From Apostichopus japonicus (lineage: Eukaryota; Echinodermata; Holothuroidea; Aspidochirotida; Stichopodidae), in contig NC_092562.1 in NCBI RefSeq assembly GCF_037975245.1, forward strand, positions 29,525,554-29,589,553: DNA of 64,000 nucleotides, written 5' to 3'. Position 1 is the first letter of the stretch; every line of letters begins with the position of its first letter. Under the pieces are notes generated by a model. That model did no database searches and was not told where the DNA came from. It worked only from the letters and a program-made list of their open reading frames with translations. The position numbers and the translations under genes were made by a program. Of the stretch, positions 1 to 64,000 are shown in pieces.

Positions 1-939
1 AGAGTAACAAACAGATCATTGTCAAGTAAATTCTCTGGTTCCATTGGAGCCTTCTGTATAAAACACGATGAATTTAAGACAACAACGAAACTTCATCTCA
101 TCATAGTAGCTATAATAGGCCTATGTGCAACCATGATTAATATCTATTTTAGATACAGATTCAAATTGATCCATTCTCAGAATAAATTATGATGTGACAA
201 AGAAAAGCTGCAATCAATTGTGTTTTTGTTGTCCTATATTTTGTCCAAGCTGACACGCTCTGCGTAAACAATGATTCTAAGCAGATGAAAGCATCAAAAT
301 CAAAAGAAAACTTTCGTTGTAGCTCGAAGTAGAGAAGATGATAATTGTTATTGTTCTTATTGTTATTCTTCCGATCTTTTTGTATTAAAAGTCGCAATAC
401 GCTAAATGTTTGTTTATTTTGCTAGTTTAACACGTTTCTAATCCTATATCAGATTCGTATTCTCACCATTTTCTGCCACACACAAACTGAACATATGATT
501 TATTTTATAGCTTTTATATTGTGCGAGTATCTTTACTTTCTAGTATTTTTAAGAGGTTCTTGGGCTATTTAAATTGCGCAACAACGCTAGTTTTACCATT
601 GCCAGTGTAGGCTTACTTCGCTGACTTGTATTTGAATGATAGAACCATTGCCAAATTTTCAAATCTTAAACTTGAATTTATATTTTGTTAATCCTAAAGT
701 AAAGTTACTTTGAAGAACGGATTTATTTAGAAGGCAAGAGACTTGCGGTTGAATAAACGTCTTGAACAAGCTGGGTTTAATGACGTCATTGAAAGGCTTA
801 CGTGATCTTTCACAATCCATGCGTACAGTACACTACACATGTTTACTACTACTATCTAGTAACTGAGTTAGGCCTAACACTACAGTAAATAGGTGATGTA
901 ATACCGGTGCCGTGAAAATTGTACTTTCAGCACAATTAA
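1..939. other. Upstream flank and promoter region of TIMM23
   Basis: I see no gene in this stretch. It is AT-rich with only short chance reading frames. The last 160 bases must contain the TIMM23 promoter and 5' leader because the first coding exon begins at 940. No clear TATA box stands at a sensible distance, which fits a housekeeping gene. The one strong regulatory word is the CRE at 781-788, listed separately. Confidence 0.5.
781..788 (+). promoter_or_regulatory. Perfect CRE/ATF palindrome upstream of TIMM23
   Basis: The eight bases read TGACGTCA, the full consensus for CREB/ATF bZIP dimers, about 150 bp upstream of the TIMM23 start codon. A second perfect copy lies 88 bp upstream of the LMBRD2 ATG. 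The motif is seen directly; its activity is inferred from position. A perfect 8-mer can occur by chance about once in 65 kb per fixed position set, so the promoter location is what makes it credible. Confidence 0.45.
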
Positions 940-3900
940 ATGACCACTGACACAATGGATCAGCAAGCTTTTCAACCACCCGGCTTATTTGGGTCATATT
1001 CTGGCAATAACGGTGGGCTTAACTTTTCAGGTAACTTGCTGTCCAATGTTCACTAAACGTTCGAGGAAAGTCTTTGCTTGCTTTGGGCCTAACACAAGAG
1101 TAAGGTTTATGTTAGGCTAGGCTACTAAGTACTATATAGCGGACTTGTGTTTGGTGATGTAGCTTAGGCATAGGCACTATATTTAATTTAGTAAAGCAAA
1201 GTTTCACAACAAACTACAGTGTGGGTAATGCTGGTGTGTAGCCAGTCAAAGACAACTTTTTGTCCATTGCAGATACTACAGAGTATACATTTACTGTAAC
1301 TACTGTAGTTTCTTGGAATTACCATAGAAACTGAAAAGGATTTTTAACAAAGTGGCTATTCTTACGACTAGTTGTAAGAATAATAACCGATTACGCATGC
1401 GCAGTTGCTATTTTTACGACCAGGAGTACTATTTTTACGACCAGGAGTAACAATATTTCCGGTTGCTTTATTTACTTTACTGCGCATGAATTCGCCGATG
1501 TCGTATGAATAGTTTATAAATTATTGTTACGACTAGTCGTAAGAATAGCCTTATAGCCATGGCCGATTTTTAAAGGAAAGTTCACAATATTTTTATTACT
1601 TAGTACTTCTAGTACCCAAGCTATCGTTCATTTAACTAGCTAAAATTTGGCCAATTTTGTGGTGTGTATTCAGCAAAAATGGATGTCTTAGAACTTTATT
1701 TGTTGTTTGAATGTAATTTCTATTAGGCCTAAAAGATTAACTTAAAGGGTGTGAAGACTCGCGCAATGAAACGTTTAATGCCAGTAATCTGACCTAGTTT
1801 TGAATCAGGTGTAACAGAAGTGTTAGACACCACCATCGATCCCAGAAATACACACACAGCTTGCTACCGTCAGTAATTAGACACTAGTGTATAGTCAGTA
1901 AATCCAGCTGTGGTCAATACCCACAGCACATTGTTCAAACGATACAGCTATGGACATCTCAGGTCCAGCTAAAGATAGCAAGGTATCCCATTTCATTACT
2001 GTCTGCATTTTGTAGCGACACAAACAAAACGTCACTTGCAAGCAACGGAAAGTTAACTTTTTCAGACGGCCGCACGCGGTTTGGGGCGAGTCTTCGATGC
2101 CTTTAAGTTGGCATATTACAGAGTGCCATATGTATCTATCAACTTCACCTAGCCAAGTATCAGTAATATTTATTATTAGGCTACTAGCCTATATCATTGT
2201 TTTAGGAAGGCTGCGCCTTTTCACAGGGCAGCTGGTAGAATAAGAGTAACACATTATTTTCATCGTTATTTGCCAAGCAGCAGATGAATGAAGTGTTGTG
2301 CCCTCACTATTCATCCAGCTCCCATGCAAATAAGGGAATTGGTCATCTTATACCCCTTGGTAACAGGATGAAACGAATAAAGACTAACACTTGCCCCATT
2401 CCACTGGCTACTGTGTGAATGAGAAAACGTATCATTTTATTCACCAGTCTGTTGAATAAATATGTCACACTGCCCTCGTACTTCCCCCAGCTGCAGGGTG
2501 AATAACATAAATTTCCTTATTTCCACAACAGTTGGACAAATAGGGAATTGCATATTAAAATCCACTAAATCTATTCACTCTATCTATGTACTGTACATGC
2601 AAACAGTACAGATAGAATTGTTAACCAGTTGTTTGTCAGGTTATCATAAGGTCACTCGTTCGGGTCCCAGTCTTGCTACAAAACTTTCTTTGTATGTTGT
2701 TCATTAAACTTTAAATACATAATTGAAGGAATGAATAATGTTCAGTTACAGTTGCCTTGAAACTTGTATGGAATCACTTAACTATGCTTTGTTTTATATT
2801 CATATAGGAACAGCTTCTCTTGGATCAATATCACCGTATATGAATGTAGATCCTTCGTATTTAAATTTGGTGAGTAATCTGTATGATTTGATCTGACTAG
2901 ATGTATCATTTTAATGAATGTTATATTAATAATAGTAATAAATTACACTTATATAGCGCTTAATATGCGTTTCAGAGCGCTTACGTAGGTCAGTCATATG
3001 ACCTTGCACCCCTAAGGTTGTCAGTTGTTATGATTTGATGGCATATATTATCACTGAAATTCTCACAACTTAGGCATCATCAGTCTGTTGTTAGCCATTC
3101 TGGAATTTTATAAAAAAAAACATGTCCAATACTCTTGAGCTTTTGAGCTTGACCCTCTCACAGAGGTTGACCCAGCATTTGACCTTTGTTATGACCCTAG
3201 TGGTCGGTGTATTTTAATTACCAATTACTTCATTATCTTTCATTTCCATTTGAAGGGTGAGCCTCAATTCATAGTTCCCAGTGGACAGGCCAGAACACGG
3301 GGAAGATTTGAGTTTTTCTTTTCACATATTGGAGGATCAGTCATGGCAGGTATGAATATATCTCATTTGGTGCTGGGGGGGGGGGGTGGAGTAGCTAAGT
3401 TATTGTATTTATTAGTAAATGACTCAATATAAGTTTTTTTTATTTGTTAGTTATGTATTGCAAAGAGTGTGTTCACTCAGATTGTAAGATATAATTGCCA
3501 ACCGTACTGTGGTACTGTATGTCACAGGGTTTAATAGTTTATATATATATTGCATGCTGTGTTACTGCATTAACTATCCCATAATTGTATGTTGTATTTC
3601 TGTACTCACTAACCTATAATTATATGTTGTATCACTGTACTAACTATCTCATAATTGTTCCACTTTTCTTCATCAGGTGCTTGTTACGGTGGACTGAATG
3701 GACTTAGACTATCATTATCAGAAACAAAAGATTTAAAAGGAAAAGTAAAGTTTTCACAGTAAGTAACTCAGGTTCAGATGGTCTTGTTTGATGTCCAGTG
3801 ATCTGACACACTACCAGACACAAATGTATGTTTGAATTAATAGATTGTCAGTGAGTTAGATTCAGGGTGAAAGAAACATGTGCCTTAAAACTACTGTGAT

Positions 3901-6900
3901 TTATACTTCCCAAAATATAGATCTGTGATTCCACAAAGACATTCTAATCATGTACTGTATCTAATAGAATTGGCTTTCTTAGTAGAAAAATACCCTGTGA
4001 CCCTTGTCTGCACTTGTAAATATTCAGAACACAGACACAGGTTTGAGATCAGAAAGGGAGGGGGTGGGGGAGGGAGGGGTTGGTAGATGATGGCGGCAGA
4101 GTAAGACGAACTACTGTATCCATGGCAGCATCCCACACCCACACAATTATTCAACATTGTTTTCATCTCATGGCCCATGTCCTCCTCCCCCCTTCCTCCT
4201 GGTCTTAGGTGAATCTGCTATTGTAAATGCACATCCTGGGTCACATTCCTTTTATATATTGTTCAAAGCTTAACATGTTACAGTGAGTTATAACTCTTAG
4301 TCCTGTACTTGTACAGTACATGTGAATACAAGATGTATGGGAAGAATACAGTCTGAATAATTCATATACTGCAGCCTGTTGGTATTTTAAGCAAGGGTAA
4401 ATGAGTATATAAAGGCCTTGTGACAATTTGAAAAGTCTGAAGAAGTGTATCTGTGATGTCGACATCAGTCTGCTACTGGTAAATGTTTCCTTGTTTGGAG
4501 TTCAACATTCAGGAGATTTCATAATATGTTGACCACACAATGGGTGATAACAAGATGCTGATAATTCAATGTGTGAATCTTAATAATGAATTTTTCAGCC
4601 TACATGTTTTAAATTTATCTTTTTTTTTCATTCAATCTTAAACTCATTCTAATTCCCTTGTTTTCATGAGTGATATGTCTTGGTTGATGCTAATGGCTTA
4701 CATCATTGAATAATGTAATCTACCATACCTGTAACACTCAAAGCAATGGTGGATTTAACAGTAAGGTACTGTGTCTGCTTTTCCGTTAGCCTAGAGACAA
4801 TGAAGGGTAAGGTCTTGAGCACAGATTGCCGAGTTTACCCACTTCCAGATCTCTGTTCCCCTTCATTATGAATCCACCATTTAGAACCGTTGGATTTCAG
4901 AAAGAGTCACGTTTGATCAAAAAAGCTCAAAACAGTGTCAAGAGATTTGGCTTTTTCTTTCCACAGAGTGCTGACCTTGGTTACAAAGCAAGGAGCTTCA
5001 TCAGCGAATGTTGTCGGTGTTGTTGGTGAGTTGATCAAACTTATTGGCAGAAATATTAATCAAAAAGTGTCTTTTACAAGTTGTTTTCATAAGTTTTGTG
5101 AAGTAATACAACTGCATCAGCCTTGATATTGCTTTGGATTTTATTGTCAGGCAAAAATAAAGATCCATGAAAGAAAAAAGTTTCTGCTTAAATCCACTAA
5201 CAAACATAGAAGCAGCACATTGCCATGCAAACAAGGCAAATGTTTAAGGAATTGTTACTGATTTTTCCTCGAACAAGAAGGTCTTCTTTTGGTTGTCCAA
5301 ATAGCAACTATGGTTGTCTGACAGACAACAAAGAATGACCAATACTGTATGAAGATGTGTGGGTTTGGTGATTAGAAGACCAATTTGTACACTGTAGGAG
5401 AGATGTGTAGGTTTGGTGATTAGAACAGCAGCTTTGAGTCAGTAAAATTTCCCTTGTATTGATCATGGGCCTACAGAGCTGATTTTGGCTGTCTGAAAAA
5501 AAACAGATATTTGTGAGACAGACAACCAAATGTTACAAATGTGCCCAGACTACTTGAAATTCAAGAGTGGGGCAGAAAGCTTTCTGGAACAGATTACACA
5601 ATTCACACCTTGCTCGTTGGGACTACCTAGTCAAATGGTTGCGACTACTGTTTTATGTACTGTAGGTCTGTTAGATAGATTGATAGATATCTAACCATGT
5701 CTAAATCTGCTTGGATAAGGAAGTTGGTCAAAAGGGAAAACAAGTCCGCACTCAATAGACCATGCAGCTGGAATTCTCTTGTGTGGATCTAAATGCAATA
5801 AGACACACACTCAGTGTATGTGTTAATGTATTAACTTGATGGGCAGGGTAAGTGAGGTGGTGGTTGGTGGGAGGGAGGTTTGTTACATTGCTAACAATAA
5901 CATCTGACTTCATTTATATTCTTCTTTCTTCCATTTCTATGATATGTGTCAGCTTTAATGTACAGTCTGTTTGGTCTTGGAATATCGTGGGGCAGAGGTA
6001 CAGAGGATGAATTAAACACAATAGCAGCTGGAACACTCACTGGCCTTCTTTATAAGTCATCTGGTGAGTTAATAATTAACTTGTTGGGGATCTTGTCGAT
6101 ACCTCTGATGTTATGTAGGTTTTGAATTATACTCTGTTTCAGTGCTAAGTGTTCATGAATTTGAGGTCAGTGAAAGGTCATTATAGGCTGGCTATCTATT
6201 CTTGATGATGATAACACATATGTATATGTACAATGCTCTGGCTTTTAATCATGAAACTGAAAAACATACAACATGGTTGATCTAACTCAATGCCAGTTTC
6301 TCCTTAGTGAGTACAAGTCTGCTATTATGTCTTCCTTTTTTTTGGGGGGGGGGGGGCGGTTGGGTTTCTGGTCAGGTCAATAGAGATCATATGTGAGTAC
6401 TAAAGTCCTATTGCTGTCGATGTAGTTCAAAGTTATGGAAACCGTGTGAACAAGATAACTCCAAATCAATAAAGTGAATGAACTTCTCACTAGGGACATA
6501 GATCAGTCTCAGTGAGTGCAAGAAGTTCCTTACTGTTTCTGTGAGGATGAAAGGTAGAAAGGTCTGGGAACCTTGTAAACATGATCACTCCAGAAAATGA
6601 AGCTTTAATGAGACTCCTACTTGATACAGTATGTGTACAAGGTGCTCATTGTTAACAATGGTCAGAACCTGAAAAACACTAGTTTGTCTATGTTCTCATT
6701 TTCAATGTGGCAAGGTATCAGTAAGTCTGTTGGCATTCTGGTTAAATAGACTCAGTGCATTTAGTATCATCTACATACAGAAAGGAGCGAATATTACTAA
6801 AATTGATCATAATAATTGGTCCAGTAGTGGAATAAGTGGATCATGTGTCAAAGAGCAAGCAGGGACGGTGGTTTGTAAATATTCCTTGCAGCCTTCAACA

Positions 6901-7755
6901 TGACACTTCAAAAATTTTATTTCAACAGTCCTCTGTTCCCCACTGGTCAAAAAGAACATATATTCCACAGCAGGACAACCTGCAAAGCTAACTTTGATCG
7001 TCCAAACAGAGATTTGGATGTCTTGGACGTCCATGAAAGATTTACCCTGGGTATTGATACAATCATGTTTGACATTTATACCTAAAGAGTTGGTAGTTCT
7101 TGTTCTGCCAATCATGTGACTTCATTGGCAAATGGCAACAAATTCAATTCAAACTGTTCAACGTGTCCATTATTAATACTTATGAAAACTACATGAAACT
7201 GCTAAACTGAGGATCTCAAAATTAATCACGGCGGCACGGAACGTGACCTCAAGTCAATAGGTTTCGATATTGATAGAACCTCAAACCCTTTCTTCAGGTA
7301 TTTGGAACCTTAGTGCAATCTGTAAAAAAGAGAGGTGTTTGGTTTCCCAAAGGGAAAACCTATGGAGTCACTCTTACCAACCTAGCAAAATTGTGAGTGG
7401 AGCCGCGGATTGCAAAAACCAGCAATGACTACAAAGCGAAGTGAAAAGTGGGTAATTTCTGTAATGATTGTTGTACCCAAAGCCAAAGTGAATTAATTAG
7501 ATCACACATCTGGAATCATTGCATGCTAAGTTCTTCAATACTGCCCTCGTTAACATTCAGGAAACATCTCATACTGTAGATTTGATTTGTTTCCTTGTTG
7601 TTACAGTATTTGCTAACATCTTTCTCCTTTTCTCTTTTCTTACAGCCGGAATTCCTAAGATGTTGAGAGGAGGTGCAGCCGGTCTAGGTTTATCAACAGC
7701 GTATTGCCTTTACCAGAGCAGGGATCGACTGAAGGCATCCATTGGAATCAATTAA
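940..7755 (+). CDS. TIMM23: Mitochondrial import inner membrane translocase subunit Tim23
   Basis: Coding exons are 940-1030, 2808-2869, 3256-3349, 3677-3758, 4967-5025, 5953-6063 and 7646-7755 (609 nt, 202 aa plus TAA). All introns are GT-AG and the phases join without a break. Tim23 forms the channel core of the TIM23 complex, which moves presequence proteins across or into the mitochondrial inner membrane. The N-terminal 50 residues are Gly/Ser-rich and hydrophilic and end in the conserved SPYMNVDPSYL segment. The RTRGRFEFFF stretch (about residues 64-73) leads into the Tim17/22/23 domain with four predicted Gly-rich membrane segments (about 73-94, 117-140, 152-166, 172-190). Length is close to the vertebrate protein (about 209 aa). 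ATG 940 has a poor context (T at -3), whereas the in-frame ATG at 955 (residue 6) has A at -3 and G at +4, so the mature start may be 955. Identity is secure; the exact start is not. Confidence 0.95.
1354..1550. mobile_element. 197-bp MITE with 19-bp perfect terminal inverted repeats
   Basis: Located in TIMM23 intron 1. The left end GGCTATTCTTACGACTAGT (1354-1372) is the exact reverse complement of the right end (1532-1550). Each end is also nearly self-palindromic; the right one contains TTACGACTAGTCGTAA. The interior carries a 21-bp direct duplication containing TTTTTACGACCAGGAGTA. There is no coding capacity. I see no convincing target duplication, so the superfamily is undetermined. The small size and perfect TIRs fit a non-autonomous DNA transposon. 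Confidence 0.7.
2941..3010. repeat. Possible fragment of a dispersed repeat in TIMM23 intron 2
   Basis: An AAT-rich run is followed by an ACTTATATAGCGCTTAATATG-like segment and a second AGCGCTTACG. Blocks of this kind (A/T triplets followed by TATATAGCGC) are common at the ends of short interspersed repeats in marine invertebrates. That is recollection, not a search result, and no element boundaries are visible here. Confidence 0.25.
6064..7645. other. TIMM23 intron 6 with GGTCA-rich dispersed repeat
   Basis: This 1.6-kb intron lies between the last two TIMM23 coding exons. Its first 500 bases contain a repeat-like segment with AGGTCA half-sites, including a perfect direct repeat with 5-bp spacing at 6164-6180, and phrases such as GTGAACAAGATAACTCC near 6450. 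Similar segments lie at 60250-60640 and, inverted, at about 13430-13620. A poly-G run is at about 6342-6357. No coding sequence is recognised here. Confidence 0.4.
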
Positions 7756-9890
7756 AACCTAATCATAGGTTAATAGACTTTGAACTGTGAGATGTACCTG
7801 CCTCTAGTACAATGCTGTGGGGTTTGACCAAAGAGAGATTTAACCCATGGAACAGTCTATGAATATGCAATAAATCTCAGCATCGAGAATACAATATTTT
7901 AACGAAAACCAAGGTCAAATTTCTTTCCTGGATGTTTCTTAAAATTGTAAGAAGATGCTTTCATGTCAAGACTTCATTCCTGGGCCAATTATGTGAGAGG
8001 TGAATTCCTAGAGGACGGAGATCAACGATGGGAAATTTCCTTGGAGAGGCAGTTTTCAATATTTCGTCACTAATTTCAGATGATACAAATAGCATGTTAT
8101 TAACCAGGAATACAGTGGACATCACATTTGTTGTGGAAAAATGTTTGTTTAATACTAAACCATGATTCTCATGAAGGACAGGGGAGTGCCAAGTTTACAT
8201 AACAGTTGTTAGTAGTCTTATACGTTAGCCCAGATAGCTAAAACTATGTATTTCCCAGCCATTATAATATTCTAGAATGCAATAGTAGTATGTTGGAGGC
8301 TGGAGCCCTTCGCCCCTCCGAACATAACCAACAGTGGATATATTGCCATAATTATTTTCAAATAAGTCACTTTGGAACTTTTTATGATAGTATAAATTGT
8401 AATACCACTTTGGATTTTTTTCCAGGCCAAGAAAGTTTTAAATTCCCTGGAACTGAGGACATGGCCTTTTGATTTATGGAAAAGGGGTTAAAGAGGTGTG
8501 GAGCAGAATCTTGGAGTACTCATGGTATTGAATCTATTAAGAACATTTGCAAATTGTGTTTGGCATGTGTTCACTAGTTAACATGTTATTTTGCTTCCTC
8601 TGCAAGGCAAGTTGAATGGTACGTCCCAAGGATATGAATATTTCTTCTTAATTTGTTGTGGCTTTTCCTACTTGGTATGAAACCATCTCACCTGTGGTGG
8701 GCCTTCAAGACTTGACAAGTGTAAGTAACCTGGCCTACTCCATAATCAATAACCGGATGATCAACTTATTAAGTCTGTTTCTGTATTTGTTCTTCTGTGG
8801 GTCAGAAGAAGTCCTTATGGAAGAATTAATATATTTATTACTGAAGTGGAATTTTGCAAATTGAAAGATATAAATTTATAATTAAAACATACAGTAACCA
8901 GGTACTTTATATCTTTGCATGGGAAGTGTTATGTTAACTTCCAGGAAAACTTACATTTTTCTGTTTCTCTGGATTGAGTTGTTTCTGCTTGGCATTACTA
9001 GTATGATCCAAGGGGTACATTCATGGTGTATGCTATGTTTTTGAAGTGTACAGAAAGTTTTGGATAAATAAATCAAAACTAGTCAATTTTTGTAGCTCTT
9101 AACAGTTTCGTTATTCTGCTGTGGTTTAATTCATGCCATCTGATGAAGCAAATAAATGATGTGGGTATTTCTATGGCATACATTGATATGCAGACAGCTA
9201 ATGACATAACAGGGTACATAGAAAGTTAGAGATGACTTAAGTCATTAAAAAGTGAGGTGACCAAAACACAACTTTTCCAGAAAGAGATCATACAGGGACT
9301 GTAGTCATCAACTTCACCCCAGAGGGCCCATACGGGTTAATGGCTAGACTCTACCTTAAACTGCATAGACATTTACTAAACCCCGGACATACTGGGTGGT
9401 GGGCACAGCTCCCATTCTACTCCGTAACTCTTGGAAGGAGCTTATCTTGGCTTACACGTATAGGCATGTTATATGCATTCACAATTATCAAACACAACAC
9501 AAAAAGCTGTTTGACAGAAACCATGTTGGGGCTTTCCTTTTAAAATAATGTATTAACAAGTTTTCCAAAGAAACGTTGACAGAAAAGACTTTCCAAAATG
9601 TCAAAAAGGTGAATATTTGGCAACTTATTATTAAAATATACTTTTTACATACCCACAAGTTCATAATTCAATGTTTCATTTACGCTGCATTCTGTCTCGT
9701 CCGTGTTAATAGGCAAACCTGTTTAAATAGTCTGAACTGATAAATCCATTCACTTGATGTCTTTAGTCTTACATTCCAGCAATCAGGCATGTTTGTGGTA
9801 TCGGTGTTTCATCAGTTTGCTTTCTGGAGTAAATTATCTATGTATTATCCTTTCCTCATCTATTTATAAGTTACTGTTTTCTTGACGTCC
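7756..9890 (+). other. TIMM23 3' UTR and intergenic sequence
   Basis: An AATAAA hexamer at 7869-7874, 114 bp after the TAA, is the first good poly(A) signal candidate; further AATAAA words occur near 9066 and 9151, so a longer UTR is possible. The short reading frames here have no recognisable domain and no splice context. I see no additional gene. Confidence 0.45.
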
Positions 9891-9901
9891 CTTCCCTCTA
9901 G

Positions 9902-10029
9902 CATCCAGGGTTTACACCAACTGTAAACTGGGTCATCCAGGGTTTACACCAACTGTAAACTGGGTCATCCAGGGTTAACACCAACTGTAAACTGGGTCAT
10001 CCAGGGTTTACACCAACTGTAAACTGGGT
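9902..10029. repeat. 32-bp minisatellite, four copies, each a hairpin
   Basis: Four head-to-tail copies of a 32-bp unit beginning CATCCAGGGTTTACACC are nearly identical; the third has one T to A change. Every unit contains GTTTACA-CCAAC-TGTAAAC, a perfect 7-bp inverted repeat with a 5-base loop. It lies in the convergent intergenic region between TIMM23 and REXO2. Confidence 0.9.
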
Positions 10030-10096
10030 CAATGCCTTGGTCAGACACAGTAGACATAGCTGACCCGTGGAGTCGACTTCTATGCCTTACAAAGGA

Positions 10097-10328
10097 ATAG
10101 TTCATACATACAGGCTCTAGATATAGTCCATACATACAGGCTCAAGAAAAAGTCCATACATACAGGCTCAAGAAATAGTCCATACATACAGGCTCAAGAA
10201 ATAACCCATACATACAGGCTCAAGAAGTAGTCCATATATACAGGCTCAAGAAATAGTCCATACATACATGTTCAAGAAATAGTCCATATATACAGGCTCT
10301 AGAAATAGTCCATACATACAGGCTCAAA
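10097..10328. repeat. 26-bp minisatellite, about nine copies
   Basis: The unit is close to ATAGTCCATACATACAGGCT plus CAAGAA, repeated about nine times with scattered substitutions (TATA for CATA, CTAG for CAAG, ACCC for GTCC). It begins 67 bp after the 32-bp array ends. It has no coding potential and no CRISPR-like spacers. Confidence 0.88.
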
Positions 10329-10774
10329 ATATTGGCTTGAACAGTCAACTATCACACACCCTTTTTTTGTTCAGAACATTGTTGAGACTGCATTCTCAGA
10401 CATTTTCTTTGCTCATTCAGACATCAGATATTAGCTCTAAATGAAGGGACATTTGTGGTGAGAATATGATGCAAACCGGTGGCTTAAAGAATTGAACAGT
10501 ACTCTGTCAACTAAAGTTATAAGGCGTCAGTATGAACCAACTAATGACTGTCTAACAGTGTGGAGTTAGGATTCTTGTCTACCATGCATCGAAACAATCA
10601 CCCTGTTTTGAGTGATGGATTGCAGATATCAAATCAGTTATCAACTTGGTTAGAATAATTAAAGCTACCTTAATTATTAAACACAAAGCTTTGCTGCAAT
10701 TGATAAGTAGGAGAGGACAAATAACAGCTGGTAAGGATCACCCAAGACTGAGAGAAAATCACCGCAGTTTATAA

Positions 10775-10880
10775 TTACTTCCTCCCCTCCCTCTCTCCCC
10801 TTTATGATCCCTCCCCCTTATGACCCCCCTCCCTCCCCCTTATGATCACCCTCCCTCCCCCTTATGATCCCCCACCCTGT
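10775..10880. repeat. Pyrimidine-rich CCCTCC/TTATGATC short tandem repeat
   Basis: About four imperfect copies of a C/T-rich block, each followed by TTATGATC or a close variant, lie downstream of REXO2. The strand bias (almost no G) could favour triplex or slippage. It is a simple repeat with no gene content. Confidence 0.7.
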
Positions 10881-12167
10881 TATGATGAAGTAAATACAAA
10901 GTACTGGAAGATTTCAAAATTTAAAATATGACCACCAAATCTTGAATGGAGTGACACCTTCATTGTTTTGTATGATACATATCAAGGATATCTGATCAAA
11001 TTCCAATGTGGAAATTGCGAATATTTTTCTACTGTTATATTGTCCGTTCATGACCAAGTTTTGTTAACGTTGGTATTAATTAACGCAACAAATACCACCT
11101 GGGGTTAGTTTGCTTAAAATTACCTGCGAACAATTCATGTTAATAGTAAAACCATGGATTAAAAACAGAAATGAACCAGATATAAAAACCATGTGGAGAA
11201 ACCGATAAAAAAATAAAAAAAATTGGCCAAAACAAGGAAAGGAAAGTTAAGGTAAAATGTGATGAAATAATTAACTAAAACCTAGTGTGTTTGTAACATC
11301 AAATCAGGTAATGCATGAAGAAACTAAGAGAGCAATTGCCAAAGTTTAGAAGTGTCTGAATGTTAGTAAACCACAAGCAAGCCAGACAGTTAGTTCAAGT
11401 AACTGAATTCTTTAAACATTAAATTTACAATTTCTGTATATCTATGACTAGATTAAAATCAAACAGTGCAACAAAGCCCATACAATCAGATTTGAAGAAG
11501 AGGATGGATTGCAATAAACTACATCACTTCATTACCCAAAGATACTTAAAAAGCAGAGGAAGATATAATCGGGTATTATCAAAAGTTTCATCACTCTGTA
11601 GAACATCGATTGAAGTGGAAATTTACCCAGAGAACAAGAAGCTGTTAGGAGTAGCAATCTCTCAAAAGGTATGTCAACTTTAAGAAAACTTAATACTCCA
11701 CTATCCTTAATTAATGCGACCTAGAAACATTAATGTGAAGTTATTATTGAAGCCAGCATGTTTGTGACACATTGCATAATGTCCAATGTGTATGACACAT
11801 GTTGATTATATCTTTATATATTCATTAAACCTTTCCCTACCCTCAAAAGGACAGTATTATTATTATTTACTTTTTTTAGGCAACATTAGACAATTTTACC
11901 AATTGGACTTCTTTTATATTTTAGTAGTGACTGATAATTAGTCTTCAGCCAGATCTGTAACTGTCATGAAGTGATAAGTGTCATCTGAGAATATATTTCA
12001 ACCATCCAAAAATAATGTTTTGCAAGGAAGATCTTTAGACCTCTATACTTCTTATATCAGGACTGAAGCCAGGCTACGGCTCCTTAGCAACCAAGCTACC
12101 AAACAGTGCCTAGCTTAACATGAATCTACTGCAGGTTTATATTACCAAGTGTATTAACACTAGCAAT

Positions 12168-14323
12168 TCACTTGAAGATGCACTGTCTGTAGTACTGAAG
12201 TTCCTTAATGCTCTCTGTTATGTCATCCATTGCTCTGTGTGCGGCTTCCTTTCGCGGTGCGTTGGAATACTCTTCCGGATACCACCTCCTGAGAACAGAG
12301 AGAAAAGTCAGAAACACTTCTAAGCAATTGGAAGTTTGGTTTAACAATTACTAGTAGGAGAAGCAAGTGTATATGAAGCTACTTCATACCAGCTTAGGAA
12401 CATGGCAACTAATCATCATACTTCAGCCTACAATCCACAAGATTCCACCCCCATCATATGCTATCATTTAGCGTACCTAACCCTGTCATCCACCCAATAT
12501 TTCCCATGGTCCCTCATTACTCTGATTCAAGAAGCTGACCATACCCTAAAGGCTAATGTTTATCTCAGATTGTACATTATTAGCTTCAAATTTCCATTTT
12601 CCCACCAATCATCTATTTGTTGTTATGGAGATAATCAATACATCAACATTTGCCATTTCCTGAGGAATTAACACTACCTACCCCCCCCACCCATCCCCTT
12701 CACATTTATACCTGCAAAGTTCTTTCAGAGTACTGACATCGACAATCCTATAGTGGAGGTGATCCAAGAAGTCTGGCATGTACTTCTTCATGAATACTTT
12801 ATCCATGTGCACCGTGTTGCCAGCTAGCGGACACTGCCCGGGAGGTGTGTGCTGCCGGACAAAGCTGAGCATCTCAATTTCTGCTTGTTGTAAGTTGGTC
12901 TTGCTGACACGCACTGCTTCTGTCAATCCGGACTCGCCGTGATGCGTCTTACACCAATCATTCATGTTCTTCAGTACTTCATCTGATTGATTGACGATGA
13001 TGTTTGGACCCTTAAAAAGACATAAAACAGTGCATACAAATAACCACATAGATGGTAACACACTAGCAGATGTTAGAGGCGTGGAGCGGCTAAAGGACTT
13101 TCCTCTGCTTCATTTCAGTGAATACTATTATCATCTCTCTACCTTGTAATGAGTAACTTCCTTCAGTCCCATAGGGAGTAGAAGACCAACCAGAGGTTAA
13201 TAACAGGTTTAGTGACTCATTGCCACAGTGTACAAGCAAGAGAACATGTGAACACAATATTCATACTTTCTATTGTTGTTCCACATACCAAGCTGTTGGC
13301 GCTATTGTGATTAGATTTCATAACTGTACATCTCAAGTGCAATTGGACCTCCATCGGAAACAATGGTGTTCTTGTATTTAATAAGATGAATTCACATACG
13401 AGGTATGCAGTAAATCCAAGCTTTACCTTACCTTTAGAGTCACTGTGTTTACAACTTACTAGGTTTGCAGACTTTGACCTCTACTGAACACAAAATGACC
13501 TTTTTGACCTCCACAGAAAACACGTACTTAATAAGATGGATATAAACATAGCAAGTATGATGCTCATCCAAGCTTTACATTTGAGTGATTGTGTTTGCAA
13601 GGTTTTCCGACCTCTGTTGACTTGAGATGACATTTAACCATTCATTCATTCATTCATTTAACCATTCATTCATTCATTCATTCAAGAAGGTGAATCCACA
13701 TAACAAATATGAAGTTGCATACCAGACATGGTAACCATTCACTTGGGAGTGAACCATTACTAATTCCAAACAATCTGACCATTGAAAATGACCTAATAGA
13801 TAGGTCACACATCACCCACTGAAAATTAGCTTAGACTATGAGCGCCATAGGCATCACCTTGAATTCATGGGTAGACCCCCCTCTCAGTACAATTATTTTT
13901 TAGGAAACAGTTGGTGAGACATCCACTAATTTAGACATAATATTTACGGTAGATATTCAATAATTAAACTATAACATTGTCGCACTACTGCTTAATAAAA
14001 TCACAGAAAGCATTTTTTACCGTCGCTACAATGTTGAGATCTTCATCTGTAATAAGACAAGCCATCTCCAGAATTTGACATGTATTGGGGTCAAGTCCGG
14101 TCATTTCAAGGTCCACCCAAACCAACCTTTTCTTCAGTCGCTGATGTTCGTCCGTGCCATTGCAATTACTGTAATTTCTTGACATGTTTTCTGCAGATGG
14201 CGCCCAATCGGAATTTGCAGAAACCTTCTGTAACCTTCCTTGTAGGATAGGAGTCACGTACATAGAATAGCCTGACAAGCTTGGTAACTTGCTGAAGCCT
14301 CTGCGTATCAAGTGGCCAATCAT
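12168..14323 (-). CDS. REXO2: Oligoribonuclease (REXO2), DEDDh 3'-5' exonuclease
   Basis: Coding exons on the minus strand are 14323-14021, 13010-12712 and 12288-12168 (723 nt, 240 aa plus TGA), with GT-AG introns and consistent phases. REXO2 degrades very short RNAs, chiefly dinucleotides, to mononucleotides in mitochondria and cytosol. The conserved core starts at about residue 67 ([12 protein letters not shown]). Visible DEDDh residues are D71 and E73 (motif I), D171 in [10 protein letters not shown] (motif II), and H218 with D222/D223 in AAHRAMDDI (motif III). Residues 1-60 are basic and hydroxyl-rich without acidic residues near the start ([16 protein letters not shown]), fitting a mitochondrial presequence. 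An internal in-frame Met at residue 47 could give a cytosolic form. Length matches the animal family (about 237 aa). The third exon lies in a short frame and is recognised by homology (CRRWYPEEY). Convergent with TIMM23. Confidence 0.95.
13020..14010. other. REXO2 intron 1 with GGTCA repeat and CATT microsatellite
   Basis: This 1.0-kb intron separates REXO2 coding exons 1 and 2. It contains TGACCT half-sites at about 13475-13620 (inverted GGTCA-type repeat, including TGACCT-TTT-TGACCT at 13496-13510) and a (CATT)n tract at about 13640-13685 interrupted by TAAC. I see no extra exon. Confidence 0.5.
13640..13685. repeat. (CATT)n microsatellite
   Basis: Two runs of four to five CATT units are separated by TAAC within REXO2 intron 1. 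It is a simple tetranucleotide repeat and likely length-polymorphic. Confidence 0.85.
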
Positions 14324-17020
14324 ACAGGTTCCAGAGTTACTGAGCTACAAGACTGGATAGCTGGGAAAGTGAATTAACAATTTAAGCAATAATTCAAAGG
14401 AGCATTTATAGTTGGTGGTAAGCTTGTAAACTAGCTTAGAAAATATCTAAAAAGATATCCCAAAATGGACTGTTATTAAAGGTAGAAGCACACATGTATT
14501 TAATGCATTACCTACTCAAACATAAATACGAAACACTAAGTAATCTAAGGGGTTCAGATAAACTGCCAATTAGACAGATGTGCAATGTATCACACTTAGA
14601 AGTGAGAACCAGCATATTAAATCTGTAGAGTTCACCATATGCGACTTTATATTGGTACACATGTTTATGTGGGGAAAAGCAATATCTTTTGATAGCATAA
14701 TGGGCATGTACTGGTTTCTCAAGGTTTTAAGTGTGGACTTCAGCGATTCTCTACAAAATGTGAGAGTATTTCATGCTATTTAAAGTCAAAGAAGTTATTA
14801 ACCTGTATTTAGTTTGGTTTCTTTTCATATTATCGATAAGCTCAAGAAACATTTGAGGAAAACAAAAAAGGTGAAACCCCATCTTTGTCACTAAACACAC
14901 ACCTGTGAGGTTTTCGGCAGGAATAAGTCACAACGGCAACGATGATGCCTTAAATCGATATGATCAACTCTCATTCGTAAATCTGTCGATAATTTGGGTT
15001 TACTGGATTACTAATTATTTCAGTCCAAGGGATGTAAAGCATTCATCAGCAGTTGATATTTGGGGTGCCAATGATTTCTTTCATTTTCTTACAATCGTGG
15101 GTAGATTTTCACGACTCCAAAGAATTATTTCCTTCTTTACGATCCCCTCACCACTAATTTGTGGTGAGGGAGACATTTACCAAGCCATAGACCCCAAGTG
15201 TGACCTGCTGTAGTCATACCTTTTCACCTTTTACATTTTGTCAGTTTGATTAGGCCTATATACAATATGGATAACTTTCAAATTCAATCGCTTACAAGAT
15301 CTAATCTCTACTTTTTCAGACTTATCCAGTATTCCTGTTTGTGTGGAAACTTGAAAAATTCTGATGGTGGGTTTTTAATGATTGTCTCCAAATTACACCC
15401 AATTAATATTTAAGGGACAAGTTGAATCCCACATTCCCCTTAAAATACTTTTCTTGAGAATTTAAATGGCTAGGCCTCGCCTACATTTAAATCATGAGCC
15501 TAGTTTTAGCCAGTACAGAGTTGTAAGGATGTTGGGGAAAGCCAGGGTCTACTGTTTTATTTTATTTTGTCAAAGGGACACGTTTGGTGGTGTATGGTAC
15601 CTAAGTTGCGTTTCACCTTACTTTGTGTAATGTGTAATACATGTGTTTGTAAATCAAATTTCTACAATTTGTTCTTGTTTCCATTGTTTTACAATGTTAA
15701 ATCTTTTACAATGTTAATGTATCTGTTTCTGGCGGAATCGGAAGTCATGTAGCTAAAGCTAATATCACCACTCAGCAAAATCAAAGAAATCATCATTACC
15801 TTTGACCTTTACAAGAACGTTTTTTTCTCTTAGCATCAGTTACTGTATACCATCCTAGTTCCTACATTACTTATTATCTTAAATTTTTGCAGAAAATAAA
15901 AGCAACAAAACTTCACATTATTAGTGTTACTGTCAGTGTTAATCCAACCATAGTAATGATTGTAAATACTGTAGCCCACTCGGTGAAACCCTGGCCTAAG
16001 GCCATACAGCTACTGTAGCATAAATTAAATCAGACTCGAGAAATTTCTTGTTACGTTCTTTACATATCCAGTTAAATCGACCTCAAATAAACGTTACTAC
16101 GAATTAACTAAATCGTTGGTAGTAACTACAATTTCCAAGTAGGCATGGGCTATAGGACGATCAGTTGGACAGACCAGGCCTAGCATAGTCCTAACATACA
16201 GGCCAAGTTATTATAGCGATAGGCTACGAACGACATGCTTAACGACGGGTATTACTAATACTACTACTTTACTAGCATCAACAATCAATCACAATCCTTT
16301 AAATCACTACTTTTCGTTGTATCGTAGTTTCAGATGTAACTAATTGTACCACGTCTTGTCATCTGCATGAAATGATTAACAAAATTAATATCCTGTCTTC
16401 AAAATTGAACCGGGTGGCGCGCAAAGCTGGCATATGTCATTACCGGTATTCGTTAACGCACCAAACCGATATGTGATTGTGCAATTATTATATTTCGCGC
16501 AATTTCAAACTTCTGGTGTGTACGGAAGCTTATGTACATCGTTACATGATTGGTAAGAATTAAACGCCAACATTTCAAGTTTGCTCAGCGCCAATCCATT
16601 TCGATTCGATTGGTGATAATTTAGTGAGAGCTCTAAGTTTATGTGGGTACAAAGTTTGGCTTACATCTGGGGTCGGGTCGAAGGGGAGAGGTTTTTCTGT
16701 TGGTAAGGGTAGTACAAATAAAGTAGTACAAATGTACGACTGGGGGTCGGGGCGGTTAGAAAAGGCACATGCCCCATTCTCCATCGGGTTTGGCCCTGTA
16801 TAATTAACGATATCAAGCATTCACAAATACATGATATTACGTGTGTATAGGTACACTTAGGTATCTTAGTCATGATTGCATGTATTTTATTGACCGGAAA
16901 TGGATAGGTTGAAATTTTTAGTCAAAGACGACAGTCAAGTTCCATAACACGGAACTGTAATTGACTTAATTAAGTGTCAATCATTGAATTAGGGTTTACG
17001 TGTTCAGAGAAAACTTGTTC
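14324..17020. other. REXO2 upstream flank, no gene seen
   Basis: The REXO2 promoter and 5' leader must lie just above 14323 on the minus strand, but I cannot place the start site. The region is AT-rich and holds only short frames without recognisable domains. The one clear structure is the perfect 10-bp hairpin at 15145-15170. Confidence 0.4.
15145..15170. other. Perfect 10-bp inverted repeat (hairpin)
   Basis: CCCTCACCAC (15145-15154) and GTGGTGAGGG (15161-15170) are exact reverse complements separated by TAATTT. It stands alone in intergenic DNA 0.8 kb upstream of REXO2. It could form a cruciform or, if transcribed, a short stem; no function is assigned. Confidence 0.6.
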
Positions 17021-17024
17021 TAAG

Positions 17025-17322
17025 CAGGCGCGTAGCCAATGGGGGGGGGGGGGCGAAGGTGGCGATCGCTCCCCCTTATATATATATATTTTTGTACGTT
17101 TTAATGATATAGCTAGTAATTTCAAATAGAAAATGCTTATATGCAACTTGCAAGGCCTGGGAAGTGCCATTTCCAGCGATCTGGGAGGCATATTCGGCCA
17201 AAATTTTCGTGTACGATTCGCGCCAACTAATGGTGGCGCTACGCTTAGATAGTATATCCAGTGCCGAAATAGTTTGCCTACAGGTTCGCCCCTCCCTTGG
17301 CAAATTCCTCGCTACGCGCCTT
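17025..17322. mobile_element. Small element with GGCGCGTAGCC-type terminal inverted repeats
   Basis: AGGCGCGTAGC (17026-17036) and GCTACGCGCCT (17311-17321) are exact reverse complements, so the ends define a roughly 297-bp element with a poly-G tract just inside the left end. Its interior from 17141 (ATGCAACTTGCAAGGCCT) matches the element at 29270-30186 for about 120 bp. The end type resembles animal hAT-derived MITEs. I could not find matching 8-bp flanks, so the right boundary or target duplication has decayed. Confidence 0.6.
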
Positions 17323-17524
17323 CATAGACTTTCAGTTCTGAATTTTGTTTGGAAGAGAATCGCAGTTTACATGTTAACACTTAAACTTATTAACATCCTT
17401 ATTTACCATGCTATGTAGTATGTACAATATCGTTCAGCTCGGTGGACTTTAATACTCGTTAAAGGTCATGACGTAACTCTCTTCTGCGTGTGATGTGTGA
17501 GCTTGTGCACTGTATGGGCTGTAT

Positions 17525-17562
17525 GGGCTGGCGCCCCTAGCCCCCCGGTTCCTACGCGCTTG
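17525..17562. mobile_element. Fragment of a GC-rich TIR element end
   Basis: The stretch GGCGCCCCTAGCCCCCCGG followed by TTCCTACGCGCTTG resembles the inside-to-outside right end of the element at 17025-17322. It appears to be a solitary degraded end about 200 bp downstream of that copy; no matching left end is visible. Confidence 0.35.
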
Positions 17563-18913
17563 AGTTGAATAGTTCTGTTTGACTATGTTAGCTATATGTC
17601 TTTCGTGACTGGCAGTTGTGATCCGTTGGTTCAAATTGACGGTTGCAACTCAAAGGGTTCCTTGAACTTGGGGCTCTGGTTCAATGAACAGTCTGAACCG
17701 CAGATTGCGCCACGCCTCTGTATTTGTGATATTAGCTACTCGGTAGCATACTTCACACAAAATCTCCATTGACACACTATAGAAAAAATAGTGAAGTCTT
17801 TAAAAAGTCCTTACAGAAGTTTGAGTCACTATACGTAACTTAATTACGCTAACATTCCATGGATAGCTGACATGTTGTCCGCTTATGGCTTCTACAGTTT
17901 TCCGTGTCATGACGATGTACACTTAGTTCTAGCTCCAATATTTCTCATAAGTCAACGGTAATCCAAATTCTCTACGCTGCTCTTTAAAGCCCTAACGTGG
18001 TCTAAATTTGCCCCAGTTTTGGCACTTTTTCTAAGGCGAACACTGATGCGGACTTATATAGACACTATATTGAGTGTGCTACAATCTATTATTCGCTGAT
18101 ATTACGCGTGACTGTTAGACGCTGTTAGTGTTTGCTAGCTTCAATCTAATCAACACAAACTGTTGATGACGATTCAAGTGTGATGTCATGGAATACAATA
18201 CATGAATCTTGGTCAGTATCAACCCATACCCGTGAAGTTCATATCAACGTAACCTCTTCATTGTAGTCAAATTCAGAGACAGATTACACCAAACAGGTAA
18301 CTGGGAGGGCCTGTAGATACTCCAGAGGCAATCTTTTATCTGGCTAAGTTCATAAAGCGAAGCAGTCACACCAAAAACCAAAAAAATATTCTTGACTTGA
18401 GGTGCGTTTTACAGAGTATTTCATTTTTTATGGACACAGATCCAGTTCTCGCTCATCACAATTCTTTTCCAATTTGGTTAGCCTAAAGTTAGGCTAGGCA
18501 GCAGGCTAACTTAAGTTGTGGTACAGTACTTGGTAGGCCTCGCCAGGCTATAGTGATTTTAGCCCTTACTTAGCCAAACTTTCCGAGAAAACTAGGCCTA
18601 AATTGACTTCTCAATAGCTCATAAGGAGTACACCCAGCTGTTACTGTCACAGGCCTAACACAACAGTAACACTGTGGCCTAACTCAGAACTGTAAGTTAC
18701 TTAGGCCTAGTAGCATGGTGGGCTCATAATTGACGCACTTAAGGATTGGATTGACGATGTCTGTCAACATAAAATCAAAATCACTCAACTGCATGCATTT
18801 TTCATATGTGTAGTTCCTAAGAAATGTAATGATCTCAAAATATTTATTGTTCTGTGCCTATGCAACGTACAATTGAGAAGAATTTGACCTCAAAATGTCT
18901 GCTGAGTCAAGTT

Positions 18914-18921
18914 CTACATAC
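18914..18921. repeat. Left 8-bp target-site duplication of the hAT element
   Basis: CTACATAC stands immediately before the left terminal repeat and is repeated exactly at 20094-20101 immediately after the right one. An 8-bp duplication is the hallmark of hAT-superfamily insertion. Confidence 0.85.
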
Positions 18922-20093
18922 TAGTGTTTACACGGGTCCAAAAATCGGGAACCGGGTACCCGAGAGCCGTTACCCGTCGGGTATCCGGGTACCCGGGAAA
19001 AAATTGTTTACCCTCGTGTATCACGATTTTCAAGAAATTACATATTAAATGCTATAATAAATTAATTGTATTCTCTACCAACATTTTTTTCATGTTCAAA
19101 AACGTATGTGAACGGTAAGGTATAAAACCTTCCTCAATAATTTCTATTTGCTTTTTTTTCTGTCATAAACTTGTTAATTACTTAATATAATTAACTTAAC
19201 TATTAATTAGTAGTACTGTTGTTAACATCGCACTGCCGCCGCTGCTTATGCTTGCTCTCCACGTCTATTGGGTCAGACCATAAAATATCCCTTTACTTTA
19301 GCTCAGTTGTTACTATCTATTATGCAGGCCCAGGGTTCGCATTAGCCGCGAGATTACGCGATTCTCGCAATCTCGTAGTAAAAAGCCACTTGCGATTATT
19401 ATTTTTTCGTTATCCCGTCTATAATCCATAAACATGTCGTAAAATTCCTTGTCAGCCTTTCCTTCTATGAAATAAACGAATAAATAAATAATAATTTCTT
19501 CCACATGATAGCCTAACACCACACTAAGTCAGTGCATGAAAAATCTAGCAAAGCCTAACCATCTGTTTATTCGCTGAAATTGTGACGCAGTTATAAGATA
19601 TCCATGGAACACATTCATTATTGCTGTTACGTTCGACCACATGGTTGCCTAACACCACACTAAGTCAACGGGGTAATCTAGCATAGCCATTTGTTAATTA
19701 GCTGAAATTGTGACGCAGTTATAAGATATCCATGGAATACTCTCGTTATTGCTGTTATCTTCAACCACATGGTAGCCTAACACCACACTAAGTCAACGGG
19801 AAATCTGCCTAACCACCGGTTTGCATTTTTTTTTAAATCACACGTAGGATTCGAGTGATAAATTAGGAACCGGGTAGTATTGCGTCGGGCGTACCTTCGT
19901 TATTGCTGTTATCTTCGACCACATATTTTAGCCTAACACCACACTAAGTCAATGGGAAATCTGCCTAACCGTAGATTTGCAATTTTTCTTTTTTTAAATC
20001 ACACTTTGCGTAGGATTCGGGTAATAAATTAGGAACCGGGTAGTATTGCGTCAGGCGGGTACCCGGGTACCCGGATAACCCGTGCAAACACTA
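18922..20093. mobile_element. Non-autonomous hAT-type DNA transposon, 1172 bp
   Basis: The ends are TAGTGTTTACACGGGT (18922-18937) and ACCCGTGCAAACACTA (20078-20093), 16-bp inverted repeats with one mismatch, and the element is flanked by identical CTACATAC 8-mers. The first five bases TAGTG fit the hAT terminal consensus YARNG. Just inside both ends are GC-rich blocks built from GGGTACCCG palindromes. The interior is a set of imperfect direct repeats: CCTAACACCACACTAAGTCA recurs about four times between 19512 and 19960, GTGACGCAGTTATAAGATAT twice, and GGAACCGGGTAGTATTGCGT twice. No transposase frame is present. Intact flanks suggest a fairly recent insertion. Confidence 0.88.
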
Positions 20094-20101
20094 CTACATA
20101 C
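20094..20101. repeat. Right 8-bp target-site duplication of the hAT element
   Basis: CTACATAC is identical to 18914-18921 and directly abuts the right terminal inverted repeat. Confidence 0.85.
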
Positions 20102-20478
20102 CCCTAAATTGACACATTCTTCGACAAGCTAACTGTAGTGTAGGCATAAGTATACATCCATTGACTTTGGATGCTGTTTGCTATGCTCTGAACCTCTAAG
20201 CTCAGACAGGTCAGGTCCCAGAGAGTAGTTGTATCATATTGAAGTAATTTTGGTTATTTTTTGGGAGTAAGATTTTCAAATGTCAAAAAAACATGTAAAA
20301 CTGGGGGGAGGGTGTTAAAAGTTTAATAAAAACCACAATTTGGTCAGAAAATAGTTGAAATGGATTCAAACTCTAAAAATATGTAATTCTGCTTGACTGC
20401 AAAAAGTTTATGTGGCCTGCTGTATCGTTGCTAATAATAATTGGAGGTGCGTCAATTACGGGGGTGCGTCAATTATGA

Positions 20479-23400
20479 AGCCTTTACTATACTAGTATAG
20501 TATAGGCCTAATAATACTATAGTAGTAGTACTAGGCTAGTAAAATTAGCTGGCATAAGCTGGCCTTATCACTTTAACAGTATAAGTAACTGTTAGAAATT
20601 TATCGATCTGAAAACAGACAGTCGCAGCCCAGTCTAGTAAGGGCACAGACACTCTCAACGACATGATATATAAATCTGAATGTTGCACTAGCCTAGACCT
20701 GGATCAATTGCAAATTATTTTTCAATATATAGTCGCCTTTTTGCACAAAATTATGGCTTATGGCTGTTATGCATCAGAGAGCCAGTGTAGCTACACAAGA
20801 AACTCCTGTCAGCGGTAAACATTCTATAAATACTAGCCTATGTTAATATATGTGTAGCAATTGCGGAATATCCCGCAATTCACTTTATTGAGAATGATCA
20901 TATATGTTGATTTCTATAGGGATCATAACAGAAGTCGTAACACTGCAACCACAAGGAGTACAAAATAATGCATTGCTGGAGGCACCAATTTGGGCTCATA
21001 ATTAAGTACTTTAGTACACAAACAATACTGTGGTCCCCGTTTAGTCGAAAGAGACAGTAATTTAGAGAAATTTAATTTTAAGGTTAGCAGATTCACACTG
21101 ACCAGAAACGTGATGGGTTAAAGCTAATGAACATACAGGTCACCGTGTGACCTTATTCTGTGGAGTGTGTTGCGAATGCGAAACAATAAAAATAGATTTT
21201 CCACACGTACAGGTACTTCTCATAAGAACTTCTCATAAGAAAGTGAACCTAAATTATTAACTTCACTCTTCCAATATACATGCAGCTAACAAGAGAAAAA
21301 AATGGTTGTTAGAATTGTCACACATTTGTTAACTCATTTTGGGTAGCAATTCTTCAAGTAAAAGTAAATTATGGTTAAAAACTGCCTCAACGTCTGGTCA
21401 TTCTTCGTAACATTCCCTGCTATTATAGGCCAGTATATATACTTTGCCGTATGATATGTAGGTCTTGCGGCAATTGAAATGCCTACCTTGTGAAATATGA
21501 AGACATCTCAGGTAATTCTTCACTTATTTGTTGCTGTTAATCGTGTTTGCAGTTAGTTTCCAGTCAGAATATGCAATATTAATCAAATCCAAAAATATAA
21601 AGCTATGTGTGTGTCTCGGTCTCGCTGCCATAAAGTAAAGCTTTCAGAAAGTAACAATTCCACAAAAGCAGATGTACACCAAGTGAAGGGAACACCACGG
21701 TAAAAAGAGCGCCTAATAGATTCCATATTCCATGAGTTTCAAAATTAAACTAATGTGAAAACTTTTACTGGCTCAGTACAATATGTATACAAGGGCTGGA
21801 AAACCTTACAAACCTTCCAGTCTGGCTGAAGACAAAATAAACGGGGCGAAAAATAAAAATCAAACCAAAGGAAAAGAAAAGTACATCTGTAAAAAACAAA
21901 AAGGAAGATTTCACAAGAAAAGTTTCAGAAACAAAAGGAAAGTAATCAGAGAGCGTGCTCTTAATTTTAGTCGCAATATCAACAAGTAATGATAAGTCCC
22001 CAACTCACTTCAGGGTATACATGTCACACGTACACCCACGACCCAGCGTGGGAAGGTTGCTGTCATATTGAATTTAATAATTAGTCTCGCGGGAAATATT
22101 TTGAACAATGTTGCAATTCCACTTTTTTTTTTTTTTAATGTTCATTGTATGCTACAGTAGTTAGTAAACGATTTTTACGTATGAATTCAATTCAGTTCAC
22201 TTTCAAAAAGTTCACGCGAAAACTAGCATATAGTGCTAAATGCAACTCATGTCATGTTAACAAGGCTCTAGTTCACCCATTTATGAATATACCGTAAGAC
22301 CACATCTGGTGTTAAGCGGGAGAAAAAGTATTTTATAGAATTTCCAAAAATACGTAAAAAAATAATATCCTACCCTAGTTAAGTGTAAAGCAAATAGCCT
22401 AACCACCTAACCACCTCTGCGTATCTGCAGATCTCACATAACTACAAGAACATGGAAAGAATATGTAGCATTTAGTTAATCATGCCAAGTGGCCTAAAAC
22501 ATGTGATTTCAAGGTTACATTCATAAAAATGGCAATAGCTAGGGGCCTTGATATCGTGCTATGCGTGTATGGTATGGACTGTGCCTCATGTTTTCATGGG
22601 GAATAGACATTTTTTATTCATGCGGAGAAGTCAGTTGGCTTGAGGTGTGTTTTACTTACCTCAATGTTACAGGGATTTTGACCTATTTTCTTGATTTTCT
22701 AAGATAATATTTCTCATAACTTTACTGATCCTTTCCTGACTGATCTACTGTATTTAATTCTAGAGTGGAGCCAAAACAGTTTACTCCATGGAAACGTGCC
22801 AAAAAATGTTACAACAGGTGTTAGACAGGGGATGAACTCACAGTTGTTTGGCAAGGTACCTGGGAAAATTCGCAGCACATGTTCCGTAGTATTTTGGGTA
22901 GGGTTAAACACTGCAGTTGTAATATGTACGTATAGTGCAGGCTATTCATTATTAGGCAGTCTAGAAACAGGGCTTTGCCGAACGTTGTTTGTTTCATAAT
23001 ATCGGAAGTTCTGTAAGTTAAACTTTTTAAAGATGGTAAGACAGATCAAATCTCTTTTCATTTTATAACATAATATAGAGCTACTCTTACCTGTCATTTT
23101 CAAATTTTCATCAGTTTCGTGACAATGTAAATTAAAAAAGTTGTCAGTACTGTATTTTGGATCCGCAACTGCGATTTTTTTTTTTAATCGCCAGACACAC
23201 AAATATACCAAAATTTTCTGGGGCCCTTCATCCCCTGGACCCCTGCAAGGGGATCCACTCCTTGACCCCACCGAAAGAAACTTAAGAAGTGTTTTTGCAA
23301 CCTCCGAAGTGCTACACAATTCGTTGGCATTTTTATTTAGCAGTATGACAGTGTGGTATCAGCATAGAGGGAAATATTTACTTCTTTGCATCGTACACAT

Positions 23401-25140
23401 TTAGAAAGTAGAACGCCCAATCTTTTAATCCACTTTTCAGCTTTGTTTCTAACTGTATTATGGTGTGCTAGTTGGTTTGAAAAATGGGCATGTACTGTAC
23501 TGTACATCAGTGATTTGTTAATAATGATATATTTTGTTAATTATACGGTTAAAATGGTTATTAACACAGTTAGTGATCTTCTGCAGTATCTCTTCACTTC
23601 CAACTTAACAAACAATAGTTACCAATGACCTGCAGCAGCTGTGAAAATATGCTGTAATATTACACAGATTTCAAATTACTACCAATATTGTTATTGGTAA
23701 TTGCTTATTCACTCCAGACATGGACATTGCAAATTTTTTGATATAACAGTTTATCCCAGGTAAGGTAGTTTTAGACCTACTGTACTGTTTGCACTTTCAA
23801 CCGTGCTGCTTGGTTTTTTTGATTGATTGATTAATTGATTCATTCAAAGATGGATGGTACAGATTTCAGACAAACAGGCAGCTGTGCAAATGTTAGATTT
23901 CCTGCCATACTACAGCAAATCACTGCAGTGTTTATTGAGATATTACTTGTTGTAGACTGTGCTCATGTACTGTACAGTTAGTCAGGGTATATTGTAAGTG
24001 TGTATAGTTGGGGACACCCACTCCCCTCACCCACTCCCCCACCAGCTCCACCCACCCCCACCCCATCTTATTGTATAAACTATACTTATAGTAGGCTGTA
24101 ATATGAATTAGATCAAGTAAGTGATGTCGTTGAATGCCTTGACCACTAGTACTGTACCATTGGAAACAGAGCTTGTGTTTCTACCAAGCTAAATGCCATT
24201 TGTTCTTTGAAGAATGGATTTAGGCAGAAATTGACTTTATATGTTCTTTTTATATCTAATCCAGGAAAAAAGATGATTTTGAGTGCTAATATTAGTGTTT
24301 CCATAACTATTTTTATTTCTAAGATATTCAGCTCTGATATCTGTGAAATGGTCCTTTAAGGCTAAATTGATGATGTCAGCTCCTAAGTGTTAATATTAAT
24401 GGATCCATTGTTATGTAAATTCTTAACCAAAACAAATGCTTTCAATATAGTACTAACAACTGAGCACCCTTGGGATAACATTCAAGACAATTTAGCCTTG
24501 AAAATGTTGTACAACATTGTAAGCATGCAATATGAGGCGATTAAAAGTCTGAGAAACTGACATGTATTAAATGGCATAGTCCAATCACATGAGTTGATGA
24601 ACCTCAGCTGTTTGAAGGGGTCATTTCTGAGACAAACTAAAAGTGGTTTTGAACAGCCTGCAAACATGTAGAAATTAATTTTGTGCCTGGCAGAGTAATC
24701 TTGTACAGGCTAATAGCAATTAAGCAGGTGTAAATACAGTCAGGCAATAGTACCTGGTTATCAGGGGGTGATAAAATTGGATTATTTCCTCTGTAGACGG
24801 ATGACCTTTTGCTAAATAATGAAATGAATTTTTCCCAATATCTTGGGATGGTTCAAATGCATAGAAAATAAAGTATCCATTATAATCTACATATTGTACT
24901 ATGACCAATGCTTTGAAGGTTTTAGACAAAGTCTACCATTAATGTTTTCATAATGCAAGACTTACATATTTATGATTCTGATAGGATGCTCATCAGTTGC
25001 CTGTTGTCTTTATTTTGGTGGACTACTTGAATGCCAGTCAGGTGATACATGATGCAATCAGACATCAACATCTGTTATCAATCCGTTTGGCACTTTATAC
25101 TCAATCACAATAATTTTTCACTATTTCACAGACTTTGGGA
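20479..25140. other. Intergenic DNA upstream of LMBRD2, no gene seen
   Basis: No reading frame here shows a recognisable domain or an exon-like splice setting. The lysine-rich 68-codon frame at 21783-21989 and the frames at 22714-23628 are unsupported. Small features include a perfect 8-bp hairpin at 20859-20880 (AATTGCGG/CCGCAATT), a poly-T run near 22123-22136, a short direct repeat ACTTCTCATAAGA at about 21215-21240, and a C-rich stretch near 24020-24066. Confidence 0.4.
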
Positions 25141-25161
25141 AGCATGTTAGGCACAGAAACA

Positions 25162-25169
25162 TGACGTCA
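25162..25169 (+). promoter_or_regulatory. Perfect CRE/ATF palindrome upstream of LMBRD2
   Basis: TGACGTCA lies 88 bp upstream of the LMBRD2 ATG, in the only GC-richer patch of the local flank. It matches the CREB/ATF consensus exactly and mirrors the arrangement at TIMM23. Function is inferred from position only. Confidence 0.5.
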
Positions 25170-25256
25170 CAGTAACGGACCTCTCAGAGGCGTGACCAGC
25201 GGAGTACCAGCTTGAGTTTTATTTATCCTTTGTAGCGATTCAGCCTCAGTGTCGTG

Positions 25257-28200
25257 ATGAGTGTGGGACCTCTAGTGGTAGAGATACTCTGTATCTTTGC
25301 CCTCTCAGCTTATCTGCTTCACAAGTATGGAGACTGGAGGAAACAGCATCCCTTAGTGACAATTATAGTCTTCATCTCGTGGTATTTCTCCTTCATCATC
25401 ATCTTTGTTCTTCCACTCGATGTCACCACAGTAAGTATGAAGTATTAAGTGGTACTTCTGTTAGTTTAAGTAGAGATGTATGGCTGATTGAATGTCACCA
25501 CAGTAAGTATGTCTGAAGGAGTATTCCACACTGTTAGTTTAACTAGAGATGACTGAGTGAATGTCACCACAGTAAGTATGCCTGAAGTGGTACTCCACAC
25601 TGTTAGTTTAACTAGAGATTGAATGTCACCACAGTAACATGCCTGAAGGAGTATTCCACACTGTGAGCTGAAAGCCCATGATCTTGTCCCTAACTAGTGA
25701 TGTATGACTGAATGATTATCACACAGTAAGTATGCCTGAAGGAGTGTTCCACACAGTTAGCTAAAAGCACAGTATCTTGTCCCTAACTAGTGATGTATGG
25801 CTGAGTGAATATTCACCTAGTTTAACTGGTTAAACCATCCATTACTCTAAGAAATGGATCACAGTAGGTGGTCTGTGATGTCATCAGAGAAGATGTTCTT
25901 CAAAAGCTTGGAAGTTCTTTTTATAATCTTCTTAAGTTCATGTGTTCTTGAAATGTGATACATTTGGACTGTTTATGTGAATCTGTCAAATGTTCTCTGC
26001 ATATAGAATTTCATCAAAATGCAACTTTTTTTTATAGAAATATTTGTATTTTCCTCCTTGGATATATGATTTAAATAATCTCAAGAAAAACATACAGTAC
26101 ATTTTCAGCTCTATTGCCATGATGTAATCATTCACCATGCTCAATGCCAGATGCATTCACAAAATATTACCAAATTTGAAAATTCATATCTTTGCCATGA
26201 AAAATTATGCGAGTTTGCAGAAAATTTCCGACACTATCGTTATTAGTTCAGTCAATGGCAGCCACAGGACCACCCCTTTACGAGCTCTGAAAAGCCCAGC
26301 CGATAAATTGAGAGCACAACCCAGCAACCCCCTCCATACCCCCCTCCCTCTCTCTCTCACTTAAATTATGACCTCTGATATGCATTGACAATGTCATGGA
26401 GACTGCTAAGCTTCCTTACTCACCAACCTCTAAGAGGTTGTAGTTTTTCCCAATCACTTATTAAAGTAGACCTGTAAGATGGCATTATGGGATGTCAAGA
26501 ACCCTTTGGAATCATCTTACTTGATGAATAACTTTACCAAATCAAAGGAACTGTACTAGTTACACTTATTTACTATGTTTGAGAACATTTTGTTAAAAAT
26601 ACAACTTGTTCCCCAGTTTATCCTAAAATCAGTGCAAAACCAGCAGTTTAAATAAAACATTGATCTGCCAATTGTTAGGCCTTTAGAACTTGTCATATTG
26701 CGAATCTAAAGTGTTTGCTTTGAACATAGCATGAGCACATGATTTTAATGTTGGGACATTGTACATTGAATTGTAATGTACAGTCCATAAACATATCAAT
26801 GTCACTGTTCACAAGTACAGTACCTATATCTCGGTCCCTATCAGTAATGTATATATTTCATTATTCCTCTTTTTGTTTTGTCACATTAAATCCTGTCATG
26901 CTTTAATTTATATCATAAATGTAATTTATGTATCAGAATCTCTGTTCTTAATTTATCCCCACATCGACTGTTTTTTTCACAATTTCTCCCAATTTGATTG
27001 CTTTTAGACATTTTACAAGCAGTGTGTGCATGATTCTGTGAAGCCAAGTACAGCGGCCCCTTCTAAATTAAACGAAATAGATACCACCCTTTGGGTTGAT
27101 CCCAAAGTAATAACAACAGAAGACGTCGTAGACTCAAATCGGATCCGAAGGGAATCCCCTCCGGTCAACGAATGTCATGAACCCTGGAGTTACGTACCTG
27201 AAAATATTCTACCTATCATCTGGTCCATAGTGTACTGGACATCTTATCTACTCACATGGTAAGCACTATCACATGATATGATCAAAACTAAGATTATAGT
27301 GTACTGGACATCTTATCTACTCACATGGTAAGCAGTATCACATGATATGATCTAAACTTAGATTTAGTGTACTGGACATCTTATCTACAAGCACTATCAC
27401 ATGATATGATCAAAATTAAGATTATAGTGTACTGGACATCTTATCTACTCACATACAAGCACTATCACATGATATGATCAAAACTAAGATTATAGTGTAC
27501 TGGATTATAGAGTAGATTATAGAGTGGATTATAGAGTACTGGAGTATAGTGTACTAAGATTATAGTGTACTATCTACAAGCACTATCACATCATATGATC
27601 AAAACTAAAATAATAGTGTACTGGACATATAATCTACTCACATGCTAAGCACTATCACATGATATGATCAAAACAGACTATAGTGTACTGGACATCTTAT
27701 CTACTCACATACAAGCACTATCACATGATATGATCAAAACTAAGATTATAGTGTACTGGACATCTTATCTACTCACATGGTAAGCACTATCACATGATAT
27801 GATCAAAACTAAGATTATAGTGTACTGGACATCTTATCTACTCACATGGTAAGCACTATCACATGATATGATCAAAACTAAGATTATAGTGTACTGGACA
27901 TCTTATCTACTCACATGGTAAGCACTATCACATGATATGATCAAAACTAAGATTATAGTGTACTGGACATCTTATCTACTCACATGGTAAGCACTATCAC
28001 ATGATATGATCAAAACTAAGATTATAGTGTACTGGACATCTTATCTACTCACATGGTAAGCACTATCACATGATATGATCAAAACTAAGATTATAGTGTA
28101 CTGGACATCTTATCTACTCACATGGTAAGCACCATCACATGATATGATCAAAACTAAGATTATAGTGTACTGGACATCTTATCTACTCACATGGTAAGCA

Positions 28201-29377
28201 CTATCACATGATATGATCAAAACTAAGATTATAGTGTACTGGACATCTTATCTACTCACATGGTAAGCACTATCACATGATATGATCAAAACTAAGATTA
28301 TAGTGTACTGGACATCTTATCTACTCACATGGTAAGCACTATCACATGATATGATCAAAACTAAGATTATAGTGTACTGGACATCTTATCTACTCACATG
28401 GTAAGCACTATCACATGATATGATCAAAACTAAGATTATAGTGTACTGGACATCTTATCTACTCACATACAAGCACTATCACATGATATGATCAAAACTA
28501 AGATTATAGTGTACTGGAAATCTTATCTACTCACATGGTAAGCAGTAACACATGATATGATCAAAACTAAGATTATGGATGGAAACCCTGGAATAAAAGG
28601 TTTCTGTTGACTTTGCAATCTGTAGCAAGTTTGACAGCTTTGAGATAAATTGATATGTTAAATCACCGGGTTGTGTTGGTCACTTCACCAAGCCTACTGA
28701 GTTTTACGGAAAATAAGTTTGCAATCAGTCTGACTGTGACACCATAATTTATTTTCACCCAATGAATCTAATATTTAGTTAATAACAGAACACTGACTGG
28801 GAAATTGATTTTCTCCTCTCTTATCTGTCTCCAAACATCATCTGTACTTTCCCATCTACCTAAACTACATGACCAGAAATCTTTCAGCACTGCGCCCTCT
28901 ATTTCTACTTCTGGGCACCGCCAACTTTTCTCCTCCTTTCCAAGCTACCAATCAGAAGTGTAAGCTACGTGACTTGCGGGATTTTCATACAAGAGCAAAG
29001 CAAGCAAAAAGGAAGAGAAAAGAAATTTGTTGGTCTTTCTAAATTACCAAGTTTAATTAGCGCTTAATTAACGACTCCAATATTTTTCCAAGTAAGGCTT
29101 TGTCCAGACAATCTTATAATACAAATATTTTCACAGTACTATGCAAGACAAGAAACAGACCTGAACAAAAGAAACTTTTGTGAAAGTCTTGAAGGAAAAT
29201 GAAACTGGAAAAAATGTATTCATCAGATACACTGAAATAAGGAAATATTTGTGGTGATGACAATATAGACATAGGTGTACGAGGTGGGGGGGCAGGGGGG
29301 GCAGACTGCCCCCCAAATTTCCAGAGGACAAGAAATTCGGGCAAAAGTCCTGAAAAATTCGGGCAGCCTAAGAGGGA

Positions 29378-29417
<40 letters not shown>

Positions 29418-32400
29418 TGCAGTAGCTTGCCCGAATCTTTTTCAAATTTTTGCCCGACAATTCTGTGGAGAGCGTTTTATGTTATTTGTTTTGTGACATT
29501 AATATTAATATAGGCCTAATGACTTTCTTTATTTAGCATCATGTTGCCAGAATATATCCGTGTAACACCACCGTAAGCGCAGCTCATCTGGGCTACCACT
29601 TTTTAACTAGTCAACTGTATACCTGGACATCCCCGACATGAGTGTATATAAGAAACGTTTTCTTGTTCATGGATGGTGGGGGGGGGGAGTGCCTACAAGC
29701 CTAGAAGTACAGGTTTATCATATTCTTTGTTATTTTTTATACTTTTTTTGTGAGCCAAATCTCACCCGACACAGCCACATTATCCCGCCTACGTGTCGTT
29801 GAACAACGTATGTTTTTCTGGAGGTAGCTGAGTACTGTGTTAAAATAATAAATACGGTACCGGTAACTAAATAGGAGCTTAAAAAATATACTGTCCTATT
29901 TTTCCCCTTCAAAGTGATGTTACCATTTTTTCTTCTTCTAATTTACCAAATTTTTGGGGAAGTGTAAATTTCTAAAACGTGAGATTATAAAAAAAAGAAT
30001 GTTTAGATGCAACTTGCAAGGCCTCAGAAGTGCCATTTCCGGCAGTCTGAGAGTCATTTTTTGCCAAAAAATTTCTTGTACGCTACGCGCCAACCGATGG
30101 TGGCGCTCCGCTTAGATAGTGTCACGGGAACTTTCGGGCACAAAAGTTTCTGCCCCCCCAAACTGAAATGATCCCGTACGCCTATGAATATAGATACCTG
30201 TACTAGAAGTATCTATAATGTTAGCATGTCACCACTAGTCATGAAAAATTAAAGGATTGCAGGGCAGGTTAATCCAAGCTTCAGTCATTCAAAGATCATG
30301 TATCATTTAATAGCTTGGTAGATGAAATATAAATACAAAATATTAAGATATTTCAAAATTCAATAGCACACAGCTGACGGCTACAAGAAATATTTTATAT
30401 TACAGTTTTTCATTTATTTGACTTTTCTACATTTCTAAATACAATAAAGATTCATATTGTAAGTGTCAAGTAGGCCCACAAATTGTTGTGAAAGGAGATA
30501 TTTTGAACTGTCCACAAGACATATAAACGCCATGAAAAATATAACACATTAATGCACTTTAAGCATGCAAAAATAAAGCACAATTACTAGCAATCTTGCT
30601 CCCCTGTCCAAATTATCAAAACATTCACCAGGGAATCTTCATTGCCCTGTTTATCTGAACCTTCACCAGTGCCATCTATCAGAATCATGGCCACCATTTT
30701 GAAAGTTGATATAAGATAATTAACGACCTTCCGAAATCTTTAAAATGTTGTATATTTCTCATAGGCAACTCACTTATGAGAGACTAGTTTTAAGTATTGT
30801 TCATTATCTGTGGCACTCATGTTGCAATTACATATATTTTGTTGTACATGCCAGTTGTCATAATATTAGCAACCCTCTTTAGCTATTAAACATCCAATGC
30901 ATACGAGTAATAATACACACCCAGTTGGGACATGTGTTCATATCCAATACCATGCTCTCAAAGCCATGGTATTGGCAGTACAAACAGTTCCAAACCTTGA
31001 TCGGATAGAAACATGATATTCATACTGCTGGTACTGACAATACGAGTGCTCTGAAGCGGGACACGACACTACAGTTTAGTAAAAAATTGTCCCAACTGGG
31101 TGAATAAATGTAAGGAACTTCATACTATCAGTATAAGTGCTTTGAAGCATTATATGAGAGTACAGTACTCAGAGATTTGTAATAGTATTAGAGAACTGTC
31201 CCCACTGGGCCGTACAAGTCCATAACATATTAATAATGTAGTCTTGATTATCGATTCGATCTGATTCTTGCTTTACAGGATTGTAATGCCAATGATGAAG
31301 TCTTATGTGTCTGCCGGTGCTTTCACCGTCAGAGGAAAATTGAAGGCCGCAGTGGTGGAGAATCTCATTTGGTATGGCAGTTATCTCCTAATATTTGGCG
31401 TATTCCTCATCTACGCGGCGGTCGACCCTAAGATTGAATTAGATATGTAAGTAGTACTGTACCGTTGGAATGTATTCGCTTATACTTTCAGCAATATCTC
31501 TCGATATTAAAAACATATAAAACAAGTGCAGTTTTGCTTGGTTCATGAAGCAATACTGTTACAAGTGTATGTGTGATCTTGAAGTGTTGTTGTTGTTGAG
31601 TGTGTTTCTTATGGGTGTTATTGTGTATTTTGGTATTGGAAAGTTGTTAAATATGTTCTTTTTTAAGGTGTTGTTTGATATTCCTGATTTAGAGGTTAGC
31701 CACATGTTCCTTTTGAAGATATCGATGGACAGAATTTGGGAACATGGTTCTGTAGAGGGTACCGTTAGGTCTATGGGATTTCTGGATTGAAGGTGTCCTT
31801 GGTTATGTACTGCAGTTTGATCCATTGGGAATGTTGCTATATTGTTATGTACGGTTATAAACTTTCAGCATGCAAGGATTTACTTCACTTTGATCACTTA
31901 CCTGTCTCCCCTCAACCTCAGCACTCTCTCTCTACCGTGTCTAGTGATCTGGTAACCTTTCAGCACCATTACCCTCTCTATGACCAGTTACTACCAATCA
32001 ATGACTCTCCTTCTCATTCTACCACCCTCCTTTTCTTTCCACCACCCAAAATGTCTGGAAATATGTCTTTCGTACAGGTGTCCAAAATCTTCAACTTCAG
32101 TGTGATTAACTTGTTTTTTTCCCCCTTTATCTGCAGACAAAACCTTCAGGTGATTGGGATCACTGCCAGTAACACATGGGGTCTGCTCCTGTTGGTATTA
32201 CTGCTGGGGTACGGCTTAGTGGAAGTACCCAGGAAGTACTGGTATCAGTCAAAGAAGGGATACCTCTTAAACTACATCTATTTTCAACTAGCTAAGTTGA
32301 GCACAGAGAAATCAGAGGCTGAGGAACATCTTGAGGATGTTCTGGAGGTAAAGCTCCCCCCCCCCCCCGAAACTCAGGATATGGTTACTTGAATGGAACT

Positions 32401-35400
32401 TAGTTTGGTTGGCTAAAACCCTTCAATTTTTCCCTGGAGTGGATCAAAGTGGTCTGTGAGATATCATGATGTCAAATGTTCTTCAAAAGCTTTATGTTCA
32501 TTTTAATAACTGGTCATCATTTTCAATGTTGCCTTAGCTGTCCATGTTCTCTGTAAATTCATCAAAATGCAACAACTTTGTAGAAATATAATTTTATTTC
32601 TGTGAATTATTCAAGTGAGTATTATCAAAATTAAAAATTATAAAAATTTCAGCTGAATTGCCGTAATGACATCAATCACTCTACTGTTGCCAGATGCCTT
32701 CACAATAATCAGTAGTTATTTTTTTTATTTTTTTTAATAATACAACCAAGTTTGAAAAAAACATGTGTTCTCCGTACAAAATGCTATGAGGATATGACTT
32801 TGAACAAGAGATGTAGAAAGTTTCCGAACACATTTGTAATTAGTAAATAAATATATATTTGTTTAATTTCAAAGTAGGATTTAAAAGATGTTGATAATTG
32901 ATTATCTTTATTTATATTCTTTATTTATTTGTTTGTTTTTTGTTTCCTATTGCAGGATGTCAGGAGGGTGTCAGATGTCATTAAATACAACCATGCCAGC
33001 AGAAAGAATGTTAATACCATCATCTCTAAATGTCCAGACACATTCCAAGATTCATTAGTTAAACACTTAGATGATTTTCAAGATTACGGCCAGAGGAAAG
33101 AACAGGTAGGAAGTATATTCTCAGAGCATTTTACGTTTGCTTTTTTATATCCAGTCATACCTCTCATGTTGTTACCTGCACCAAGGGAAAGCAGATTGAA
33201 AGCACAGAGGTTTCTTCCTAGAGAGGGACACCTCTGATATACAGGGAGATCCTTCTTGATAGTTACCGATAATTTAGTTTAGTTTTGTGACGTAAAGTGA
33301 TTGGTAGGTTCTCACTCTGGGAAAGGTTTTCAGTGCACTGCCAAAAGTAGAACAATGTCAATGGGTTTGAATATTTCTCGTTAAATGATGAGTTTAGACA
33401 GAAATTTATTGCTGATAATATCAAGTCAAATTGATAGTTGTATGTAACACAAAATATCGAGTGCAGGCCATGTTTCTAATTAAGTTTTCAATAGATTCAC
33501 CTCTATTACATCTTGAATCCCCCCTCTCCCCATCACCCTTTAGGAAAAACTTTATGATGACATCATCACCTCAACCCATGAGTAATTGTTAATGTTAATC
33601 TATGCCTTTATTCCATATTGTCAGTGGTGGTATTCTGGTATGAAATCCAACATGATTTGTCCTTGAGGACCTTGTTAATGACTTCTGTCTATTCAAGACT
33701 TCTACAAAATATGGAGCTGTTCCATGTAAATTTGAGTGTTGCTTCTATGACTGATAATCAAAGATGTAACCTAGCCAGTTTGATTGATGAGTCTGATGTT
33801 AACATAACGACTGACTTCTCAGATATGAGAATATTGGTATTAAGTTCTATCCTGCACTGCTAACATATTTTTCAATATCCTGTACCTTTGCAAAGAATTC
33901 TTTGATTTTGTCTAATGTTTTCATGAAAAACTGTCTCAAAAAGTGAGGCATCATAAGTAAAAGGCTGTGTGCATTGGTATTGTTGAAGCCTTACAAACAA
34001 ACAATACCCCATCCGCCTGTTTTGTAGTAACACTACCTCTTGCATCCACATTGGCAAAAAAAGATAATAATAAAGTCTTCCCTTTCATATTTCTAACAAC
34101 ATTTTGCACTTTGTCTAAACAGCATTGAGATGCTCTGTGTTTACATTTAACGTGTTGTTTGTTTGTTGTTGTTGGGGTTGTTTTTTTTAAATGGGTGTGT
34201 TTGTTTTTAATTATGTTTCATATTCTTGAAGTATTTCCAAAACAAACTTTCTCTGGAAAAAACTTGTAACTTTCTACAAATTGAAATCATAGGTCAAACT
34301 TACTCAAATTTCTCAGACTCTCAATTGATTTAATGAATTTAAAGGTAAAAATTTTTGGGAAAAATAGTTTTAGTCATCAGAGAAAACCTTAATGAAAAGC
34401 ATTTTTCCCCTCCTTTTTTCTCGTAAAAGCTAATATTATCAACTATGTTATCAACCTCTGTCCCTTAGCAACAGCTCAATATCTAACTTAATTAAGCCTT
34501 CCAATATATTTGCCATCTCCCAGAAAGAAATTTGAGGCTTCTTAATGACTCTTAATAATGTTTCACTTTACTTGTACTCATTTGCTTTTCTTTATTAAAA
34601 GACTGAACCAGTTATGGTAAGTAGCAATTGAACGCAACCTAACATGCTTATTTTTTTTGCAACCCACAGTTTTGCTTTGTGTAGCTTATAGAAGCCATTA
34701 CCCCCCCCCCCCCTTCCTTTAATGGTGTAACCAGGAAATTGATGATGGGGCTCTTCATAATTAAATAAGGAAGTTTATCCCATCAGTGAAGACCATAACA
34801 TGAACCAACGGTTATATATTACTAACTAAAGAAATCAGTTTACCTCTCAGAGCTGAGTTTGCAGAGCTGGAAAATTTGTTGTCACCAACAACACTTTGCC
34901 TGTTTTGTTATGAAACAATTTGTTACATATTAAAAAACTGAAATACAATGAAACACCAATCTTGGGTATAGACATATTTTCTTTGCCAATTTTACAATTC
35001 TGCCATTTTGTGTACAGTTTGGGCACAAAGTTGAATTAAAATAGCCCCAGTTATCACCAACTGCAATAATTAGCTATTCAAAAGGGAGCTAAACATTATT
35101 ACCGGGCTGGGGGGGGGGGGGATGGGAAGGAAATGGGAGGCTGGCTGTCTTATTGGTTGTACAGGGTGCCTAACCTGGTGGTGTTTTTGTCTCTACACAG
35201 CAATGTCATTTGATGTTCTTGTTGCACCATTGGTTTTTTGTTTTATTATTTATTTATTTATTAACTTACTTATTTATCCTCCTCCCCTAATTTAGCTTTC
35301 ACCTTATAACTCGCACATAACCACAATAACTTTGGCAAAAATAACAAACTAATGAAATACTGCTTATTCAGTACATCTTTGTGTTGTTTCTATTTTAATG

Positions 35401-38400
35401 ACCATTCAGAGTACCACTCTGTGAAGCCTTGTAAAGAATCAAACTTTACAAGTCAAACTGAAAGTGTCCTTCTGAAAAATAGTGACATTAACTCCACCAT
35501 CTGCCCTGAATGTAGAGCCCTATCTAAAGAGAGAGGCAGTGATGTTTCACCGTTTAGTATCGTAGGCTAACTGTAATTGTACACATTGTGCTGTTTGTAT
35601 ATGAATACTGCAACTTGGGTTACTTACATTTGGCTACAACCTGTTGGTACAGTAGCATGTATACACAACTAGTTGAAGAAAAGGCCAGATATTTGCAAAT
35701 GTAGTTTCTACCTTACTTCAGTCCACCAAATTCATCCCAGGAATGAGGAAAATTTGATGTCATGCTTGCATATGAAATGATATCAATATAATAATTTGTC
35801 GGATGCAATTATTTTTCTGTATAATGAGTAAAAATGTTAATAACTCACTAAGTATGATCTCTCTCTTAGTAGGATTGAGAGGATATTATTAGTGTATATG
35901 ACATGGTTTGGTCAGAGGATCACAGAGATACAACCCAACGCATAATACAGCAAAGAAAACATGATTATTAGATGACAAGTTTCTCAGTATGTATTTCTGT
36001 CTCTAGTTATTCTTGTGCAAAAGGGTTTCCCGCTCTATATGCAAATATATGTTCAATGGGGATGAATATTTAACAGTCAATACTCCAGCGATTTCACTTT
36101 TCTCTGATCTACTCCTGGGCGGAGGGTTTCATGGCCTTTCCACTTGTATATGTGTTTTATTAGCTGAATATTTATTTTATCGTTACCCCGCTAATCCGCT
36201 ATGCTTTCTCGGTTTGTCAATCGTCTTTTTATCGTTCAAGTGTACTTTATTGTATGATTGATGTGACTTCACTTAACACAGTATTGTATTTGTTGTGGTC
36301 TTATGGTCCAAATAAGTTTTGTTGAGATAGGATGTTTTCACCATTCTGACGCTAAATGATACCACTATATAGCACAATTGTCGACCAAGCACTACATTGT
36401 ACACAGTGACTGGACTAACAATGAGGAAAGCATGAAGGGAATAAATTATCTGGTACCGCATCGCAAAATGCTATGCAAAGTGGTCAAATTGCTATACGAG
36501 TCCAAAGATGTATAGCAGTTTGTGTACATAGGAACCATTGTATTTTATAAGAGACAAAATTTCAGTACCTTCAAAACTGCGACACAGAGTTTGATTTCTA
36601 AACTGTTCCACAATGACATGTGTTGTGGAATGATTGGAACTTTTATACACAGGCTCTAAATGGAATGTTGGTTTCTGTTTAAAAGGGAACAAAACTCAAA
36701 GGTCAAGAGAGATAAATGAAAACCTTCCTCGTTTAAGGTAATATTGTCTTTAATATCAGTTACTGTGTTGACTTTTATCTGTAGTGGAATCTATTTATGC
36801 TTAGGTCCCACATGCTGACTGCGAATGACTTCCAGTGTGTACATGAATACAGTTTATAGGGGACAATATAATCTTAAGTCAGTTCTCTTATATTTGCTTC
36901 ATCGATGATTCTTCCGACTAACTCCATAAACTCTGAATATGTTACATTCACAAAGATTAATGCTCAGATGCTAACTGTTTGCTGCCTGTGCTAAAAATAT
37001 GAATCAAAATTTTTATTGAAGTATGCTTCTTTTTCACAATCTGTACCTTCTTATGTAGGAAATGTCAGTATGTATGGGGGAAAATAAAAATTAACATTTA
37101 ATTTTTGCTAGCAGCTTTGCAGATATTAATTTTCTTTGGCTTAAGCCCTAGCTGCACATTAACAGATAAATGTCTGCTTAACTAAAGAGGAAGTATGTTT
37201 ACTAACAGTAACAAAGTACATCACATGGATTCATTGTGTAGTCAAAGCTAACTTAAACAGTGACTGAATCTTTCAGCAGTACTAAGGAATGAAGCTAATT
37301 GACGTACATGTACAGTATATATACATTGAATGCATCAATGAAGAACATATGCTTTATTCCAATCAAAGAAATCTTACAACCATCAAATGAAATTTATGTA
37401 ATTTAAATTAAATTTATTTGAAATTTCTTATATTTACATGCACAGGGTTTTTGCAGTAGATAAGCACTTTTGTTTATTAACAATTTTTTCCTCCTTTTGA
37501 AGCAATTTAATTGGAGAGCTCTGAGGTTGCTAGCACTGCAAGACCAGAACATCACTACTAAGTTGAATAGTATTAAAAACACATCAAAGATTGAACACTG
37601 CATTTTTTTTCCTTTTTTCCTTTTTCTTATTTGTCCTTTTTTTTGTCTTTCTTTGCTGTGAAATTTAATTTCATATATATATTTTTGAATTTGAAGATTC
37701 AGCTTAATAGAGGAGAAGACCTCAGCAAAGACTCTAGATTTATCGGTGCCTTAATAACTGGCACCATCGCAACAAGTTGTAGAAGATTTGTTGCTTTCAG
37801 ACTATGCAACTATTTATGATGTCACATTTTAATATCTTACTGTTCATATTTACATTGATATTGATTCATCTTTAGACCTTCTCCTCCTCCCTTCAACATG
37901 ATCTTAATTGAGCATAGTTTTGACAGTACCCATGTCATCTTATCCTCTTTAAGTTCAAAAGTGAGAGGTAGTTAGTTTAAACCTTTGCTTCTTTTTTTAA
38001 GAGTTTCCACAATTTGGGTTTTGTAAATTTGCAATTCACATACAGTCAAAGATATGTGTCTTTTATTTCCTTTTCTTATCATGGAAGTTATTGATAAGAT
38101 TTCAACGTCTGTTTGACAAAGGAACACATTGGTGGCAAGAAAACAACTGTTTGAGTTTGGTTGGCAAGTTAGCCAAATCTATGAAGGATTTACTCAAAAT
38201 CAGATGGCAATTGCTCCACCTAATCCACCATAATGAAAGAGTAACAAGCATATTCAGGTCATAACATTATATCTCCCAGATTTCATAATACTGTTAGTAA
38301 TCTTGATTAAGCAGCATGTTCGAATTTTAAAAGAATATTCAATATTTGGTTCTGTCAATTGAAGTGAAATGTGATTAGTGAAGTAGTGAAGTTAATAATC

Positions 38401-41400
38401 TACATCGTTACTGAACTTCAGGATCAACTAACATCAAACAATCTATCAAAAAACAAGGGAGCAAGCTGCTCTAAACATATAAACCAATAGGAATCTTCCT
38501 TTCTCTGTTTGAAGTTAAAGGAACGGGCCAAAATGTAATTTAAGTTTTGACTGATGCAAAAACAGCATTCCAATCAAACTTGCTTTCGATTCTCATTTCT
38601 AATTCCTACCTGACCTTATCTAGATAATCCTGCTCATTTGTTGGTGTGGTGTAAACCTTACCCATCCACATAATTTACAAGTTAAAACAATGCCCAGTCC
38701 AAAGTTAGAAAGATGCACCTATGACATCACACTTGTTTGCTTCAAGCTCACTTCTAGTAATGAATGTGACAACTTAAACCATTGTTCAACATTTGAAAAA
38801 CTACAAAGTAGGTAACAATTCCAGATTTTGATTGCATACCTAAATTTTGTTCCATTTTATCTGTCCAGAAGCCTCATGCTGTTTTTTTTTTTTTAAGTAA
38901 ATAAAAAATCCAAAGGATAGATCGAGTTTGCTGGTTATTCGTTAAACCTTGCGAACAGATTTCCTCAATTACTGTAGGGTTTTCATTACTATGGATGTTA
39001 TCATACACTTTGGTTTCTTCTCCATGGGCACAGATTCCATCGGAAAAAGATTTGGTGAAGCTACACAGTAAGGTAATTTATGCCATGCAGTCGAGGAGAC
39101 GAACTTCCACCCAGTGGGACATTCTGGTTGAAAAGGCGTTTGAATTGGAGGATGTAAAGAGCAATGAATCCAACCATTCCAAGTAAGTAGAACCCTCTAT
39201 ACAGAAATATATATGTAGTTTGCAGTATTGTCTGAAATATGATCAGTTTTACCATTGAAAAAGAAGCTATAAAAGTTTCATTCACGGAGGTGTTTTCACG
39301 GAGGTGTTATTCATGGAAGTGTTTTTCTTTCGAAAGTCCCACAAATCCTTGTCAATCAACTGATGCAGTAGTTTAACAAATTACCTTTTTATCTTACGAT
39401 GAGCAAATTAGAACTGATTGCAATATTTTCGACGAATTAAAGAACAAAAGCTTCAAGACGATTGTTTTGTACCATGATAAATTGCAATGTAATTTCTCAG
39501 TTACTCTTTTGTTGTTGATTTATTTGATTTCTCATCTAGAGAAGAAATAGCTATGAAAGTGGAGCCTTTCTCTCACTTTTGGTCCTTCATGATTTTTTTC
39601 TCTTGCAGGAATTACCACCACACCTATGACCCGAACTATAACGGCTTGAAGAGTTACATCTGTACACCTAACGTGGAGTGGCACTGGAGGATTCTGCTGA
39701 TGCCGACCATTCTCAAGGTGGTGGCCGTGGTGTTAGTCATCGGTTCCGTTATGGTCATCTGGTGTGAGATGACTTTCTTCTGTCTCAGTCCAAACCTGTC
39801 TCTTTTCTCCATATTCGTGGATTCAGCCAATAGTAAAAATAATTATTTAGTGATAGAGGTAAGTTAAAACTAATTCATACATGATTTACTTAAATAGAAA
39901 AAAAAGTTTAACCTACAGAAAATTCTGTGTCCCACAAATATAATAGAAGGTATCATTGTGTTAATTAGCAACTTCTTTGAATCACTTGGGATATTACGGT
40001 GGATTTAAGGTAGGCTAAAGTAAGGGATTATATGTTAGGCACCCTGTCGTTTATCTCGAATGGTAAAATATGATGCCTGCAGATTTTATCAGATACAGTC
40101 CAATCATGTTTACTTTAATTTACATGTTGACGTCTAGAGGGGAATTTCTTTTAGATTATTACCATCTTGATTCCCAAATCTTTGGCAAGAAGGTGATCCA
40201 TGGTAAATACAGGGGAAATGAACTAGTTAATTTCATGAATATTCATAAAGTTAAATTTATGCTAATCTTCCTTTCTTTTATTTTGCAGATCATATGTATT
40301 GTTATCATGGCATTTCTCAGTGTGTGCTCCTACTACACCGTGTTTAAAATTAGAATATTTGATTTTTACCTTCTGGCTCCGCATCACCAAACAGACGAGA
40401 ATAGTTTACTCTTTTGTGGCATGTGAGTCATTTTTACAGATTTTTTATTCACAATATATTTTGCTTAGGCTTTCAGGTCACTTTGTTTGTTAAATTTTTC
40501 ATACAATTATGAGTGAGATTAATTCTTGCATTTGGCTATCTTACTTTATGATGTGATGCTCTTTGCTAATTTTCCAGACAAAATGCAGTGTTAATTTATA
40601 TAAATTGCAAAATGAGAGAAATCTGTCTTGTAGAAGTATTTGGCAAATGCACTCACTACACATTGCTGCCCAAAACATACAATATGTACCCCATGCATCA
40701 TTTTCTAAAAATGTACAAAAATATATTCTCCCCCCCCCTCCCCCCTAATTTTTACTGACATATCTTTTGCTCTAATAAAGGCAATTGAATCTTTTAGGAT
40801 GCAGGGGTATTAATAATGTATGTCACTGTTGAATTCTGTGATTTATGTATTTTTTAGCTAAACAATTTTTAGCAATTGTTATATTTATAGCAATACCAGG
40901 ATACCAGCAAACTGTAGCAAGCTACTGTACAGGGTATTGGTGTTGGTGTTATTAATGAGAAAACAACTCTATAGAACCAATTTGTTTCTTTCTTTATCTC
41001 TGTTTCTTTTGTTCCGCTTCTCCCATTCTTATTTTTATCTTTTCTGTGGCCAGTTTTATTAATGTAGTTTAAAGGTGAACTCTTTGATCCATCTCCCAAC
41101 TTCGAAACTTACTCTGCCACTTAAATATGAAATACTGATTTTTTTTAAAATTATTATTATTTTTTTTTTTTATAGTTTTGTTGAAAAGTAGTTGAAAAGA
41201 AATGGTGTGATCTGTGGTGTTGTTGTTTCAGACACAAGTAAAATCAACTTCCTTTTGCTCTTTCGAAAAACTGGACAATTTTGCACAATTAATCGTTTTT
41301 AGGCAAAGTCAGAATTTGTCAACTCCCAGTATCGGAAGACAACAGAAAAACAACACCAATCAACAGATTGATGTGTCAATGATTAACCATGTCAGGGGTC

Positions 41401-44400
41401 ATTTGAAAATGTCACTTCCTTATTAAGAAAAAGAGTTCCGAAAGTAATAAAATACTGGTCATAAGTAACAATGCCAAACCTACTAATGTTTCTCTTTTGT
41501 GTTTTACACACAGGATGCTCTGCCGTCTCACCCCACCTCTGTGTCTGAATTTTCTTAGTTTAATCCACTTGGACACCAGGACGGATGAGTTAGAGACAGC
41601 TTATACAGGGGTAAGTGGCACTCAGAGATGTGTGGGTGGAGGAAGTGGTCTTTAGGATCGGACTTGAAATGGTACTTAATTAAAATGGTACTTCAGTCAG
41701 AATAGGATGTGAGTGAAGAATATCTCAATTAATCAATTACTTGGGATGAGAACGGGCCGGTTTGCTGAGACTCTGGAAAAAGATCATTTTGTAAAGTGAA
41801 GTAGACTGCTGATTGGTTTAGCTTTTTTTCGACTAACTGCTGATTGGATTAGCTTTACAGAGACTTTCACATGACTTAATCATATTCAGACAACTAGCTT
41901 TAAAGCAGCATTTTGCGTCCTTTTCTATGATTTTTCTCAACCTCACTGACTTCACTATGCCATAACGACATACATAACTAGCTTATCTATTTATATTTTA
42001 CTTCAAATGGTGGCATAAAAGTCGAAAAAATTGCAACTTTGAACTTTGTTGTTCTCCAAGATATTTCCTCGCCCATAATATGAATATTTAAACACTACGA
42101 ACGTCATTGACAGATACGTAATATAACACCACGCTTGATTTGTGTAAAGTCTATATGGCAGTTGTACCAGAGAGTTGCATAACAACTCCCTGGTTGTACC
42201 AACGCAAAGTCTTGAATCTATTTTTAGCAACGGCTCATAACTAAACCTGCATCTCTGATTGGTTGAATTCAAACTAGTGGGTTTGGGAACTGAATGCGAT
42301 TAATTTTGTATGTGGAATACTCGCCAATTAACGTTTTTGGCAGGGAAAAACTTGGCTAATAACTTAATTTGCTGTTTTGTGATTTGATGTATGTAAAAAA
42401 CTCGATGGACATGTCAAAAAAGTAGAAAACGGCGACCAAACGCAAAATGCTCATGAATAAACATACTATTCACTGATTGGTGGAATTCAAACTAGTGGAT
42501 TTGGAGATATGAAAACTTTGTCGAGGACACTTTTACTCGTTATCGACATAAATCGTTAATTACTCGCTAATTAACGCTCTTGGCAGGGTGAAACTTGGAT
42601 GGTATCTCAGTTTGCTGTTTTATGATTGATACATCTAAAAAAATCGATGCACACGTTAAAAAGGTGGAAAAAAGCGACCCAACGCAAAATGCTGCTTTAA
42701 TTCAGTGTGAAAACTATGATTTTGTTTTTGTTGTATTTTTTATTCTGTCACTGTAGATTTATTCCTTGAAGTATACAATCCTATTATGGTTTCTTTCATT
42801 TTATGTCTGTATGTGAGAAAGTACCAATATTTAATATATTAATAGGGGAGCTCCACATTGCATTACACAGTAAACATCTCAGTTTTGTCCTACCTCCTGT
42901 TTTTGAAAGGCCACTAGTTGTGTGTGCTGTGTGGATGCTCACACAATTAAATATAAGTTTCACGTCACAACGGATATAAAGGCTCATGAAAAATTCCTGC
43001 CTTAACACTCGGTTTAAACCCACAACACTTCGTAGCAGATAGTACCTAAATAAGAGTCGTGGCTTAAGTTGCCATGGTTACAACTGGTCACATGCATGTG
43101 TGAGCATAAAGGTCATAGTGGTCATACATAGCCTTGCCATGATAACTACATGCATGTTGGAGAGGTTAAAGGTCATAGTGGTCGTACATAGCCTTGTCAT
43201 TGTAACAACATGCATGTTGAGATGAGAGGGTAAAGGTCATAGTGGTCATACATAGCCTAGCCATGATAACTACATGCATGTTAGAGATGAGAGGGTAAAG
43301 GTCATAGTGGTCATACATAGCCTAGCCATGATAACTACATGCATGTTAGAGATGAGAGGGTAAAGGTCATAGTGGTCATACATAGCCTAGCCATGATGAC
43401 TGGTGTGGAGAAGTGAGTGGAATTTTGATATGAAATACTTTCAGCTTACTTAAAAAATTTGAGCTAAATTTAGTAGAAACAACAGAACTGTAAGTTTAGG
43501 TTAGGAAAGCTGTTTTGCAAGGTAGTATCTTCCACCTTTTAACTTATAAAGCAATCATAAATATTACCTGTAAAGAACTGTGACAAAGTGACATTAAGAA
43601 CAAAGTTTCTAGGTGCCAGTGTGAAAACTTTGAGGAAGTTATCCTTCTTAGCTATCTTGAAGTGATGATCCCCTTGGATGGTTTCTCTTTGTCAGGTGAT
43701 GGGAAGACATCTCGACCTATTGCCCTTCATTCAGTCCGGTTTCAACGTCTATTATCCGATCATCGTAGCCGTCCTCTGCCTGGCCACTTACTTCCATCTA
43801 GGGAGTCGCTGCCTCTCCTGTCTCGGCTTCCAACAGTTTGTGGGAGACGACGATATGACAGAGGACATGATAGAAGAAGGTCACCAACTCATGAAAAGAG
43901 GTAATCCTCAAAATATGTGTGTCTGCTTGGAGGGACGAAACAAGGTGGTAAATAAATGTAGTTTGGTTTATGAATCAAGGTAATAACTGACATGGTAGAA
44001 GAAGGTCACCAACTCATGAAAAGAGGTAAACATCAAAATATGTGTGTCTTCTTGGAGGGAAGAAACAAGGGAGTAAATAAATGTAGTTTGGTTTATGAAT
44101 CAAGGTAATAAGTGACATGATAGAAGAAGGTCAACTCATGAAAAGAGGTAATCATCCAAATATGTGTGTCTGCTTGGAGGGAAGAAACAGGGTGGTAAAT
44201 AAATTTAGTTTGGTTTATGAATCAAGGTAATAAGTGACATGGTAGAAGAAGGTCACCAACTCATGAAAAGAGGTAATCATTAAAATATGTGTGTCTGCTT
44301 GGAGGGAAGAAACAAGGGAGTAAATAAATGTAGTTTGGTTTATGAATCAAAGTAATAACTGACATGGTAGAAGAAGGTCACCAACTCATGAAGAGAGGTA

Positions 44401-47400
44401 ATCCTCAAAATATGTGTGTCTGCTTGGAGGGAAGAAACAAGGGAGTAAATAAATGTAGTTTGGTTTATGAATCAAAGTAATAACTGACATGGTAGAAGAA
44501 GGTCACCAACTCATGAAGAGAGGTAATCCTCAAAATATGTGTGCCTGCTAGGAGGGAAGAAACAAGGGAGTAAATAAATGTAGTTTGGTTTATGAATCAA
44601 AGTAATTAGTGACATGGTAGAAGAAGGTCACCAACTCATGAAAAGAGGTAATCATTAAAATATGTGTGCCTGCTAGGAGGGAAGAAACAAGGGAGTAAAT
44701 AAATTTAGTTTGGTTTATGAATCAAGGTAATAAGTGACATGGTAGAAGAAGGTCACCAACTCATGAAAAGAGGTAATCCTCAAAATATGTGTGTCTGCTT
44801 GGAGGGAAGAAACAAGGGAGTAAGTAAATGTAGTTTGGTTTATGAATCAAAGTAATAACTGACATGGTAGAAGAAGGTCACCAACTCATGAAGAGAGGTA
44901 ATCCTCAAAATATGTGTGCCTGCTAGGAGGGAAGAAACAAGGGAGTAAATAAATGTAGTTTGGTTTATGAATCAAAGTAATTAGTGACATGGTAGAAGAA
45001 GGTCACCAACTCATGAAAAGAGGTAATCATTAAAATATGTGTGTCTGCCTGGAGGGAAGAAACAAGGTGGTAAATAAATGTAGTTTGGTTTATGAATCAA
45101 AGTAATTAGTGACATGATAGAAGAAGGTCACCAACTCATGAAAAGAGGTAATCATCAAAATATGTGTGCCTGCTAGGAGGGAAGAAACAAGGGAGTAAAT
45201 AAATGTAGTTTGGTTTATGAATCAAAGTAATAAGTGACATGGTAGAAGAAGGTCACCAACTCATGAAAAGAGGTAATCCTCAAAATATGTGTGCCTGCTA
45301 GGAGGGAAGAAACAAGGGAGTAAATAAATGTAGTTTGGTTTATGAATCAAGGTAATAAGTGACATGATAGAAGAAGGTCAACTCATGAAAAGAGGTAATC
45401 ATCCAAATATGTGTGTCTGCTTGGAGGGAAGAAACAGGGTGGTAAATAAATTTAGTTTGGTTTATGAATCAAGGTAATAAGTGACATGGTAGAAGAAGGT
45501 CACCAACTCATGAAAAGAGGTAATCCTCAAAATATGTGTGCCTGCTAGGAGAGAAGAAACAAGGGAGTAAATAAATGTAGTTTGGTTTATGAATCAAAGT
45601 AATAAGTGACATGGTAGAAGAAGGTCACCAACTCATGAAAAGAGGTAATCCTCAAAATATGTGTGCCTGCTAGGAGGGAAGAAACAAGGGAGTAAATAAA
45701 TGTAGTTTGGTTTATGAATCAAAGTAATAAGTGACATGGTAGAAGAAGGTCACCAACTCATGAAAAGAGGTAATCCTCAAAATATGTGTGCCTGCTAGGA
45801 GGGAAGAAACAAGGGAGTAAATAAATGTAGTTTGGTTTATGAATCAAGGTAATAAGTGACATGATAGAAGAAGGTCAACTCATGAAAAGAGGTAATCATC
45901 CAAATATGTGTGTCTGCTAGGAGGGAAGAAACAAGGGAGTAAATAAATGTAGTTTGGTTTATGAATCAAGGTAATAAGTGACATGGTAGAAGAAGGTCAC
46001 CAACTCATGAAAAGAGGTAATCCTCAAAATATGTGTGCCTGCTAGGAGGGAAGAAACAAGGGAGTAAATAAATGTAGTTTGGTTTATGAATCAAGGTAAT
46101 AAGTGACATGGTAGAAGAAGGTCACCAACTCATGAAAAGAGGTAATCCTCAAAATATGTGTGCCTGCTAGGAGGGAAGAAACAAGGGAGTAAATAAATGT
46201 AGTTTGGTTTATGAATCAAGGTAATAAGTGACATGATAGAAGAAGGTCAACTCATGAAAAGAGGTAATCATCCAAATATGTGTGTCTGCTTGGAGGGAAG
46301 AAACAGGGTGGTAAATAAATTTAGTTTGGTTTATGAATCAAGGTAATAAGTGACATGGTAGAAGAAGGTCACCAACTCATGAAAAGAGGTAATCATCAAA
46401 ATATGTGTGTCTGCTTGGAGGGAAGAAACAAGGGAGTAAATAAATGTAGTTTGGTTTATGAATCAAAGTTATAAGTTACAGGTATACCGAGAGCAGTAAA
46501 CACATGAATTGATGTAATCAGCTAAAGTATAAGACTTGAAATGAGAAACTATTTGTAGAAAGGAAACAGTAAAAGGCAAACACATAGGTCCAACTCCATC
46601 TGAATAGCTTGTTCCATTTGCTGTGGTTACAGAATTAATTCCTTTTATTTGGATGAATAAATTGCATGATAATCTGTGATATAATACATGGACTATACCC
46701 CCATACCCCCATAGACCATACCCCATACATACATGGACTATACCCCCAAACTGCTTGTGTGTTTCTTTAAAGTTGAAATGAAATGTTCACAACCTTTGAC
46801 AATAAGTCAACTTTTTTGTGACATCTGCAACGGTTTCTCCCCGACAGAAAAGAGAAAACGAGAAAGAGCCCTGAAAAGCGAAAGCAGGAAAAGGTACATT
46901 GAGAAAATAAAACCGAGAGAAAATGGTCAGAGGCTGGAGAATTTAAACTCCCATAGCGACAGAAGCTTTAACCGGGAAGCTGCATCAGGTGAGTAGTTTT
47001 GTCATAGGTATCAATGTCTAAATGGAGCACCAAATGCATGCCGTGTAGGTGGTTAAGCAATGTTTTGTGTTTGGTTACGACTAAGCAGCAATCTGTCCAA
47101 ATGGACAAAGAATCAAGCCACATTTTGACTGCAATCTATTAAAGCTTTGACACGTTCCTACCTCTGTTTCACACCCAAAAGTACAGATTATCAGCAATTA
47201 ACCAACAACTCTCTTTCCATATTTCAACATGTTTCATCAAGAATCTCTTGTTTCATTAAGTGTAGATTACACGAAAGTCTCTGAACACACTAATGTCGCA
47301 GACATGTGATATTTAGTCAATTTTCTTTATTAGTTTTAAATGAATATTGAAACTGGTTGAACTAAGAAAGTGCTTGTTTAATAGGATTACACCATGAACA

Positions 47401-50400
47401 AACATTCAACTGCTGCATTGAGGGTGTGCCGTTGTACAATAACAAGCTTCATCAACGCATCACTCAGTCTCCATATCACACATTATGTACTGCTTTAGTA
47501 AATGTCTGCTGCAAAATATTCAATTGTTTTCAAACTTTCGTGGAAGTTTTGTGCTTGGTGATAGCATTCATTCATCAACTTGTATTGTCAGTATATTATG
47601 TTGTTGTATCAACATTATAGCATGTTAGCATTACGGCAGCAGATGTGCTGAAAAAACCCACCAAAGTTTCTCTCCAACTACAACAGGAATATGATAAAAA
47701 CAAAACTGTGCTCAGACTTAGGAAACTTCAAGCTATTTACTTGGCTAAATGCCAGGGGATTATGTCACATGCCAGTGGAAATAAGTCTCTTGCATTTTGC
47801 TGCCGTTGCAAGAGTAATGTTGCTTTTGTATTGATCAAAAGAAAGTGAAAGTTGGAATTGATTCAAAGCAAATGAAAAGTGGGAATATTAAATTTAGTCA
47901 TTACCTGTTTTTGCTCTATCGGTTCATAGCAAAGGGCTAAAATTGTGAAGTTCTTCTAGGCCTGGTGCTTTTCCACGAAGTGTGGAGGGGTGAGCTAATG
48001 AGCTGCATTAACTTCCGTGCCAAAAATAATCCCAAAATGGCAGCAGCGACCTCTTGACATCCTTCTTTCCCTTTCATCAGTTGAAGTTGTCAAGATTAAG
48101 TTAGCTTCAGCCTGTTGCACACACTACCAATCAACATTCAACTCATAAGTTGTTACGTTAAAATTGTGGGTAGTCTTGCAGTGTGCATATAGATGCTGAA
48201 GATTAGGCCTGATTGAAATGTTGAACATCAGTTTTAAGGAACGTCAGCTTCAGTCGGGCACACTGAACGTGTAGAGGTGTCCGCAGTGTGAGGTGGTTCA
48301 CTACTAAATATGGTACAGATTGAACAAATGTAGGCAATCTTGGGTACTTAATTTACATGCGACCTAAACGAGCTACGGTTGTTAACAGTAAACGGCCATT
48401 GCGTTCGCTATTCAGTCATTCAGTGTGCGTCCGAGGGTCTTCACAACACTCGAAAACTAGGTCATAAGGGTCAAGTAAAGTCAGGTCATGATAAGTCGAT
48501 CAGTGTGCGGCTTGCTTTAAAGCAAGTGCATTATCGTTAGTGAGCAAGATATTTAGGTGAGAGTTTTGCGTTTGTTTACCACTGATATGCTTTCAGAGTA
48601 TAAGCTATCGTAGTTTGCGTAGCAATCACAAAAGTGTGTTTTATGAAACCTGCCAAACTTTCAAACTGCTGACATACTGCAGGCTTGAAACCAATAGGAT
48701 GAAGACTGGAGGTGACCAATTTATATACCCTACTCCTGCTAGTAGTATAGGTACATAGTAGAACAATATAGTTAAGTGGATATAATCTTAGACCCTCTTG
48801 ATGCATTAACATGTCATAGCTCATCATATGAGGAATGTAACTCACTGCTGTTTCACCTCCTATCTTTAAGGTGGTAGCCTCGTCCACCCAGCAGCTATTG
48901 GTTCCACCTATGGTTCTTAACATTTTGTTACCCTGACACTCTTCGCAGGAAAATCTGCCATTGTTATGGGATGTCAGTATATCAAGAATTCATTTATAAG
49001 CCCTAGTCTAAGCTAGGCATAATAACATATCACATGAGCCCACTACCATGCCATGACTGATGTGCCTAGCCCTAGTCTAAGCTAGGCATAATAACACATA
49101 ACACAGGCCACTACCCTGCCATGAATGATGTGCCCAACCCTAGTCTAAGCTAGGTATAATAACACATAACACGAGCCCACTACCCTGGCATAACTGATGT
49201 GCCCAACCCTAGTCTTAAGCTAGGCATAATAACACATAACACAAGCCCACCACCCTGCCATGACTGATGTGCCAAGCCCTAGTCTAAGCTAGGCATAATA
49301 ACATATCACATGAGCCCACTACCATGCCATGACTGATGTGCCTAGCCCTAGTCTAAGCTAGGCATAATAACACATAACACAGGCCACTACCCTGCCATGA
49401 ATGATGTGCCCAACCCTAGTCTAAGCTAGGTATAATAACACATAACACGAGCCCACTACCCTGGCATAACTGATGTGCCCAACCCTAGTCTTAAGCTAGG
49501 CATAATAACACATAACACAAGCCCACCACCCTGCCATGACTGATGTGCCAAGCCCTAGTCTAAGCTAGGCATAATAACATATCACATGAGCCCACTACCA
49601 TGCCATGACTGATGTGCCTAGCCCTAGTCTAAGCTAGGCATAATAACACATAACACAGGCCACTACCCTGCCATGACTGATGTGCCAAGCCCTAGTCTAA
49701 GCTAGGCATAATAACATATCACATGAGCCCACTACCATGCCATGACTGATGTGCCTAGCCCTAGTCTAAGCTAGGCATAATAACACATAACACAGGCCAC
49801 TACCCTGCCATGAATGATGTGCCCAACCCTAGTCTGAGCTAGGCATAATAACACATAACACAAGCCCACCACCCTGCCATGACTGATGTGCCAAGCCCTA
49901 GTCTAAGCTAGGCATAATAACATATCACATGAGCCCACTACCATGCCATGACTGATGTGCCTAGCCCTAGTCTAAGCTAGGCATAATAACACATAACACA
50001 GGCCACTACCCTGCCATGACTGATGTGCCAAGCCCTAGTCTAAGCTAGGCATAATAACATATCACATGAGCCCACTACCATGCCATGACTGATGTGCCTA
50101 GCCCTAGTCTAAGCTAGGCATAATAACACATAACACAGGCCACTACCCTGCCATGAATGATGTGCCCAACCCTAGTCTAAGCTAGGTATAATAACACATA
50201 ACACGAGCCCACTACCCTGGCATAACTGATGTGCCCAACCCTAGTCTTAAGCTAGGCATAATAACACATAACACAAGCCCACCACCCTGCCATGACTGAT
50301 GTGCCAAGCCCTAGTCTAAGCTAGGCATAATAACACATAACATGAGCCCACTACCCTGCCATGACTGATGTGCCTAGCCCTAGTATAACTTAGGCATAAT

Positions 50401-53400
50401 AACACATAGTACTAGCCCACTTCCCTACCATAGCTGATGTGCCCAACCCTAGTCTTAGCTGGGCATAATAACACATAACACAAGCCTGCTACCCTGTCAT
50501 GACTGATGTGCCTAGCCCTAGTTTAAGCCAGGCATAATAACACATAACACAAACCCCATAATTCTGCTAAGACTGATGTGCACTGGCCTAATTCAAGTTA
50601 AGGAAAATAAAACGCCTGGCCAGCTGTGAGTAAGCCATTCAAGGCAAGAACAGGCACTTTCTGGGTTGAATGGAATGTGTTTATTTAGTTAAAGACTTTC
50701 TGTAAATTGCTACCAGTCACTTAAGAATTTGACAATGGTTACAAGGCTTAGTTCCTGGTATGTCAATGCCAGTAAAGAAAAAAGGGGAATATCCTGCTAA
50801 GCAATAAGGAAGTCACTACAATGATTCAAAATATTTTAATTCGCAAGCTGTGAAATGAATTAGCAAAAAACTTTGCTTAGGAATTGGCAAGAATTATTTA
50901 CGTTTAGTTTCTACTTTCCGTGTGCTAGGTCTCTATCAGGTTTAGAGATATTTTCTTTCTTATAGAAAAGAAAATTAATCATATATTTAGATCTGCCATG
51001 TCACCCTATGTGCATGTATAGGTTGCTGTTATTCTACTTGTTAAATTGTTACTCTGATATATGTATTTAGGGAACAACATTTTTGAACTTGTAAAGAAAG
51101 AACAGTTTATTTCAGTTGTTAGCAATCGCATGGTAAATTAAGATGTTTTTTATTATCTCTACAACTCAAGTGTGAATCCTTAAGGATGAGGCCTTGTGGT
51201 AGTAGTAGCATACTACACCACTCAACTGTTTGTTAAGGAATCTTATAGGATAAACTTTGAGGAGTTTGCATGGGGTTTATTCCATGCTTTATATATGAAG
51301 CAGTAGTTACTGTGCAGGACTACAAGGTGAAACTATTGTTTAGAGGTAGCTGGTATGAACAACTCCCCTCCCCTCCCCCCAACCCACCCTCCACAGCACT
51401 GAGACACCAACTCTACCATCATCAATTGGTCTACTGTATGTAATATATAACTGTCAAGAACCCAACCCCCCCCCCCACCCACCCTCCACAGCACTGAGAC
51501 ACCAACTCTATCATCATCATTGGTTGTAGTCATAGTTCAGTATGATACAGTCATACAACCATTACTTACAGTATCGTGGTCATATTTCAGTATGAAATAG
51601 TCATACTACCATTACTTACATTGCAGTATTGTAGTCATAGTTCAGTATGAAACAGTCATACTACCATTGCTTTCATTACAGTATTGTAGTCATAGTTCAG
51701 TATGATACAGTCGTACTGCCATCACTTACATTGCAATATTGTAGTCATAGTTCAGTATCACTTACATTGCAGTATTGTAGTCATAGTTCAGTATGATACA
51801 GTCATACTACCATTGCTTACATTACTGTATTGTAGTCATAGTTCAGTATGATACAGTCGTACTGCCATCACTTACATTGCAATATTGTAGTCATAGTTCA
51901 GTATCACTTACATTGCAGTATTGTAGTCATAGTTCAGTATGAAACAGTCATACTACCATTGCTTACATTACAATATTGTAGTCATAGTTCAGTATGATAC
52001 AGTCGTACTGCCATCACTTGCATTGCAATATTGTAGTCATAGTTCAGTATCACTTACATTACAGTATTGTAGTCATAGTTCAGTATGAAATAGTCATACT
52101 ACCACTACTTATATTGCAGTATTAGTCATAGTTCAGTATGATACAGTCGTATTACCATTACTTACATTTCTGTATTGTTGTCATAGTTCAGTATGATACA
52201 GTCGTACTACCATCACTTACATTGCAGTATTGTAGTCATAGTTCAGTAGGATACAGTCATACAACCATTACTTACAGTATTGTGGTCATATTTCAGTATG
52301 AAATAGTCATACTACCATTACTTATATTGCAGTATTAGTCATAGTTCAGTACGGATACAGTCATACAACCATTACTTACAGTATTGTAGTCATAGTTCAG
52401 TATGATACAGTCGTACTGCCATCACTTACATTGCAATATTGTAGTCATAGTTCAGTATCACTTACATTGCAGTATTGTAGTCATAGTTCAGTATGAAACA
52501 GTCATACTACCATTGCTTACATTACAATATTGTAGTCATAGTTCAGTATGATACAGTCGTACTGCCATCACTTACAGTATTGTGGTCATAGTTCAGTATG
52601 AAACAGTCATACTGCTTACATTACAGTATTGTAGTCATAGTTCAGTATGAAACAGTCATACTACCATTACTTACAGTACTGTAGTCATAGTTGAGTATGA
52701 AACAGTCATACTACCATTACTTACATTACTGTATTGTAGTCATAGTTCAGTATGATACAGTCGTACTGCCATCACTTACATTGCAATATTGTAGTCATAG
52801 TTCAGTATACACTTACATTGCAGTATTGTAGTCATAGTTCAGTATGAAACAGTCATACTACCATTGCTTACATTACAGTATTGTAGTCATAGTTAAGTAT
52901 GAAATAGTCATACTACCACTACTTATATTGCAGTATTAGTCATAGTTCAGTATGATACAGTCATACTACCATCACTTACATTGCAATATTGAAGACAGTG
53001 TTCAATATGAAACAGTCATACTACCATCACTTACATTACTGTATTGTAGTCATAGTTCAGTATGAAACAGTCATACTACCATCACTTACATTACTGTATT
53101 GTAGTCATAGTTCAGTATGAATCAGTCATACTACCATTGCTCCAGTATATGAGTACCTGTTGGTTGAACAAGGTACCTAACATATCTTACCATTGTCGTT
53201 TCATTGCTGCTCTCTAAAACCATGCATCCTCATTCCTATTCTGTCAACACAACATGAAAGCAGACAGAAATACTGTATTAAGTTTAGAGGAGTACTACCA
53301 GTTTGAGCTTCATTATTCTGGAAAAAGGATTTTTCCTTTGGAAATTTAACACTTTGCAAACATATGTTTCAACCATTGTTAGATATCTATTCACTGAATA

Positions 53401-56400
53401 TACTCCGGTTTAACACAATAGTGTTGAATTTCTTGGTTTTATTCTAGTCAGACAGTTAAAGCTGCACCATAGAAACCACTACGATTTTATTGGCTTATAA
53501 GAAAAACATAATTTTTAGAGAATTTTTACGTTTTTCTTTTGAAATGATTAAAAAATCTGTGTTTTTCTCCCAGGTAATATGGAAACAACAAGCTTGCTGT
53601 GTAAGTCTGTTGCACAATATTTTGCCATTCTCTGTGTTATAACCAGGGCTTTTCCTTCCTACTGTTATGATTTTATATCCTTTCGTTTTTGCTTTTGTTT
53701 AAACATTCATGTTGCTCAAAGCCTACTTGCCTCATGGAGTTGTTATTAGAAGGAGATACTGTAGTTGAGGCCACTCTTGCATTTCCTCCTCAAAATCCAA
53801 AATGTTCTATGTTTGAATCCAGTGGAATGCCCCTCACTATGTCATCCTTGAAAAGTGGATTCCTAACTTTTGTAACATTCCCAGCATCCTGGTCACAGAG
53901 ATTTCAAAATGTAGCAATTTAGCAACCTTGCAAGAAGACACCAGGGGTATCTTGCACTAACAACACTATCTTCTCTTTACCAAGCTGGTAATAAATGACA
54001 ACGTAAGATGGCATATTCTTGAAGTTCGTTTTTTTTCTTTAAGATTTTAAAAATTTGCCCAAGTATCTTTGGGAATTTCATTGCCTGAAACGTTTGAAGA
54101 TGTCACAAATGGAACGGCACTTCGCATCAAAGAAACTTAAAACAGGTCAAGTAAAAAGGAAAGAAGGAGTGGCTTGATAACACTGTGATGTACAACTTGA
54201 TACCAGCACAAATTTTCAGAAATGAAAGATGAATTATACGTTGTTCATAATCATCTGTCTTCAAAAACTGTGTCGTTAATAAGTACTACATGCAACCATG
54301 TACAGTTTGGCAGAAAAGATTCTCTTAACTTGACATTTTTGGTAGGATGTTTGGATATCTGTGTAATGTTTGACCATGTACTAAGGAACAGTATTTTGCT
54401 GTTTAGGAGGACACAGGTCTCCACAAGAAATGTTCAGTTTCAAACAGCCATGTCCCCATCATTGTCAGTTGTCATGGTTTCCTTTGAGGTAAATTTATCT
54501 CAATTGGAATCAAATCAACTCTCAAAACCAGAGCAAGAGGAAAAGTTGTTGCTTCTTCCAAGTCTGCAAGAGCCCCTTACCCACCCTGTTTGATAGTCCC
54601 TCCTTTTTGGTAACTGCTCCTTGATTCCTCCTCACAGAAGCAGCCAGTTTTTTTTCCTTCACATGTCATTCATAATGCTTATTCATCAACATTTGTCTGT
54701 TATTTTAATCTTTGCTTTTCTGTTTTGGGAAATTTATTTATTTATTTGTTTGTTGTTTGTTTGTTTATTTATTTTCTTGTTAATTTGTTTTGGTCTGCTG
54801 CTATTTACTTTTCCTTTGTTGCCTGTTATTAATTTTGTATATATATATATATGCGAGTTAAGCTGTGTTTGGGTATGTATGCTTTATGTTGGATTTCATG
54901 ATTTCAATTTTCCGTTTTTAATCCTTTTACAAACTTCTCTCGACTGGAAATGGAAACGTTCCTTATGTTTGTTTTTTTCATTAAAAAAAAAATACATTGG
55001 TTCGATTCTTTATCAAAAACATTGTTTTTAGGTCCAGTGAGTACTCCCCCCCCCCTTATTTTCCCAATAACAATGTATCTATGATAGTGCATGTTACACA
55101 TAACTGTACTATACACAGGTTCTGATGTATGTCATCTATATGAATGGTTTGGCTGTTTTATTATACTGCCCCCATTTACATCCCAAGCTTTGAAGCTCAG
55201 GTCTTCATGTGTCAATATCAGCCTGCACAGTATAATATATAGTATATTATTATAGAGATTGCCATGTACTATACATGCTGTAGAGACATACTATGGTACA
55301 GTACTATAGGTTATAGAGATTGCCATGTACTATATCATGTTGAGAAATACTACACTAGGGTACGGTACCATAGGTTATAGAGATTGTCATGTACTATATC
55401 CTGTTGAGAAATACTACACTAGGGTACGGTACTATAGGTTATAGAGATCGCCATGTACTATATCATGTTGAGAAATACTACACTAGGGTACGGTACCATA
55501 GGTTATAGAGATTGTCATGTACTATATCATGTTGAGAAATACTACACTAGGGTACGGTACTATAGGTTATAGAGATCACCATGTACTATATGCTGTAGAG
55601 ACATACTACAGTACGGTATCGTACAATAGGTTATAGAGATTGCCATGTTCTATATCATGTTGAGACATACTACAGTACTGTACTGTAGGTTATAGAGATT
55701 GCCATGTACTATATCCTGTAGAGACATACTACAGTAAGGTACTATAGGTTATAGAGATTGCCATGTACTATATCATGTTGAGACATACTACAGTACTGTA
55801 CTGTAGGTTATAGAGATTGCCATGTACTATATCCTGTAGAGACATACTACAGTAAGGTACTGTAGGTTATAGAGATTGTCATGTACTATATCCTGTTGAG
55901 AAATACTACAGTAGGGTAGTATAGGATATAGTGGTTGCCATGTACTATATCCTGTACAGACATACAGTACGGTACTATAGGTTATAAAGATTGCCAGTTG
56001 AGAAATACTACTGTGAACCTGTATTCAGTTGTACATAGTTGTAGTGTAGAATGTCTGTGTGCACCAGAGGAGTGCGGCAGTTTGCTGTTCTTAGAATTGT
56101 ACAGTCTGAATAATATACCACATAGAACAATCCCTTATTTGGACATCTTATATAAACATTGGCTACTTCAGTTGTTTACTTTCCTTGTATCTGAGTAGGA
56201 CTTGACTTGCAGAGCTCTTATACAATGTTACCTTACTGTAGGCAGGGTTTAAAAACATGTGAACTGTAGACAAAGTAATTAAACCAGACTATACACCCAA
56301 ATACACTTGAGGAATACCAGACCTGCACATATAAATAGTATTGTCAATATTAGTATTCTTATTTGTCAAATATATATATATATTTATATATATATATATA

Positions 56401-59400
56401 TATTAATATAGTTTGTCAAATATGTATGTATATATTTATAGATATATAGTTTGTCAAATATGTATGTATATATTTATAGATATATATCTATGTATCTTAT
56501 TTGTCAAATATATTCCACTTTATGGATGCTAACAGCTCACGTGACCAGAAGAGTATTTGGTATTCAGCTGAACTGTGTACCTACCTAAAACATTCCAGAG
56601 AACATAAAGCTCTTCAATCAAGTATTTGAGAAATTATAGAATTTATATGAACATGAATGGAGATTTACACAGAGATTTTGATTTTCTGCATATAATGTTA
56701 TTGTTTTGTTTTGATCAAAGCTTGCCTTGATGTATCAAGCTGTCGATAGAAAGGAGATACAACAAAATGACATTACTCACTCTATCCCTCTTCCCTGTCA
56801 TGAATTGCAACAATGTGGCTAGAAATTGTAAATCTTCACTTGGAGAGTCTTGAGAAAATGTCCATTTTGGGGGTTTTGAATTAAAATATTCCCTTTATCC
56901 AAGTCAAATTTCATCAAATTCTTATTATTATCATTTTTTATTTGATAACTGTGGGAACATTGTAGGCTGGAAAATAGAATTTGAAAATCCAAATCTGTAT
57001 GCATGTGTTCATAGACTGTACCCCTCCTCTCCCATCACACCCCCCCCCCTCCCCCAAGTCATTTCATTTTGTGTTTTCTTTCTGTTTTATACCAGATGAC
57101 GGAATTTCTTGTAAATAACTGCAGAATATTCACGACTACAAAGCAGTTTTCTGCCCAATGCCACCACCCTCCTTGGCCTATTTCTTCTTGCTATATGATT
57201 CTCATATTTAAATAATTTTTTGGCTCCGTCAGATTCTTGTCCCTTTCACTCTTTGCGAGCTTCCTGTCACATTCCCCCGGTCTTACTCATTCATTCAAGC
57301 TTTGAGGTTTCCTGTCAATGAAAAAATAGAGAGCAAATTTGTTTCTTAATGAGGAAACCTTTAATTAAGACTTGTCATTCATTATGACTACACAGGATAC
57401 CGAACAGACTGCAGCAGCGGTAGTAGTCATATATCATGGAAGCACAGTAATCTGTGACCAGAGAGCTATACAACCGATATGCTAGCTCCAGAATGTTATA
57501 CGCAACGCATCCTGACCTATCGTAGTCGGTTATCAGTTAATTTCTCTGCGGTTTCTATATTTATAACTATTAGTGGATATAAGGTAGCTATTAATAGTAC
57601 ACTGTTCTTAGATAATTAATAAGAAGCAAGCAAGTTTTTTTTTTCTTGATGTTTGTTCAAATTGACTATTTCCCATGGATACAGCTCAAGATTAAAGCCT
57701 TTCTAAGTTAATATATAGGTACTAGACGACTGCACTTTTAAAACTATGTACAGTACGGCCTTCCAAATTTGTGCTGGTATAGCTAAAAAGTGCGTTGACA
57801 TTGTTTACATTGTGATGTTTTCCTAACTCTTTGTGGTGCATGCGTAGGACAGAGAGACCATAGCAGCCTTGCAAAGACCTAGTGTGACTTCATTGGAGGG
57901 TAAACAGTCTTTCTAATCAGCTCACCAATTTTGCAAAAAGGTGTTAAAATTTGTTTGTAACTACAGTTTGGGGAGAAAAAGGAAGAAGGATATGTTCTGC
58001 AAGGAACAGTTGAATGCAGGGAGGTTCATAGATTAGGCCATAGAAAGAACCCCTCCCCCCCATCAGTCCTCAGCATGGGGAGGGGTAGGAAGATTTATGA
58101 ATACGGTATACAACTGGAAGAGTATACATAATCTCTCTAAAGCAATCATGTCGGGAAGAAAAACTGCTCGTAGATTTCAACAACAAAAAATGGGTATTAA
58201 AAAAGAACTGAAAAGGCCAAGCCAGATAGGGTGGAGGAGCCACCCACCCACCGACCCACCCATCCACCGACCCGCCTAGTCCTCAATGTGTCATCATTTA
58301 CAAGGAATGAAATGGTTTGCTTCACAGAGTATTAATCAGGTATCACAAAAACCTGCTGTCGTGTCTGTGTGTGTGTCATATGCAGCTCATGAATAATCAT
58401 TTATAGACGTTCGAATTCGAATTATTGTAAACCCACAACAGCAGCTTTGGGAATGAAAAGCATGTTTTGTAAAATTTTAAAAAAGGGTTTGTACACAACT
58501 TTTCCAATGGAAATGACTCCCTCCAACTGTGACATTAGATAAGAATGCACAGTATGGGTGTGTATGTGTGTATAGGTCGCTCAAACTTTGTGTCTGTATC
58601 TGTGTCATCTTGTTAACTAACCTTGGTAAGGTGAGGTACAACTTCATTGATCGCCAAGTGTAAATGTTCACAGGCTCGGTGCCATTTGACAACAAACTAT
58701 AGTGGTTATTGGCAATGACGATAGTCACAACAGGTGATGGATAGAGTGAGAACTTTCTGAATATATCCGGTTTATATCGCAATATCCTCACATCATATTT
58801 GTATGATGTTTTTCAAATCCTTCATGTAATATGTGATGATAGTACATACTGTAGTCTGGGTGATTGTTAAATTAGTTATGCTCATTGTTGCACACACACA
58901 AATGACTTCAATGGATTTTCTATGGTGTACTTCCCAAACGCAAGAGCAGCCATACCAATATGACAAGTCTTCCATGTAACAAAATGCTATCTTTTTTGTA
59001 CCATATTTTGTTTTTTTTCCTCTTTCCTTCTCCAGTTAGCTTCAATTCATGACACTGCCTTCATTATGCTTTATTCTTTCTATCACTTTTATCTAAGTAA
59101 TAATAATAATAGTAATAATAATAATAATACTGCACGAATAAAGCATCATCTATATAGAAAACTTATTCCGAAGTGCAGGATACAAAGAAATTTAAAAGAC
59201 CTTGATGAATAGCGACAGTTGTCGAGTAAACCTCGCAGAAGATAATACCTGGTAGAACTAGAGTAGTGAATTTAGTGTGAAATTCCCAATGTTATTTATT
59301 GGAGAAATAGTTGTATAACTGTGTACCTCAGATTGAAAGAACATTGTTCATTTCCTGTGTCATCAGTAGTGGCCTTAATCCTTATGATAATGATTTAAGT

Positions 59401-60055
59401 TAGAATGTGTCTCAACCATGGTAGGGTCCAGGTTAGTGCTGGTATTTCCTATGTCTGGAAGTGGTTTAAATGTTCCCTACTGTAATTATCCCTAGGGGCC
59501 ATGGATGAAAACAGTTTCTGAACAGTTCTACAAAGTCTTTGCAAGGTGCAATTACATCTGACATATGCTGGCAGAACGCTTAGTATGAAACCAAAACAAA
59601 CTTACCGTTTCGTGGGAGGAATGTCTTGACTAAGTCATCCTCATCCCCCACCCCCCCCCCCCCCACCATAGCCTCCCACCCCCTTTAATGGGCTGTTTGA
59701 AAGACACCTCAAGGTAATAACATGATAATTTGGCCTACCAGTTTCTAGCATCTAACGATTGTGGATCTCTTTAATTATCAATTTACGGTGATATAATTCG
59801 TTTCCATTTTCAGCCAAGTTCTCGAAGGATTCATCCGATGGGGAGCACAGAGTTGAGATCTTTAAAGATGCAGATGGGGTTGACTTCTCGGACAACACCG
59901 TCTCTCACCTGGGAGATGGAGTCGACTTCTCGGACAAAATCACCTCTCACCTGGGAGATGATGTCAACGATTACTCAGCCAGTGGGGCATCATCAGATTC
60001 TGGAATGGGGAGGCAATATGGAAGACAATCAAAAGGCATTTTTGATGATGTGTAG
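25257..60055 (+). CDS. LMBRD2: LMBR1 domain-containing protein 2 (multi-pass membrane protein)
   Basis: Coding exons are 25257-25430, 27008-27258, 31279-31446, 32137-32347, 32956-33105, 39034-39182, 39609-39858, 40289-40422, 41514-41610, 43696-43900, 46848-46988 and 59814-60055 (2172 nt, 723 aa plus TAG), with GT-AG introns and consistent phases. LMBRD2 proteins are plasma-membrane proteins of the LMBR1/lipocalin-receptor-like family; the human one is linked to beta-2-adrenoceptor signalling. Membrane segments are visible at about 3-22, 32-54, 125-147, 169-190, 206-228, 395-419, 452-472, 495-520 and 545-563. The charged stretch at about 250-365 is the coiled-coil-like cytosolic loop ([16 protein letters not shown]). 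Conserved landmarks are [46 protein letters not shown] and the C-terminal IFDDV. It is slightly longer than the vertebrate protein (about 695 aa), partly through a 14-aa tail duplication. Introns 1, 2 and 10 open with donor-anchored tandem arrays. Confidence 0.96.
25419..25815 (+). repeat. Tandem array seeded on exon 1 end plus 5' splice site
   Basis: The last coding bases of LMBRD2 exon 1 with its donor (GATGTCACCACA|GTAAGTATG) are followed by four more diverged copies of about 65-100 bp within intron 1. The core ATGTCACCACAGTAAGTATG recurs near 25490 and 25560, a version lacking bases (CACCACAGTAACATG) near 25625, and TCACACAGTAAGTATG near 25718. Later monomers share GAGTATTCCACACTGTTAG and CTAGTGATGTATG. 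The true exon end is monomer one. Reading on from the real donor meets TAA within six codons. Confidence 0.85.
25855..26235. repeat. Dispersed repeat copy 1 (intron 1), related to intron 4
   Basis: This segment shares ordered blocks with 32441-32835: GGATCA, GTGGTCTGTGA, ATGTTCTTCAAAAGCTT, TTCATCAAAATGCAAC, TAGAAATAT, TTTCAGCT..ATTGCC, TGCCAGATGC.TTCAC and TTTCCGA. The two copies are strongly diverged but collinear over about 390 bp, so they are members of one interspersed family or an old intragenic duplication. No terminal repeats or poly(A) tail are obvious. Confidence 0.65.
27227..28576 (+). repeat. 69-bp tandem array seeded on exon 2 end plus 5' splice site
   Basis: The unit is 69 bp: the last 32 coding nucleotides of LMBRD2 exon 2 (ATAGTGTACTGGACATC...CACATG), the donor GTAAGC and about 31 intronic bases (CACTATCACATGATATG...). 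The first monomer starts in the exon at 27227 and the exon ends at 27258. About 19 copies follow without interruption; those from about 27720 to 28430 are almost identical, while early ones (27300-27700) are deleted or scrambled. Most keep CACATG|GTAAGC, so the intron opens with more than a dozen exact decoy donors; some have TACAAGC instead. Use of a decoy would read TGG TAA and truncate the protein. Confidence 0.93.
29270..30186. mobile_element. hAT-like non-autonomous element, 917 bp, in LMBRD2 intron 2
   Basis: The ends are CATAGGTGTACG (29270-29281) and CGTACGCCTATG (30175-30186), 12-bp inverted repeats with one mismatch, flanked by exact 8-bp duplications AATATAGA (29262-29269 and 30187-30194). 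That combination fits a hAT insertion. Poly-G and poly-C tracts sit just inside the ends, and a (TA)n microsatellite lies at about 29383-29412. The 3' third (30007-30125) matches the smaller element at 17025-17322. No transposase frame is seen. Confidence 0.85.
29383..29412. repeat. (TA)n microsatellite
   Basis: About fourteen TA dinucleotides form an uninterrupted run inside the hAT-like element of LMBRD2 intron 2. Confidence 0.9.
31447..32136. other. LMBRD2 intron 3
   Basis: This 690-bp intron joins exons in phase 2. It contains two overlapping reading frames of about 80 codons on opposite strands near 31545-31825 and an upstream extension of the exon 4 frame, but the LMBRD2 protein aligns across the junction without them. 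I regard the frames as chance. Confidence 0.6.
32441..32835. repeat. Dispersed repeat copy 2 (intron 4), related to intron 1
   Basis: This is the partner of 25855-26235: the same ordered blocks, beginning GGATCAAAGTGGTCTGTGA and ending GAAAGTTTCCGAACAC, with an extra T-rich insertion near 32718-32740. It occupies most of LMBRD2 intron 4 (32348-32955). Confidence 0.65.
33106..39033. other. LMBRD2 intron 5 (5.9 kb), no gene seen
   Basis: The intron lies between the exon ending DYGQRKEQ and the exon starting [11 protein letters not shown]; the two exons align with the vertebrate protein with no missing residues. It is AT-rich with homopolymer runs (poly-C near 34700, poly-G near 35109, T-rich near 34180 and 38881) and several short reading frames without recognisable content. 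I see no RNA gene or intact transposon. Confidence 0.5.
41904..42696. mobile_element. TTAA-flanked MITE (piggyBac/Kolobok-like), 793 bp
   Basis: Located in LMBRD2 intron 9. AGCAGCATTTTGCGT (41904-41918) and ACGCAAAATGCTGCT (42682-42696) are exact inverted repeats, each bordered outside by TTAA (41900-41903 and 42697-42700). TTAA duplications are typical of piggyBac and Kolobok insertions. The 3' half is an imperfect direct duplication: about 42240-42450 and 42475-42696 share TTCAAACTAGTGG, TTGGCAGGG, TTTGCTGTTTT and CGACC.AACGCAAAATGCT. A diverged pair of CTGCTGATTGG motifs lies just outside near 41805-41845. There is no transposase frame. Confidence 0.7.
43068..43400. repeat. 65-bp minisatellite in LMBRD2 intron 9, about five copies
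   Basis: The unit is about 65 bp and contains ACTACATGCATGTTAGAGAT, GTAAAGGTCATAGTGGTCAT and ACATAGCCTAGCCATG. Copies three to five are nearly identical; the first two are shorter and diverged. It ends about 295 bp before exon 10. Confidence 0.88.
43864..46470 (+). repeat. 125-bp tandem array seeded on exon 10 end plus 5' splice site
   Basis: The unit is 125 bp (122 in shortened copies): the last 37 coding bases of LMBRD2 exon 10 (GACATGATAGAAG...ATGAAAAGAG), the donor GTAATC and about 82 intronic bases with TGTAGTTTGGTTTATGAATC. Monomer one begins in the exon at 43864; the exon ends at 43900. About twenty more copies fill nearly all of intron 10 up to about 46470. Almost every copy keeps AGAG|GTAATC. 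Many copies have GTA for ATA, and a few lack ACC in GGTCACCAACTC; these variants are distributed in blocks, suggesting higher-order expansion. Use of a later donor would read through to an in-frame TAA at the end of the first unit. Confidence 0.93.
46989..49000. other. LMBRD2 intron 11, first part, no gene seen
   Basis: This is the opening of a 12.8-kb intron. A 115-codon minus-strand frame at 48576-48923 and a 67-codon plus frame at 47645-47848 are present but carry no domain I recognise and have no splice support. The intron interrupts the cytosolic tail, whose two exons together match the usual tail length, so a missing exon is not needed. Confidence 0.45.
49001..50570. repeat. 68/69-bp satellite with higher-order structure
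   Basis: About 23 monomers each begin with CCCTAGTCTAAGCTAGGCAT and end in TGACTGATGTGCC. Four monomer types differ in the middle (CATATCACATGAG, CACATAACACAGG, CACATAACACGAG, CACATAACACAAG). They follow as ABCD at 49001 and 49277 (276-bp period), then AB, ABD and AB blocks before another ABCD at about 50033. Each monomer holds the inverted repeat CCTAG-TCTAAG-CTAGG. The last four monomers are diverged. It lies in LMBRD2 intron 11. Confidence 0.92.
51355..51520. repeat. Two-copy C-rich direct repeat
   Basis: A block of C-rich sequence followed by ACCCTCCACAGCACTGAGAC and ACCAACTCTA.CATCATCA occurs twice about 95 bp apart, immediately before the 55-bp array. Confidence 0.75.
51521..53140. repeat. 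50-55-bp minisatellite array in LMBRD2 intron 11
   Basis: About thirty monomers are built around GTAGTCATAGTTCAGTATGA, a CAGTCATACTACCAT block and CTTACATTGCAGTATT. Monomer length varies (about 37, 50 and 55 bp) and the short type, in which TTCAGTAT is joined directly to CACTTACATTGCAG, recurs at regular places, indicating amplification of multi-monomer blocks. Chance reading frames inside it are not genes. Confidence 0.92.
53141..55240. other. LMBRD2 intron 11, middle part, no gene seen
   Basis: Reading frames of 77, 123 and 136 codons (53689, 54222 and 54621) have low-complexity or unrecognisable content and no exon setting. TTTA/TTTG-rich simple sequence lies at about 54735-54790 and a short (TA)n run at about 54838-54852. 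A poly-C run lies at about 55047-55056. Confidence 0.45.
55245..55995. repeat. 64-bp minisatellite, about twelve copies
   Basis: The monomer contains TTATAGAGATTGCCATGTAC, TATATCATGTTGAGAAATAC and TACACTAGGGTACGGTACTA, with variants CATACTACAGTACTGTACTG. Two monomer subtypes (GAAATACTACACTAGGG and GACATACTACAGTA) occur in blocks. It lies in LMBRD2 intron 11. Confidence 0.9.
56360..56515. repeat. TA-rich tandem block
   Basis: Long TA runs alternate with TTTGTCAAATATGTATGTAT and ATTTATAGATATATAG; the latter pair occurs twice in tandem. Confidence 0.75.
59099..59130. repeat. (AAT)n microsatellite
   Basis: About ten TAA/AAT triplets with one AGT interruption in intron 11 of LMBRD2. Confidence 0.85.
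59876..59959 (+). repeat. LMBRD2: In-frame 42-bp tandem duplication in LMBRD2 exon 12
   Basis: Two adjacent 42-nt units encode [14 protein letters not shown] (residues 665-678) and [14 protein letters not shown] (679-692). They differ at a few synonymous sites and at three adjacent residues. The duplication lengthens the acidic cytosolic tail and keeps frame. Nothing similar is in the vertebrate tail as I recall it. Confidence 0.9.
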
Positions 60056-61140
60056 AGATAAAACCTTTGTAAAACCATTTATAGTCTTTGAGGTTTGAGA
60101 AAAAGTATATGGTGCAACAGTGCAAGCAAGTTTTGGCTATTAGCGATAGGAAGGCAAGTAACCTATGTAGCCCAGGGGATGTCTGTGTGTATGTATGTGT
60201 TTGATTCCTTAGCTTGTTAACATACTCGCTCAAGAATGGCATGTGAGTTTTCTATGATGAGTACAGACTCCTTGTTGTTTTTGATAGGATCAAAGGTCAA
60301 GCAGAGAGGTATCGGGGGTAGGGCGGGGGGAGGAGTCTGAAAATCTCTATATCTCAACACTTGAAGAGATTGTACCTGCATCAAAGCTTGGCCAAAATGA
60401 GTTTCAGAGAGTTTGTGAAGGTCAAAGGTTATTTGAGGTCAGTGAAGGGTCAACACCTGAAAACATAGTTAAGTAGGGATCTCCAGACTAGGAATGTTGA
60501 CAAGTGCATCTTTCTCAGTAGAAGGTCTGCAGTGCTTTTTGTCAGACTTGACATGTGGCTTTCGCATAATGAATACAAGGTCCTCATTGTTTTAGGTGAG
60601 GGGTTCAAAGGTCACACTGAACAGACTGACATTTTAAGCAATTTAAGTTTGTTTTTTAGCATGGTGGATTCGTTGAATGTGTGCAACAAGTCACAGTTAG
60701 CTAATAAAGATGATAAATAAAGCCCACTTGTTATGAAATTTTAGTATTCAATTCTATTCAAAAAATTTGCCAAAATCAAGTCTTGATTTTGTGAACAGTG
60801 AGTGCAATGAAGCTACAGCTTTGATGAATCACCATAGCAACTTTTGATTTAATATTCAGCTGTCAAATATTGGGGGACTCAATTTGAGATGTTTTACAAA
60901 TCACAAAAGGCCTTGATCTATGAATATCATTATCTGATAAATTTTATCAGTAGCAAATTCAACTATATCATATTTTCATTATTTTTGATGTCTTTATTTA
61001 TTGCAAGGCTTTGTGAAAGTAGCTTTAGACTTGATAAATCCACATTAGGGCCATTATTTCTGCCTCGTTGAGAGTTTCTATAGTCTCAAACTGACCTACA
61101 AAGCACAGGGATGATATGATTGAATGGGGAGGGGGGGGGG
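60056..61140 (+). other. LMBRD2 3' UTR and flank with GGTCA-rich repeat
   Basis: AATAAA hexamers at 60703-60708 and 60716-60721, about 650 bp after the TAG, are plausible poly(A) signals. Between them and the stop lies a dispersed-repeat-like region in which a segment (GAGTACAGACTCCTTGTTG, then GATCAAAGGTCA) recurs about 310 bp later as GAATACAAGGTCCTCATTG then GTTCAAAGGTCA. It carries AGGTCA-GTGAA-GGGTCA at 60436-60452. Confidence 0.5.
60703..60721 (+). terminator. Paired poly(A) signal candidates for LMBRD2
   Basis: Two AATAAA hexamers lie 13 bp apart, about 650 bp downstream of the LMBRD2 stop codon. They are the first clustered canonical signals after the stop. Cleavage would be expected shortly after 60721. 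Other signals further on cannot be excluded. Confidence 0.5.
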
Positions 61141-61158
61141 TCTTGTGTGACAATTCGG

Positions 61159-61636
61159 TAGGATGTGTCAGTAGGTCTGACAAGCCACTGCAGACTCGAT
61201 TCGATTAGGTCCAGTACGTCAGTCTGACAAATCACCGGAAACTCGGTTTGATTTGTCAGTAGTTCTGACAAGCCACTGCAGACTCGATTCGATTAGGTCC
61301 AGTACGTCAGTCTGACAAATCACCGGAAACTCGGTTTGATTTGTCAGTAGTTCTGACAAGCCACTGCAGACTCGATTCGATTAGGTCCAGTACGTCAGTC
61401 TGACAAATCACCGGAAACTCGGTTTGATTTGTCAGTAGTTCTGACAAGCCACTGCAGACTCGATTCGATTAGGTCCAGTACGTCAGTCTGACAAATCACC
61501 GGAAACTCGGTTTGATTTGTCAGTAGTTCTGACAAGCCACTGCAGACTCGATTCGATTAGGTCCAGTACGTCAGTCTGACAAATCACCGGAAACTCGGTT
61601 TGATTTGTCAGTAGTTCTGACAAACCACTGCAGACT
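61159..61636. repeat. 88-bp satellite, about five copies, with GTCAG/CTGAC dyads
   Basis: The period is 88 bp, seen from CAGACTCGATTCGATT at 61191, 61279 and 61367 onward. Each unit is two diverged halves, one with GTCAGTAGTTCTGAC and one with GTCAGTCTGAC, both of which are perfect inverted repeats (5-bp arms, loops of 5 and 1). Internal copies are essentially identical, pointing to recent amplification. A poly-G run precedes it at about 61128-61140. Confidence 0.92.
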
Positions 61637-64000
61637 TAACCTGATGTGGTAGTTTATCTGATAACATCGAAAAAAACTTGTTTCAAATATATTTATTATA
61701 AATGTAATTTAAATTATTACTAAGTGTTCAAAAGTTTGATATTCATATGCTGCAAAATATTTCACTTTGCTGTCATTAGTCCACAATACAAAATATTAAA
61801 TATTATAGATATCATAGATATTATAGATAAATACAATATTATGTCGTGATTGAGCAGAAGGCATCCTTGGTCACATTCAGTATATTCTCACTGATATTGG
61901 GAGCCATAAGACGATTTAAAATCATCAAAGAGAGAGGATTGTAAGATGTTTTAGGCTTGTATTGTAATGCCACATGTAAATACTAGGTTATATGACTACA
62001 ATATACTGCCTTGCGAGGTCACAAAGACACTGTTGGTATACAGTAGGTGAAACAGGCAACAAGTATTAAATCACAGAAGACTTTTGTGGACAAAATGCGT
62101 TTAATGTGATTCTAAGAGACTGACTTCGGTCAGCTTGCGGCTTTGATAAGCCAATGATGGCTTCTTCGTGAGTTCCTGCAAGCAGGAGGATCTAAAATAC
62201 ATACATACATACACTGCATACACTCACTTGATTAGAGAGGTAAAGAAAGTGATATCAGTAGGGTGATAACTGCATTTTAGAAGGGGCAGGGGTGGGAGGG
62301 GGGGATAGGATTCAGTCTCAAATTTGTGATTTTATAAGTACGCCAAGAAATCCAAGTAATATGGAAACAATGCTGGTTTTTCCTGGCTGTCAACAGATGG
62401 GTTGATCCCAAATATTTCACTTACGGTTTGCCCAATAATGGACCTGGATTATCACTTGTCTGAACTTCCCAACCCACCCCTCCTCCTCCTCCCCCTCCCC
62501 TATCCTCCAGCCCTACCATCTAGATGTGATTGGTAGCCATCTGTATAATCACTAGTACCTTGATCCTCATAAAAGCCATCTTCCTTTCTCAAGGCAAGTT
62601 TGAATCTACTTCTAGGAATTCCAAAACATGTAGTCATTTTAGAGAAAAGAATCTCCCATCCCTTTATAAAGGTTTAATCTCAAAGAAAAGTTATTGCATT
62701 CCTCTCTCCTTTAGAGAATGAAGACATTTGTGCTAAGAGATTTAAAAACCTATTAAATGAGGCCTTTTTGAATGACCATGAAGAGTTGTAATTGTCCAAT
62801 GATTGCTTGAGTTTTGTCCGGTGCATGGAGGTGTGGGTTGGGGGGTGGGGGGAGGAGGGTGGAAGTAAGGTCTATAATTATGATGTTATACGTTACAATA
62901 CCTGTTAATGAATCTTTGTGGTGAAACGTTATGCCAGAGGTATATTGTACAGAAATTTAATATCCTGGTCAAAATATTACAAAAGTATTGTTCACATAAA
63001 GATGGCATTTCTTATTGATATGAATCTGCATCTTAAGAGGAGTTTTTCTCCCTTCAAAGTCTAGTTACAAAACTGTTAGATCCTTACAGGCTTTGTGTGT
63101 CCTGCCATCCCTGCGTCCATTGTAACACACCTGTCTTTGTGCATTATCTTCATCAGTAGAATCCTACTTGTCATTCCATAGTGCTAACAGTTACTTTTAA
63201 TATTCTGGACTTGGTATAACTCTGTCATCTGGGATTGGGGAGGGGGTGAGGAGGTGAGGGAGGTGAGGTAGCACTGCAGTATACATTCCGTCGTGCAGAA
63301 ACTATGTGAAGCATGTTAAAGTCATTATTGAGTCTTTGCCTATAGCTGATTTCTTTATATATAGTAAACTATTAACTCTGCTGCATTGTGTGTTTTTGAG
63401 TTAAATCAGTACTTAGTAATATGTAGCTTTCCAGCGGTCACAAATAGTCTTGTTGTCGTAGTCCTCAGTCCTATGATATTAATGTGTAACATTGTAATAA
63501 TGTAGACTCATTCACACATTGACTCATGTATCTTTCTATTAGACATGTTCAAGTTATCCATGGACTTTCAAAGAAGTCTGCATATTGAAAATAATAGAGT
63601 ATCAAAAAAGTCACTCTCAATGCACACAGATATTATCAAGTAGCATCGATGTATGAAACCAAGCAGACTTGCTGTAAATCTAGTCAATGTCTCATTAAAT
63701 CTCATAAAAAGCAAAACAGCTGCGTCTTTATGGACATCACAACTAACAGTGGTAATTAAAAACTGACCCATTTTTAGATATTTTTGTTTTTATCTACATA
63801 CAGGAATTCACTCATGGTTAAATATGAACCAAAATTGACCTTTTCTGTATCCACTCCAGGGTATATCCCAGCTTTGTCTTCAATTGAAACTATGGAACGC
63901 CATCTCTTTCATAAAGTTAGAGAAATATTAATTCATCAGGATTTTTACCTTTTATTAACTCTAAATTATTTGTTCATACTAATATTCAATTGCAACATGG
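61637..64000. other. Distal flank, no gene seen
   Basis: AT-rich sequence with a short CATA run (about 62197-62212) and G- or C-rich simple stretches near 62280-62305, 62475-62510, 62835-62865 and 63235-63270. The short reading frames here have no recognisable content. Confidence 0.4.

Follow-up and report, generated by a model that had tools for sequence, protein, structure and literature searches.

The window, that is, the whole stretch of 64,000 nucleotides of Apostichopus japonicus DNA analyzed here, carries an LMBRD2 gene in which introns 1, 2 and 10 begin with tandem arrays that run across the end of the upstream exon (Table 1). These arrays were confirmed as real: all three are listed by Tandem Repeats Finder, and in each of them self-BLAST traces the repeat across the exon end, in agreement with the initial annotation. 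The repeated unit consists of the last 11, 32 or 37 exonic bases (introns 1, 2 and 10, respectively), the GT donor and some intron, and successive repeats lie 62 to 92 bp apart in intron 1, 69 bp apart in intron 2 and 125 bp (some 122) apart in intron 10. According to sequence and translation, exon 1 ends at 25430 (ACCACA/GTAAGT), exon 2 at 27258 (CACATG/GTAAGC) and exon 10 at 43900 (AAAGAG/GTAATC). An open reading frame was read for all three exons, and the earlier view that the exon end forms the first monomer of each array holds.

Table 1. LMBRD2 exons, boundary-straddling arrays and comparison arrays, in window positions.
Feature	Position	Strand	Basis	Remarks
LMBRD2 exon 1	25257..25430	+	PF04791 match and translation	58 codons, phase 0 end
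LMBRD2 exon 2	27008..27258	+	sequence and translation	
LMBRD2 exon 10	43696..43900	+	PF04791 match and translation	
Intron 1 array	25420..25821	+	Tandem Repeats Finder, self-BLAST	11 exonic nt and donor per unit
Intron 2 array	27227..28576	+	Tandem Repeats Finder, self-BLAST	69-bp unit, 32 exonic nt
Intron 10 array	43864..46484	+	Tandem Repeats Finder, self-BLAST	125-bp unit, 37 exonic nt
Comparison array within intron 9	43107..43401	+	Tandem Repeats Finder	65-bp; exon model set by eye
Comparison array within intron 11 as modeled	48999..50550	+	Tandem Repeats Finder	69-bp; intron 11 as modeled may conceal exons
Comparison array within intron 11 as modeled	51524..53138	+	Tandem Repeats Finder	compound 55/91-bp
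Comparison array within intron 11 as modeled	55250..55996	+	Tandem Repeats Finder	64-bp

Kinship among the three units was rejected because their pairwise local scores fall within the range of shuffled scores, which supports the earlier proposal of three independent origins in one gene. The two units searched against the genome are private to their locus: all 21 reported matches of the 125-bp unit of intron 10 and all 20 of the 69-bp unit of intron 2 lie inside their own arrays. No mobile or dispersed unit was seen for introns 2 and 10 in this search, which skipped very common words.

Intronic copies carry intact donors and can be regarded as decoys, as previously suggested. GT decoy donors number 36 in total, namely four in intron 1 (last exon-like base at 25502, 25571, 25633 and 25725), 12 in intron 2 and 20 in intron 10, where the GT is present in 20 of 20. 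Earlier counts of four and 20 were thus right for introns 1 and 10, but about 19 for intron 2 was too high; that figure corresponds to monomers rather than donors because the GT is missing from five of the 17 complete monomers in the intron.

To place LMBRD2 in context, 55 other loci with 210 exon matches from three gene families were sampled (exon rows used: dynein 81/81, myosin 24/70, kinesin 105/126), a selection that favors closely spaced exons; one kinesin row inside a sampled stretch contained nine stops and was left out. Exon edges in this sample derive from HMM matches and a rough, hand-written splice-site matrix, and clean cases were judged by eye, unblinded. Arrays cleanly straddle eight donors (L005, L007, L012 twice, L013, L032 and L050 twice) and eight acceptors (L003, L004, L005, L011, L013, L027, L040 and L049), and these 16 cases are spread over 12 loci. 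Two clean cases share a locus in four of the 55, whereas 1.9 such loci are expected (P 0.13). Weak or unclear donors in L011, L035, L036 and L030 and an acceptor in L022 were dropped from the clean list. Automatic detection required 8 exonic nt at donors, which also excluded the donors of L014 (7 nt) and L016 (5 nt), and 7 at acceptors; the placement model described below takes a single value for both. Between 11 and 89 nt of the unit are exonic at donors, without a constant register, and between 11 and 69 nt at acceptors. The share of exonic sequence in the unit tends to be lower than under a uniform distribution (P 0.02) in 17 hand-entered cases, which omit the L005 donor (51 nt) and the first L050 donor (13 to 24 nt) and contain the second L050 donor as 92 nt, the correct value being 89.

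Random placement was modeled for 140 introns of the sample after subtracting the amplified part from their lengths; no splice model was obtained for 15 of 155 exon pairs, which were left out, and the donor and acceptor of L005, the acceptor of L049 and the second L050 donor lie outside the modeled introns. Of the 47 arrays, 16 straddle a boundary where random placement predicts 12.6 to 14.1 (P 0.16 to 0.30); they comprise nine donors and seven acceptors, with 6.3 to 7.0 expected at each edge. Dropping four weak rows leaves six donors and six acceptors (5.6 to 6.4 expected each), and at E under 1e-10 there are 12 straddling arrays against 8.3 to 10.3 expected (P 0.10 to 0.30). The arrays of L014 and L016, counted as internal, begin 7 and 5 nt inside the exon at a donor and have no acceptor counterpart. 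When both are added and the weak rows are kept, donors rise to 11 in this loosest count, where 6.4 to 7.1 are expected (P 0.04 to 0.08), compared with seven acceptors, and boundaries rise to 18, where 12.8 to 14.3 are expected (P 0.06 to 0.12); a modest lean toward donors is therefore possible. In the sample, straddling occurs at both intron ends at about the chance rate.

The same approach gives a different picture for LMBRD2 itself, a gene picked because of its donor pattern. Three donor arrays and no acceptor array are present among its seven arrays, whereas random placement predicts 0.18 to 0.29 donors (P 0.0006 to 0.0008; either edge, P 0.004 to 0.006). This test covers only arrays with a period of at least 55 bp, leaving out Tandem Repeats Finder rows of shorter period, and both the exon list and the seven arrays were entered by eye, some edges being off by a single base without consequence. 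The random model accounts for the three donors only via ascertainment. Once acceptors and random placement are taken into account, the striking donor-specific pattern of this one gene largely dissolves.

We consider that the LMBRD2 arrays are ordinary minisatellites born by chance across an exon–intron boundary, so-called mirages, with a probability of about 0.74. A short stretch at a more or less random location in the gene would undergo tandem duplication; if it lies over a splice site, the copy attached to the exon would remain the functional edge, and the extra copies with their splice sites would land in the intron. Unequal exchange or slippage may later extend the array, into the intron only, because growth into the exon would alter the protein. 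Minisatellite birth would thereby be filtered by selection on the exon copy. The decoys would have no visible effect, and most stay intact, presumably being passed over because the authentic donor comes first and is attached to the exon.

The term mirage comes from amphioxus, for which the original Adh paper reportedly appeared in Nucleic Acids Research in 2002. As far as the available accounts of Branchiostoma Adh3, the globins BflGb6 and BflGb9, PGBD5 and troponin C go (PMC3087553, PMC3902484), amphioxus mirages are minisatellite-like repeats that lie over exon–intron boundaries at 5′ and 3′ ends and have AG or GT in many copies, and the A. japonicus arrays are alike in each respect. Their units span the boundary in LMBRD2 and in other genes; both 5′ and 3′ boundaries are involved in the 55-locus sample, LMBRD2 itself having donors only; and splice dinucleotides are kept in 104 of 109 intronic donor monomers (four arrays) and 26 of 26 acceptor monomers (six arrays). 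Unit sizes are also comparable, at about 10 to 160 bp in amphioxus as described there; most of the present cases fall between 39 and 165 bp, with one of 475. Unlike the amphioxus cases in those accounts, the present arrays occur in an echinoderm, include one with about 66 decoy donors (L013) and come with a sampled rate and a random-placement test, while their anatomy is known from the sequence of a single assembly. A literature search found no published echinoderm case of boundary-straddling arrays among the matches listed. The sample suggests that mirages also occur outside amphioxus.

A broader proposition, which we regard as rather doubtful, is that in this lineage sequence is often duplicated in tandem over splice boundaries (at about 4% of sampled exon edges) and that this is tolerated well enough to yield dozens of near-identical intact decoys, among which spliceosomes would have to choose the exon-joined site, and that a modest real boundary excess, perhaps leaning toward donors, lies behind the three LMBRD2 arrays. 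LMBRD2 intron 10, with one authentic and 20 equal-scoring donors, and L013 are natural tests of 5′ splice site choice when sequence cannot decide.

The arrays might instead represent a step in intron gain or growth, as in the Rogers tandem-duplication model or the amphioxus globin model leading from mirage to intron. Straddling units do carry splice signals, and of the 2.9 kb of intron 10 and the 4.0 kb of intron 2 the arrays occupy about 2.6 and 1.3 kb, respectively. However, each LMBRD2 array lies within a single intron with the acceptor outside the array, and no new intron between duplicated splice signals was found in the three, making this explanation unlikely. In human segmentally duplicated genes, minisatellite variation likewise occurs at exon–intron boundaries, and boundary internal tandem repeats are described as able to give rise to new introns and to alternative splicing among recent paralogues (PMC2812944, in the part bearing on this point), whereas here the exon keeps its form and only the intron lengthens. 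The potato RdRp case, as outlined in PMC4974935, shares the tandem duplication of a stretch with a splice signal, but no new intron is seen in LMBRD2. The work on intronic minisatellites and splicing in C. elegans (PMC4039745) has, in its relevant portion, no bearing on boundary arrays. The idea of intron lengthening at the 5′ end holds for LMBRD2 introns 1, 2 and 10, but in the sample such growth is seen at 3′ ends and inside introns as well.

The initial annotation had further raised, as speculation, a process favoring donor regions, in which R-loops, U1-bound nascent RNA or break repair near AGGT would direct duplication to 5′ splice sites and start arrays there. Three of seven LMBRD2 arrays begin at donors, and the loosest sample count points in the same direction. 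Against this, the 55-locus sample shows equal numbers of clean donors and acceptors, no clear excess above random placement, and an exonic part that varies widely at both edges; a strongly donor-specific origin was rejected on the clean acceptor counts and the placement model. Genome-wide, three AGGTAAGT motifs at spacings of 40 to 70 gave 350 matches (297 forward, 53 reverse), and the backward reading of the pattern gave 457 (309 and 148, respectively); we take these counts only as no excess in a weak test because overlapping matches in long arrays inflate them. Donor targeting is thus improbable in our assessment.

Repeated 5′ splice sites or U1-binding sites could also be functional, regulating splicing, premature termination or transcript decay. 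In LMBRD2, 35 of the 36 decoys score like the authentic donor, and read-through meets a stop codon before every decoy (36/36), so that an effect on output via transcript decay is conceivable. However, the three introns have differing units, and the exon-derived parts of the copies show no clear extra conservation: they are less diverse than the intron-derived parts in six of 10 arrays (P 0.75; combined P 0.52). A lean toward selection on these parts had been seen in four of four arrays (one with P 0.017) and was gone with 10 arrays and a shift test. We therefore view functional decoys as very unlikely. Lastly, long arrays are hard to assemble and are known here from the assembly rather than from reads, but an assembly artefact is scarcely credible, given that the assembly is described as built from HiFi long reads (PMC10344927, as far as its account of the assembly goes), that the LMBRD2 monomers bear individual variants, and that the like clean cases recur in 12 other loci.

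In a profile search, successive exons of the gene carrying the three arrays, LMBRD2, match the LMBR1 family (PF04791); the name follows the initial annotation and is presumably correct, being consistent with the human protein. That its tandem arrays in introns 1, 2 and 10 straddle the donor was rightly noted from the outset: the first base of all three falls within the exon, and the number of exonic bases per unit follows from the exon ends and array starts.

Donor-straddling arrays of LMBRD2 (window positions) and their decoys, the intronic copies of the authentic splice site
Array	Position	Exon end	Exonic bases in unit	GT decoys
Intron 1	25420-25821	25430	11	4
Intron 2	27227-28576	27258	32	12
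Intron 10	43864-46484	43900	37	20

Comparison of the three units bore out the claim that they are unrelated. When the genome (671,581,487 bases in 35 contigs) was searched with those of introns 2 and 10, every match that a search of this sensitivity returned lay within the array of origin. The earlier decoy estimates (about 4, 19 and 20) agree with the GT counts for introns 1 and 10 but not for intron 2. Scored with a rough donor matrix, introns 1, 2 and 10 have authentic donors at 7.3, 8.9 and 6.6, and the decoys equal them to one decimal, save one intron 1 decoy at 1.7. Read-through meets a stop codon before each decoy (36 of 36). Intron 10 measures 489 bp once the amplified part is subtracted.

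The same genome was sampled in 55 stretches surrounding exons for dynein AAA_6, kinesin or myosin head (247,407 bases, 210 exon matches), and splice models were obtained for 140 of 155 exon pairs. The modelled introns contain 47 tandem duplications or arrays, of which nine straddle a donor, seven straddle an acceptor and 31 were counted as internal, including two that start inside the exon at the donor (by 7 nt in locus L014 and 5 nt in L016). Judged by eye from alignments and translations, six of the nine donor and six of the seven acceptor cases are clean; with two more of each outside the modelled introns, the sample holds eight clean donors and eight clean acceptors across 12 loci, a straddling rate of 3.8% per exon edge (8/210; 95% interval 1.7 to 7.4%). 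Four of the 55 loci have two clean cases each (1.9 expected, P 0.13). Minisatellites may make up a large share of intron length in A. japonicus: tandem arrays cover 16.1% of bases in the modelled introns, whereas 11/140 donors and 7/140 acceptors lie inside an array, as expected if arrays cannot extend into exons.

The chance that a randomly placed unit of length u countably straddles a given boundary was taken as approximately (u-14) over all allowed positions, with the amplified part first subtracted from intron lengths. This model predicts 6.3 to 7.0 straddled boundaries of each kind; 9 donors and 7 acceptors were seen (total P 0.16 to 0.30). When four doubtful boundary cases are dropped, six of each are seen and 5.6 to 6.4 expected; the 34 arrays with E under 1e-10 straddle 12 boundaries where 8.3 to 10.3 are expected (P 0.10 to 0.30). 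The loosest count retains the doubtful cases and adds L014 and L016 as donors. With 6.4 to 7.1 of each kind expected, it gives 11 donors (P 0.04 to 0.08), and its acceptors number 7 (P 0.47 to 0.59). Any excess of straddling arrays at the sampled boundaries is thus modest at most, and a lean to donors is confined to the loosest count.

For LMBRD2 alone, with 11 modelled introns and seven arrays whose period is at least 55 bp, three donors are seen against 0.18 to 0.29 expected (P 0.0006 to 0.0008), in a gene picked after the pattern was seen. Finding three in one gene most likely reflects selection of an extreme case from a widespread process that affects donors and acceptors to much the same degree. 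A process strongly favouring donors, as considered initially, is not supported: clean acceptor cases are as numerous as clean donor cases, and the overall rate is near random. A fixed register of the exonic part, as a U1 footprint or R-loop edge might leave, was absent among the straddling units examined: the exonic stretch varies between 11 and 89 nt in donor cases and between 11 and 69 nt in acceptor cases, and the fraction of the unit that it occupies departs from uniform towards low values (P 0.02; 17 cases entered by hand).

Decoys that are used and harmful should decay, and useful ones should be better kept than the rest of the unit. In four donor arrays GT is retained by 19/19, 12/17, 66/66 and 7/7 of the intronic monomers; across six acceptor arrays, 26/26 monomers retain AG. 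Exon-derived parts were not clearly more conserved than other parts (6 of 10 arrays, P 0.75), and neither decay nor preferential upkeep of decoys is clear. The question worth pursuing is how the spliceosome, faced with equal decoys, settles on the site joined to the exon.

The longest string of decoy donors encountered here lies directly 3' of a dynein exon in locus L013 (658-3783, sense strand; 3.1 kb), where a 47-bp unit, of which 67 monomers were counted, repeats the exon end ...CTGACACAG/GTAAGA and so gives about 66 decoys resembling CACAG/GTAAGA. Its dynein paralogue L005 carries a donor-straddling duplication at the corresponding exon (in both, GRLVITPLTDR lies near the end), with a different unit of 110 bp. 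Locus L004 repeats the acceptor TTTCAG/GT plus 38 exonic bases in an 82-bp unit. Locus L049 has three near-identical 124-bp copies (2930-3361) with 69 exonic bases each, whose reading frame is likewise open in the intronic copies; this duplication is apparently young.

Boundary arrays described in amphioxus, where they are termed mirages, show the same arrangement; the PGBD5 paper adds cases of 60 and 108 bp and refers to others in Adh and troponin C (PMC3902484). No echinoderm report appeared among the literature results listed; as the search did not reach most subscription papers, this is only a weak indication that none exists.

The apparent last coding exon of LMBRD2 holds an in-frame 42-bp tandem duplication (window 59872-59960, about 2.1 copies) repeating VDFSD..SHLGD; this gene with its many minisatellites has a coding one as well. 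The adjoining gene, with an RNase_T exonuclease domain (PF00929; window 12681-14344, minus strand), is transcribed away from LMBRD2 and is probably the oligoribonuclease REXO2.
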